Shown piece after piece: positions 1 through 64,000 of a stretch of 64,000 nucleotides of DNA. Location: assembly GCA_941918925.1 (NCBI GenBank), contig OW799237.1, positions 108,780,515-108,844,514 of the forward strand. Direction: 5' to 3'. Position 1 is the first letter of the stretch; every line of letters starts with the position of its first letter. This DNA comes from Phyto melanocephala. Lineage: Eukaryota; Arthropoda; Insecta; Diptera; Rhinophoridae. The translations under genes were made by a program, and so were the position numbers. The notes beneath the pieces were generated by a model, which worked only from the letters and a program-made list of their open reading frames with translations, had not been told where the DNA came from and did not search any database.

Positions 1-822
1 TAGAATATTTAAGCAAAAAACGGGCAGCGGGCAAATGTAAATGAAAGGGTGAAAAAATGATGGTGAAAAATATTCACTTAATTTTGGTTCACCCACTTCT
101 TGATAAAGTTGTTAGCACAATTAGGCGTTATAGAAAATTATTAAATTCGATCAATATTTTTAAAATATTCGTAATTCTCTGGACAGCGTTTCTATAGAAC
201 AAAAATGTGAAGAATGAATTTGCTATGCCATTTCCTCATATGTACATGTTACGGCTTAACTTAGGGACGTCGTAACGGATTTCGCTGATTTTATATCTCC
301 CATTCAAATAAAAAATATATAAAATACATTAACAGCGTTATGTAAAATCACAGGGTTTCGTAAACAACCTATAGAATAAATTTAATGCTGTGTTAATGAT
401 GGTGGTCATGAACACTTTCAAAAAGCAAATGCGTACTAAACATTTCCAGAAAATTTGAATTAAATTTTAGTTTTTTACTAATATTTTTATATAGAAAATT
501 CTTCAGGTGAAAAAATCAAATAAAACTACAAACCTTACTTTTTGTAAAACCGGTTATCGGTTTTTTGTACATAAAACCGGTTTGAATAATCTGTTTTTTG
601 TTGTGTTTTTATTATTTTTTTTTCTATTATTTTTGCGTTATGTTTTTATAAATAAACATTTTCTTTTAATATATTTTTTTAAATCAAAATTTAGAAGAAT
701 TGAAATAAGGTCAGTCATTAAAATTGAAATCAGTTTATAAAATAAACTTTTGAATTCATAATAAAGTATAATGTCAATAAGTAAGAGTGGTACATTTGGT
801 CTTGCCCAATCTAAAAATCAAA
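1..822. other. AT-rich unique DNA, no gene seen
   Basis: Apart from the paired AACCGGTT boxes, I see no coding similarity, RNA gene or recognisable transposon end. Open frames here are short, low-complexity and rich in Phe, Leu and Lys, as expected by chance in AT-rich DNA. Confidence 0.5.
548..582. promoter_or_regulatory. Paired AACCGGTT boxes (Grainyhead-like), pair 1
   Basis: Two copies of the palindromic octamer AACCGGTT lie at 548-555 and 575-582, 27 bp apart start to start. The octamer matches the core described for Grainyhead-type transcription factors in insects (family knowledge). I infer possible regulatory function only from the pairing; no promoter or gene is visible nearby. The boxes could equally be part of an unrecognised repeat, because a second pair lies about 720 bp away. 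Confidence 0.25.
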
Positions 823-1024
823 GGTTAGGTTAGGTTAGGTAGAACAGGCAGCTGTTGTGCAGCTCACTTGGGTCCATTATATTGATCCCTTTGTGGTACC
901 TGAATAGCAAAGTAAGAATAGAAAAGAAAGGAAGCAGACAAATCCAGAGTCTCCGGCGGGAATCGAACCCGCAACCCCCAAACTAGCAGAACAGCACACT
1001 GCTGACTAGTCCATCGGGTCGTCC
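823..1024 (-). mobile_element. tRNA-related SINE, copy 1
   Basis: On the minus strand the 5' head reads as a tRNA-like pol III promoter. A box B GGTTCGATTCC sits in a perfect GCGGG/CCCGC T-arm (about 957-972), and a box A-like stretch TGGACTAGTCAGC lies about 45 bases before it. The body follows, and the element ends (low coordinates) in a tail that is TTAGG-type on the plus strand: GGTTAGGTTAGGTTAGGT at 823-840. Two further copies at 30391 and 37266 share head, body and tail. No convincing target duplication is visible for this copy. Box A and B promoters are diagnostic of tRNA-derived SINEs; family name not assigned. Confidence 0.8.
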
Positions 1025-1159
1025 TTTTGAAATCATGAGTCCACTACTTTCATCAAAGGTATAAAGGTAAAATAATCCTATTGTTGCAAAGCCTAGATTC
1101 TAGATTTAAAGTTATACGCTAGTTTGTTTGCATTATTATTTTCGACGCCATTTTTAATT

Positions 1160-1262
1160 TTAAATTTAACAAAGTTTACTGTTCTTCTTATTAAGCCCTT
1201 TCATTTGATATCTATATTAATGAGGTTAAGAAAGAAAGGTTATTCGCCATTTGGCTTAGGTT
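1160..1262 (+). repeat. Fragment of Helitron-like internal module
   Basis: The stretch from TTAAGCCCTTTCATTTGATA to CGCCATTTGG matches the internal modules of the Helitron-like copies at 57930-58110 (CATACCCTTTCATTTGATAC) and, inverted, at 43020-43496. It is an orphan fragment without either terminus. Confidence 0.5.
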
Positions 1263-1268
1263 TAAAAA

Positions 1269-1300
1269 AACCGGTTTTTCGAATTATTTGGAAACCGGTT
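1269..1300. promoter_or_regulatory. Paired AACCGGTT boxes, pair 2
   Basis: AACCGGTT occurs at 1269-1276 and 1293-1300, 24 bp apart start to start. With pair 1 these are the only AACCGGTT octamers I noticed in the window. A run of A residues follows at about 1366-1385. Function is inference only; this could be coincidence or part of a repeat. Confidence 0.25.
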
Positions 1301-2031
1301 TTGAAAGCTCTATTTACTGTAAACTTTGCATTTAAAGTATTTTGCAAATTGAATTTTTATTATCAAAAAAAAAAAAAAAAAAAAAGAATTAAAAACGTCG
1401 TTGTAAGCGAAGTAAAAATATAGTTTTCCAGTATAATATAGTTCCAATTAAGAACTTGTGTTTTGCCGTCCTTTCATTAATGTATGATTTATTTATTTTT
1501 TATTTCATTGACAAATGATCTTTTTGATATTTCGCAATTCTTTTTTTTTATACCCGCCACCAAAAAAATGGTGGGGGTATATTCATTTTGTCATTCCGTT
1601 TGTAACACATCGAAATATCCATTTTAGACCCCATAAAGTATATATATTCTGAATCAGGGTTTGATTTGATAACGATCTAGCTATGTCCGTCCGTCTGTCC
1701 GTCTGTTAAAAGCACGATAGAGGTCGCACCGAAAAAGCTAGGGGGCTCAAATTTTGCCAGAATCTTTCTTATAGACAAGGTTTGTTTGGTATTGAAAATG
1801 GGCTAAATCGGAATATTAGGAACAGAGTTATAGCTCGAAAAGCAAGAGTAGGTCGAAAAAACCGTGTCCTTCAAACATCGAATAAAATGGAATTGTGTCC
1901 AAACACATTAACGTAGACTCATGAAACTTCGAATATATATTTCCTGAGTAAAAACAATATTTTTCCCCGAAAATTATCTAAATCAATGCATTAGGAGAGG
2001 AGTTATCGATCAAAATGTACGAAAATTATAC

Positions 2032-2040
2032 CGCACAGTG
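2032..2040. repeat. 9-bp target duplication of FB-A, left
   Basis: CGCACAGTG directly precedes the FB-A terminus and is repeated exactly at 22924-22932 directly after the opposite terminus. A 9-bp duplication is typical of Foldback/MULE-type insertion. Confidence 0.9.
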
Positions 2041-2330
2041 ATGTGTGTGAAGATAAATACGCCGAGTTAAATACGTTTTTAGTGATAGAAAAAAAAATAT
2101 CGCATGCGATAAAAAAGTTTTTAATACGTAAAATTAACAAATTTGCACTAATTTTTAAATTTTCTGTGTGTTTAAACATTAAAAACTAATATTCGTAGTG
2201 CAGATGAACAATACAATAAACTTTTAGTAAAATTATTCTTTTTTTTGTATTTTTTTGTTCTCAAGCAAATTGTTCATACATGAGTCCTTTTAGGGATTTA
2301 GTTAGTACAATCATATATTACCATCTCAAT

Positions 2331-4632
2331 AAACTAAACCTAGTGGAAATTGAAGGTAACTACCTATGCTATCAAACCACATTTATACTTTTTCCCAATT
2401 GTATTTGTGAATATTTTTATAAAATTTTTAAAATTTGACTTAGTGCAAATTTTCTAATATATGTATGAGCTCTTGGAGGGATGTGGTCAGTATGACCATA
2501 TCTTAACATCTCAATAAATTAAACCTAATGGAAATTAAAGGTAACTACCTATGCTATCAAACCACATTTATACTTTTTCCCAATTGTATTTGTGAATATT
2601 TTTATAAAATTTTTAAAATTTGACTTAGTGCAAATTTTTTAATATATGAGCTCTTGGAGGGATGTGGTCAGTATGACCATATCTTAACATCTCAATAAAT
2701 TAAACCTAGTGGAAGTTGAAGGTAACTACCTATGCTATCAAACCACATTTATACTTTTTCCCAATTGTATTTGTGAATATTTTTATAAAATTTTTAAAAT
2801 TTGACTTAGTGCAAATTTTCTAATATATGTATGAGCTCTTGGAGGGATGTGGTCAGTATGACCATATCTTAACATCTCAATAAATTAAACCTAGTGGAAA
2901 TTAAAGGCAGCTACCTATGCTATCAAACCACATTTATACTTTTTCCCAATTGTATTTGTGAATATTTTTATAAAATTTTTAAAATTTGACTTAGTGCAAA
3001 TTTTCTAATATATGAGCTCTTGGAGGGATGTGGTCAGTATGACCATATCTTAACATCTCAATAAATTAAACCTAGTGGAAATTGAAGGTATCTACCTATG
3101 CTATTAAACCACATTTATACTTTTTCCCAATTGTATTTGTGAATATTTTTATAAAATTTTTTAAATTTGACTTAGTGCAAATTTTCTAATATATGAGCTC
3201 TTGGAGGGATGTGGTCAGTATGACCATATCTTAACATCTCAATGAATTAAACCTAGTGGAAATTGAAGGTAACTACCTGTGCTATTAAACCACATTTATA
3301 CTTTTTCCCAATTGTATTTGTGAATATTTTTATAAAATTTTTTAAAATTGACTTAGTGCAAATTTTCTAATATATGAGCTCTTGGAGGGATGTGGTCAGT
3401 ATGACCATATCTTAACATCTCAATAAATTAAACCTAGTGGAAGTTGAAGGTAACTACCTATGCTATCAAACCACATTTATACTTTTTCCCAATTGTATTT
3501 GTGAATATTTTTATAAAATTTTTAAAATTTGACTTAGTGCAAATTTTCTAATATATGTATGAGCTCTTGGAGGGATGTGGTCAGTATGACCATATCTTAA
3601 CATCTCAATAAATTAAACCTAATGGAAATTAAAGGTAACTACCTATGCTATCAAACCACATTTATACTTTTTCCCAATTGTATTTGTGAATATTTTTATA
3701 TAATTTTTAAAATTTGACTTAGTGCAAATTGTCTACTATATGAGGTCTTGGAGGGATGTGGTCAGTATGACCATATCTTAACATCTCAATAAATTAAACC
3801 TAGTGGAAATTGAAGGTATCTACCTATGCTATTAAACCACATTTATACTTTTTCCCAATTGTATTTGTGAATATTTTTATAAAATTTTTTAAATTTGACT
3901 TAGTGCAAATTTTCTAATATATGTATGAGCTCTTGGAGGGATGTGGTCAGTATGACCATATCTTAACATCTCAATAAATTAAACCTAATGGAAATTAAAG
4001 GTAACTACCTATGCTATCAAACCACATTTATACTTTTTCCCAATTGTATTTGTGAATATTTTTATAAAATTTTTAAAATTTGACTTAGTGCAAATTTTCT
4101 AATATATGTATGAGCTCTTGGAGGGATGTGGTCAGTATGACCATATCTTAACATCTCAATAAATTAAACCTAGTGGAAATTGAAGGTATCTACCTATGCT
4201 ATTAAACCACATTTATACTTTTTCCCAATTGTATTTGTGAATATTTTTATAAAATTTTTTAAATTTGACTTAGTGCAAATTTTCTAATATATGAGCTCTT
4301 GGAGGGATGTGGTCAGTATGACCATATCTTAACATCTCAATGAATTAAACCTAGTGGAAATTGAAGGTAACTACCTATGCTATTAAGCCACATTTATACT
4401 TTTTCCCAATTGTATTTGTGAATATTTTTATAAAGTTTTTAAAATTTGACTTAGTGCAAATTTTCTACTATATGAGGTCTTGGAGGGATGTGGTCAGTAT
4501 GACCATATCTTAACATCTCAATGAATTAAACCTAGTGGAAATTGAAGGTAACTACCTGTGCTATTAAACCACATTTATACTTTTTCCCAATTGTATTTGT
4601 GAATATTTTTATAAAATTTTTAAAATTTGACT
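2331..4632 (+). repeat. Satellite array A, left arm of FB-A, first part
   Basis: About 12-13 direct tandem units, 181-185 bp each. Each unit contains TTAAACCTAGTGGAAATTGA, CCAATTGTATTTGTGAATA and GGAGGGATGTGGTCAGTATG. Length variation comes mainly from presence or absence of TATG before GAGCTCTTGG. Most units carry the variant CTAATATATG..GAGCTC, while a few (near 3730 and 4470) carry CTACTATATGAGGTC, the form fixed in the right arm. The array stops abruptly in mid-unit at the LINE junction. Confidence 0.95.
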
Positions 4633-4636
4633 ATAA

Positions 4637-5623
4637 TATAATAATAATGCCTGCATTGATGGTGTTTTTAGTAATTTTTCAAACGAAATGTGTATTAGTT
4701 CGATTCAAAATCAATTATCAGATCACAATTTTATATTTTGTAAATTAAAAACTAATTCTCATTGTTCTGAACACATTGTTAAACAAATTCACATGATTGA
4801 TTACACGAAATTTGGTTCATTTATTGATGACAACTTATATATTGATAATTCGTTAAATTCATCTGATCAGTGTGCAAGATTAGTGAATAATCTTTCTTTG
4901 GCTTTAAGTCACAGCACTTCTACAAAAGCTAAAAGAATCAATATGAGACATAAAATTAGCCCATGGATATCTGAATCTCTTATTTCGTTAATAAATTTAA
5001 AAAACAAATTATTAAAAGTGAGAAGAAAAGATAAACACAATGCGTATATTGCAGACCGGCTGAAGCGTATTAGCAAAGTAATTAAAAATAGCAGCAATGT
5101 TTTAATGAATAATTATTATGAAAATAACATATCTAAATACAGTAACGATCCAAAAAAAACCTGGAATTTTATCAATAAGCAGCTTGGCAAAAATACGAAA
5201 TCTTCTACGGATTTGGTGATATGTAATAGTAATGTTATAACTCGAGATGATGAGAAAGCTGAGGTATTTAATAATTTCTTTCACGACACTATTCAAAACC
5301 TGAGAAGTCTAATTCCCCAACATGTAGATGATAATGTTAATATATTTGGTTCTTTAGTTCAAATTAACGGATCTTTTAAGTTTAATGCTATAGGAAAAAT
5401 GCATATTGCAAATATTGTGGATAATTTGGCTATGAATAAGAGTCCTGGTTGCGACAATATTACTCCAAAAATGCTTTTGGTGCGTAGAGATAGAATATCT
5501 AAAGTAATCTCAATAATTTTTAATAAAATGATCGGAGAAGGGAAGTATCCTGATGTATTAAAAATGCATAAGATAATTCCAATACCAAAATCTTTAGCAG
5601 CAAACAAGATAGAGAATTTTCGG
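4637..5623 (+). pseudogene. LINE ORF, 5' part: endonuclease end, pre-RT and start of RT
   Basis: The frame opens at 4637 just after a stop at 4634 that belongs to the truncation junction. An ATG at 4688 lies inside the frame and is not a real start. Residues just after it contain NQLSDHNF, the C-terminal SDH motif of APE-type LINE endonucleases. A basic pre-RT region follows (KISPWISESLISL, KKTWNFINKQLG), then the first RT blocks (MNKSPGCDNITPKML, HKIIPIPK). The frame is cut after ENFR at 5623 by FB-B. Skipping FB-B and one copy of the 9-bp duplication, it continues in frame at 17720 with PISVLSTIDK, the expected next RT motif. The product was a retrotransposon endonuclease/reverse transcriptase; this copy cannot be functional. 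Confidence 0.9.
5615..5623. repeat. 9-bp target duplication of FB-B, left
   Basis: AATTTTCGG ends the LINE coding sequence here and is repeated exactly at 17711-17719. Removing one copy together with 5624-17710 restores the LINE reading frame, independent proof that this is a duplicated target. Confidence 0.95.
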
Positions 5624-5859
5624 ACGTGTGTGAAGTTAAATATGCCGAGTTAAATATGTTTTGACGTAAGAACATATTTAACTTAGAAGTTAAATATGTT
5701 ATGACGTAACGACATATTTAACTCAAAAGTTAAATATGTTTCAACGTAACGATGTTATAAACAAAAATAAGATATTCTTTATTCAAAAACATCAAATAAT
5801 AAGAAAATTAATAACAAAAATAATTTTTTTTATAAATTTTTTTGTATATACATACATAT
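5624..5859 (+). repeat. FB-B terminal inverted repeat, left unique part
   Basis: Nearly identical in inverse orientation to 17475-17710. The outer 130 bp hold a run of short palindromic modules built from GTTAAATATG and CATATTTAAC around a GACGTAA core (about 5636-5750). These regularly spaced inverted motifs look like a protein-binding array, for example transposase sites; that role is inference. Confidence 0.9.
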
Positions 5860-8800
5860 TGTATTTGTGAATTTTTTTAAAAATTTTTGAAATTTGCACT
5901 ATGAGAAAATCATTGAATCTCTGAGGGATTTTGGACATATTTGGTCAAACCCTTCGAGGTCACTCATATAGACCATATGGAAAAGGAAGACAATTGCTTG
6001 CTCTAACTACCTGTATAACTCACAATTCTGAATTGTATTTGTGAATTTTTTTAAAAATTTTTGAAATTTGCACTATGAGAAAATCATTGAATCTCTGAGG
6101 GATTTTTGACATATTTGGGCAAACCCTTCGAGGTCACTCATATAGATCATATGGAAAAGGAGGACAATTGTTTGCTCTAATTACCTGTATAACTCACAAT
6201 TCTGAATTGTATTTGTGAATTTTTTAAAAAATTTTTGAAATTTTGCACATGAGAAAATCATTGAATCTCTGAGGGATTTTGGACATATTTGGTCAAACCC
6301 TTCGAGGTCACTCATATAGACCATATGGAAAAGGAAGACAATTGTTTGCTCTAATTAACTGTATAACTCACAATTCTGAATTGTATTTGTGAATTTTTTT
6401 AAAAATTTTTGAAATTTGCACATGAGAAAATCATTGAATCTCTGAGGGATTTTGGGCATATTTGGGCAAACCCTTCGAGGTCATTCATATAGACCATATG
6501 GAAAAGGAGGACAATTGTTTGCTCTAATTACCTGTATAACTCACAATTCTGAATTGTATTTGTGAATTTTTTAAAAAATTTTTGAAATTTGCACATGAGA
6601 AAATCATTGAATCTCTGAGGGATTTTGGACATATTTGGGCAAACCCTTCGAGGTCACTCATATAGACCATATGGAAAAGGAAGACAATTAATTGCTATAA
6701 TTAACTGTATAACTCAGAATTCTGAATTGTATTTGTGAATTTTTTAAAAAAATTTTAAAATTTGCACATGAGAAAATCATTTAATCTCTGAGGGATTTTT
6801 GACATATTTGGGCAAACCCTTCGAGGTCACTCATACAGACCATATGGAAAAGGAGGACAATTAATTGCTATAATTAACTGTATAACTCACAATTCTGAAT
6901 TGTATTTGTGAATTTTTTAAAAAATTTTTGAAATTTGCACATGAGAAAATCATTGAATCTCTAAAGGAATTTTGGACATATTTGGGCAAACCCTTCGAGG
7001 TCACTCATAAAGACCATATGGAAAAGGAAGACAATTAATTGCTATAATTAACTGTATAACTCAGAATTCTGAATTGTATTTGTGAATTTTTTAAAAAATT
7101 TTTGAAATTTGCACATGAGAAAATCATTGAATCTCTGAGGGATTTTGGACATATTTGGGCAAACCCTTCGAGGTCACTCATATAGACCATATGGAAAAGG
7201 AAGACAATTAATTGCTATAATTAACTGTATAACTCAGAATTCTGAATTGTATTTGTGAATTTTTAAAAAAATTTTTGAAATTTGCACATGAGAAAATCAT
7301 TGAATCTCTGAGGGATTTTGGACATATTTGGGCAAACCCTTCGAGGTCACTCATATAGACCATATGGAAAAGAAGGACAATTGTTTGTTCTAATTACCTG
7401 TATTACTCACAATTCTGAATTGTATTTGTGAATTTTTTAAAAAATTTTTGAAATTTGCACATGAGAAAATCATTGAATCTCTGAGGGATTTTGGACATAT
7501 TTGGGCACACCCTTCGAGGTCACTCATATAGACCATATGGAAAAGGAAGACAATTGTTTGCTCTAATTAACTGTATAACTCACAATTCTGAATTGTATTT
7601 GTGAATTTTTTTAAAAATTTTTGAAATTTGCACTATGAGAAAATCATTGAATCTCTGAGGGATTTTTGACATATTTGGGCAAACCCTTCGAGGTCACTCA
7701 TATAGATCATATGGAAAAGGAGGACAATTGTTTGCTCTAATTACCTGTATAACTCACAATTTTGAATTGTATTTCTGAATTTTTTAAAAAATTTTTGAAA
7801 TTTGCACATGAGAAAATCATTGAATCTCTGAGGGATTTTGGACATATTTGGTCAAACCCTTCGAGGTCACTCATATAGACCATATTGAAAAGGAAGACAA
7901 TTGTTTGCTCTAATTAACTGTATAACTCACAATTCTGAATTGTATTTGTGAATTTTTTAAAAAATTTTTAAAATTTGCACATGAGAAAATCATTGAATCT
8001 CTGAGGGATTTTTGACATATTTGGGCAAACCCTTCGAGGTCACTCATATAGACCATATGGAAAAGGAGGACAATTAATTGCTATAATTAACTGTATAACT
8101 CACAATTCTGAATTGTATTTGTGAATTTTTTAAAAAATTTTTGAAATTTGCACATGAGAAAATCATTGAATCTCTGAGGGATTTTGGACATATTTGGGCA
8201 AACCCTTCGAGGTCACTCATATAGACCATATGGAAAAAGAGGCCAATTGTTTGCTCTAATTACCTGTATAACTCACAATTCTGAATTGTATTTGTGAATT
8301 TTTTTAAAAAATTTTGAAATTTGCACTATGAGAAAATCATTGAATCTCTGAGGGATTTTGGACATATTTGGGCAAACAATTCGAGGTCACTCATATAGAC
8401 CATATGGAAAAGGAAGATAATTGTTTGCTCTAATTAACTGTATAACTCAGAATTCTGAATTGTATTTGTGAATTTTTTTAAAAATTTTTGAAATTTGCAC
8501 TATGAGAAAATCATTGAATCTCTGAGGGATTTTTGACATATTTGGGCAAACCCTTCGAGGTCACTCATATAGACCACATGGAAAAGGAAGACAATTGTTT
8601 GCTCTAATTAACTGTATAACTCGAAATTCTGAATTGTATTTGTGAATTTTTTTAAAAATTTTTTAAATTTGCACATGAGAAAATCATTGAATCTCTGAGG
8701 GATTTTGGACATATTTGGGCAAACCCTTCGAGGTCACTCATATGGAAAAGGAAGACAATTAATTGCTATAATTAACTGTATAACTCAGAATTCTGAATTG

Positions 8801-11800
8801 TATTTGTGAATTTTTTAAAAAATTTTTAAAATTTGCACTATGAGAAAATCATTGAATCTCTGAGGGATTTTGGACATATTTGGGCAAACCCTTCGAGGTC
8901 ACTCATATAGACCATATGGAAAAAGAGGCCAATTGTTTGCTCTAATTACCTGTATAACTCACAATTCTGAATTGTATTTGTGAATTTTTTTAAAAATTTT
9001 TGAAATTTGCACATGAGAAAATCATTGAATCTCTGAGGGATTTTGGACATATTTGGGCACACCCTTCGAGGTCACTCATATAGACCACATGGAAAAGGAA
9101 GACAATTGTTTGCTCTAATTAACTGTATAACTCACAATTCTGAATTGTATTTGTGAATTTTTTTAAAAATTTTTGAAATTTGCACATGAGAAAATCATTG
9201 AATCTCTGAGGGATTTTGGACATATTTGGGCAAACCCTTCGAGGTCACTCATATGGAAAAGGAAGACAATTAATTGCTATAATTAACTGTATAACTCAGA
9301 ATTCTGAATTGTATTTGTGAATTTTTTTAAAAATTTTTGAAATTTGCACTATGAGAAAATCATTGAATCTCTGAGGGATTTTGGACATATTTGGGCAAAC
9401 CCTTCGAGGTCACTCATATAGATCATATGGAAAAGGAGGACAATTGTTTGCTCTAATTACCTGTATAAATCACAATTCTGAATTGTATTTGTGAATTTTT
9501 TAAAAAATTTTTGAAATTTGCACATGAGAAAATCATTGAATCTCTGAGGGATTTTGGACATATTTGGTCAAACCCTTCGAGGTCACTCATATAGACCATA
9601 TGGAAAAGGAGGACAATTGTTTGCTCTAATTACCTGTATAACTCACAATTCTGAATTGTATTTGTGAATTTTTTAAAAAATTTTTGAAATTTGCACTATG
9701 AGAAAATCATTGAATCTCTGAGGGATTTTTGACATATTTGGGCAAACCCTTCGAGGTCACTCATATAGACCATATGGAAAAGGAGGACAATTGTTTGCTC
9801 TAATTACCTGTATAACTCAGAATTCCGAATTGTATTTGTGAATTTTTTAAAAAATTTTTGAAATTTGTACATGAGAAAATCATTGAATCTCTGAGGGATT
9901 TTGGACATATTTGGTCAAACCCTTCGAGGTCACTCATATAGACCATATTGAAAAGGAAGACAATTGTTTGCTCTAATTACCTGTATAACTCAGAATTCTG
10001 AATTGTATTTGTGAATTTTTTAAAAAATTTTTGAAATTTGCACATGAGAAAATCATTGAATCTCTGAGGGATTTTGGACATATTTGGGCAAACCCTTCGA
10101 GGTCACTCATATAGACCAAATGGAAAAGGAAGACAATTAATTGCTATAATTAACTGTATAACTCAGAATTCTGAATTGTATTTGTGAATTTTTTAAAAAA
10201 TTTTTGAAATTTGCACATGAGAAAATCATTGAATCTCTGAGGGATTTTGGACATATTTGGGCAAACCCTTCGAGGTCACTCATATAGACCATATAGAAAA
10301 GGAGGACAATTAATTGCTATAATTAACTGTATAACTCAGAATTCTGAATTGTATTTGTGAATTTTTTAAAAAATTTTTGAAATTTGCACTATGAGAAAAT
10401 CATTGACTCTCTGAGGGATTTTTGACATATTTGGGCAAACCCTTCGAGGTCACTCATATAGACCATATGGAAAAGGAGGACAATTGTTTGCTCTAATTAA
10501 CTGTATAACTCAGAATTCTGAATTGTATTTGTGAATTTTTTTAAAAATTTTTGAAATTTGCACTATGAGAAAATCATTGAATCTCTGAGGGATTTTTGAC
10601 ATATTTGGGCAAACCCTTCGAGGTCACTCATATAGATCATATGGAAAAGGAGGACAATTGTTTGCTCTAATTACCTGTATAACTCACAATTCTGAATTGT
10701 ATTTGTGAATTTTTTAAAAAATTTTTGAAATTTGCACATGAGAAAATCATTGAATCTCTGAGGGATTTTGGACATATTTGGTCAAACCCTTCGAGGTCAC
10801 TCATATAGACCATATGGAAAAGGAGGACAATTGTTTGCTCTAATTACCTGTATAACTCACAATTCTGAATTGTATTTGTGAATTTTTTAAAAAATTTTTG
10901 AAATTTGCACTATGAGAAAATCATTGAATCTCTGAGGGATTTTGGACATATTTGGGCAAACCCTTCGAGGTCACTCATATAGACCATATGGAAAAGGAGG
11001 ACAATTGTTTGCTCTTATTACCTGTATAACTCAGAATTCCGAATTGTATTTGTGAATTTTTTAAAAAATTTTTGAAATTTGTACATGAGAAAATCATTGA
11101 ATCTCTGAGGGATTTTGGACATATTTGGTCAAACCCTTCGAGGTCACTCATATAGACCATATTGAAAAGGAAGACAATTGTTTGCTCTAATTAACTGTAT
11201 AACTCACAATTCTGAATTGTATTTTTGAATTTTTTTAAAAATTTTTGAAATTTGCACATGAGAAAATCATTGAATCTCTGAGGGATTTTGGACATATTTG
11301 GGCAAACCCTTCGAGGTCACTCATATAGACCATATGGAAAAGGAGGACAATTGTTTGCTCTAATTACCTGTATAACTCACAATTCTGAATTGTATTTGTG
11401 AATTTTTTAAAAAATTTTTGAAATTTGCACATGAGAAAATCATTGAATCTCTGAGGGATTTTAGACATATTTGGGCAAACCCTTCGAGGTCACTCATATA
11501 GACCATATGGAAAAGGAAGACAATTGTTTGCTCTAATTAACTGTATAATTTGGAATTCTGAATTGTATTTGTGAATTTTTTTAAAAATTTTTGAAATTTG
11601 CACATGAGAAAATCATTGAGTCTCTGAGGGATTTTGGACATATTTGGGCAAACACTTCGAGGTCACTCATATAGATCATATGGAAAAGGAAGACAATTGT
11701 TTGCTCTAATTAACTGTATAACTCAGGATTCTGAATTGTATTTGTGAATTTTTTAAAAAATTTTTAAAATTTGCACTATGAGAAAATCATTGAATCTCTG

Positions 11801-14328
11801 AGGGATTTTGGACATATTTGGGCAAACCCTTCGAGGTCACTCATATAGACCATATGGAAAAAGAGGCCAATTGTTTGCTCTAATTACCTGTATAACTCAA
11901 AATTCTGAATTGTATTTGTGAATTTTTTAAAAAATTTTTGAAATTTGCACATGAGAAAATCATTGAATCTCTGAGGGATTTTAGACATATTTGCGCAAAC
12001 CCTTCGAGGTCACTCATATAGACCATATGGAAAAGGAAGACAATTGTTTGCTCTAATTAACTGTATAACTCGGAATTCTGAATTGTATTTGTGAATTTTT
12101 TTTAAAAATTTTTGAAATTTGCACATGAGAAAATCATTGAGTCTCTGAGGGATTTTGGACATATTTGGGCAAACCCTTCGAGGTCACTCATATAGACCAT
12201 ATGGAAAAGGAAGACAATTGTTTGCTCTAATTAACTGTATAACTCAGAATTCTGAATTGTATTTGTGAATTTTTTAAAAAATTTTTAAAATTTGCACTAT
12301 GAGAAAATCAGTGAATCTCTGAGGGATTTTGGACATATTTGGGCAAACCCTTCGAGGTCACTCATATAGACCATATGGAAAAAGAGGCCAATTGTTTGCT
12401 CTAATTACCTGTATAACTCACAATTCTGAATTGTATTTGTGAATTTTTTTAAAAAATTTTGAAATTTGCACTATGAGAAAATCATTGAATCTCTGAGGGA
12501 TTTTGGACATATTTGGGCAAACAATTCGAGGTCACTCATATAGACCATATGGAAAAGGAAGATAATTGTTTGCTCTAATTAACTGTATAACTCAGAATTC
12601 TGAATTGTATTTGTGAATTTTTTTAAAAATTTTTGAAATTTGCACTATGAGAAAATCATTGAATCTCTGAGGGATTTTTGACATATTTGGGCAAACCCTT
12701 CGAGGTCACTCATATAGACCACATGGAAAAGGAAGACAATTGTTTGCTCTAATTAACTGTATAACTAGAAATTCTGAATTGTATTTGTGAATTTTTTTAA
12801 AAATTTTTGAAATTTGCACATGAGAAAATCATTGAATCTCTGAGGGATTTTGGACATATTTGGGCAAACCCTTCGAGGTCACTCATATGGAAAAGGAAGA
12901 CAATTAATTGCTATAATTAACTGTATAACTCAGAATTCTGAATTGTATTTGTGAATTTTTTAAAAAATTTTTAAAATTTGCACTATGAGAAAATCATTGA
13001 ATCTCTGAGGGATTTTGGACATATTTGGGCAAACCCTTCGAGGTCACTCATATAGACCATATGGAAAAAGAGGCCAATTGTTTGCTCTAATTACCTGTAT
13101 AACTCACAATTCTGAATTGTATTTGTGAATTTTTTTAAAAATTTTTGAAATTTGCACTATGAGAAAATCATTGAATCTCTGAGGGATTTTTGACATATTT
13201 GGGCAAACCCTTCGAGGTCACTCATATAGACCATATGGAAAAGGAGGACAATTGTTTGCTCTAATGAACTGTATAACTCAGAATTCTGAATTGTATTTGT
13301 GAATTTTTTAAAAAATTTTTGAAATTTGCACATGAGAAAATCATTGAATCTCTGAGGGATTTTGGACATATTTGGGCAAACCCTTCGAGGTCACTCATAT
13401 AGACCAAATGGAAAAGGAAGACAATTAATTGCTATAATTAACTGTATAACTCAGAATTCTGAATTGTATTTGTGAATTTTTTAAAAAATGTTTAAAATTT
13501 GCACTATGAGAAAATCATTGAATCTCTGAGGGATTTTTGACATATTTGGGCAAACCCGTCGAGGTCACTCATACAGACCATATGGAAAAGGAGGACAATT
13601 GTTTGCTCTAATTACCTGTATAACTCAGAATTCTGAATTGTATTTGTGAATTTTTAAAAAAAATTTTGAAATTTGCACATGAGAAAATCATTGAATCTCT
13701 AAAAGATTTTGTACATATTTGGGCAAACCCTTCGAGACCACTCATATAGACCATATTGAAAAGGAAGACAATTGTTTGCTCTAATTAACTGTATAACTCA
13801 AAATTCTGAATTGTATTTGTGAATTTTTTAAAATTTTTTTGAAATTTGCACATGAGAAAATCATTGAATCTCTGAGGGATTTTGGACATATTTGGGCAAA
13901 CCCTTCGAGGTCACTCATATAGACCATATGGAAAAGGAGGACAATTGTTTGCTCTAATTAACTGTATAACTCAGAATTCTGAATTGTATTTGTGAATTTT
14001 TTAAAAAATTTTTGAAATTTGCACATGAGAAAATCATTGAATCTCTGAGGGATTTTGGACATATTTGGTCAAACCCTTCGAGGTCACTCATATAGACCAT
14101 ATTGAAAAGGAAGACAATTGTTTGCTCTAATTACCTGTATAACTCACAGTTCTGAATTGTATTTGTGAATTTTTTTAAAAATTTTTGAAATTTGCACATG
14201 AGAAAATCATTGAATCTCTGAGGGATTTTGGACATATTTGGGCAAACCCTTCGAGGTCACTCATATAGACCATGCGGAAAAGGAAGACAATTGTTTGCTC
14301 TAATTAACTGTATAACTCAGAATTCTGA
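5860..14328 (+). repeat. Satellite array B, left arm of FB-B (about 49 units)
   Basis: Direct tandem units of 171-174 bp, each with TTGTATTTGTGAATTTTTT, GAGAAAATCATTGAATCTCT, GAGGGATTTTGGACATATTT, CCCTTCGAGGTCACTCATAT and GACCATATGGAAAAGG. Variant positions (CACTATGAG/CACATGAG, GGTCAAAC/GGGCAAAC, TTGTTTGCTC/TTAATTGCTA) are shuffled among units. Two higher-order duplications can be read from rare variants: a 4-unit block near 8230-8940 repeated 4,145 bp downstream, and a 3-unit (about 519 bp) tandem repeat around 11390-12420. No protein-coding capacity. Confidence 0.95.
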
Positions 14329-17300
14329 AAATTAAAAAATTCACAAATACAATTCAGAACTGTGAGTTATACAGGTAATTAGAGCAAACAATTGTCTTCC
14401 TTTTCAATATGGTCTATATGAGTGACCTCGAAGGGTTTGACCAAATATGTCAAAAATCCTTCAGAGATTCAATGATTTTCTCATAGTGCAAATTTCAAAA
14501 ATTTTTTAAAAAATTCACAAATACAATTCAGAATTGTGAGTTATACAGGTAATTAGAGCAAACAATTGTCCTCCTTTTCCATATGGTCTATATGAGCGAC
14601 CTCGAAGGGTTTGCCCAAATATGTCCAAAATCCCTCAGAGATTCAATGATTTTCTCATAGTGCAAATTTCAAAAATTTTTAAAAAAATTCACAAATACAA
14701 TTCAGAATCGTGAGTTATACCGGTAATTAGAGCAAACAATTGTTCTCTTTTTCCATATGGTCTATATGAGTGACCTCGAAGGGTTTGCCCAAATATGTCC
14801 AAAATCCCTCAGAGATTCAATGATTTTCTCATAGTGCAAATTTAAAAAAATTTTTAAAAAAATTCACAAATACAATTCAGAATTGTGAGTTATACAGGTA
14901 ATTAGAGCAAACAATTGTCCTCCTTTTCCATATGGTCTATAGGAGTGACCTCGAAGGGTTTGCCCAAATATGTCCAAAATCCCTCAGAGATTCAATGATT
15001 TTCTCATGGTGCAAATTTCAAAAATTTTTAAAAAAATTCACAAATACAATTCAGAATTGTGAGTTATACAGTTAATTAGAGCAAACAATTGTCTTCCTTT
15101 TCAATATGGTCTATATGAGTGACCTCGAAGGGTTTGACCAAATATGTCCAAAATCCCTCAGAGATTCAATGATTTTCTCATGTGCAAATTTCAAAAATTT
15201 TTTAAAAAATTCACAAATACAATTCAGAATTGTGAGTTATACAGTTAATTATAGCAATTAATTGTCCTCCTTTTCCATATGGTCTATATGAGTGACCTCG
15301 AAGGGTTTGCCCAAATATGTCCAAAATCCCTCAGAGATTCAATGATTTTCTCATGTGCAAATTTCAAAATTTTTTTAAAAAATTCACAAATACAATTCAG
15401 AATTCTGAGTTATACAGTTAATTATAGCAATTAATTGTCTTCCTTTTCCATATGGTCTATATGAGTGACCTCGAAGGGTTTGCCCAAATATGTCCAAAAT
15501 CCCTCAGAGATTCAATGATTTTCTCATGTGCAAATTTCAAAAATTTTTTAAAAAATTCACAAATACAATTCAGAATTGTGAGTTATACAGTTAATTATAG
15601 CAATTAATTGTCCTCCTTTTCCATATGGTCTATATGAGTGACCTCGAAGGGTTTGCCCAAATATGTCAAAAATCCCTCAGAGATTCAATGATTTTCTCAT
15701 GTGCAAATTTTAAAAATTTTTTAAAAAATTCACAAATACAATTCAGAATTCTGAGTTATACAGTTAATTATAGCAATTAATTGTCTTCCTTTTCCATATG
15801 GTCTATATGAGTAACCTCGAAGGGTTTGCCCAAATTTGTCCAAAATCCCTCAGAGATTCAATGATTTTCTCATGTGCAAATTTCAAAAATTTTTTAAAAA
15901 ATTCACAAATACAATTCAGAATTGTGAGTTATACAGGTAATTAGAGCAAACAATTGTCCTCCTTTTCCATATGGTCTATATGAGTGACCTCGAAGGGTTT
16001 GCCCAAATATGTCCAAAATCCCTCAGAGATTCAATGATTTTCTCATGTGCAAATTTCAAAAATTTTTAAAAAAATTCACAAATACAATTCAGAATTGTGA
16101 GTTATACAGTTAATTAGAGCAAACAATTGTCTTCCTTTTCAATATGGTCTATATGAGTGACCTCGAAGGGTTTGACCAAATATGTCCAAAATCCCTCAGA
16201 GATTCAATGATTTTCTCATGTGCAAAATTTCAAAAATTTTTTAAAAAATTCACAAATACAATTCAGAATTGTGAGTTATACAGGTAATTAGAGCAAACAG
16301 TTGTCCGCCTTTTCCATATGATCTATATGAGTGACCTCGAAGGGTTTGCCCAAATATGTCAAAAATCCCTCAGAGATTCAATGATTTTCTCATAGTGCAA
16401 ATTTCAAAAATTTTTAAACAAATTCACAAATACAATTCAGAATTGTGAGTTATACAGGTAGTTAGAGCAAGCAATTGTCTTCCTTTTCCATATGGTCTAT
16501 ATGAGTGACCTCGAAGGGTTTGCCCAAATATGTCCAAAATCCCTCAGAGATTCAATGATTTTCTCATGTGCAAATTTCAAAAATTTTTTAAAAAATTCAC
16601 AAATACAATTCAGAATTGTGAGTTATACAGGTAATTAGAGCAAACAATTGTCCTCCTTTTCCATATGGTCTATATGAGTGACCTCGAAGGGTTTGCCCAA
16701 TATGTCCAAAATCCCTCAGAGATTCAATGATTTTCTCATGTGCAAATTTCAAAAATTTTTAAAAAAATTCACAAATACAATTCAGAATTGTGAGTTATAC
16801 AGTTAATTAGAGCAAACAATTGTCTTCCTTTTCAATATGGTCTATATGAGTGACCTCGAAGGGTTTGACCAAATATGTCCAAAATCCCTCAGAGATTCAA
16901 TGATTTTCTCATGTGCAAAATTTCAAAAATTTTTAAAAAAATTCACAAATACAATTCAGAATTGTGAGTTATACAGTTAATTAGAGCAAACAATTGTCTT
17001 CCTTTTCAATATGGTATATATGAGTGACCTCGAAGGGTTTGACCAAATATGTCCAAAATCCCTCAGAGATTCAATGATTTTCTCATGTGCAAAATTTCAA
17101 AAATTTTTTAAAAAATTCACAAATACAATTCAGAATTGTGAGTTATACAGGTAATTAGAGCAAACAATTGTCCTCATTTTCAATATGGTCTATATGAGTG
17201 ACCTCGAAGGGTTTGACCAAATATGTCCAAAATCCCTCAGAGATTCAATGATTTTCTCATGTGCAAATTTCAAAAATTTTTAAAAAAATTCACAAATACA

Positions 17301-17474
17301 ATTCAGAATTGTGAGTTATACAGGTAGTTAGAGCAAGCAATTGTCTTCCTTTTCCATATGGTCTATATGAGTGACCTCGAAGGGTTTGACCAAATATGTC
17401 CAAAATCCCTCAGAGATTCAATGATTTTCTCATAGTGCAAATTTCAAAAATTTTTAAAAAAATTCACAAATACA
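14329..17474 (-). repeat. Satellite array B, right arm of FB-B (about 18 units, inverted)
   Basis: The same 171-174-bp satellite in reverse orientation, recognised from ACAAATACAATTCAGAATTG, GAGTGACCTCGAAGGGTTTG and AAATCCCTCAGAGATTCAAT. The switch happens within TTCTGAAAATTAAAAAATTC at about 14325-14345, so the arms abut with almost no spacer. The right arm is about 31 units shorter than the left, showing that the arms expand and contract independently. Confidence 0.95.
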
Positions 17475-17710
17475 ATATGTATGTATATACAAAAAAATTT
17501 ATAAAAAAAATTATTTTTGTTATTAATTTTCTTATTATTTGATGTTTTTGAATAAAGAATATCTTATTTTTGTTTATAACATCGTTACGTTGAAACATAT
17601 TTAACTTTTGAGTTAAATATGTCGTTACGTCATAACATATTTAACTTCTAAGTTAAATATGTTCTTACGTCAAAACATATTTAACTCGGCATATTTAACT
17701 TCACACACAT
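17475..17710 (-). repeat. FB-B terminal inverted repeat, right unique part
   Basis: Inverse copy of 5624-5859 with a single base difference at the second terminal position. Near identity of the ends argues for a recent insertion or recent gene conversion between arms. Confidence 0.9.
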
Positions 17711-17719
17711 AATTTTCGG
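17711..17719. repeat. 9-bp target duplication of FB-B, right
   Basis: AATTTTCGG, exact copy of 5615-5623; the LINE coding frame resumes directly after it. Confidence 0.95.
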
Positions 17720-19036
17720 CCAATATCTGTTTTATCAACAATAGATAAAGTTATAGAAAAAATTATTTTTGATCAATTGTTTAATTATTTGGAAGATAAT
17801 GACATTTTATTTGAACGGCAATATGGATTCAAGAAAGGTACTGGGACAGAAGAAGCAGTTGTTAATGTGGTTGAATATGTTTGCAAAGGACTTGATGCTG
17901 GTTACAAAGGAGTTGCAGGATTGTTTTTTGATTTGTCAAAAGCATTTGACCTAGTTGATCATAAGATACTATGTGAAAAGCTTCGATATATTGGGTTGTC
18001 TCGAGATGCAATTAATTTATTTAAGGATTATTTAAAGAGAAGGAAGCAATTTGTTCAAATAAATGATTCAAAAAGTAACGTGTTGAATGTAATATGTGGA
18101 GTTCCACAAGGAAGTGTGCTTGGACCACTTTTATTCAAAATTTATATAGATGATTTAAAAAATATAAATCTTAATGGGCACTTATTTATGTATGCAGACG
18201 ATATATGCCTATTTTATAAATATCAGCATGAAAAGGTTCTACAGACACAGGTTGAATATGATGCTGCGATTTTGTCGGAATTTTTAAGAGTAAATAAATT
18301 ATTATTAAATGCTGAAAAGACTAAGTTTATAAGATTCAAACCATATATTTATAGAAGTGAAGATCTTATGAATGTACATGTTGATGGTAATGTAATATGT
18401 GAATCAGAAAATGTGAAATAACTTGGCATTAATCTTAGCCACAATCTTCTTTGGGATAATCAAATAAACAGTTTAAAAGCGAAGATTTCTTCTGGAATTG
18501 GTATTCTTTATAAGTTTAAAAACAAACTGAATTTTAAAACGAAACTGCTACTTTATCAATCTCTAGTTCATTCGCATCTAACGTATTTACCCATAATTTA
18601 TGGTAGTAAAACAAATACTAGCCTAAAAACTTTGCAATCAGCTCAAAATAAAGCGCTTAAAATTGTATTTAATCTCCCAATAAGATTCTCAACAGTAGAT
18701 CTTTATCAAAACTATGCAAAAACAATACTTCCAATAAGAGGACTTTATAAACAACAAATACTGTTGTATGTTTTTAAGTGTATAAATGGAATTGGTTCAC
18801 ACGGTTTAACTTTTCCCCAAAACATGTCAATTTCACGAATAACTACTAGACATTCGCAGGACTTAAATGTTGTATGGTGCCGCCTTGAGCTTACTAAGCA
18901 ACGCATTAGCTTCAGTGGTCCTAGTGAATATAATGGATTACCACAAAGTTTGAAAAATATTTCGGTTTTATCAACGTTTAAAATTAAGTTAAAACAATAT
19001 TTGTTAGAAAATATAGAAATACTTCTCGCATCCTAA
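17720..19036 (+). pseudogene. LINE ORF, 3' part: reverse transcriptase core and C-terminal region
   Basis: In frame with 4637-5623 once FB-B is removed. RT blocks in order: PISVLSTIDK, RQYGFKKGTGTEEAV, LFFDLSKAFDLVDH (first catalytic Asp), GVPQGSVLGPLLFKIYIDDL, and the catalytic box MYADDICLF at about 18188-18214. A TAA at 18419-18421 interrupts the expected VK-Y-LG motif: the family normally has Tyr there, so one base change created the stop. The frame continues open after it (LGINLSHNL) to the natural stop at about 19036, with a C-terminal region typical of such LINEs. Apart from FB-B, that nonsense codon is the only lesion I see, so the copy is fairly young. Confidence 0.9.
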
Positions 19037-19208
19037 ATTAAATATATGTATGTATGATTAAAAAAATATATTTATATTTGCCTATACAAATTTCAATATT
19101 TGAATTTAATTTTTTTTTTTTTTCCTATATTATGAATAAATAAATTGTTGCCTTTTAGCCTCTATAAAGCCAATTCGGCGCTGAGGCGCAATATGATTAT
19201 TGTAAAAA

Positions 19209-19239
<31 letters not shown>
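19037..19239 (+). other. LINE 3' UTR and poly(A) tail
   Basis: Contains AATAAATAAA near 19134-19143 and a short GC-richer stretch, AATTCGGCGCTGAGGCGCAA, near 19175, possibly the 3' structure read by the reverse transcriptase (inference). It ends in about 29 A residues at 19211-19239. Confidence 0.8.
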
Positions 19240-19241
<2 letters not shown>

Positions 19242-19733
19242 AAACCTAGTGGAAATTGAAGGTAACTACCTGTGCTATTAAACCACATTTATACTTTTTC
19301 CCAATTGTATTTGTGAATATTTTTATCGAATTTTTAAAATTTGACTTAGTGCAAATTGTCTACTATATGAGGTCTTGGAGGGATGTGGTCAGTATGACCA
19401 TATCTTAACATCTCAATGAATTAAACCTAGTGGAAATTGAAGGTAACTACCTATGCTATTAAACCACATTTATACTTTTTCCCAATTGTATTTGTGAATA
19501 TTTTTATAAAGTTTTTAAAATTTGACTTAGTGCAAATTTTCTACTATATGAGGTCTTGGAGGGATGTGGTCAGTATGACCATATCTTACCATCTCAATGA
19601 ATTAAACCTAGTGGAAATTGAAGGTAACTACCTATGCTATTAAACCACATTTATACTTTTTCCCAATTGTATTTGTGAATATTTTTATAAAATTTTTAAA
19701 ATTTGACTTAATGTAATATATGAGTTCTTGGAG
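19240..19733 (+). repeat. Satellite array A, left arm of FB-A, second part
   Basis: About 2.6 further units of the 181-185-bp satellite directly after the LINE poly(A). These loop-proximal units carry the CTACTATATGAGGTC variant found throughout the right arm, unlike most of the outer left arm. Confidence 0.9.
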
Positions 19734-20426
19734 GTTTGTTTTGTATAATTATATTTTTAATTTGACAAAAATAAAAAAAGTTACAAAAAAAAGATTTATT
19801 TTACATATGTTATACAGAGGACTTCAGTTTTTTTATATAAATTTTTTTTGTTATGTAAATATATACATATTTTTACAAACTTAAAAAAATATTTTGTTAA
19901 TTAAAAAAAATAATAATAAAAAATACATTTCTATTAAATTTAATTTGTAATAGTATTATGTAAATATAATATTAGCTTTATATAAGTAATTATCAATTTG
20001 TACTTAAAACATTTTGTACTGATATTTTCTTTAATAAATATTTTAATGTTCACATTAGGCAAGTATTTGATATTGATACGTATATATTAATATATTTAAA
20101 AAAATATATGCTTAATTAAATGAAACTGAATAAGCAATTAATTTCCATTTGTTTTAACAATATTTGGCATAAGAAAAATCATTAAACAATTTTTTACCAA
20201 AAATAGTGGGCATGCTTATTTATGCAAATATTTTATATGATTAAGAAGTTTGACTACATAAATAACAAATAAATTGTGGGGAAAATGTTATGTTGAGAAC
20301 TTTGTTGTAATGTTCAAAACAATCTTTATCGACCCCTCGATTGCACTTAATGCATTTTAAAAATGACTTAAGATGGCCGCCTTCACAATACATACATTGT
20401 ATTTTACTGTTGCCATATTTAGTTTA
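19734..20426. other. Central loop of FB-A
   Basis: Non-satellite sequence between the two arms. The left two thirds is low-complexity AT-rich DNA without recognisable content; the right third encodes the Cys-rich fragment listed separately. In Foldback elements the loop can hold the remains of an autonomous element's coding region, so this is the place to look for the ancestral transposase. Confidence 0.75.
20241..20423 (-). pseudogene. Cys-rich zinc-finger-like fragment, possible transposase C-terminus
   Basis: A 60-codon open frame between stops on the minus strand, starting at the junction with the right satellite arm and ending in TAA at 20241. It lacks a plausible start, so it is a 3' coding fragment. 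The order is C-x2-C (IQCMYCEGG), about 10 residues, K-C-x2-C (LKCIKCNRG), then DKDCFEHYNKV. This C..C/C..C/C-F-x-x-Y layout resembles the C-terminal Cys-rich domain of piggyBac-type transposases. However, piggyBac duplicates TTAA, whereas FB-A has a 9-bp duplication like NOF/MULE elements, so the affinity is unsettled. It may be captured sequence. Motif spacing is seen; identity is inference. Confidence 0.4.
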
Positions 20427-22634
20427 GGTAGTTACTTTCAATTTCCACTAGGTTTAATTCATTGAGATGTTAAGATATGGTCATACTGACCACATCCCTC
20501 CAAGACCTCATATAGTAGAAAATTTGCACTAAGTCAAATTTTAAAAACTTTATAAAAATATTCACAAATACAATTGGGAAAAAGTATAAACGTGGTTTAA
20601 TAGCATAGGTAGTTACCTTCAATTTCCACTAGGTTTAATTCATTGAGATGTTAAGATATGGTCATACTGACCACATCCCTCCAAGACCTCATATAGTAGA
20701 AAATTTGCACTAAGTCAAATTTTAAAAACTTTATAAAAATATTCACAAATACAATTGGAAAAAGTATAAATGTGGTTTAATAGCATAGGTAGCTACCTTC
20801 AATTTCCACTAGGTTTAATTCATTGAGATGTTAAGATATGGTCATACTGACCACATCCCTCCAAGACCTCATATAGTAGACAATTTGCACTAAGTCAAAT
20901 TTTAAAAATTCTATAAAAATATTCACAAATACAATTGGGAAAAAGTATAAATGTGGTTTAATAGCACAGGTAGTTACCTTCAATTTCCACTAGGTTTAAT
21001 TCATTGAGATGTTATGATATGGTCATACTGACCACATCCCTCCAAGACCTCATATAGTAGAAAATTTGCACTAAGTCAAATTTTAAAAATTTTATAAAAA
21101 TATTCACAAATACAATTGGGAAAAAGTATAAATGTGGTTTAATAGCATAGGTAGTTACCTTCAATTTCCACTATGTTTATATCATTGAGATGTTAAGATA
21201 TGGTCATACTGACCACATCCCTCCAAGACCTCATATAGTAGACAATTTGCACTAAGTCAAATTTTAAAAATTCTATAAAAATATTCACAAATACAATTGG
21301 GAAAAAGTATAAATGTGGTTTAATAGCACAGGTAGTTACCTTCAATTTCCACTAGGTTTAATTCATTGAGATGTTAAGATATGGTCATACTGACCACATC
21401 CCTCCAAGACCTCATATAGTAGAAAATTTGCACTAAGTCAAATTTTAAAAACTTTATAAAAATATTCACAAATACAATTGGCAAAAAGTATAAATGTGGC
21501 TTGATAGCATAGGTAGTTACCTTCGATTTCCACTAGGTTTAATTCATTGAGATGTTAAGATATGGTCATACTGACCACATCCCTCCAAGACCTCATATAG
21601 TAGAAAATTTGTACTAAGTCAAATTTTAAAAACTTTATAAAAATATTCACAAATACAATTGGGAAAAAGTATAAATGTGGTTTAGTAGCACAGGTAGTTA
21701 CCTTCAATTTCCACTATGTTTAATTCATTGAGATGTTAAGATATGGTCATACTGACCACATCCCTCCAAGACCTCATATAGTAGAAAATTTGCACTAAGT
21801 CAAATTTTAAAAACTTTATAAAAATATTCACAAATACAATTGGGAAAAAGTATAAATGCGGTTTAATAGCATAGGTAGTTACCTTCAATTTCCACTAGGT
21901 TTAATTCATTGAGATGTTAAGATATGGTCATACTGACCACATCCCTCCAAGACCTCATATAGTAGAAAATTTGCACTAAGTCAAATTTTAAAAACTTTAT
22001 AAAAATATTCACAAATACAATTGGGAAAAATTATAAATGTGGTTTAATAGCACAGGTAGTTACCTTCAATTTCCACTAGGTTTAATTCATTGAGATGTTA
22101 AGATATGGTCATACTGACCACATCCCTCCAAGACCTCATATAGTAGAAAATTTGCACTAAGTCAAATTTTAAAAACTTTATAAAAATATTCACAAATACA
22201 ATTGGGAAAAAGTATAAATGTGGTTTAATAGCACAGGTAGTTACCTTCAATTTCCACTAGGTTTAATTCATTGAGATGTTAAGATATGGTCATACTGACC
22301 ACATCCCTCCAAGACCTCATATAGTAGAAAATTTGCACTAAGTCAAATTTTAAAAACTTTATAAAAATATTCACAAATACAATTGGGAAAAATTATAAAT
22401 GTGGTTTAATAGCACAGGTAGTTACCTTCAATTTCCACTAGGTTTAATTCATTGAGATGTTAAGATATGGTCATACTGACCACATCCCTCCAAGACCTCA
22501 TATAGTAGAAAATTTGCACTAAGTCAAATTTTTAAAACTTTATAAAAATATTCACAAATACAATTGGGAAAAAGTATAAATGTGGTTTAATAGCATAGGA
22601 AGTTACCTTCAATTTCCACTAGGTTTAATTTATT
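20427..22634 (-). repeat. Satellite array A, right arm of FB-A (about 12 units, inverted)
   Basis: Satellite A in reverse orientation (TACCTTCAATTTCCACTAGG, CATACTGACCACATCCCTCC, GACCTCATATAGTAG). Nearly all units carry the GACCTCATATAGTAG subtype and lack the TATG insertion seen in the outer left arm, so this arm has been homogenised separately. Confidence 0.95.
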
Positions 22635-22923
22635 GAGATGGTAATATATGATTGTACTAATTAAATCCCTAAAAGGACTCATGTATGAACAATTTGCTTG
22701 AGGACAAAAAAAATACAAAAAAAAAGAATAATTTTACTAAAAGTTTATTGTATTATTCATTTGCACTACGAATATTAATTTTTAATGTTTAAACACACAG
22801 AAAATTTAAAAATTAGTGCAAAATTGTTAATTTTACGTATTAAAAAGTTTTTTATCGCATGCGATATTTTTTTTTCTATCACTAAAAACGTATTTAACTA
22901 GGCGTATTTATCTTCACACACAT

Positions 22924-22932
22924 CGCACAGTG
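22924..22932. repeat. 9-bp target duplication of FB-A, right
   Basis: CGCACAGTG, exact copy of 2032-2040, directly after the FB-A right terminus; the Helitron-like host sequence resumes here. Confidence 0.9.
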
Positions 22933-24060
22933 TACTTTTCGGTATATTTAAAAACAAAAACGTCATAAAAGCAACAAAATTAAATGTACGACTCTGAAAT
23001 TTGGCACACTTTGCTTTTTGGTGAGAGGCTTTTTTGTAACGGAAAATCAATATGCCACGCCCACTTTTACGCCCACCTCCCATATAACGTTTTACTCAAA
23101 ATTCATATAATTTCTTTATTAATAAATATTTTGGAATAACAAAGGGCTACATTGAAACACCTAAGTTGTACTCATTCGCAAAAATAACTTTGACACGCCT
23201 ACTATAACGCCCACTTTTCACGTTATAAACCGTTAATGTAATTAAAAAGCTCATAAAACCGCCAAAAAAAGAGGTATGATGATCAAATTTGCTACGTATA
23301 TCCCCCTCGGCATTGTCATTACTGTGCCAGAAAATTAAGGTGCCACGCCCACTTTAACGCCTACCTCCCATATAACGTTTTAACTAAAATTCATATAGTT
23401 TCTCTATTAATAAAGATTTTGGAATAACAAAGGGCTATGTTGAAACACCTAAGTTGTACTCATTCGCAAAAATAACTTTGACACGCCTACTATAACGCCC
23501 ACTTTTCACGTTATAAACCGTTAATGTAATTTAAATGCTCATAAAACCGCCAAAATAAGAGGTATGATGATAAAATTTGCTACGTATATCCCCCTCGGCA
23601 TTGTTATTACTGTGCCAGAAAATTAAGGTGTCACGCCCACTTTTACGCCCGCCTCTCATATAACGTTTTACCTTAAATTCATATAATTTCTCTACTAATA
23701 ATGATTTTGGAATAATAAAGGGCTATATTGAAACACCTAAGTTGTACTCATTCGCAAAAATAACTTTGACACGCCTACTATAACGCCCAGTTTTCACGTT
23801 ATAAACCGTTAATGAAATTTCAAAGCTCTTAAAACCGCCAACATTACAGGTATGATGATCAAATTTGCTACGTATATCCTTCTAATCAATGATATTGGTG
23901 TGCCAAAAAGTTTAGGTGACACACCTACTTTAACGACTACCTCCCATATAACGGTTTATCTTAAATTCATGTAATTTCTCTATTGACAAAGTTTTTGGGA
24001 AAATAAAGGACCATATTGAGAAATCTAAGTTGTATTTATTAGCAGAAACTTTATTGACAC
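22933..24060 (-). repeat. Internal 288-bp tandem repeats of HL-1
   Basis: About three and a half diverged direct units with a period of 287-289 bp, measured from TTGACACGCCTACT at about 23190, 23479, 23766 and 24054. Each unit has CCACGCCCACTTT and CTCCCATATAACG blocks. The last unit is the most decayed. Confidence 0.8.
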
Positions 24061-24134
24061 GCCTACTTTAATGTCCACTTTCATTGAAGGACTACATTTA
24101 AAAAAGCATTTTAGTAGCATATCGAAGTATTAAA

Positions 24135-24749
24135 GGGTGGTTACGTTTTAAGGGCCGATGTTGATTTTAAATAAAACACAAATTATTTAAGAAATTATTA
24201 TCATTTCTTTTTATAATGATAATATTTGTATGGTTCAATTATGTATTTAACAAAATATCGGCCTAATGGCTCCCCCATCCTTGGCGCCACTCCTCTATCT
24301 GATGGTCCAAACTTTCAATGACAATGTTGATGCTCAATTGTTGGGCATGATGATGAGGCGAGGTTGACTGATCTTTTGCCACACTATCGCAAAAACCAGC
24401 AGTGGTTCCCATTCAACGAACTAAGATGGCATTCACAGATTTTCTAACATTTTATACAGACCTGTTTTGCAGAAATTTAAATATTTTTTACAATTCTCCC
24501 GATTGTGGACGAATTTGAACGATTATGTTGATCAAAAGAATTACGAAGTGCACAAAATGCATTTTGATTTGAACGCCCATTTTTATAAAAAACCTGAATA
24601 ACTTTAAAGCGTTGCCCATTTGCATATCTTTCCACGGATCAAATTGAGTAAGTTTGAGATTGAGAAATGTCAAGTGAAATGCAGAAAACAAATTTAAAGA
24701 CTATTTGTAGTTCACCTTAAACATGGGCCCTTGAAATTTAACCACCCTC
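24135..24749 (-). mobile_element. Deleted mariner-type element inside HL-1
   Basis: Terminal inverted repeats: left AAGGGTGGTTACGTTTTAAG, right (inverted) GAGGGTGGTTAAATTTCAAG, followed in both by GGCC. The dinucleotide TA flanks both ends (24133-24134, 24750-24751), the Tc1/mariner target. At 615 bp it is about half the length of an autonomous element. Minus-strand reading gives an N-terminal piece at about 24555-24640 (MGNALKLFRFFIKMG) and a C-terminal-like piece near 24260-24320, both resembling mariner transposase, without the catalytic core. It inserted into the Helitron-like element independently of FB-A. Confidence 0.65.
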
Positions 24750-24893
24750 TACAAAGAAAGTGATACATATTTTATTATAAAGAGATTATTCCATAGTGAT
24801 TAACAAAATAATAAATAATTTACTTTAAATGTACACAAAATTGGTGGTGGGTATAAAAGATTCGGCACAGCCGAATATAGTGCTCTTACTTGT

Positions 24894-27171
24894 TTTCTTT
24901 TAAAACACTTCAAAGAAATAAAATGTATTAATTAATCAGTGAAACATACAACTCAGTAATGAGTTTGTCAAAAAAACTATCAAATGTTTTTTTTCTGCTT
25001 TTGAAGTAAAAATCAATTGGAAAACAGTGTAGGAGTTTTACAACAAATAAAGATAAATGAATCTTTTCCTTACAGACTGTTTTTTTTGCTCTCTTTCTCC
25101 CTTGGGTGCCGCATATGTCTTAATAATATAGTAGAAACTCTGAGAAAAAAACTGAAAATAATTAGTTGGCAATTTATGGTTTTGAACTTATTCGCAAAAA
25201 ATTTGTTCAAAATGTGGTTTTGGCATGTAGGAATTGAACTTTGTTTATATTAGTAGCGTTTCTTCCCCTTGACAGCTACAACATTTTTTTTCATATATTT
25301 CAAATGGAACTACTTCGCAAATAAATTGTTTTGAAAAATATTGAAACAGCTGTTTTATGAGAAAAATAAATTTTGTTTACAATAAACTTTAAACTGTCTC
25401 CATTAATTAATTTATTATTTATTTAAAATTTATTTTAATTCAACTACAAAATATATGTATAATAATAAAATACGTACAATACATACATATGTACATGTGT
25501 ATGTACGATTAATACTGCGGAATAACACAGACAGAAGAAAGTTTTAATCAAATATGCTTTTAAGTCATCCGCAATTAACAAGGGATTGGCCAAGAAAGCA
25601 AATAAAAATTATTATTATTTATAAAGTGCGATAGATAAATTCGTTTTGTAATGAATTATTCATTTTTAGGAATTTTTCTATAAATAGAAAATAACAAATT
25701 ACTTATCTATAAAACAATAAAATATTGTTGTTATTACATAATAGAAAAATTTAATATTATCTATCTTTATTCAATAATAAAATTTTAAAATATTTGTTTA
25801 TAAAAAAATTATGTATATGGCTCGGAAATCTTTCTATTTACATTAGTTTAAAAATATATTTTTTTTTTTTGAAAATTTTTTATAAAACTGTTTTAAATTG
25901 TTTGAAATAATTTTTTAGCTTGTTTGAAATTAAAAAAAAACAATTTATATTGAATATGATATACACCTAGTATGTTTATATGTATTTCTATATATCTAAA
26001 GAACTCTGTCAAAATTTAAAAAAAAGTCGTTAATGACCCGAAGTAAAAAATGTAATGCTTTGTTCTTCTTGTTTCTTTGATTTTAAAATTTTAACCTTTT
26101 TGCAATGAACGAAGCACAGTTAAATCACTTGTATGACAGCTAAATATTGATTTACAGATATAATTTTTTTCAAATTACTTAATTTTATCCACTTTCGAAA
26201 ATTAATTATTAGAGAAAAATGTAGGAGCAATAAAATTAATTATAAATTTCCACAAAATTAATAAAAATAGCCTGTTTTTATTATGTTCGAAAATTCGAAC
26301 TTAAGTTCGAAATTTTTCGAAAATCTCTTAAAGATTTTTAGGAAACTGCAAATACTAAATAAATTGTGTTTGGTGGCAGTTTTCGCAATTTTTCAATTTC
26401 GAATATAAACGTTTAGTTATAACTTGAACAAATTTTTAATAAATATAAGTTTCTTAAATTAAAAATAAATTTATAAGAAAAAAGTAAATACGAAATTTGT
26501 TCTTTTAAGCATTATGCAATGTTCAAATTTATTATCAAAATGGGCGTTAAAATTTAACGTCTTAAATATTAACGGGAATATTGTACAAATCAATGCCTTA
26601 AATTTATCACAGGTTTTTAAAACGGATATTGTATAAAATTCTTGTTTAATAAATTTGTTTAAAAAATTAAACAACATACTATATTACTATTGGCGGTAAA
26701 AATAAATAAAAATTTAAATCTAAATTTTAAATTTATTAAATTTGAAAAAGAAAAAAAATTAATTAAACATATATTTGTCTGTACATATTTTTATAAAGTT
26801 TTGAATGGGCGTATCGCATAAAATTTTGTTTTATTTTTTTTTAATTTATTTCTAAATTTATTTGTAATTATTATTTTAATTAAAAAAAGAAAAATAAATA
26901 TAAACATAAAATAAAATAAAATGTATTTTAAATATTTTTTATTCTAACCCGCGTGATCTTTAACCCTCTTGCATTACTTGAAAGGGGACAAGATGTTCAG
27001 GTGCATAGTGAAAAGTTCCCATTTCACAAATTCTTTGAATTATTATGTATGGTACGTACAAACCCCGTTTTTAAGAAAAAATATTATAAAAAACTTGAAA
27101 TACAATATTAGAGAAACTAATACCGTGTTTCTCATTTTTATATTTTCTAAAAATATTTCAAGGAAAACATA
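24894..27171. other. AT-rich DNA, no gene seen
   Basis: No coding similarity or repeat end recognised. The only structure noted is an 18-bp perfect palindrome TTCGAACTTAAGTTCGAA at 26294-26311. Confidence 0.5.
26294..26311. repeat. 18-bp perfect palindrome
   Basis: TTCGAACTTAAGTTCGAA reads identically on both strands and sits among further TTCGAA/TTTTCGAAAA motifs (26286-26325). Significance unknown. Confidence 0.6.
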
Positions 27172-27173
27172 TA

Positions 27174-27760
27174 CACTGAGGCCTCGATTATCTGTATTTT
27201 GATTAATCGGACACATCAGTTATTCGAGGGACAAAAAGAAAATGATCGATTTACCGTGATTTTCTCTATTATACGGGATTATTTACATAATTTTTAAAAA
27301 TTACTTTTAAACACAATATGATAATTCCCTTGTTTGCATATAATGAGCCAGAAGCAGGTATGTATTTACATACGTATGTAAACGTGTTAAATGTGAGAAC
27401 TGGGGATTGTTAGTATTTTTTTTTTTTACAATAGCATCCCTTCTCATCGGTAAAAGACAAGTAAAACTTTAGCTATTAAAGGCAAAGTTAAGATTTAAAT
27501 AAGCATTAAAAAATTGTTTGTGTTAAAATTCTCTTATAAAATAATGTGAAGAAATTTCTTAACATGAAATTCTTATGATTTGTTTGCTGTTTGCTGGTAA
27601 AATTATTACTCTTTATTGGTATTATTTGAAAAAGTTCATAAAATTCTCGTATGATAAAAAAACAGACAAATTGGTTACTCAATTAACCAAAAATCAAAAT
27701 TAAATTGTTTATCTAGAATGCTTCTGGTTCCGACCATTACGGATAATCGACGTCTCACTG
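27174..27760. mobile_element. pogo/Tigger-like miniature element
   Basis: Left end CACTGAGGCCTCGATTATCT, right end (inverted) CAGTGAGACGTCGATTATCC, continuing with GTA in both. TA flanks both sides (27172-27173 and 27761-27762). The CAGTGAGACRTCGATTATCC type of terminus and TA target are characteristic of pogo/Tigger elements. The 587-bp interior holds further degenerate copies of the motif (TTATTCGAGGG, TTATACGGGATTA) but no recognisable transposase. Confidence 0.8.
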
Positions 27761-27762
27761 TA

Positions 27763-28444
27763 AAGTGTTAACAATTATTGCAAATTCATACATACAAAAG
27801 CTTATGAAAATTCAGAAAAACAAAAAAAAATTCCTTTTAACTTGAAATTACAAATAAATTGCAATGCGTTGAAAATATTTGGCAATAATTTTTAAATTTT
27901 AAAGCAGAAAATTTAAAACTTATCGATGATCAAATAAATTATTTAATCGGAAATTCGAGTTTTTCATTATGTTTATTAAATGTGTGTTGGCTTGTAATTA
28001 AGGGTTTGGTTTACCTTACATTAACCTTTAACAACTTATGTTTGTATGCGTATGCTAACCCCCCCATGCTAATGCCCCCATAAAATAGCACCCTTATTTG
28101 TAACAAGCCACAAATATATATTTCCTTAAATAATGGCTTGAAAGTGATTATGAAAAAAATACTTTGCGTTTTTTCAACATATTACAAAGAATCATTTAAT
28201 TCGACAAAATAATAAATACATTTTTGATAAGAAATACAAATTACGGCAACGGCAACTACATACAATAAATAGCAACGGAAAAACGTCAACAATTGTTACC
28301 ATTTATCTATTTTCCCAAAAGGAAAGTCAAAATGAATTGTTGGAATACAACTGCAAAATGAGAGTTTTTTCATCTAGTTTGACATACGAAAAAAGTGTCA
28401 AGTTAAAATTTATTTTATATTGACACCATTTAGTTTTATTAGTT
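27763..28444. other. AT-rich DNA, no gene seen
   Basis: No coding similarity or transposon terminus recognised; a short C-run (AACCCCCCCATG) lies near 28060. Confidence 0.5.
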
Positions 28445-28447
28445 CAA

Positions 28448-28538
28448 AACAGGGTGGGTACACTTATACAAGTGGCGGTGCTAGTCCAGCTGATTATTTT
28501 TTTTGTGTGCCCATGTTTGTCAAACTCCATATAAAAAA
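28448..28538 (+). repeat. MITE fragment, interrupted by HL-2
   Basis: GGGTACACTTA followed by CAGCTGATTATTTTTTTT resembles the start of the miniature elements at 37081 (AGGGTACATTTAGCAAGGCA..CAGCTGA) and the interior of that at 29943. The fragment runs into HL-2; sequence related to its end (TGTCAAACTCCATATA) reappears on the other side at 29381. Confidence 0.45.
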
Positions 28539-29360
28539 CAAGTAAGAGTGCTATATTCGGCCGTGCCGAATCTTATATACCCTTCACAACGTGTAGTCAT
28601 GCAATAACAGTAGTTTGTATCACCATTCATCCCATATGAAATACGTATACATATAAAAAACACACATATATAAAAACATCCCATTGTAAAATTATAAAAT
28701 TACGTATGTATGTTAAAAAAAATAAAAAAAAAAATTAAAAAAATAAATAAAAAAATATTTTTTAAAAAATTTTTTTAAAAAATAATTAATATAAATAATA
28801 AATATAAAACAAAAAAAAATTAAAAAAAATTAAAAAAAATATAAAAAAAATTAAAAAAATAATAAAAATATAAATAATATATTAAATAAAAAATAAAAAA
28901 AAAAATTATAAAAATTAAAAAAAAAATTTAAAAAAAATTTTTTTGGCTCACCTGGGATTCAATGCCACGGTTATTCTAACCAGTATACACGTTTGTATGT
29001 ATGTATGTTGTTGTTGTAATGTTGTTTTTTTGTTGAAACAAAAAATCGATGTGGTCGTAGGTTTCTGCTCATATGTCAGTTGTTTATGTACCGATGTTTC
29101 TGATTTTCAAAACCGATCTACTCCCGAATATTTCTGATATTTTATTACCTCACGTGGGTCCAAGCGGGGGGCTTCAAAAAGTTGATTTCAATATACACAC
29201 GGACAGACGGTCAAACGGACAGACTGACAGAGCTTAATCGACTCCCCTATTCATAAGCTTTCAGAAAATATATACTTTATGGGGTCGGAAATGAAGATTG
29301 TAGAAATTTCACACGGAATGACAAACCTATATATACCCATTTTCACTGTGTGTATAAAAA
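28537..29360 (+). mobile_element. Helitron/DINE-like element HL-2
   Basis: 5' end AACAAGTAAGAGTGCTATAT followed by the TTCGGC-CGT-GCCGAA hairpin and TATATACCCTTCAC. 3' region with ACACACGGACAGACGG, TTAATCGACTCCCCTATTCA, GAAAATATATACTTTATGGG and GGAATGACAAACCTATATAT. The core 28706-28943 is almost purely A and T. No coding sequence, so nonautonomous. The conserved terminal blocks are the same as in HL-1 and HL-3. Confidence 0.7.
28706..28943. repeat. A/T-only core of HL-2
   Basis: About 240 bases of almost pure A and T (one C noticed). HL-3 has a T-rich equivalent at 36394-36580. Probably a low-complexity expansion inside the element. Confidence 0.7.
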
Positions 29361-29404
29361 GAGATTTCAGTGACAAGAATTGTCAAACTCCATATATAAA
29401 AAAG

Positions 29405-29932
29405 AGAGACAAAATAGAAAAAGATTACTCTTTCCGCTTTCGCCTTATGTTATTACACCATTGTTAAAAATACTTATTCCATCATTAAATTTTTAAAATA
29501 TTTCTATAAGAAAATCATAGGTTTTTTTAAGCTTTGGCGTAATGCAAAATAAGAACAAAAGAAAATCAAACGATAAATTGACACGGCGTTTTTACTTGAA
29601 GTTGCGTACAAATTCTGTTTCATCATTTACTCTTTACTCTCTAAGTATATAAAAGTTGTTGCTGTTGTTGGAAATAATAAACAAAATAATTTTTCTAAAC
29701 AAAAATATGTTGAAAAAAAAATTATTTCTGTTGTTGTTTTTCTATAATTGCATGTTTGGGTATTATAAAACAATATTTTATCATCAAAATTATGGTGGTA
29801 AATGATATTAACTAGATGCCTCATAAAAACTTATATGAGAAAATAAATAAAAATACATATTGCTTTCTGTACAGGGTAGTAAATACATTTTGTTTTAGTA
29901 ATTTGTAAATTTACTAAAACCTTCTAATGCAA
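29405..29932. other. Unique AT-rich DNA with a short trinucleotide run
   Basis: No gene recognised. GTTGTTGCTGTTGTTGG near 29653 is a short GTT/CAA-type simple repeat. Confidence 0.5.
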
Positions 29933-29942
29933 GATTTTTATA

Positions 29943-30148
29943 GAGGCACATTTATTCATCAGGTAGTATTGTTTCGTCAGCTGATTATTTTTTCTTCAAT
30001 TATTTTAAATGTAAGCTGTCAAAACCTATACATAAAAAACAATACTCCCTCTTCTCTCATTTATTTCAAATGTCCAACTTCATGTATAAAAAATATAAAC
30101 AAAAAAATTCTCTCCGAACTGCAATTACCTGGTGAATTAATATGCCTT
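29943..30148. mobile_element. 206-bp MITE with 10-bp target duplication
   Basis: Imperfect terminal inverted repeats: left GAGGCACATTTATTCATCAG, right (inverted) AAGGCATATTAATTCACCAG. GATTTTTATA is present directly outside both ends (29933-29942 and 30149-30158). The interior carries CAGCTGATTATTTTTTC and TCTCTCCGAACTGCAATTAC, shared with the inverted copy at 55906-56100. A 9-10-bp duplication suggests a MULE-type transposase, but an 8-bp hAT duplication with chance matches cannot be excluded. Confidence 0.75.
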
Positions 30149-30390
30149 GATTTTTATATGAAAGTTGTTCATCAATCGCCTGTGTTCTGTATTCCAAATA
30201 AAATTAAATCACTCGGAATTGCCATTGTAGTGTTATTGTTTGTAACAACAATTTCATGACAATTCCCAGTAATTTAATTCCACTCGGACTGCAAAACACA
30301 GGCGAATAATATTTGAAATTTTATAAAAATACTGTTTTTGAGAAGTTTTAAAATTTTATACTGAAAGAATTTTTTTACGGAGTATGCTAA

Positions 30391-30597
30391 GGTTAGGTTA
30401 GGTAGAACAGGCAGCTGTTGTGCAGCTCACTTAGGTCCATTATAATGATCCCATTGTGATGCCTGAATAGAAAAGTAAGAATAGAATATAAAAGAGAGAA
30501 GAGAAGCAGACAAGTCCAGAGTCTCTGGCGGGAATCGAACCCGCAACCCCCAAATTTAGCAGACCAGCACACTACTGACTAGTCCACCGGGGCACCC
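30391..30597 (-). mobile_element. tRNA-related SINE, copy 2, with 11-bp target duplication
   Basis: Same family as at 823 and 37266. Minus strand head GGGTGCCCCGGTGGACTAGT, box B GGTTCGATTCCCGCC, tail (plus strand) GGTTAGGTTAGGT. GAGTATGCTAA flanks both ends exactly (30380-30390 and 30598-30608), showing insertion by target-primed reverse transcription and defining the full length (about 207 bp). Confidence 0.92.
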
Positions 30598-30608
30598 GAG
30601 TATGCTAA

Positions 30609-31678
30609 GCTTTTCATAATATTTATTTATTTTTATAATACTGTCTGAAGCATTGGTAACAAATACCTTACAACCGTGTGAACTGGCAATTAGTGCCTAA
30701 CAATGTTGGAAGAAAAATTATTGTCAGATCATTAATATCTGGCAACAATATTGTCAGATATAGGGCAATCATCTATTTATAAAATTTATTGTGAATATAA
30801 AGAAAACGGGCGATAAAGAGTATTCCATTTTTAAATCTGTGGCACCTTTTTCAGTTTCTCAAAAGCCACGAAAATCTAAAATTGTAAGAAAAACAAGACC
30901 AATGCAATTTCTGACAACTGATCTGCCAATTTTTGTATAGTCTTCTGACAACTGTCTTAATTTACAATTTTTCGTCGAACATTGCCCGATAAAGTTATTG
31001 TCGAATAAAAATCTGACAATGAAATTGTTAGCTTTTCTTGCAAAATTCTCACAGCCGTCTGAACTGACAATTTGCCTTATGGAAGCAATTCTTTATTGTC
31101 ATTCCAGTTTTGGCCATGTTCTGTTAGAGCTCTGCTCTATATTTACAAACAATGATTTCAAGTTTCCTTAAATGAATTTTTTATTTAAAAAAAAAATTCT
31201 ATAAACTTTTCAGACAATCATTTAATACCCATATTGTGGAGGTTGAAGGGGCATAGCCGTAATTACTACTTTTGACCCACATATCCGCCGGCTTATTTTG
31301 ATCGCTCGTGTAAAATTACGACCGTCATTGAATGCCGTATTTTGCCTTCTGATCAACGAAACGTGTGAGAACACATCAAGATTTTTCTCGTTTCCATTTT
31401 ACTCACATAAATGTTATCACACTTAATAGCCAAAAGTGTCTTTATCTTATTTTCAAAAAGGTATAGCTGAATGATATAATCGATAATGTAGCATTCTTAC
31501 TAACTTGAAATTGTCAATACTGCACTACAGGATGGTTTAAATCTATCTTTTATTTTATGATACAATTTTTTTATATATATTTTTAGAAAATGTTTTATAA
31601 ATTTTCGATTTCTTAATTTTTTTTAATTTTCTGTAGTCAACAAACTTTTGTATATAAAATTATTGATGAGCTTTGATT
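30609..31678. other. Unique DNA with recurring ATTGTCAGAT motifs
   Basis: No gene recognised. ATTGTCAGAT and its inverse ATCTGACAAT recur at about 30720, 30751 and 31010, and CCGTSTGAACTGRCAATT occurs at about 30675 and 31052. This suggests a decayed miniature element with internal repeats; boundaries not resolved. Confidence 0.35.
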
Positions 31679-31680
31679 TA

Positions 31681-32949
31681 AGGGGTGTCTCGAAATGCTT
31701 TTTTACATTTTAAAATGTCTCCCAAATCTAGTTTTTTTCAAACAAAAAATACATTTTATTGGCGTTATGGAGAAAAATTTCTAAACTTTATTATGCACAA
31801 AACCAAAGTTTCAAATTTTATTTTCTTTTGCAAAATTTCGCACTTTTTTCTTAACGATTTGCATTAAACGTTGGACACACGTTTTACCGAAGTGTTTGAT
31901 AGCTTTTTTCCAGCTTTGAACTTTGTTCTTAGGTACTGCTTAATTATAGCCCAATAGCGTTCAATAGGCCTTAGCTTTGGACAATTAGGTGGATTCATGT
32001 TTTTCGATACAAAATTTATTTTGTTGGCCTCATACCACTCAAGGACGTCTTTGCTGTAGTGGCAGCTTGCCAGGTCGGGCCAAAACAGTGGAGGTATATT
32101 GTGGCTTCTGTATAATGGCAATGCAGCCTTTCTCAGGTACTCATTAATATAAAATTGGCTGTTCATTGTACGATTCACAATGATTGCCTTTGAAGTTTTC
32201 CCACATGTATATATTGCTTGCCATATCATATATTTTTTGACGAATTTTGAAATCTTTTTGTACTTAAATTTATCGGAAACATTAGCTCTTTTATTGGAAA
32301 CATAAAAACCCTGACCAGGAAGCTCTGAATAGTCAGCTTTACAATAGGTTTCATCGTCCATTAAAATACATCCATTAAAATTATTTAATTTGTGACGTAG
32401 CAACTGTCTTGCTCTTATTATTGCCGTTTTTGTACCTTTTTCGTTTCGGTTTGGAGCTTTCTTGACTTTGAATGTTCTTAAATTTTCTTTTTTCTTTATT
32501 CGTTCTACAAGCGACTTCAAAATATTTAGTTTTTGTGTGATATCGCGAATGGAAATGTTTGGATTTCGCTTCCAAAGTGCCTTCACCTTTTTAACGATTT
32601 GAGGATTCCTAAAACCACGAGGCCCTCCACCTTTCTTGTGCTTAATAGACAAGTCTTTTTTGAATTTAAAAATAACGTTACGGGCAGTCTGTCTGGACAC
32701 TTTTGCCCGTCGCGCAACTTCAGCGTAAGAAAGTTGTTTATTTTCATTATAAATATCCACAATATTTTTTCTCACTTTTGCTCTATTTGACGACATTTTA
32801 AATACGGATTAAATAATTTGAATAAACTTATTAACAAAGTATTGTTGACACTTATAACTATCACAGAGTGGAACAAAAAAATTAATTAAATAATAATTGT
32901 TTGCGTAGTGCCCTGTAAAAAATTTAAAAAAGCATTTCGAGACACCCCT
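31681..32949 (-). mobile_element. Nearly intact DD37E mariner-type transposon
   Basis: Both ends begin AGGGGTGTCTCGAAATGCTT; the inverted repeat is exact for 25 bp. TA lies outside each end (31679-31680, 32950-32951). The 1,269-bp element carries a transposase frame covering most of its length on the minus strand. The size, TA target and DD37E catalytic signature place it in the Tc1/mariner superfamily near the ITmD37E group known from mosquitoes (family knowledge). Perfect terminal repeats indicate a recent copy. Confidence 0.92.
31864..32796 (-). CDS. DD37E Tc1/mariner transposase, C-terminus frameshifted
   Basis: Transposase of the surrounding element: cuts at the terminal repeats and inserts at TA in the nucleus. 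The 310-residue frame starts at an ATG at 32796, 154 bp inside the terminal repeat. Residues 20-46 form a helix-turn-helix (YAEVARRAKVSRQTARNVI); a second DNA-binding region lies around 76-115. The catalytic triad is D148 in LMDDETY, D241 in FWPDLASCHYS and E279 in KLRPIERYW, with 37 residues between the last two, hence DD37E. The frame stops at 31864 after KRVSNV, but another frame continues with LMQIVKKKVRNFAKE to a stop at 31811. This looks like the family's usual C-terminus, so one base was probably gained or lost near 31868. The catalytic domain is complete; loss of the last 20 or so residues may or may not abolish activity. Confidence 0.9.
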   Translation of the reverse strand: MSSNRAKVRKNIVDIYNENKQLSYAEVARRAKVSRQTARNVIFKFKKDLSIKHKKGGGPRGFRNPQIVKKVKALWKRNPNISIRDITQKLNILKSLVERIKKKENLRTFKVKKAPNRNEKGTKTAIIRARQLLRHKLNNFNGCILMDDETYCKADYSELPGQGFYVSNKRANVSDKFKYKKISKFVKKYMIWQAIYTCGKTSKAIIVNRTMNSQFYINEYLRKAALPLYRSHNIPPLFWPDLASCHYSKDVLEWYEANKINFVSKNMNPPNCPKLRPIERYWAIIKQYLRTKFKAGKKLSNTSVKRVSNV

Positions 32950-32951
32950 TA

Positions 32952-33691
32952 AAAGGTTTAAATTTCATAGAATATTTTCGATAAGTTTTCAAATTGAAAA
33001 AAAAAATTAGAAGAAATTCTTGTTTTATTAAAAAAAAAATTTATTCAATTAGTTGACAGTTTGTTCTTGAAATTTTCGATTTTTTTTTGGAACTAAAAAA
33101 TGTTTGTTTAGAAAAAGATCTAATAGCCTGCTTGATAAATTTTTTTTTTGTTAAAATTTATTTTAGGAAAATTTTTTAGCAATTTTAGAAAAAAAAATGT
33201 AATATTGTTAAATAGTTATTTTTTTTATTAACAGATAATTTATGATTTTTATGAATTTCTTTTGTATTTTTTAAAATCCATTATTTAAAAACCAAAATAA
33301 AACACACAATTTCGAATTTGTTAAAAATAAATCTACTTAAAATATCTAGTCTCAATAGAAGTCAGTTTCGCATTGGGTAATAGTTTTTTTCTGACATCTG
33401 GTTCATTAAAAAGTTATTCATCATTTCAACAGCAGACAAACAAAACAGGCGGACAGGCCAAACCAACTCACAAACAAGCATAAACATTAAGAAAAAATTA
33501 GAAAAAAATCACAAAATCTATCAGCACTTAAGACACAGTCAATCATTAATTCTACGATAATGGAAAAAGTACAAACAAAAATTGACACCCTCTTCTCTGT
33601 TGCATCTTCTCAAAATTATGAATTTTTACGTCTCTGTCAAATGAGATGTGCAAAAGACAAAAAAAAATATTTTTTTTGATTTTTATTCAAA
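32952..33691. other. AT-rich DNA, no gene seen
   Basis: Low-complexity A/T tracts; no coding similarity or element end recognised. Confidence 0.5.
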
Positions 33692-34565
33692 ACTAGCCAA
33701 TCCCGGCGCGCGTTGCTACGCCCCTTCATGAATTTTAATCGCATTCTAAATTTTAATCGAATATCAAGTGCAAGGCTAAAAACTACAACTTTTTCTTTAT
33801 GAGCGTGGCACTGCCCACTTTTCTAATTACAAAACTGTATAGTCATGACAGCTCAATAAGTGTGCAAAGTTTCAGAAAAATCGGTTCAGTGTAAGTACCT
33901 CAAAATGATACCTTTTTTTATGGGCGTGGCACTTCCCACTTTTCTAAATACGAAACTGTATAGTCATGACAACTCAATATGTGTGCAAAGTTTCAGAAAA
34001 ATCGGTCCAGTGCAAGTACCTCAAAATGATACCTTTTTTTTAATGGGCGTGGCACTGCCCACTTTTCTAATGATGAAAGTGTAAAGTCATGACAGCTCAG
34101 TATGTTTGCAAAGTTTCAGAAAATTCGGTCCAGTGCAAGTAGCTAAAACTGATAACTAATTTTTTATGGGCGTGGTCCCGCCCACTTTTTTAGTCTTAAA
34201 ATTATAAAGTCACGACAGCTTAATATGTGTGCACAGTTTCAGAAAAATCGGTCCAGTGCAAGTGCCTCAAAATTAAAACTTTTTTAGGGGCGTGGCCCCG
34301 CCCACTTTTCTTATCACGAAATTATTTAGTCATGACAGCTCGATATGTGTACAAAGTTTCAGAAAAATCGGTCAAGTGCAAGTAGCTAAAACTGATAACT
34401 AATTTTTTATGGGCGTGGCCCGCCCACTTTTTTTCATCCATAAACACTCCCCGGTATGTGTACAACAACTTACCAAAGTTTGAGCCCGATCGGTTTTACA
34501 GTTTCAGAGTCTATAGCTAACACACACACACACACACACAGAGTTTCACTTTTATATATATAGAT
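33692..34565. mobile_element. Interspersed repeat X, copy 1 (GGGCGTGGC modules)
   Basis: Starts ACTAGCCAATCCCGGCGCGC and ends CACTTTTATATATATAGAT; the copy at 35582 has related start and end. In between are about five to six direct modules of roughly 123 bp, each with GGGCGTGGC..CCCACTTTT and AAAGTTTCAGAAAAATCGGT. A CA dinucleotide run sits near 34510-34541 just before the end. No coding sequence. Similar CCCGG..CGCC-start and TATATATAGAT-end repeats are widespread in insects; the class (non-LTR derived or Helitron) is unresolved here. Confidence 0.7.
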
Positions 34566-35390
34566 AAAGGAAAATGTTTAAGAAATCATTGTGAAAAGTA
34601 GTAAAAGTATTTTTTATTTGTGCAATAAGATATGTTTTTATGATCACCCGGTTACCGTGACAATGTGTTTGTTTCATTTCAAAAAAAAATCTCATGCACA
34701 TGCTTTCATTTAACACCACACCACACCTCAGCTCCACAATCCCTGTAATAAACTTTTTATTATTGTAGTTGTAACTATTTCGATATTTTCTCAAATTCAT
34801 GTGTTTTTGTCATCACAAATTCGTTGTGTATGTGTTTGTATTTATTTTTTGTTCTCAATATTTATGACATTTTCTATAATCGCATTTTGTCACGTTATGT
34901 TTGTTTCACTTAAAACAAAAATAGAAAAAAAAAAACAACAACATTTGTGACAGGTTTGTCATATTTTTTTACATTAAAATTGTATGAGTGTGTTTTTGTT
35001 TTATTTTTATTTTTTTATAGTGTGAACCATGAAAAATTTAACATGTGTAAGGAAATTTAATGTTGTTGTTTTTATTAACATTTAAATGCTAAAGTACACC
35101 AACTTGAAGTTGAAGTAAAAATTTAGTTTAATGTATAATTTATTGACAAAAAAAAATAAGTTTTTGATTTACAAGAAATTTCTTTTTAAATTTTTGATCC
35201 GCACTACATTTTCAATAAAATTTTAATTTAAATAAAAATGTTGGCAACAATTAAAACTACTAGAGAGGAGATCGTTGAGTTTTGTTACACGTATCTCAAA
35301 GGCAGAAAGACAAATCTTAATAGGAGCGTCAACGCTTTGTAATGAACAATAATGTTCACATTATTTGATTAATAAAACTCATTCATTTCA
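34566..35390. other. AT-rich DNA, no gene seen
   Basis: No coding similarity or transposon end recognised. Confidence 0.5.
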
Positions 35391-36964
35391 AACAAGTAAC
35401 AGTGCTATATTCGGCCGTGCCGAATCTTATATACCCTTCACAACGTGTAGTCATGCAATAACAATTGTTTGTATCACCATTCATCCCATATAAAATACGT
35501 GCATATGTACATACTGGTTAGAATATATGTGGCATCGAATCCCAGCTGAGCCAAAAAAAATTTTATTTTATTTTATTTAATACTAGCTAATACCCGGTGC
35601 GCTTCGCCACCCCAAATTTTAGTATTTAAATCATATGGCAGGTGCCACGCCCACTATTGGTAATGCACCCATTTTTTCCATAAATGTTTATTTGAATATC
35701 AAAGTTGCTTTTGCAAAATTTTAGTACTCTAATCGATATCGTTTTCCAGATATACGAATTTTAGTATTTAATTCATATGGTAGGTGCCACGCCCACTATT
35801 GATAATGCACCCATTTCTTGCCTAAATGTTCATTTGTGTGTCAAAGTTGCTCTTGCAAAATTTTACTACTCTAATCGATATCGTTTTCCAAATATACGAA
35901 TTTTAGTATTTAATAGGAGCCACGCCCACTATTGATAATGCACCCATTTCTTGCCTAAATGTTCATTTGGGTGTCAAAGTTGCTCTTGCAAAATTTTACT
36001 ACTCTATTCGATATCGTTTTCCAAATATATGAATTTTAGTATTTAATTCATGTGGCCACGCCTACTTTTGCAAGTCCGCCCATTTTTTACCCAAATATTC
36101 GTGTGGATGTCAAAGTTTACCGTACTTAATTTAAAGACTCTAGCTGCATTAACTTTCGTGATATATAATATTTAATACTTATTCTTTAATAGGGCGTGGG
36201 ACCCCGCCCACTTACAATTTCAAGCCAAAGTATAGCCTATAGTTCCTTCCAGACATACAGGAAGATTCTGTAAAAATTTCAAGGAAATCGGTCCAGCCGT
36301 TTAACCGTCTATAAAGCACAAACAAACATACAAACATACAAACATATAAACATACAAACATACAAACACACATTGATTTTTATATATATAGATATTATTT
36401 ATATTTTATTATTTTTTTTTATATTTTTTTTAAATTTTTTTAAAAAATTTTTTTAGAAAAATTTTTAAAAAATTTTTTAAAATTTTTTTTTAAATTTTTT
36501 TTAATTTTTTTTTTGTAGTTTTTTTATTATTTTTTTTCTTATTTTTAATATTTTTTTTTTTGTAATTTTTTTTGTTTGGTATGTTTTTTACATGTATGTA
36601 TGTATGTATGTATGTTGTTGTTGTAATTGTGAAAAAAAACGAGGTGGTCGTGGTTTTTTGCTCATATCTCAGAAAGTTATGGGGCGATTGTGCTGAATTT
36701 CAATAGCGATTCATTCCTGGATATTTCCAAGAGATTGATACCATGTACAGATCTGAGGAACATATAGTTGCTTCTAAAAGTTGATTTCAACCAACACACG
36801 GACAGACGGGCAGACGGATAGACGGTCAGGGCTTAATCGACTCCTCTATTCATAAGCTTTCAGAAAATATATACTTTATGGGGTCGGAAATGAAAATTGT
36901 AGAAATTACAAACGGAATGACAAAGCTATATATACCCTTGTGCACCACAGGTGAAGGGTATAAA
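35391..36964 (+). mobile_element. Helitron/DINE-like element HL-3, hosting repeat X copy 2
   Basis: 5' end AACAAGTAACAGTGCTATAT with the TTCGGC-CGT-GCCGAA hairpin; the first 150 bp closely follow HL-2. The 3' end has TAATCGACTCCTCTATTCAT, TATACTTTATGGGGTCGG, GGAATGACAAAGCTATATAT and a terminal hairpin TACCCTTGTGCACCACAGGTGAAGGGTA (36933-36960; arms TACCCTT and AAGGGTA). The core is T-rich low complexity (36394-36580) followed by (ATGT)n. Nonautonomous. Confidence 0.75.
35582..36393. mobile_element. Interspersed repeat X, copy 2, nested in HL-3
   Basis: Starts ACTAGCTAATACCCGGTGCG and ends TTTTTATATATATAGAT. Contains three to four direct modules of about 135 bp with GTGCCACGCCCACTATTG, AATGCACCCATTT and TAATCGATATCGTTTTCCA. 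A run of ACATACAAACATACAAAC lies before the end (36320-36370). The internal modules differ from copy 1, while the termini match, so the family exchanges its core. Confidence 0.7.
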
Positions 36965-37080
36965 AATTTAAATAAAGCGCAAAATTTACCTGAAAACAGT
37001 TAAAATGTCATTACTTTTCAACAATTTCAATCGGAAAAGATAACAAAAATAACAGTTGTTTTGCAGTTAACTTTACTACG

Positions 37081-37252
37081 AGGGTACATTTAGCAAGGCA
37101 CCCGTAACTAATCAGCTGACTGTATATCATCAAACTGTATATCAAAATTATGAATTTGCCTTCAAATTATTTTTTATATGCAGTTTCCAATTGATAAAAC
37201 ACTGCGAATTCAGTGGAATTCGCCAATGAGTGTGCTTTGCTAAGTTTGCCCT
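37081..37252. mobile_element. 172-bp MITE
   Basis: Imperfect terminal inverted repeats: left AGGGTACATTTAGCAAGGCA, right (inverted) AGGGCAAACTTAGCAAAGCA, followed by C in both. The interior includes a tandem ACTGTATATCA pair. No certain target duplication; SINE copy 3 lies immediately after it. Related starts occur at 28448. Confidence 0.6.
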
Positions 37253-37265
37253 GTTCAATACCTTA

Positions 37266-37452
37266 GGTTAGGTTAGGTAGAACAGGCAGCTGTTGTGCAG
37301 CTCACTTGGGTCCGTTATAATGATCCCATTGTGATACCTGAATAGAAAAGAGAGAAGAGAAGCAGACTAGTCCAGAGTCTCTGGCGGGAATCGAACCCGC
37401 AACCCCCAAACTAGCAGACCAGCACGCTACTGACTAGTCTACCGGGGCACCC
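37266..37452 (-). mobile_element. tRNA-related SINE, copy 3, with 12-bp target duplication
   Basis: Same family as at 823 and 30391, slightly shorter in the body (about 187 bp). Exact duplication TTCAATACCTTA at 37254-37265 and 37453-37464 flanks it. Tail GGTTAGGTTAGGT on the plus strand; box B GGTTCGATTCCCGCC on the minus strand. Confidence 0.92.
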
Positions 37453-37789
37453 TTCAATACCTTACGTCCTCTCAAAATCGGATTTTCCAATTGCAAAGCA
37501 TTACCACAGCGTTATGTTGGTTTAATTTATACACATTGTATGGGCTTGAAGTATTTGACAGCTAAAAAACCTTTGGTATTCTTGTCTAGGTTTGGCTGTC
37601 AGACACTTAAAAGTTAATAAAAAAAAGGATGTTTACATACACAAATTAATTGAAAATTGATATGAAATCAAACTCTTTGTAAAATGTCAAACGTTTTAGT
37701 GTTAAAAAAGTTATCGATGGTGTAACGGCGGAGCATTTTGTTTTAGACGTCATCTTAGACTTATAAGTTTCGACCTACAATGTGTTCTA

Positions 37790-38768
37790 AAGGGTGTCTC
37801 AGTAAGAATGCACTTTCTGAATTTAGTTTATTTTTGTTTTGTTACGTATTCTTTCTTATGCTGAAATATGGAACGCTTTAAGAACAACACATTTTAATTG
37901 TGAAAACTTAATGCGAAGATAATCATTTTCAGTAAAAAAAAAATGCACCTAATGTGTATGGTTAAAAAATTAAAAAACTGGACAGTAAGACTCCTGTGCG
38001 TTAACGTACTGGCCGTTTTAACGAGAGAGTTGCCGAAAAACATTAATTCGTTCTCAGTAACTTCAAGTTTCATGAAACGTTAATGCTGCGAATTTTGACA
38101 AAAGTCATTCATTTTTATTTACACAAAATTCAGCTTGATCCGGAGCTCAAACTAGCTGACAATGGCAGCACTGTCTAGTTCGCAATTTGGTTAGGCGGCG
38201 TGATATTGCCTTGCTTTCTTAAAGATAAGGCTAAGTTTGCAGTGACTGTAAACGACATTTGTTAGGGGAACAGGATAACGAAGTTTTTGTAGCCTCAACT
38301 GGATGGCATGAATCTAGATGACAGGTGGTTTAAGCATGATGGCGCCATCTGCCGCCTCACTGTGCCTAAAATAATTAATTTATTGCAACTACGGTTTCCA
38401 GAACAAATTATCTCAAGAAATTCTGATATCAATTGGCCGCCGAGATCATGCTACTTAACGTCTTGCTATTTTTTTTTTTTTTTTTGGATTTTGTGAATTC
38501 ACAGGTTAAGGTGAATAAACCGGAAACAATTCCAGAGCTTAATTCCAAAGCCATCGCATCAACGGTGGTGTACAGCCAAATCTCTTTAAAAAAGTTGTTG
38601 AAAATTTCATAAAAAGAATAATGACCTTTCATCAGAACTATGACGCTATTTAAAGGACATTTCATTTCATACTTAATCGGAACATGTCTTCTTAATAAGC
38701 TAGTTTAAAAAATCACAACTATCTCAAAAACTCAGGTGACTTTGTTTAATTTTTAATAAGACACCCTT
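37790..38768 (+). mobile_element. Decayed mariner-type transposon (DD41D-like)
   Basis: Left end AAGGGTGTCTCAGTAAGAAT, right end (inverted) AAGGGTGTCTTATTAAAAAT, flanked by TA at 37788-37789 and 38769-38770. Plus-strand translation from about 38308 gives WFKHDGAICRLTVPKI, RFPEQIISRNSDINWPPRSC and, after a T-run (38467-38486), VNKPETIPELNSKAI. These are the catalytic-domain and C-terminal motifs of a mariner-family transposase. The usual C-D-L-T-P-L-D motif reads CYLTS here, so catalytic residues are lost and the gene is dead. At 979 bp it is shorter than a full element. Confidence 0.8.
38308..38665 (+). pseudogene. Mariner transposase relic, catalytic and C-terminal part
   Basis: WFKHDGA corresponds to the second catalytic Asp region of related mariner transposases, NWPPRSCYLTS to the third, and KVNKPETIPELNSKAIAS to the C-terminal helix region. 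The frame is broken at the T-run near 38475 and the third catalytic motif is mutated. Belongs to the element 37790-38768. Confidence 0.75.
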
Positions 38769-39009
38769 TACTTAGTAAGTCCTTTCATTGGTTATCAATA
38801 TTCAACATGTCAGTTGAAAAGAATTAAACTGAAAAGATTAAACTTTCGTTTGTAACTATTGTAAGTTTGTGCAGTATTTTTCTGTAATTATTTTTGCGGC
38901 TTTGACTGGCAATTTAGTACCACTTCAATCCAAAGGTTAATCCAGAGCTTAACTTATTTAAAACTAAAGAAATTACCGAATAGTTTTTGCATATATTTTT
39001 ATTTATTAG

Positions 39010-39345
39010 AGATCCATTTGTCATAATAGCAATAAAAGAGGTGGTCGAGTTTTTTTGGTTTATATCTCAGCATTTAAAAGTTAAATTTTCCCTTTTTTCG
39101 ATTTCACTTCCAATATTCCTATTCTACCACTTACGGGTGTGTGTATTAGATATTTGAGGCACATAAAAATTTGATTTCAAAGAACACGCGGACAGTTGGA
39201 CATTGCTCAATACTGTCCTATTCATAAGAATTACAAAAATATATTCTTTAAAGGGTCGCTAGGGAATATTGTAAAAATTACAAACACAGTGACAAAGCTA
39301 TATATACCCTTACCACCTGAGGTGAAGGGCATCAAAATTGTCAAA
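39010..39345 (+). mobile_element. Decayed Helitron-like fragment, 3' part
   Basis: GAGGTGGTCGAGTTTTTTTG, TTCAAAGAACACGCGGACAG, ATTCATAAGAATTACAAAAATATATTC, GTGACAAAGCTATATATACC and a terminal ACCCTTACCACCTGAGGTGAAGGG hairpin follow the 3' half of HL-3 with many differences. The 5' half is absent. Confidence 0.6.
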
Positions 39346-40469
39346 GTGCAATTTTTCGAAAAGTTGCTCGTAAAACAATCTTTTTGTTTAATAATATTCA
39401 ACAATAATTTTAAGTAATTTTTGGCTTAAATCCAACAAAATTTCAAATTTTTATTTTTAATATTTCATTTAAAAATTATTATTTTTTTTTATTAACAAAT
39501 ATCACTGAAAGGTGATCGTTTACGTTCAAGTTGTGTTGTGTAACATGTGAAATACAAAATTTACGCTGATGGAAAACATATTTGAACATTATGTTCTATT
39601 TCAAAAAGGTGTAGGTTTTAGTTTTTCAAACGAAAATTTAAAAGAAAAATTGTTACAACTATTAATCATACTTGTGTTTTTGTACACTAATTACGCATGC
39701 ACACTCTTAATGCATTTATTTGTGGTCTTAAAGGGGTTAAGCACTTAAAAGTGTATCGAATAGTGAGTGCATCGTGTGTGTTGTTTTTTTCTTCTTCTTC
39801 TTCTTCTCTTTCTTAAGTATAATGTATAAAGTCAATTTATTGTGCAACTTTAAGAAAATGTCACTTATAGAGTCATTACTATGCCACACATAAACAATCC
39901 CTAACCATTTACGCTGTTTGGGTGACGCATCTTTGAATGCATTAAAAGCAGAGTGGAGTGGAGTGTGTGTGTGCGTGCTTGCGTGTGACTAAATGATCTT
40001 TAACCCTTAAAATAAGTGTTGGTTTTACAACATTTTTTTTTCTCTATGTGTGATTGTGTGTTTGTGTGTGTATGCTTTTTTTTAATTATTTACAATACAA
40101 CAATAAAAATTTGTTGAGTTGATTGCGAAAAGCCATAGAAATCACTAGATTTTACAGCTAATTAAGATTTTTATTGAAAATACAATTTTGTATAGGAAAA
40201 CCAGAAAATATACATTCGGTCAAACCCAACCATATTGTGCCCTACTAGATTATAAAAGATTTTAATGCGTTTCTCTCATTAAAAATTATTCAGTCAAAGT
40301 TCTTACTTTTCATTTGTTATCAGTTGCATGAGGGTTATGGAGACTTTTGCGAGTCTACTTTAAACAGGTGGTGTAAAAGTTGTCACCCAATGTTCCATAG
40401 CTGTAAGTAACTTTAGTTTTGCTTTTGGATTGTGTTTATTTGCGGCGTTATGCATATTATTTATGAATA
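39346..40469. other. AT-rich DNA with simple repeats
   Basis: No gene recognised. Contains (TTC)n near 39790-39812 and GT-rich stretches near 39955-39990 and 40045-40072. Confidence 0.5.
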
Positions 40470-41110
40470 TTCTTTTTGGAGAATTCAAGAAGGCTTATTG
40501 ACATAAACTCGTGACTTAAAGAGACTCTATAAAAAGAAGTCTAGAAAGGTTAAATCCAGCAATCTAACCGATCAGTTCATGGTAGAGATATTAAGCGAAG
40601 CGGAATTGCAGTCCTAAATTGGGGTTATGGGTTGTGAAGTATTTGTCGTTTCTCCATCCTATTGGAACAGCATGTTGTCCTGTCCTAATTCGTTTATTTT
40701 AGGTAAAATAAAGTCCTTGCACATGATTATGTAGAGCTTGCTGTTCACAAAAGTAGTTTCGAAAAATTAAAAAATGAGAAAAACAAGAGCCTATGAAACT
40801 TCCACAATAAACAACACACCACAAAGTAACTCTGAACGGGCATAGTATGTTATCTGCGGATTTTCGTTGCCCCAGAATCGATAATTTTGCTTGCTTTTAT
40901 CCACAGAGATGTTAATGTCACATAATTTTTTATGAAAATTTGTCTTCCTCGTAGTCGGGATTGGCGGTCTACGGCAAGCATCAAATGCACTGTCTGCCCT
41001 GTGTATCGGAACATCTTCAAGGCCTTGACCAAAAGTCTTTGTGTAGACCGTTTTCTGGCCAATACTCCGTGGTGCGCCCAGACCTGATAGCGTCTCATAA
41101 TATCCCTCCC
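40470..41110 (-). pseudogene. Mariner-family transposase relic (DD41D-like)
   Basis: Reading the minus strand across several frames: VDKSKQNYRFWGNENPQ (about 40900-40860), then FVNSKLYIIMCKDF and LPKINELGQDNMLFQ-DGE (about 40740-40650), then DLTFLDFFL and KSRVYVNKP (about 40550-40480). These follow, in order, the conserved blocks of mariner transposases in which the second Asp is in FQQDGA and the third in DLTPLD. Stops and frameshifts throughout show it is dead. No terminal repeats identified. Confidence 0.7.
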
Positions 41111-43019
41111 ATTTCCTTCTAGGTAAAAAGCTAAAGGCCATATTGATAATACTGGGATAACACCACCGACGCATTATTTCAAAAGAAATAAAACAAATAT
41201 TCCTCGTTATTGAGGAGAATAGCAAATTATGTTGACATGTCCCACCAACAATTTTTTTCGAATTTTGTAAGCAGTGCAGATTTCGTTCCCTTTCTGTATT
41301 ACTTCTGAGGTAAAAATGAAATCGAAGCAATCTATTGGTATTTGTTAAAGCTAAACAACTAGCACCTAGAACTTCAAAAAAACTACCACTGCTTACCCTA
41401 AGATGAGACTACTTACTTCTTTAAAATAGAAATATGTAACTTCAGGTGCATTTACGTGCACACATGTGTACCCAGGATCTCGGAGCTAGAACCAATAATT
41501 TTATCTCATATTTTTAACAGTTTTTTTTGTTGTATTTTTCATTAATTTTTGGGAATTGACCTTATTTGGGAGTTATAGAATCGAGATAAAGTCTTAAACC
41601 GATTATAACCAACATCACAGGATTTCGTGCTGACGCCAAAAATATTTATTTCTTCTTAATTTTTAATCAACAATGTAGTGAGCAAAATTGCATTTTGAAA
41701 TTTAATTAAAAAAGTTTACGTAGACTTACAGAGATAATTCTAACACAATAATTTAAACTGGGTGTGTGACCATTTCTTTTTTTTTAAATTTATTTTTTGC
41801 AAAACAATTTAAGCATGAAAGCATAATACCCTGCACACCTGTGGTGGTGTAGGGTAAAAAATGCTACAAACAAGCAACGGAACTTTGACATGTGTGAATG
41901 AATCATTTGACAATTAATTGAAATTGCACTTAAATCGTTTGACGGTTTTAATACAATTTTTAAATGTGTAACAAAATGAAACAAAAAAAAAATAAAAATA
42001 CAATACTTTTGCATGAATAGAACTAATTTGCAATAATTTGAAATTGCTTTGAAAATTTTCTATAAATTATAAACTTACTGTAAGTAGTACTTCACGACCC
42101 TCTTGTAATGTATTATTGTTGCTATTTACGTATTTGTTTACAGTATTGTATGCTTGTTGGGGGTAATTTTCATTTTAAGATTTTGTTAAACAATAAAATT
42201 TCATTTTAAACATTGTACTGAATTCATACAGGGATGGAAGAAATTGTTTTTTTAATAATTTTTTGTTTATTTTTTTATATTTTAATTTTTTTTTTTAATA
42301 AAAAAAAACATAGTATTTTTTAACTCAATTGTTTTGTTTTTTTCTACACTTTGCTTTAAACTTTTACTTAACATTGAATAAATTCAAGCTGTACTATAAT
42401 AGACGTTACAAAATACAATAGTGAGATGTGAATAGAACAACTAGTTTTCCGACTTAATCACTTTAAGTTTATTGCACACAGTTTTTAGAAAGAGTGTATT
42501 TTAGTTTAAAAAAAATAAAATTATTTATAAAATATTTATTTAAAATTGCACTAGTGTAAATACATTAGACTGGCTCAAAATGCAAAAACTCTAAAATCTT
42601 GTGCTCCACAAGTCTGCCCGTATTCCAACTGATAAAATGAAAATAACTTTCGCTTATTTTTACCATAAAAATTAACATTTTTCAGCCCTAGAATAACGTT
42701 TATTACTATTTATTGTATGCCTATTAAGATATTCATGAAATTTTTTTTCATAAATTATTCAATAATCGGCAAAGTTATAAACAAAAATTATTTGAAAAAA
42801 AAAATATTTTTTTAATAGATAAAATTTTTTCAAACTCCTTAATAGTTTTTGATCACGATTAAGATACCAAGTTATGAACCGTAATCTCAAAAATTATTTC
42901 TAAGAAAAGCTAACAAATCGTTTTGAAACCAACTGAGATATTAGCACCAGATACCACTGCTTCGGTGTTTTTCCTAAAATTAAAAAACGAAAATAGATAT
43001 TTTTCAGTTTCTATAAAAC
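41111..43019. other. AT-rich DNA, no gene seen
   Basis: No coding similarity recognised. A hairpin TACCCTGCACACCTGTGGTGGTGTAGGGTA (arms ACCCT and AGGGT) at about 41827-41856 resembles the 3' terminal hairpin of the Helitron-like elements and may be a solitary end. Confidence 0.45.
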
Positions 43020-43496
43020 TGAGAGGGTCAATATGGGGATCGAATGAAATTGCTTGAGTATTAAAATATAGTTAGTTATAAAAAGAAGAAAATCAAAAAT
43101 GGTGTCCTATATTAAATGGCGAATATAGGAGTCGAATATAGTAGTTACGGCTTTGTCCCCTTTAACCAACACAATATTGGTATCAAATAAATGGGCTTGA
43201 CCACTACAATGTACAAAAACTATTAAAAAGGTGTAAAATCCAAGATGACGTCTGGAACAAAATGGCGGAACTAAATTATTTAAGCCCAACAATATGGGTA
43301 TGAAATAAAAGGGCTTGACAAGTAGAATACAGTTGACTATGTACAAATTCAAAATCATATATGTATGGCGTCGGAAATAATAAAGAAAATGGAGTATTAC
43401 ATGAAATCTAAGATCTAGGCTTAGCTACAATGTGGTATTTATACATGACGGTGAAGGGTATTAGCAGATTCAGCGAATATAGCGCACTTACTTGTT
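43020..43496 (-). mobile_element. Helitron-like element HL-4, 5' part
   Basis: Minus strand. The terminus at 43450-43496 reads AACAAGTAAGTGCGCTATAT, a decayed TTCGCTGA..TCTGC hairpin, AATACCCTTCACCGTCATG. It is followed by three direct modules of about 118-140 bp with (plus strand) AATATGGGTATGAAATAAAAGGG and related sequence at 43030, 43171 and 43289. The 3' half is missing or unrecognisable. Confidence 0.6.
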
Positions 43497-46400
43497 TGTT
43501 TTAGAGTTGTTAAAATCATAAGTGAAAGCAATTCTACACTCTTCATAAGGCTCGCTTTTTCTTTCATCTGAATATAAATTGCATCGTCCTTCCATACTGC
43601 AGGATATTTTCTAAGGAACGAATGAGCTTTTTTACGTCCGTCATCAAAGAAAATACTTATGGGTTTGATAACAAATTTTCTCAAGTGCAATACGAGTGGA
43701 TCTTGGAGACGGGTTATTGTTTAATCATTTTCTATTGTGTTTTTTTTTTTAAACGGTTGCTCGCGCTTTGCTTTGTACATCGCAATAAAGTCATATCGCG
43801 CACAGGTCATATGAGAAACAGTTCAGTGGATGCAATAACACCTTTATTCAAAAATGATTTTGTTGATATTTGATTTCTTTTTTGTCTCATAACAAGTAAA
43901 TTCATTCAACTCGATGAATAATCAGACTCTGTCTCGGTGAAACCATTATAGCTCTTTAATGAAGTTTTCCCTAATATTTACTAACCTTTTAAGTGCTCTT
44001 TTTTCCAAAAATAATGAAAATTAAGCATTTAAAGCACATCCATTTTTGATGAAAGCCTTGCTGTGAAAAAATTTTCTATTGGCTTTCCTATAAGTCATGC
44101 TTTTTGAGAGCTTCTCACGAATTAAGAACCAGTTTAAAAGGTCATGACTTATATCGAAAAAGATATGCGTTTACAAGAACAAAATATTTTTTGCACTACA
44201 CATAACACTCAAGTTTGCTTAGCAATATTTTTTTCTGCTGTTTATGCGTTTTATGCACTCATTAGAATGAAGTGAATTTTATTAAAATAGTTATTCAAAC
44301 ACATGCTCTCCAATGACACGTTAATGTTAAAATCATGCAGGTTTCACCTAAATTGAACCACTTCATCATGGGTTTAACTCATGCATTAACTTTTTCTTTT
44401 GCATGTCTTTTTTTGCTGGGTATGTAGAAATAAGTATAAAGTAAAGTAGCAAGTTACGAGGAATTTTGTAAGTAAGAGTAGGACAACTATTGACAATAAT
44501 GGAGCTTTATAAATACACTGTATAAATATGCGTTCTCTTACAAAAATTTACAGGAACAAAGCAGAAACATAAAAATACACTGTAAAATGCATTTAACTTG
44601 ATACACAATTCCTAAAAGTCAAAATTTCTAGCGTCCTCTAAATATGGTCTGATTATTCCAAATTTCCGTCTGCATACTTCGTTTGTTGAATGAAACAGGG
44701 GCAGCTTTGTGGGGCAATAAAAAATATTACATCTGCATATCCCATATATTCCTGAGCCAGTCTAATATTATAGTCATGTGATTATCACACAACAAATAAG
44801 GTCATGCTTAATACGAGCATATGTCCTCAATACTAATTCATGCATTTTAGGTACAATGTATATCGAAGACTATATTTCACTTGATGTTTTATGCCAACAT
44901 AATGTGTGTTTCCAATTTATTTACATTTTTGCATTTTTTATTTTCATTTTTATAATTAAAAAGCATTTCATTTATTTTTTGCAAAAAAAAAAAAAGTTCA
45001 TTATTCCAATTTGTATTTTTACTCAACACTATTTTAAAACAAGTTTTGTTTTTGTAAGTTCTTATATGTGAGCTAAATTAAGGCAAGTGTTTGAGTATAA
45101 TATTTATTAACTTCACCTGCCAGTAATACATATTATAAATATTTATTCAAGCTGCCAGCCAGCTAGGCAGGCAGGCAGGCAACCTAGCAATCATGCTGGC
45201 TGGCTGGCTGCCTTAGTCAGGCCTCCTAAATATACACACACAAACACATTTGTATAATTTCCGAAATCCATGTGCAAAGACTTTTTTTTGCTAACTTTTT
45301 TCCAACATCCCTTTTACATGTGTTTTAGCCTAAAAACTGTTTTTGGAGGCTTTTGAATTTACACGTTCAGTTTATTTATTTATTACCAATTTAAATCGAT
45401 AGTGGCACCTTGCCAAAAAATATTAACAAAACAAACAGCAACAACATCAGCTACACAACAAACAAACATTACACTGACATTATACGTAGCAATACAGTGG
45501 GCAACATGCAGAAAAAATACGTAATGAAAAAGAAGCAAAAAATTTTAAACTTCTTTTATATTTATAAAAATAAAATTTGTCTAGTTATTTTAGACATGAA
45601 ATTTTTTGAACAAAAAAAAAAAAAAAATAATAATAAACTATTGCATTTAATTGTTTTTTATTTTGTAAAAACATTTTTTATAAATTACTAAAAATTCATG
45701 CAGCAATATGCAAATGTATCGAAACTTTTTTCAAAAACCATAAATTTTTACCAAACAAAAATCTGCAACAAAATATATAAACAACAAAAAAAGGTCAACA
45801 ATACTTATTTATGAATTGAAGATTTTCAGAAAAAGTTAAAGAAAATTGTTTTTAAATTTTCCCTAAAAGTAAATTTTATACAAATCATCAAAAAATTCAA
45901 TACGTCACAAAATAAAAATTATTCAAAAATTGTTTACGAATATTTTACACAAATGAATTCTACGAAAAAAAAAGAATATTCTAATATTTTTTAGCTAGTT
46001 CCATATCAGCGAATTAAATGCTTAACTAACTGTAAAAAATGTTAATGCCCATAGGAAATGTATGAACCAAAACAAGAGTGAAGTTGGCTGCAAAACAACT
46101 GTTATTGTTTTCTCTTTTTTGCTTTTGTTATTTTTAAAAAGTACCGCTATTTGAGCTGTTTTCTGGACAAACTATTAATTTAATTAAGAAAATTAAATTA
46201 AATAAATTAATTAAGAAACGGGCGGTAAAGTAGGCGTGACCCACTCATTTCCACTAATGAATTAAATTTTGAATATTAAAGCAGAGAGTTCTATATTCAT
46301 TAAAAAACTTTTATCCATAAAAGTATAGAGTGTTTTTTAGACGTACATATAAAACTTTTTTAAAAATAAAACACAAATTCAATCGAATGAGTAAAAGTTT

Positions 46401-46759
46401 GGCTGTTTTAGCTCATAAATTTTATGGCCTTTAATATTTAAAAATAATTTCTGGCGGTCATCCGCTACTACGCCTCATGAACCCTTTGCTATCTGTCCAA
46501 TTTTGCAGCACTTTTTTTTAGCATAACCGATCTTATTTCATTAATTGTGCGTCGAATAGTTGTTTTTAACCGATCTATCGTTGCTGGTTTATCAGCTTAG
46601 ACCAGAGACTGAACGTATCTCAACAAAAACTAGTTCAAAAGCGAACAACTGACTCCTTCTTCTCCAAATCAATACAGTTGCGAGAATGGTCGCTTAAAGG
46701 AAGTCCGAGTGGTCTTAAATGTTTTTTTTAACATTCAGTTACCCATCAATACTGCCAGT
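43497..46759. other. AT-rich DNA with a small CAGG/CTGG hairpin, no gene seen
   Basis: No coding similarity recognised in short open frames here. GCCAGCCAGCT at 45153-45163 with (GGCA)n after it faces GCTGGCTGGCTGGC at about 45195-45208, giving a potential hairpin. Confidence 0.45.
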
Positions 46760-46763
46760 AACC

Positions 46764-47025
46764 TCAAGATGTCCTTTTGATCTCAGCTCGTAGGTTTCGA
46801 TGTATGCCAGATATAGCAAATGAGGGCCACGTAAGCCTAGCCGCTCTACAACTTTTCTGTCCACACCACCTGTTCTCGTCTTTTTCGAGAGATTGTCTGG
46901 AGATCTTGCTTTTTATAGCCCCCAATGGGATTGTGACTTTATTTGCTTTGGATATATCCAAAGCAGATCCCCTACTGGCTAGCTCATCTGCCAGCTTGTT
47001 ATCGAGACAAGAGCAACGTCAGTTA
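46764..47025 (-). pseudogene. Non-LTR retrotransposon RNase H relic
   Basis: Minus strand reads DNKLADELASRGSALDI, the C-terminal motif of LINE-encoded RNase H (normally GN-x-x-ADELA), then a Trp/Cys-containing downstream region (ENRWCGQKSC, ARLTWPSF) typical of I/R1/LOA-type LINEs. The fragment is truncated at both sides. Together with 47395-47592 it may derive from one element on the minus strand. Confidence 0.65.
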
Positions 47026-47394
47026 GCCTTGACTAAGCCTTGAAAACTAATTGATCGACTAATTTATACGTGGTGGTGTATGACCTGAGTGACAAGAGTG
47101 TTGCTTAATTGTCGACAAAAATTCCAATATTTCCACTAACATTTATGTCTTTTAGTATCCTACATGCCTCCCTTATTTAAGGCTGAAATACGCTACAATT
47201 ATTTGGAAGATAGAAAGAGAACTCCATCCCCAGTTCGCCAGAAAAGACGCCGGATCAAACTCCACAGCCCACTATTTGTAATCATATTTGTTTATTAGTG
47301 TTTATTGTTCATAAATACTTGTCAAACAAAAACGAGTAAAACATACACAATAATTTGAGCTTCTTCTTTAAACACAGTTTTTCAGCATTTACCC

Positions 47395-47592
47395 AGCAGT
47401 TTCATTCCCATGTGATACGTTTCTTTTCACATGTTGTTGTGTTCTATGCGATCAAATGCGTTTTCAAAATCTATGAAACTAGATGTAAAGATTCGTTTAT
47501 CACATTTTTTTGTTCCATTTTAATACGTAATGTTGTAGTTTGATCTATACAAGTTCGATGCGATCGAAGACCAACTTGTATGCGTAGAGTTT
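47395..47592 (-). pseudogene. Non-LTR reverse transcriptase relic
   Basis: Minus strand gives NETLRIQVGLRSHRTCIDQ (RT block around GFRxxRSCxDQ) and, one frameshift later, FIDFENAFDRIEHNNM (the first catalytic Asp block F-x-DF-x-x-AFD). A stop replaces the expected Trp after NNM. Only about 65 codons remain. Clade not assigned. Confidence 0.7.
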
Positions 47593-49212
47593 CATTGGTT
47601 TTAAAGTCAATACGAATAAGGATAATTTGGCGAAAAATTTTAAGGCAGGTGCCTAAAGGTGCTCATAAAGAAAATATATAAAAATTATTTTACGAAAGGT
47701 GCATGCGTTAAAGAGCTGTATAATTTAATTTAACTCGTTTTAATACCAAAAATATCGGATGTTTATAAAAAATATTTTCGCCAATTTTTTTTGTCATAGG
47801 CTTTGTGGTTTGAGCTCGTTTTTGTTTTCAACAGACATACGGACAGACATATGTAACTTGATCATCTTAAAATATTAAAAAGATTTATAAAATATGTATT
47901 AAAAGCGGTCGCTTATTCGTAAAATGTACCAATGTCTGCCGGGTACAGATATCTAGTAGAACATTTTATCGAGCGTATGTTATTGAACGAAAGTTTTTGA
48001 AAATTTTATTCAAAAAGGAAATTTAAACAATTTTTCTTTAATCGAAAATTTTCTCTTGTATAAAATATTTTTTATTTGGAAATAAAATTTAAGTTTATGG
48101 AAAAATTTCTAAAATAAAACAAAAAAATTAAAATTTAATTTTGTTGGTTCAACTGTTCAACTATGCCATTCCATTAACAGTTTTTTATTTCTGTTGGCTT
48201 TTGCACGAGTACAAGATGTATTTCCTGACCAACTTGTACACACATAAGTGCTCGAACATGAACATTTTTAGCCAACAATTAACTACTTTTTTTCGTACAC
48301 AATTGCCAGTTTATTATGGAGCTTTAGTTTTTGGACATTAAAATACGCCATCAAGTTAAACCAGGTGCAATTTAGGTAACTTTTTTTATACTAATTTAAC
48401 TTAATAATGTTTACAATACAAAGTGTAATTGTTAATATAAATAGCGATAGTGTATTTAATTGTGTTTTATATGTTCATTTAATTATAAATTTTATTATGG
48501 AAATGTGTAACGATTCCTGCATATTTATTACGAAATTAATTGTAAAAACATGTTGCCAACAGCAAAAGGCTGGAGGGTAAAAGAAATTACAATTTAAAAT
48601 TAAAACAAAACGATTTAAATTTACAGAAAAAATTTAATAAATAGTTTTTTTGTTGTAATTTTTAAGTTTTAGATTTATTTTAGTATTAAATTGTCGCGTG
48701 TGTGGCTTAGGGAAGTGTAATTAATGAATTTATAAATATGTGCATATGGGTGTATGTGTGAACCTTTCTTTCGCACAAGGAGAAGAGTACATTCTTAGCC
48801 TATCAACAGAGTGCGTTAAATGGCGACAGTTTTTATGTAAATACTTACATACACATGTATGTATGTGCGAGTTTTATGTGTACCTTTCCACGAATGTTCA
48901 TTTTTAAAAATTTATACAAAATTCTAACAAAAGTCCTTGATGAAACATTTTTTACTTAACGAAATTGCACACGAATTCTAAATTTATTTTTAGATGTTAA
49001 CACAATGAAACATTTTTATCTGCCAACATTTTGTTCAAAATAATTAAGCAAAAATGTAACAGGATGTGCAAAAGTACATGTACATATACATTACCACACA
49101 TTTAAAGGACTTTATTTAAATTTTATTATTTTTTATTTTTTCTATCATAACAAAAGGTTCACCACTTTTCTCCTTGAGCTTTCTGTTTCAACATAAAGAA
49201 AAGTGTGTTGAA

Positions 49213-49245
<33 letters not shown>

Positions 49246-49762
49246 ACATAAAATAAAAAACAACTGTGAAAAGTGTGTCAGGGCTTATTGTGTATGTGTC
49301 ACAGTCCATAAGAGAGATGTGGCTCTTACATTTACAATTTGCATTTCTATTCAAAGAATAAAAGTTTTTTATACAATATAGTCATCAGCAGCACAATTTT
49401 AATAATTTCTTAAATTAAATAAAAATTTTATGTATAAATTTGTATGTTGTATGTTGTTCCTACATTACGACCTTTGTCACTGATATTTAAGTGATTGTAC
49501 TAGTCGTTGGGAATTAAAATAAAAATCATTGAAAAGACTACGTGTTGAAAAAACAATTTTTAAATTATTTCCACCTTTTTGAATTCACAGAGCTCTTTCC
49601 AAAAATATGTTTTTCAAATATGTTTTGTCATGTTGAATTTTCGCATGTGACCAGTATTAGCATTACAAACTAAAACACAGAAATGGCAAAATGAAGATTT
49701 TTCCACGAATGTATTTCAGTCATGATTTTTTTTCCAAAATCGTTTTATATGAAATATTTTGC
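47593..49762. other. AT-rich DNA, no gene seen
   Basis: No coding similarity recognised. An A-run of about 28 bases lies at 49217-49244; it has no recognisable retroelement body beside it. Confidence 0.45.
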
Positions 49763-49764
49763 TA

Positions 49765-50006
49765 CACAGAGAAAACAGTATTGGTAGTGAGTACCGCAAT
49801 TGTTGTCAATCGCATAGTTTCGTTGTGATACTTAGTAGAATTTTACGGTTATATCTACAGAATTTCGTTTTGGAATATAAATATGTAGTCATGACTTATA
49901 AATAATGATTCTTGCAATCGAAATTTTATAATCACAATTGAAAAGTTCAATTGCAGGAACTGAACCATTCGGTGGGCAATGAATTTGATTTTCTGTTTTC
50001 TGGGTG
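49765..50006. mobile_element. 242-bp TA-target MITE
   Basis: Terminal inverted repeats: left CACAGAGAAAACAG, right (inverted) CACCCAGAAAACAG. TA flanks both sides (49763-49764, 50007-50008). A partial second copy is at 61090-61150, sharing GAACTGAACCATTCG, GGCAA and GTTTTCT near the right end. TA duplication fits Tc1/mariner-type mobilisation. Confidence 0.75.
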
Positions 50007-50445
50007 TATATTTCATCAAAACACATGAAATTTTAAATCTTGCTTAACAAAAATGTCGTTTAAACTTTAAATTTTATTGAAGAAAATTGTATTCACTTTA
50101 TTCCATTTTAGCATATTCTTTTAGTTCTACTTAAAAATTATTAAAATGTTTGTTAGGGAAGTTGCATCTTAAAGAAATTAAAGATTACAATTCTATGGCT
50201 TGTACTTAATAACCTGACTGAGAGCTAAATTAATGCTGCAACAAAAATTTCATGGGCGTGCTTTCCATTAGTCGTACCTGGTAATGGCCAGACAACTCTC
50301 TGGTATTAAGTGAATAAGTAAACCTGCAGGAGGGACTAAGCAAATCGCAAATGTAAACAAAACCTGCATGAGAATTGAAAGCAAGACAGATTCAATTATC
50401 AGGTTTTGGTAATTATACAACAAAAACAACCACACGGTTTTTTTA

Positions 50446-50650
50446 AAAGGTATATAAGTATAAGTTTGTCATTCCGTTTGTAATATCTACATCATTTGCG
50501 ACCCCATAGTTTCTGGATCCTTATCGATAGATAAGTAGATTTGGCTATGTCCATGTGAGCGTTGAAATCAACTTTTTTAAGCCCCCATATATCCCACAGT
50601 CTCGTATGTAGTATCAATTTATCAGAATTAGTAGCAGTTTTGTCCTATTT
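50446..50650 (-). mobile_element. Helitron-like fragment, 3' part
   Basis: Minus strand continues the conserved 3' block: (plus strand) GTTTGTCATTCCGTTTGTAA, GACCCCATAG, TAGATTTGGCTATGTCCATG, GTTGAAATCAACTTTTT. The terminal hairpin is degenerate and the 5' part absent. Confidence 0.6.
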
Positions 50651-51439
50651 TCGCCTGAGAGACATACTTATGAGAAAAAAATATTTTTAAATACAAAAGT
50701 TATCGAATAGTTTTTACTATCAAATATGATCAAATAATTAAGAAAATATTTTTTAATAGGAAATCACATTAATTGTATTTATAAAAACAAAATTTAAAAT
50801 AAATATATAAATATGGTTTAAAAATTTGTTGTAATTAATTTTAATTTTTTTTAATTTTTTCAAATATCTTTGAGAGGAAATATTAAAAATTATAAAATTA
50901 TTAAAAATATTAAAAATTTTCATAAAATAGAAATTCCGATATAAACAAAATGTTTGCAAAAATATATTTTATAAAGTTTTTTCTATTAAAAATTTTTTTT
51001 TAGAAAGTTAATCAAAAATCTTAAATAAAAAAAATCTCAAAATATTTTAAATAGAAAATTTTGAATATTTTTTAAGAAGAAAATTTTAAATATTAAAAAA
51101 AAAATGTAATAGTCTTTTGCTATTTTTTCAATCCTACCAAAAGCAACTTAGTCATGCTTACCCTTTACGCATTGCTGAAAAACATTTCAATAAACGATAA
51201 ATAAAGCGTTATTTTTTAAGCGTAGTTTTTTTTTTAAATCTAATAAAACACCCAAATTTGCATTACACATATTTACAAAATTTTAATTGGAATCGATAAA
51301 TTGTTCTTTGCCATTTACTTTTTAAAAATAACTTCATGTAAATGTTGCCCGCGGTTCCGGTGCAAATGGTCCATTCGTAAGGTCCAATTTTGCACCACTT
51401 TTTCGAGCATTTCGGCCTGTATTCCATGAATAACACATG
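50651..51439. other. AT-rich DNA, no gene seen
   Basis: Long A/T tracts; no coding similarity or ends recognised. Confidence 0.5.
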
Positions 51440-51853
51440 TTATGTTATACTCTTAGGCTTCAATCGCTTGTCCACATAGACCAACGATTTCACATAAACC
51501 CACAAGAAATAGTCAAGAGGCGTAAAATCACATGATATTGGCGGCCAACTCACGGGGCCATTTCGAGAGATAAACTGCTCACCAAATTCATCCTTCAAAA
51601 GGTTTATTGTTTCATGAGCTGTGTGGCATGTGGCACACAAGACGTTGAAACCACATATCAATTAAGTCCAACTCAGCCAATTGGGGCACAAAAAAATTCG
51701 CGTATCATGGCTCGATATCGTTCGCCATTGACGGTAACGTTTCTTCCATGTAGCACGAATTGTTGATTCACTAGGTCGATTATGACGACTATAAAAAGTT
51801 CGTAACAAACGATGGAAATTTTTCACAGAGCATGTGCTGCCAGCCCGAAACAC
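51440..51853 (-). pseudogene. Mariner-family transposase relic (DD41D-like), internally deleted
   Basis: Minus strand: from 51853 KNFHRLLRTFYSRHNRPSES, the N-terminal helix-turn-helix region with the YGRHNRPSEST signature. It is followed within about 100 bp by RYRAMIR/FLCPNWLSW and then CATCHTAHETINLLKDEFGE, FISRNGPVSWPPISCDF-TPLDYFLW and KSLVYVDK. The middle of the protein, including the first catalytic Asp, is deleted and frames shift. The third motif CDFTPLDYFLW is well preserved. Confidence 0.78.
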
Positions 51854-52757
51854 TTAATTCATAAAAAATTACTCTGTATAAAACAAAAATAAATTTTCCT
51901 TTTTTTTAGAAGACTTTTGTATAAAATGCCTAGTAGTCTGCTTCAATTTGTGAAATATGCTGATCAACTTTAGTTATTTCACACGAAGAATTTGACATAC
52001 AATAATAATTTTTAAATCAAACAAACAAAAAGATTTATCAGCGCTTGTTTTGAATTTCGTACGAGAAAACCATTGTTCATATTATTTCATACTAAATAAA
52101 ATGTTGCTAGATGTTGCCAGCAACATTTAATGCTTTACAAAAGAATTACGAAAAAGTTAAAATCTCGGACAAGTTAATCGTATTTCCGCTTACACGTGCC
52201 ACTTTAAAAAGTTAACTTTTTAGTCATGATTGATAACTGAAGTGCCCAAAGCCAATTGAAAAGCTACAAACTTATGATGGAAACATTACAGCGATGCTTT
52301 TACTATCTAAGGCCCCTTTCGCATTAGGCAACTATAATTGCGCAATTCTTGTGTTTGTTGGTGTGAGAGGAAAGGTCGGTGTGAAGGGGAAAGAATTGAC
52401 GAGATTTGAGTACAGACTTGCTTGTACTTGGCAATTCTGCTTCTGCTGTCATTCTTGTCTTGGAATATTTATTTGTTTTTGACATTGTCTTTTATTTCTT
52501 CTTCGGTGAGTTGTGTAATTTTGTGTGTGTGAAAATTTTATTTGTTTATAAGTGAATAAAATATTTAAAAATGATGAGAAATTGGAAGAAACTGGAAGAA
52601 ATTGAGCAACCAAGTTGCTCAATGTGAACATAAAAGCAAGTTCAAAAGAAAATAAATAAAAATTAAAATTATACTTGCGCAATTATAGTTGCCTAATGCG
52701 AAATGGGCCTAACGTAACTGCGGTTTTAGTCAAGTAAGGATATCGAACTAAATTGTT
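51854..52757. other. Unique DNA, no gene seen
   Basis: No coding similarity recognised. AAGGCCCCTTTCGCATTAGGCAACTATAATTGCGCAAT at 52310-52347 and its near-inverse GCGCAATTATAGTTGCCTAATGCGAAATGGGCC at 52678-52709 form terminal inverted repeats of an approximately 400-bp miniature element (52312-52709). Confidence 0.5.
52312..52709. mobile_element. About 398-bp MITE with long terminal inverted repeats
   Basis: Left GGCCCCTTTCGCATTAGGCA followed by ACTATAATTGCGCAA; right (inverted) GGCCCATTTCGCATTAGGCA followed by ACTATAATTGCGCAA. Only one difference in about 34 bp, so this is a fairly recent copy. Flanking bases are TATCTAA before and TAACGTA after; TAA may be a 3-bp target duplication, the PIF/Harbinger type, but that is uncertain. 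No coding sequence. Confidence 0.78.
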
Positions 52758-52799
52758 ATGCAACATTGTCGCACAGGAAAATATTCAAATTTAAAATAT

Positions 52800-53115
52800 T
52801 TTGAAGGCACATTGCAATTCGTGATACAAGTTGGCAACTTAAATATGTGTGGGAAGAATTGCCGCAAGCCGTTCTTAAAAAAGCGTGGAATGAAATCAAA
52901 AAGTCGGATGATGCTAAGTATGATAGTGAAGACGTTATGCAGCTCTCCAACTTGATTTCAAATAGTGTATACAACAATACTCTTCAAGAAGTTCTATTGT
53001 TGATTCGAAGATGAATCATAATGTTGATATCAGCATTAATGATATTGAAAATTGAAATAGAGACCAAATTTCCGAAGGTGACGATGATTTCAAAGCGTCC
53101 GATAATGATAACGAT
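52800..53115 (+). pseudogene. pogo/Tigger-type transposase relic, C-terminal part
   Basis: Plus strand reads LPQAVLKKAWNEIKKSDDAK followed by YDSEDVMQLSNLI and, after frame changes, an acidic stretch (around 53075-53130). The KKAWNEI motif followed by an acidic segment resembles the C-terminal region of pogo/Tigger/Jerky-type transposases. Short and shifted; similarity is moderate. Confidence 0.4.
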
Positions 53116-54566
53116 GAGTTCAAGAACAAAAATTTAACTTCTCGAAAGCAGTTGAGAGCATCAACACCTTGATAAAATGGTTTTTGAAAATTAAAACGAT
53201 GCAAATCAGTTGGCAGGCTTTGCCAATATATGTACGAAAATGGTCAAAAGTTTTTACACAAAAGAATAAAAAAAAACGTCCTAGACTGCTTCTTTAAAAA
53301 AGTCTGTACAAATTTAGGACTGATTTGATAAGTTATCTAATTATTGCATTTATCAGCTTGTTGGGCAACATTATTGCAGTGAGTGGCAATGTTGTTAAGT
53401 TTAATTTATTCTAGCAACAATGTATCTATTCAATGTTGCCTTAAATATTATTTTTAAAGCTAGAGGGTTACTCTAACATTTTTATTTAGTTATTACCTCT
53501 TATTATAATCATTCAGTTTATTATTTTATTTTATTAAAAATTGTATTATAAACTGTATTCATAGATAAGGTCATTTCAACCCAACCCCACCTAATGTTTT
53601 TCTCGTTATCGTAAACTTTCTAAAACGTAATGTAGGTTAGCATTTGATTAAGTTTTCGATTGTTCGTTAAACTGCAAATGAGAACAATGTATGCGAACAT
53701 AAAAAAATAAAACCCTTCTGACATAATCCTTTATCAAAAAACAAACAGAAAAAAAAAAAGTTAATAATAAATCCTTTAGAAAAAACAGAAAAATTTACAT
53801 ACATTTGTCCTAATAAGTATACGAGTACACTGTTAGTCAAGGCATTTTTTTTATCAAGTGTTCCAAATCTTTCATAAAGTATGTACGTATTTATGTTTTG
53901 GTCGAATCAAAATATTATGAAAAATATTTTTTAAAATACATACCTACCTACATATGTACACACATACACATGCATGCATAATGAATGAATGAATTATAAG
54001 ATTTCAACAAAAAAATACTTACATGAATGCATAATTTGAAAAAGGCTGTAACCACCCCCACCCACACTCATGGCAAATAGTTGTGCCCGTGTGTGAACCA
54101 GTATAAGAACAACAACAATAATAAAGAACTTTGGCAGCGGCAATACCAGACAAAGTAGATCCATTCACACTCATTTGTGTATGAACATACATAAATTGGT
54201 TGTTTTAATACCGACTGACTCCTTGTGGAAATGCAAATGTAAATTTAAGTGGTGAAATAGTTTGAAGTACTTAACAATGTTTGGCTCTTAACAATAATAA
54301 GTTTAGAGATAATCTTTATTAAAGGGGTCAAAGGTTATGAAGTATTTTCAGTTAAAGATCTGTTTTTGAAAAACCTGTTGTCTTAGAAACACTTAAATAC
54401 TTTGAGACTAAAAATTTTTAAGTTAAAATTCTTTGGTGTATATTTTGACTAAATGTTTGAATGAAAATTTTTTAAGCAGAACAAAGAAACTAATTTGTCA
54501 AACTTTATATAAAAAATTATGGGATAAACTTTAATAGTTATAAAAAAGTATTATGGAATAATTCCC
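53116..54566. other. AT-rich DNA, no gene seen
   Basis: No coding similarity or element end recognised; short TACA/TGCA simple repeats near 53940-53990. Confidence 0.45.
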
Positions 54567-54569
54567 TAA

Positions 54570-55325
54570 TAATAATACAGTAGTGTCGCGGTAGGGGGAA
54601 CTTCTCTGTTAGATTAGGTTAGGTTGAAAAGGAGGGGTATAAAAGCCCAAACCCATGACAGGTATACACCTATGCCCAGTTGGCATGTTGTGCGCTCCAT
54701 GTGGAAAACGGAATTCCCAAATAAAAAACCATAAACATAATTTCCCATAAATAACGGACTAGTCCAAGAAACCAGTCCCCTCAATGTAACGCCTTATGGA
54801 TCTCCAGTTCGAGTTCCCCAGGTATTCCAAGTTCGGCATAGTATCCACTGTAAAATTTTCGCGCCTAATATTCCCAAACGCAGGACAATGACAGAGGTAG
54901 TGTACCAGAGTCTCATCCTCTTCCTCGCAAGCTCTACATGTTGTCTCCTCAGATAATTCCATGCGAGCTAGATGAGTTCTCAACTCCGTATGACCTGTAA
55001 TTACACCGGTTAATTTCCTAAGTGTAGGTCTACTAAGTCTCAGAATCTCCTTTGACTTCCCAAGATTTGGGTCACCCCAGAGTGTTCTTGTCACCTTACC
55101 GACATCAGTGCTTTGCCATTTTCTGACATGTTCTTCCATTGCCCAACGTTTAAGTTCATCCTTAAATCGTTTAAGGGGTTTGGCGTTCTCCAAAGTTATA
55201 GTACTCAGAAGAGCTCCCATTTTGGATAATTTGTCGGCTTTCTCGTTTCCGATCAGCTCTGTTAAAGGAACCTCCAAAGTTCCATCCTTGAGTACTCTAT
55301 GGAGGGAACCTTTCATCTTAAAACA
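54570..55325 (-). mobile_element. 5'-truncated I/R1/LOA-type non-LTR fragment
   Basis: Minus strand 3' part of a LINE: end of RNase H, C-terminal Cys/His region, then a 3' UTR of about 190 bp ending near 54570 in a short TATTATTATT-like tail. The 3' UTR contains CAACCTAACCTAATCTAA. No flanking duplication identified. Confidence 0.75.
54759..55316 (-). pseudogene. LINE ORF2 C-terminus: RNase H end and CCHC-like domain
   Basis: The 185-residue open frame starts with IGNEKADKLSKMGA, the C-terminal block of LINE-encoded RNase H (GN-x-x-ADxLA). It continues with SRPTLRKLTGVITGHTELRT and a Cys/His cluster C-R-A-C (TTCRACEEEDETLVHYLCHC), the usual C-terminal motif of I, R1 and LOA-type LINEs, then FLD-stop at 54759. 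The upstream RT is missing, so the ATG is incidental. The frame itself is undamaged, suggesting a young truncated copy. Confidence 0.88.
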
Positions 55326-55530
55326 ACTGAGTAGAGTAGGAATATCGCAGCAAAAACTAAATAAAGTAAAAACAAAAAAACATGTCTTTTTTTATTTAAT
55401 TTTTATTTTAATTAGTACACGTGTGTGTTTTACTGTAGTTGTGCGCTTGAGTGACATAAATCGGTGAATGGTTGACATTTTTGTTTGTTTGTTTTTGTGA
55501 GTTTTCTGGCGTGGAAACAAGGCTGTATAC

Positions 55531-55880
55531 ATGTTTTGTTACTGAAAGATGTGGACACATTACAATTTCTGATAATCTTATAAAAAGAGAGTATGATGCA
55601 ACATTTAGTTGGCTCAATGGATTCAAGACCAGATTGGGAATTAGATTGTTAACAATTAGCGGTAAAAAGTCATCATCTGTTTAAAAAGTAAATTTTCGGC
55701 CATTAAAAAATCGTTCCTATAGTTGACCGAAAATCAAATTTATAATGCGGACGAAACTGGCCTACGTACGTGACCTCCAACGTAAAAAATGTTTGCAGGA
55801 GAAAAAGTGAAAAGGTGCGAATCACTGTTTTAGTGTACACTAATGCAATAAATACAAGTTTTATCCACTAGTATCGGCTC
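55531..55880 (+). pseudogene. pogo/Tigger/Jerky-type transposase relic
   Basis: Plus strand reads GHITISDNLIKREYDATFSW then LNGFKTRLGIR, the second DNA-binding region of CENP-B/Tigger-like proteins. After a stop at 55681 comes LTENQIYNADETGL (about 55725-55765), the first catalytic Asp block of this family, then GEKVKRCE. Stops interrupt it. Directly followed by the MITE copy at 55906. Confidence 0.75.
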
Positions 55881-55905
55881 GATATTATTTGTTTTGGATT
55901 CTGAC

Positions 55906-56100
55906 AAGCCATATTTATTCATCAGGCAATCGCAGTTCGGAGAGAATTTTGTTTGTTTATGTTTTTAACAAAAAAAAAAGATGTGACATTTAAAATAAGA
56001 ATGAGAAAAAAAAACATAATTGTTTTTTATCTATAGACTCTGACAGCTGAAGTTTAAAATAAGTTAGGAAAAAAAAAATAATCAGCTGACGAATTAAGAC
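55906..56100. mobile_element. MITE, inverted copy of the 29943 family
   Basis: AAGCCATATTTATTCATCAG, GCAGTTCGGAGAGAATTTTG and AATCAGCTGACGAATTAAGA match the reverse complement of 29943-30148 with scattered differences. The far end is degenerate. Confidence 0.65.
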
Positions 56101-56184
56101 TACAAATTTAAACAATGTTTTTGGGTTTCTGATGAGCATGAGTATGACGACACAAATACCCAAAAATGTTAAATAAAAACCTTA

Positions 56185-56558
56185 CGCGGGGTCTGCGCGT
56201 AGCAATATTTATTGCCGCAATTGTCAAAATCGATTGAGTCCGTAGAAATTGCAACGTATAGACCGAAAATTGCCATATGTAGCAATTTATTGCGCAATCA
56301 TTGCTTTGCTGATTGCTTGATCAATTATTGCCGCAGTAAGCTGTCAAAATCGTTAAATTTTCTTAAATTTTTTTGTTTTTCTTTGCAGAAACAAAGGAAA
56401 ATAGAAATAATTTAACCTTATAATAATTAAGAGTGAGGTTTTTCAATAAAACTAAAAAAATAAAACAAAAATATTAAATTTAATAAATAAATTACTTGTG
56501 TCGTAATTGCCGTTTTGCTTATGTTTAGCAATAGAAATTGCTACGTAAAGACCCAGCG
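56185..56558. mobile_element. PIF/Harbinger-like MITE (374 bp)
   Basis: Left CGCGGGGTCTGCGCGTAGCA, right (inverted) CGCTGGGTCTTTACGTAGCA, continuing ATWTYTATTGC in both. TTA flanks each end (56182-56184, 56559-56561); a TWA trinucleotide duplication is the PIF/Harbinger signature. The interior is full of GCAATNNNTTGC motifs (56216-56335) derived from the ends. No transposase. Confidence 0.8.
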
Positions 56559-56561
56559 TTA

Positions 56562-57436
56562 GTACTGCTGAACCCATTAAAGCTTCGATAAAGCAATGGA
56601 ATTAACTAAGCACAACACTAATATAACATTGTTTTGGTAAATATCAGGAATATTGCTTTGCGAAAATCTCTTGAAGCTTAAAGGAAACAAAGTTCTATGT
56701 TAGAGCTTTTAAAATAATAATTCCTTTTCGAAACGTGTTAAAAACCCTTTGAAATAGCCGCTTTTTATCTAAAATATTCTCCTTTTTTATCTTGATTAAG
56801 AGTAACTGCCTGAGTAGAGCGAATAGCCCTTTCATGAACTAGTTCCCTCCATCGCGAGTTTACTGTACGACTTTATTTTTTGATGACAATTATATTATTG
56901 TATTAACTTCAACATTTTTGACTAATTTTGTTTCATACGCATCTTTAATATGGCGTCTTAAATTCGTTATTATTCATAATCATTTTTATAAATTCATTTT
57001 CAATTTAATTTGCATAGCAATTCTTTGTTGTAATAGTTGTTTTGTTTGCCGGTATCCATTAAACACATTTATTTAATATGATTTTAAAAACAGTTTTGTT
57101 AAAACCATTTATTTTATGTTGTTTTCAAAATGTTACGATTCTTTAATGATTATCGCCATCAAGATAATCGACTGACTAAGATTTGTTTAACATGTAAATG
57201 ACTAAACTTTATGTTAATTGAGTGAAAATATGAAACAAACAAAATTTATTGGGGCATAACTTTGGGAAATACAAAATATTTTAAAATTAAAAATTATGAA
57301 CAATGTAAAATCAATGTAAATATGGAATTTTTTGATTATGAAGAAAATTGTTTTCTAAAAAAGTTTTCAAAAAATTTATTTGAAAGGAAATAAAATTAAA
57401 AAAATATTTGTTTAACCACGGTACTCAATAAAACTA
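56562..57436. other. AT-rich DNA, no gene seen
   Basis: No coding similarity or transposon end recognised. Confidence 0.5.
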
Positions 57437-57440
57437 CATA

Positions 57441-57657
57441 TGGGCACTTCCACAGAAATGTCACGTAACGTCAGATTCATTAAACACTTACAACTAAAGG
57501 TCATACAGTTTGGTTTGTTTTAATTTTAACTAAAATAGATTTACTTACATTCTATCCATACATACATAGAAATATATAAAAAAAGGTAAAAGAAAAACTT
57601 TAAGCAATAGATGCTGGCGTTACGTGACAAAAGTAGACCTTACTGTAGAAGTACCCA
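57441..57657. mobile_element. 217-bp MITE with possible CATA duplication
   Basis: Left TGGGCACTTCCACAG, right (inverted) TGGGTACTTCTACAG; GTCACGTAACGYCAG also recurs inverted slightly further in. CATA lies outside both ends (57437-57440, 57658-57661). A 4-bp duplication limits the superfamily choices but the length is not certain. Confidence 0.65.
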
Positions 57658-57788
57658 CATACAGTACTAGACTTAAGTATAGGCACTAACTACACAATTA
57701 ACTAAACTTTAGTTTTTGTACGTATTTCGGAACATAAAATATTTATTTCATTAATATATAAATGACTTTGAAACAATTATATTTAAGA

Positions 57789-58130
57789 AACAAGTAAGAA
57801 TGCTATATTCGGCCGTTCCGAATCTGATAATACCCTTCACCATCTTGTACGTAGTGACCACATCGTAGCTTAGCCAAAATATCATTTTGTTTTATTATTT
57901 CTGTTGCATTTTTTGATTTTAAATTTTCCGTAGTTGGTTATATTCTACTAGTCATACCCTTTCATTTGATACGCATATTGATGCGGTTGAAAAAGAATAT
58001 ACAATCCGCTATTTTGTTAAGACCGCCATATTGGATTTTAACTTCTTCATTATTTATTGTATTCTACTAGTTAAGTCCTTTTGTTTTATACCAATATTTA
58101 GGGGGTTCAAGTGGGTACATATTATTTTGA
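57789..58130 (+). mobile_element. Helitron-like element HL-5, 5' part
   Basis: 5' end AACAAGTAAGAATGCTATAT with hairpin TTCGGCCGTTCCGAA and AATACCCTTCACCATC, then two modules of about 125 bp containing TACTAGTCATACCCTTTCAT and TACTAGTTAAGTCCTTTTGT. The 3' end is not present before the transposase relic that follows. Confidence 0.65.
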
Positions 58131-58159
58131 AACTCATTAATCAAACTGGACTGGAAAAG

Positions 58160-58900
58160 TGCGTGAAAATATAATTAAAACTTTTCAAAAAAATACGTCA
58201 TGAACTTTTAAAAAAATAGCAAAAGTTAACCCTCGAACTGTTTCAAATGCCATTAAACGGTATAAGGAAGACCTGAGCATTGAAAGAAAACCTGAATCAG
58301 GAAATAAAAAAGGTCCAAGGGATATTGGTAAGGTAAAAGAAGACGAGCAACTGTTTCGAAGAGCACCAAAGGCCAAAGCTTATGCTGGGCTGAAGACATA
58401 CAAAGTTCAGAAAGTTCCAAATCGCAATTCGCAAGAACTTAGAAGCAAAAAACGGGAGAAAAAATTCAAGGCAGATTTTATAAAAAAATACACTTGTTGC
58501 GTGATGGATGACGAAACATACGTTCTGGCAAACTTTTCTCAACTTCCCGGCCAGTAAGAGTTCCGGACAAAAAAAAAAAACAAACAAAATTCTCTAAGAA
58601 ATTTCTCGTGTGGTAAGCTATTTGCAGTTGTGGCAAACAAAGCCAAGCATTTGTGGCATCAGGCATGATAAACACATAAAAATATTATGAAGAGCAAACA
58701 AAAACTGCTTTCTTCAAACAGCACGCAGTGCCTTCATATTTCTGGATCAATTTGTCATCATCTCACTATGGAAAAAAGGCACTTGAGTGGTATTCAAAGA
58801 AAAATGTCATTTTTGTGCCACGAGAGGCAAATCCACCTAACTGTCCAGAACTTAGGCCTGTGGAAAGGTAAAAAATTTTTGAACAAATAATATTTACAAA
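58160..58900 (+). pseudogene. DD37E mariner-type transposase relic
   Basis: Plus strand reads VNPRTVSNAIKRYKEDLSIE (helix-turn-helix), GLKTYKVQKVPNRNSQ, VMDDETYVLANFSQLPGQ (first catalytic Asp), then after shifts SYFWINLSSSHYGKKALEWY and VIFVPREANPPNCPELRPVE. Order and spacing match the transposase at 31864-32796, including 37 residues before the final Glu, but the second Asp is Asn here and several stops and frameshifts are present. It is an older relative of that element. Confidence 0.85.
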
Positions 58901-60739
58901 TAATTCTAATAACTCCCTTTAAAGCTGTATTTAAGAATATATTTTAAAGTTTCATGCATGTTAGTCACATAGGGTTTTTATATAAAACGATGAATGGGAG
59001 GTACCCAAGTCCTTGCTACGATTTTTATAGAATTTTGTATTTTTATCCATCTTAGCGATATATAGCAGCGTTCAAACCTACGACAACAACTCCTTCTATT
59101 TATGCTGAATTTTATTTAATGACAAATGACACAGTGCAGCTTCTCCGTTGGCAAATATATAAATAGTGACATGAATTCCATTTCTGGGGACAATTGTTGC
59201 CTCCGAGCGTGTTTCAAATGAAATGAAATTGTTAGGAATTTTTTTTAAATTAAAGTGGTTGTTCATAACAACAATGCTGTGGCAATTTGCTACCACTCGA
59301 AATACAAAAGAGGCACATTTAATTTAAAAGTTATCAAAAGCCTTAAACATTCATATATCAAATAGGTACACAGTTTTTAAAGAAGTTCAAAAGGTTTTAT
59401 CTCTTATAAAGCCTTAACTAATAAATAAAACAGAAACATTTTATTATAAAAACACAAAATTTCAGCTCAACATGTTTTGAAACCTGCAAACTTTTCGATC
59501 CCATTAATTTTGTCAATACCTATCTATTGTTTTTTTTATTTATTTAATTTTGCGAATTTATACCAAAACATGTTAGCAATTTTCTGATAAATAAACTTTA
59601 TAATAAAACCAAATAATTTTGTTTATGACCGTTCATATAATAAAATAAGTGTAACCTAATTTGAAAACTAAACACGATAAAAGATAGAAAAGAAAAAAAG
59701 CTGTCAAAAATTTTCTACTAAAACAAATTTCATTTCATCAACTAATCTTTGTTGTCATCTTTTTAACAGCGTAACAAATCCCCTCCTTTTCATCACTTTA
59801 CAACCTTATTTCTGTCTCTACAATACTCTTTATCAACTAGATAATTCAAAACAACTTTTTCTATAACAATAAAAACTCATTCATTCATAAACTATAAAAC
59901 CACTTAACCAAAAAAGAAGAAGAAAAAAAACAAGACAACAGCATACAAAAGCTGTATAAACAACAACATTTCTTAAAAATGTTCATTGCTGTTGTTGTTA
60001 TTGTTGTTGTTTTTATGATTGTAAATCTTCCGATATTGTCAACAAACTAGTAGTGTCTGTCACAAATAGACAAACAACAAATAAAAACAGCTTAAAAAAT
60101 ACGGCACAGTTACAAAACTATCAATGAATATTTTGGCAAATATTATTTTGATAATAAAACAAAACAAAAATAAAAAAAAAAACAAAAAAATAATAAAAAT
60201 AAAACTAAATCCTTGTTAAGAAATAAACAAGTTTTTGACACTTTAATTGTGTTAAAAGCAACACGAAGACTAGAAGACTCTTAAAAAACTTTTAATAAAA
60301 ATTATTCTTAAGTTTTGTTTTCAAAACTCGTACGGCAAGAAACTGTCACTGCCCACTTTCTGTCAAATTTAAACATCGTCAACAATATTAACGAAAATAT
60401 TGCCAAATGGGCCATCAAACAAAAAAATATATATTTTCCTCCATGGATTTAAAAAAGCAAACAAAATGTTCAATAAATAAATAAAATTTTCAACTTTATA
60501 AAAAAAAAAAATATTTAGTTGAATGAAAATGCATTTTAAGTGTTTGTTGCCAAACACAAGTTGTAACGTATCAACAGCAACATTGTCACTTGATACTACA
60601 TGCAAGTGTTAGTGTCAGGGTTGACACCATCGGCCAAATGGTACTATTTTTTTAATTTCGTACGAATTACTTTTCTCTCTTACATTTGTTGATTTTTTAT
60701 TAGAAAATTAAAATAAAAATTATTAAAATTATAAAACAT
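58901..60739. other. AT-rich DNA, no gene seen
   Basis: No coding similarity recognised; GTTGTT-type simple repeat near 59985-60015 and an A-rich stretch near 60165-60200. Confidence 0.5.
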
Positions 60740-60932
60740 ATAAAGATCTGGGCACCATGTGAGGGTTTCAAAGAGTTAATTTCATCCGACACACTGATAT
60801 ACGACTCGAGCTCAATCGACTCCCCAGTCATAAGTTTTTAGAAAATATATGTTTTTGGGGGCGGAAAAAAATATTGTAGAGACTGCAAACGAATTACAAA
60901 CCTGGATATACCATAGGTAAAGGGTATAATGT
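60740..60932 (+). mobile_element. Helitron-like fragment, 3' part
   Basis: TCAATCGACTCCCCAGTCATAAGTTTT, GAAAATATATGTTTTTGGGG and AAACCTGGATATACC..GTAAAGGGTATAA follow the conserved 3' block of HL-2/HL-3 with many changes. The 5' part is absent. Confidence 0.6.
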
Positions 60933-61089
60933 TGGGAATATGCACAAAGGAACAACCAAAATACCAAAATAATAGAATTTTATTATTTAAATCGGCGATT
61001 AATTTAATGCAAGGACAACGATATACACTTTAATGTCAGAATAATTCGTTGCTTTGTTCGTCGTCGTCTTTCTTGCAATAGGAATTTTC

Positions 61090-61150
61090 TGAACTGAACC
61101 ATTCGATTGGCAAGGAATTTGAGCTTTTGTTTTCTAGATGTGTAGGTCCT
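61090..61150. repeat. Partial copy of the 49765 TA-MITE
   Basis: GAACTGAACCATTCG, TTGGCAAGGAATTTGAG and TTGTTTTCTAGATGTGTA align with the right end of the MITE at 49765-50006. The left part is not recognisable. Confidence 0.55.
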
Positions 61151-61389
61151 GGCGTTTTGAAAATCGAAAAAGCCATTTATCAACGTCAACTGTACCGTAT
61201 TAGGTGTACAGTATGTAGTGACATTACATCTAAAAATATCACTTATCATAAATGGAGAAAATGGTAGAACATTTCTGACGTCCTGGTTTTGAAAACAGGC
61301 TTGAGATGTGCTTGTGTGAGGTTGGAGACATTGTCTACACTCCCTGACACATAATGACACTCTTAAATCAAATTTTTTAAAATTTAAAA

Positions 61390-61723
61390 ATCATTTGGCC
61401 TTCTTTTGGGTTATTTGAAGGAGCGTAAAAATGTGAACCATACCGAGAAAATTCTTGAACTCAAGGCCAAAATTTTTTTAGAAATTCAAGCGCTACAGAA
61501 ACAAATTTTTAAAGATGTTATGGAGCCCATCATTGCGAAGCTAAAAGCGGGGTTCATTGAAGTGACATCATTTTCTATACTTAATGTAAAAAAATTCCGT
61601 TTTTGTGTTTTTTATAATCTGAAAAAATTTATAAACGAAAAAGTTATTAAGCTATTAAGCCCCATGGTGACTTTTGGCTCAACCTGTATAATAAAATATG
61701 AAAATGGAGTTAAGCCGGCATAA
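61390..61723 (+). pseudogene. Mariner-family transposase relic, C-terminal part
   Basis: Open frame GYLKERKNVNHTEKILELKA followed by EIQALQKQIFKDVMEPII matches the C-terminal region of mariner transposases (LWGYLKERVYVNKPxTIEELK..I..EI..L...). The catalytic residues would lie upstream and are absent. The ATG at 61406 is incidental. Confidence 0.7.
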
Positions 61724-62241
61724 TTGACTTATAACGAATAATTCAAATGAATATAAATTTGTAATTAAAAAAAAATATTTTTTAAATTAAAAGAAAAGAA
61801 TTTATTTTAAAGACTATCGGTGTTATGCATAACAAAAAACTGTTTGCTAATTAACGAGCTGCTATCTTTGGTAATTTTCCTTTAAAAAGTTAGCAGCGTC
61901 TTTTTGAAAGAACTTAATCCCAGTAAAAACTAGCTCACGACTTGCTCTTACTAAACAACATACTTTTCAATGACTTTTACATAGCGTCTGTCTTACTAAG
62001 ATGTATTTTAGAAATGACTAGATTTATGTGATACGTTGGTACTTATTTTGAGACATTTGCTTAGATACACACACAGTACAATTTCTTATTGCGAAATTTG
62101 CTAGAAGCCATTCAAATACATAACTTTTTGTAACTCTCATTTAGTTTAACACGCTTAGGTTATAAGTAATAATGATCTTGACAACAGCGGCAAAGCGTTT
62201 CACTAACAAAGTGATGACTTATAGATTTTCACTGATTTTAA
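61724..62241. other. Unique DNA, no gene seen
   Basis: No coding similarity or element end recognised. Confidence 0.5.
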
Positions 62242-62243
62242 TA

Positions 62244-62804
62244 CAGTAGAAACTCGATTCTTGCTTGTAGATACATATTTTATGTGGAATTAAAGAAATA
62301 TAAAACTTTGGTTTGCTTTGTACAAAATCGCTTAGAAACTCCGAGGGTTTAAGCGTCTTTTTTCTCCCAGGGCCGGATTCAGAATGCGCCACAAATTTCT
62401 TTATGGTGTTTTCATTTCTCTTAAGACGAGTTATTGTTAATCTATAAACATAAAAACTGTTTGCTAAGGAATTGGTGGAAAATCCAGCACTTAATTTCTT
62501 TAAAATCTTAGTTTTAACTTTAATTGTCAGCAACGTAAGTTTTTTATTTGCCATTATGACATCGCACCTCTCAATAGTCAGTTTAAAACTGATTCAAATT
62601 ATGTACAACATTTTATCAGCAACATAAAACGACGGGGATTTCCCGAAATGTATTCAGTCTAAGAAAACGTAAGCAAAGCAGCACGCAAGATTAATGTTGC
62701 AATCATCGAGTTCAAAATTTTTGGATGTCGCAAGTACTGAGAGCGCAATTAAATATATTTCTAAGTTGCAAGAATCGAGGTGTGCAAGAATCGAATTACT
62801 ACTG
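62244..62804 (-). mobile_element. pogo-like miniature element retaining the DNA-binding domain
   Basis: Left CAGTAGAAACTCGATTCTTG, right (inverted) CAGTAGTAATTCGATTCTTG, both followed by C. TA flanks both ends (62242-62243, 62805-62806). A second inner copy of TCGATTCTTGCA is at about 62767-62779. The 561-bp element encodes the start of a pogo-type transposase on the minus strand and has lost the rest. Confidence 0.85.
62340..62554 (-). pseudogene. pogo/Tigger transposase N-terminus (psq/CENP-B-type helix-turn-helix)
   Basis: ATG at 62554 starts MANKKLTLLTIKVKTKILKK, then LSAGFSTNSLANSFYVYRLTITRLKRNENTIKKFV, the psq-type helix-turn-helix of pogo/Tigger transposases, which binds the element's own ends. 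After about residue 70 the similarity stops because the catalytic domain is deleted; the frame runs on to 62219 through terminal sequence. Such remnants could bind and compete at terminal repeats (inference). Confidence 0.8.
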
Positions 62805-62882
62805 TATTTCAAATTAACGTATTTAGGCTATTAAAATCAAGTACTTATGTATTTATAGCTATAAAAGTAAGTACTTATTGAA

Positions 62883-62995
62883 GTCCCTATTTAAAAGCGA
62901 ACGTAATAAGTACTTATACGAGTCCCTATTTGTAAGCGAGGGTGATAAGTTCTGATTTAAGTCCCTATTTATAAGCGAGCGTAGTAAGTACTTGC
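62883..62995 (+). repeat. 39-bp minisatellite, three copies
   Basis: GTCCCTATTTAWAAGCGA-type units start at 62883, 62922 and 62961, each followed by CGTARTAAGTACTT-like sequence. Diverged at several positions; no function apparent. Confidence 0.85.
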
Positions 62996-64000
62996 CTCCA
63001 AAGACATCGCCGTTTTAAAATAATGGATTTAGATGCCAAATTGTAAGTAGTGAAGAACTGTTTTCTAGTACTTTCATTATTTCATTATTTTGTAATGTGC
63101 TATTTTTCTGGGAAGTTTAAGTATTTATATATAAAAGATATATCAAAATTTGTTATCAATTCAAAGGTATTAAAAAAAATATTTTTTACAATTTAAAGAT
63201 TTTAAATAATTGTCAAACATTTTTTTATTTAAAAAAAAATTATGAAAAATACCCTGTCCAAAAAAGTACTTTTTTACATCCCTAAACTATAATTTACTTG
63301 TGTTGCTTTGTGTACGTATAAGAACAACAAATTCCGGTATGTATTTTAGCAAATGTTTTGCACAATTATAGCAGACAGATGGACGATTTAAATTAACCGA
63401 CAGAAAAGATAAATAATACCTCTACACAAACATGTACTAGTCATAAACAATATGAACAGACTGTAAGACCAACAAACACAAAATCTCTAGACTTTATGTC
63501 TTGATAAAATTGTTTGTGTTTTTCATAACAAATTGTAAAAAAAACACTACAAAGAACTAGACACAAAACTATAAAGAAGTTTTATAAATGAGCCAGTAGT
63601 AGTTAAATAAATAAAATAAAAAAAGCAAAAACCGAAATTTGTTTACCCTTCCCAAACACGGTGGTAAAGTTTTTGAAAATTAAAAACTTTTTTTTTTTTT
63701 ACGAATATTCGGTGACCTAGTTTGAAAGAATTAAAAAAAAAAATTAAGATATTTTTTTCTTATTTGATAAATTGAATTTTAACCCTAAAACACTCAAACC
63801 ATTTTATACATTTCGTTTCATTTTCAAACTGGTAAAATTTCTTTTGCTAAATACAAAATATAGTTTAACATGTAACGGCCAATTTTTATGACATTCATGG
63901 ACAACATGGTCACAAAAATTTTAAATTTTAAAATAATTTTCAAAATTAAATAACCGCTTTAAAATTTTTAACAACTATACTACACTTATTGCGAATAACC
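62996..64000. other. AT-rich DNA, no gene seen
   Basis: No coding similarity, RNA gene or transposon terminus recognised up to the window end. Confidence 0.5.

Follow-up and report, generated by a model that had tools for sequence, protein, structure and literature searches.

How satellite DNA reaches new chromosomal sites is a standing question, as is whether transposons seed such arrays or merely host them. The question is raised here by a 12-kb palindrome of Phyto melanocephala that lies in a window of 64,000 nucleotides, the whole stretch of DNA that was analysed. An earlier note had described this palindrome, FB-B, as a Foldback-like element whose satellite arms carry satellite DNA to new loci. 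The features of FB-B and its insertion site, in window coordinates, are as follows:

4633..5614, plus strand: LINE, 5'-truncated, portion upstream of FB-B (left border approximate)
5615..5623, plus strand: target duplication of FB-B, left copy AATTTTCGG, 9 bp
5624..5859, plus strand: left end of FB-B, tip ACGTGTGTGAAG, the C end
5648..5752, plus strand: 40-bp repeat in the left end, 2.6 copies, palindromic AGTTAAATATGT/ACATATTTAACT arms
5858..14329, plus strand: left arm, in which the 173-bp unit is repeated about 49 times
14330..14331: centre joint, where 2 bp of filler separate the arms; unit positions 3 and 24 meet out of register
14332..17476, minus strand: right arm, in which the 173-bp unit is repeated about 18 times
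17475..17710, minus strand: right end of FB-B, tip ATGTGTGTGAAG, the T end
17582..17686, minus strand: 40-bp repeats in the right end, counterpart of the left-end repeats
17711..17719, plus strand: target duplication, right copy, 9 bp, exact
17720..19237, plus strand: LINE, portion downstream of FB-B, with RVT_1 and terminal poly-A (right border approximate)

TRF analysis of FB-B gave a left array of 49.0 copies with a period of 173 and a right array of 18.1 copies in the opposite orientation. The earlier note had placed the element at 5624-17710 with about 49 units facing about 18, and this anatomy was correct; its unit length of 172 bp is corrected to 173-174 bp. The two ends were identical over 450 bp with the sole exception of base 2 (C on the left, T on the right), which bears out the description of 236-bp unique ends with one differing base. 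Past the outermost part of the arms, one-to-one pairing of units was absent, and some double units aligned poorly. The 40-bp repeats in the ends are possible transposase sites. As had been remarked, FB-B contains no transposase.

The exact 9-bp duplication had been reported to lie in a coding sequence, and we found it inside the reverse-transcriptase frame of a LINE. Removal of FB-B together with one duplication takes out 12,096 bp, a length divisible by 3, and a single frame (...IENFRPISVLST...) then runs across the site. The frame downstream of FB-B matched Pfam RVT_1 (E 2.2e-32), and the upstream frame had no Pfam match at E 0.001. Because the rejoined frame contains two stops, one internal and one ending the last ORF, the LINE has decayed. 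It lies within a sister element, FB-A:

2041..22923: FB-A, the older sister holding the LINE and FB-B; duplication CGCACAGTG at 2032-2040 and 22924-22932
2312..4632, plus strand: left arm, 181-bp units (TRF)
19238..19710, plus strand: remainder of the left arm beyond the LINE (TRF)
19711..20424: middle domain, common to the FB-A-type copy L042 at 94-95% identity
20244..20423, minus strand: 60-aa remnant in the middle domain, finger-like pattern CxxC...CxxC...H...CxxC
20425..22650, minus strand: right arm, 181-bp units (TRF)

The window copy of FB-B is inserted in a LINE that in turn lies in the left, 181-bp arm of FB-A, and from this nesting we read the order of insertion as FB-A first, the LINE second and FB-B last. 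The unique ends of FB-A are 96.2% identical to each other, and those of FB-B are one base apart. The outer 37 bp are common to both elements at about 90%. Homology between their units is shown by a local score of 88, against a maximum of 33 in 500 shuffles, and a 41-bp box is about 93% identical between the 173-bp and 181-bp units. The likeness of the FB-A unit to the FB-A end was equalled in 7 of 300 shuffles, and we read it as a diverged edge unit. Exact 9-bp duplications flank the window FB-A and three further copies of its type (L031, L032, L033), and 8 of 9 bases match in L042; all five carry T at both tips. The arms are in direct contact in L031-L033, and the middle domain is present in the window FB-A and L042. 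Two other copies of this type (L034, L041) are short and diverged, and in L040 and L043 one end was seen.

We then searched the 739.75-Mb assembly (9 contigs). The 236-bp end gave at least 40 near-complete matches of 98-100% identity on contigs C1-C6, with 40 of 150 candidates scored. When up to 3 mismatches were allowed, a degenerate 33-bp pattern that fits the tips of either type, FB-A or FB-B, matched 114 + 109 = 223 times, and the reversed control gave 0 and 0; within the window, the same pattern and threshold gave 4 matches compared with 0 in 100 shuffles. Since neither the shuffles nor the reversed pattern produced a match, the tip matches are not due to chance. The first 100 of the 223 were listed with their places, covering C1-C3 and the start of C4. 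The tip pattern was absent from the viral_contigs and genome_contigs collections, and a 20-mer of the unit was absent from the viral_contigs collection.

We read 24 FB-B loci, 19 of them two-ended and 5 one-ended in the fetched stretch (L018, L019, L020, L024, L028). This set leaves out 11 of the 40 scored ends, and small copies are over-represented in it because L035-L039 were chosen partly for close tips. The complete copies (n = 19) measured 784 to 12,087 bp, with a median of 4,793. The claim of genome-wide copies with independent duplications held for 16 of these 19, which carry exact duplications of differing sequence, 9 bp long in 14 and 8 bp long in two (L011, L017); three copies had none (L014, L036, L039). 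In the tabulated copies an arm comprised between 0 and about 50 units, and one arm of the incomplete L018 contained at least 54. The copies were also expected at sites outside long satellite arrays, and in the flanks read, often about 300 bp only, no 173-bp array continued past the FB-B ends. Paralogous empty sites were found for three insertions, namely FB-A and two FB-B copies. For FB-A the empty paralogue lies in L022, where the nine bases occur once; the joined query of this comparison was one flanking base short. The L016 element interrupts a repeat that is intact in the window at about 1560-1730, again with the nine bases once, and the element at C2:86.0M has an empty-site paralogue in L024 with the nine bases once and one mismatch. 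These results demonstrate that FB-B has transposed with target duplication. Structurally it belongs to the foldback class, with long inverted tandem-repeat arms that are unequal and variable among copies and with target duplications at dispersed sites. The copies, duplications and flanks together support the view of a Foldback-like element whose satellite arms are carried to new loci.

The results also bear on whether the palindrome is an assembly artefact, or an inverted plain satellite array flanked by a 9-mer by chance. Long inverted repeats are difficult to assemble, and the palindromes here are known from the assembly. However, the matching duplications in 16 of 19 copies, the three empty-site paralogues and the divergence of the units, which is sufficient to anchor assembly, make this explanation extremely unlikely.

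A mirror-image twin of FB-B was found at C3:269381-281131, with 45.9 units in its C arm and 19.0 in its T arm compared with 48.9 and 18.0 in FB-B. The two share an identical centre joint, and the twin has its own duplication, AATAACACA, in unrelated flanks. Exact matches of at least 260 bp with the twin covered 92% of FB-B. The corresponding coverage was 0% for each of three large copies other than the twin, two of them compared in a single orientation. When both orientations were tried, the longest exact match within the arrays reached 2,590 bp for the twin, and none of 19 other copies exceeded 225 bp. Segments chosen after exact-match mapping were collinear over 11,334 of the 12,087 bases and showed 12 mismatches, 4 of them at register shifts. 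The offset between the twins moved from 0 to -684 (about four units) and then by about +1 unit twice, plus 1-bp steps, and one of the register shifts adjoins the palindrome centre. A 12-kb satellite palindrome has moved recently, the twins being about 0.1% diverged apart from whole-unit changes. Because copies with unrelated flanks have both ends in common, whole satellite palindromes are mobile. Transposition is directly visible as a means of dispersal, since one 12-kb array recurs almost unchanged on a second contig. Satellite-like DNA in the Phyto melanocephala genome can spread by jumping.

To describe how the arms meet, we placed the centre joints by two-orientation alignment in 17 complete FB-B copies and L028, with L022 and L036 left out. 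The 18 copies had 17 distinct joints, one being common to the twins, and none was in register; the joints showed microhomology of 0-4 bp or filler of 1-10 bp. Right-hand unit position 44 was common to three of them; these may descend from one joint or mark a weak spot, and so need not have arisen independently. Among FB-A-type copies, the three joints placed likewise all differed. In 15 C/T copies, a set that takes the twins as one and excludes L023, L036 and L039, the lengths of the C arm and the T arm were uncorrelated (Spearman 0.22, p 0.44), and the longer arm lay on no systematic side (9 to 6).

The tips, by comparison, kept a polarity. Base 2 was C in 20 and T in 17 of the 37 aligned FB-B ends, and no other testable column of the 236-bp end was associated with the C/T class (next best p 0.09). 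The mean distance between ends was 4.1 within copies, and between copies it was 4.5 for the same class and 4.3 for the other class; since the two kinds of distance are similar, the remainder of the end has been exchanged or shared across the classes. The aligned set contained 16 two-ended copies, of which 15 were C/T and one, L023, was C/C. With L022, L036 and L039 added, 17 of the 19 complete copies were C/T, L036 being also C/C. The C end of L026 has T, not A, at base 1. This polarity is the persistence of a state, and the copies share ancestry and are not 19 independent trials. The flanks of L036 are mirror images of each other; this, the missing duplications of L014, L036 and L039 and the C/C tips of L023 and L036 indicate that some FB-B copies have been remade by recombination.

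The 648 FB-B units had a mean identity of 96% to their consensus. The nearest neighbour of a unit lay in its own element in 57% of cases compared with 9% under permuted labels, with the twins counted as one element, and units differed on average at 7.6 positions within elements and 8.1 between them. This excess of near neighbours alongside similar mean differences indicates that each array descends together with its element and has been homogenised only in part. Several ideas about the unit were tried and rejected. The 41-bp box as a binding site did not stand out (conservation 0.968 within FB-B versus 0.975 elsewhere, 395 units). Descent of the FB-B unit from the 236-bp end was equalled by 89 of 300 shuffles, and descent of the satellite unit from the Ulp1-like frame described below was equalled or bettered past the border by 628 of 1000 shuffles and, for the 173-bp unit, by 61 of 500. 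The primers given for the Drosophila virilis 172TR satellite (PMC6922343, accessible part) were unlike the FB-B unit by eye.

We consider it likely that FB-B is a non-autonomous foldback DNA transposon whose body is an inverted tandem repeat and whose arms are remade by excision and gap repair. A transposase acting in trans, probably MULE- or Rehavkus-like, would cut at the FB-B tips, and the excision gap would then be refilled inward from both sides on the sister or homologue. Synthesis may slip or stop inside the repeats, after which the stretches copied inward from either side would be end-joined. The result would be a lost middle, random arm lengths and a joint private to every lineage; the tips would retain their polarity because flanking DNA anchors them. 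This gap repair is read from end products only, and deletion of the centre without transposition would give similar joints. Centre breakage in place is the main rival: unequal exchange and central breakage would expand, contract and rejoin the arms at their existing site, unlinked to transposition, which would only copy the outcome. The unit-sized register shifts between the twins, one of them beside the centre, and the right-hand position 44 of three joints are consistent with such in-place remaking, as is the appearance of FB-A, whose edge units look diverged and whose inner units are homogeneous, the edge match being a weak one that 7 of 300 shuffles equalled. Joints, however, differ in nearly every copy, yet that of the twins is exact, and because it was kept through about 0.1% divergence, joints are not remade quickly in place. 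In-place remaking is plausible, if short of an even chance. Returning to excision and repair, a broader proposal is that the satellite array is itself the transposon: excision and repair would redraw the arms and centre, so that arrays grow, shrink and disperse with the one-base polarity fixed, and satellite arms would have been kept through the divergence of the 173-bp and 181-bp families. We put this forward tentatively, as possible but on balance doubtful. Private joints and tip polarity render the repair step testable, with numbers available from two families and 223 tip matches.

The transposase that would act on these ends was sought in several places. At least 135 MULE-domain matches were listed in the genome (150 of 654 candidates scored); none of those listed lay inside the 30 adjacent tip pairs less than 30 kb apart among the 100 of 223 tips listed, and the nearest was 26.9 kb from a listed tip. 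Two intact MULE loci, of the three best, had no FB tips within 10 kb. No transposase for FB ends was found among the listed tip pairs and MULE loci, which counts against the excision model. Nor was one recognised by eye among ORFs of at least 110 aa in nine fetched stretches (interiors and flanks), one of which contains Copia-like frames, and no partner was recognised in L040, L041 and L043, chosen for mixed tips. An autonomous partner within wide FB-A-type tip pairs was considered and rejected: in four pairs 11.0, 11.9, 18.1 and 26.5 kb apart, the central 2.5 kb was satellite, not genes, and in two of these pairs the satellite changed strand there.

The middle domain of L042 contains a 119-aa frame, the initial part of which is satellite, followed by a C48-like stretch (Pfam PF02902, E 0.0074). 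This stretch runs into a cysteine/histidine pattern, interrupted by a stop in L042, of which the window FB-A retains the finger-like part. The weakly Ulp1-like and finger-like remnant hints at a Rehavkus-type partner and is a lead, not a classification. FB-A and FB-B would then belong, as non-autonomous members, to the Rehavkus branch within the Mutator-like elements, with a partner encoding a PHD finger and an Ulp1-type domain, and the L042 stretch, the pattern kept in the window FB-A and the 9-bp duplications of FB-B are in line with this. The C48 score is nevertheless below the curated cut-off (16.6 versus 20.7 bits), and the 60-aa finger remnant has no Pfam PHD match, its sub-cut-off matches being to DUF1677, two C1 domains and the Tc5 transposase C-terminus. 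The Ulp1-like fragment gave no homologue in a protein search, no notable PDB relative was found, and no DDE domain was seen; moreover, Ulp1 domains occur in other transposons too. Accessible text on Rehavkus describes 9-bp duplications, TIRs of 26-400 bp, a minisatellite preceding one of the TIRs and a transposase with a PHD finger (PMC6446971), and it gives 8-11 bp as the duplication length of the MULE superfamily, a range into which the 8-9 bp of FB-B falls. Rehavkus itself encodes a transposase, unlike the weak protein remnant in FB-A. On this evidence a Rehavkus affiliation is a fair possibility that we would not yet favour. A Galileo-like foldback of the P superfamily is very unlikely: long TIRs with internal tandem repeats are known from Galileo F, but the Galileo duplications are 7 bp (PMC3573991, accessible part), against 9 or 8 bp in FB-B.

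Foldback (FB) of Drosophila melanogaster has the foldback shape, variable and unequal tandem-repeat arms and a 9-bp duplication, with arm repeats much shorter than those of FB-B; its likeness to FB-B is one of anatomy and duplication length only. A close parallel by description is Tetris / TIR-220 of Drosophila virilis, a foldback without transposase that has 8-10 bp duplications and a middle domain. In its TIRs a unique outer domain is followed by a tandemly repeated unit of about 220 bp, and arrays of this TIR repeat reach up to 66 copies, some lying between two outer domains by fibre-FISH (PMC4079207). Long arrays grow within that foldback element, and movement of an array was not found in the accessible part of the report; it describes three structurally complete copies with TIRs of up to 1,735 bp and an amplification in beta-heterochromatin thought to disrupt the element (PMC4079207). 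FB-B, in contrast, has arms of up to about 50 units between intact tips, duplications in 16 of 19 complete copies and no middle in the copies read, and its near-identical twin shows movement of a long array; Tetris is set apart from it by description.

In the open-access literature searched, outside which most subscription journals lie, the accessible text contained no report of this combination of features. Tm1 of root-knot nematodes, a Mutator/Foldback element, resembles FB-B in its 8-10 bp duplications (mostly 9), unequal tandem-repeat arms and motifs that make its two termini asymmetric; in the portion available it differs by repeats of 13-15 bp, an end asymmetry of 7-bp motifs, not one base, and a transposase encoded by some copies (PMC3169594). 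Galileo is foldback-like, with repeats of about 210 bp in some TIRs, independently varying TIR lengths and chimeric copies, and the copies described have at most 3 TIR repeats and a longest TIR of about 1.26 kb (PMC3573991). As far as the accessible description extends, the TCAST elements of Tribolium likewise hold inverted satellite monomers inside transposon-like elements with target duplications, but with about one monomer or less per side, a length of at most 1,181 bp and a link to mariner/Tc1 (PMC3411249).

FB-A, a foldback element of a family sister to FB-B, encloses both the LINE and the FB-B element. FB-A is older than FB-B, and the two are relatives, one nested in the other. These and further features are listed below (bare coordinates, window positions; L numbers, other loci of the same genome).

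2041-22923, FB-A, foldback element with arms of 181-bp units
L042:2744-3217 and 20244-20423 (minus strand), FB-A middle domain, weak Ulp1/C48-like stretch (from L042), then a cysteine/histidine finger-like pattern
L036:299-1919, FB-B copy with C at tip base 2 at each end
L029:4431-5843, open MULE transposase ORF
L030:4434-5663, open MULE transposase ORF
L019:2955-6956, retrotransposon reading frames adjoining an FB-B arm
31864-32808 (minus strand), 314-aa ORF, HTH_24 above and DDE_3 under the cut-off
23042-24081, tandem repeat, period 288 bp
33787-34431, tandem repeat, period 123 bp
35615-36055, tandem repeat, period 142 bp

The Ulp1/C48-like and finger-like stretch of the FB-A middle is possibly the remnant of a mobilising gene. 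The MULE ORFs belong to a separate family, and inverted repeats of ~160 bp (93%) lie on both sides of the L030 copy. We take the L019 frames to be Copia-like, and the 314-aa ORF is probably Mariner/Tc1-like.

Among the FB-B copies, that of L036 has flanks that mirror each other, and no direct duplication was found around it; this copy is an inverted duplication or a recombinant. Three centre joints, where the two arms meet (L012 with L013, L017 and L023), share right-hand unit position 44 and otherwise differ, which may reflect a hot spot or shared ancestry.

GCCACGCCCAC-like motifs are abundant in the three tandem repeats, whose paralogues are scattered in other loci that were read. Dispersed repeats of this kind contain or adjoin some FB copies.
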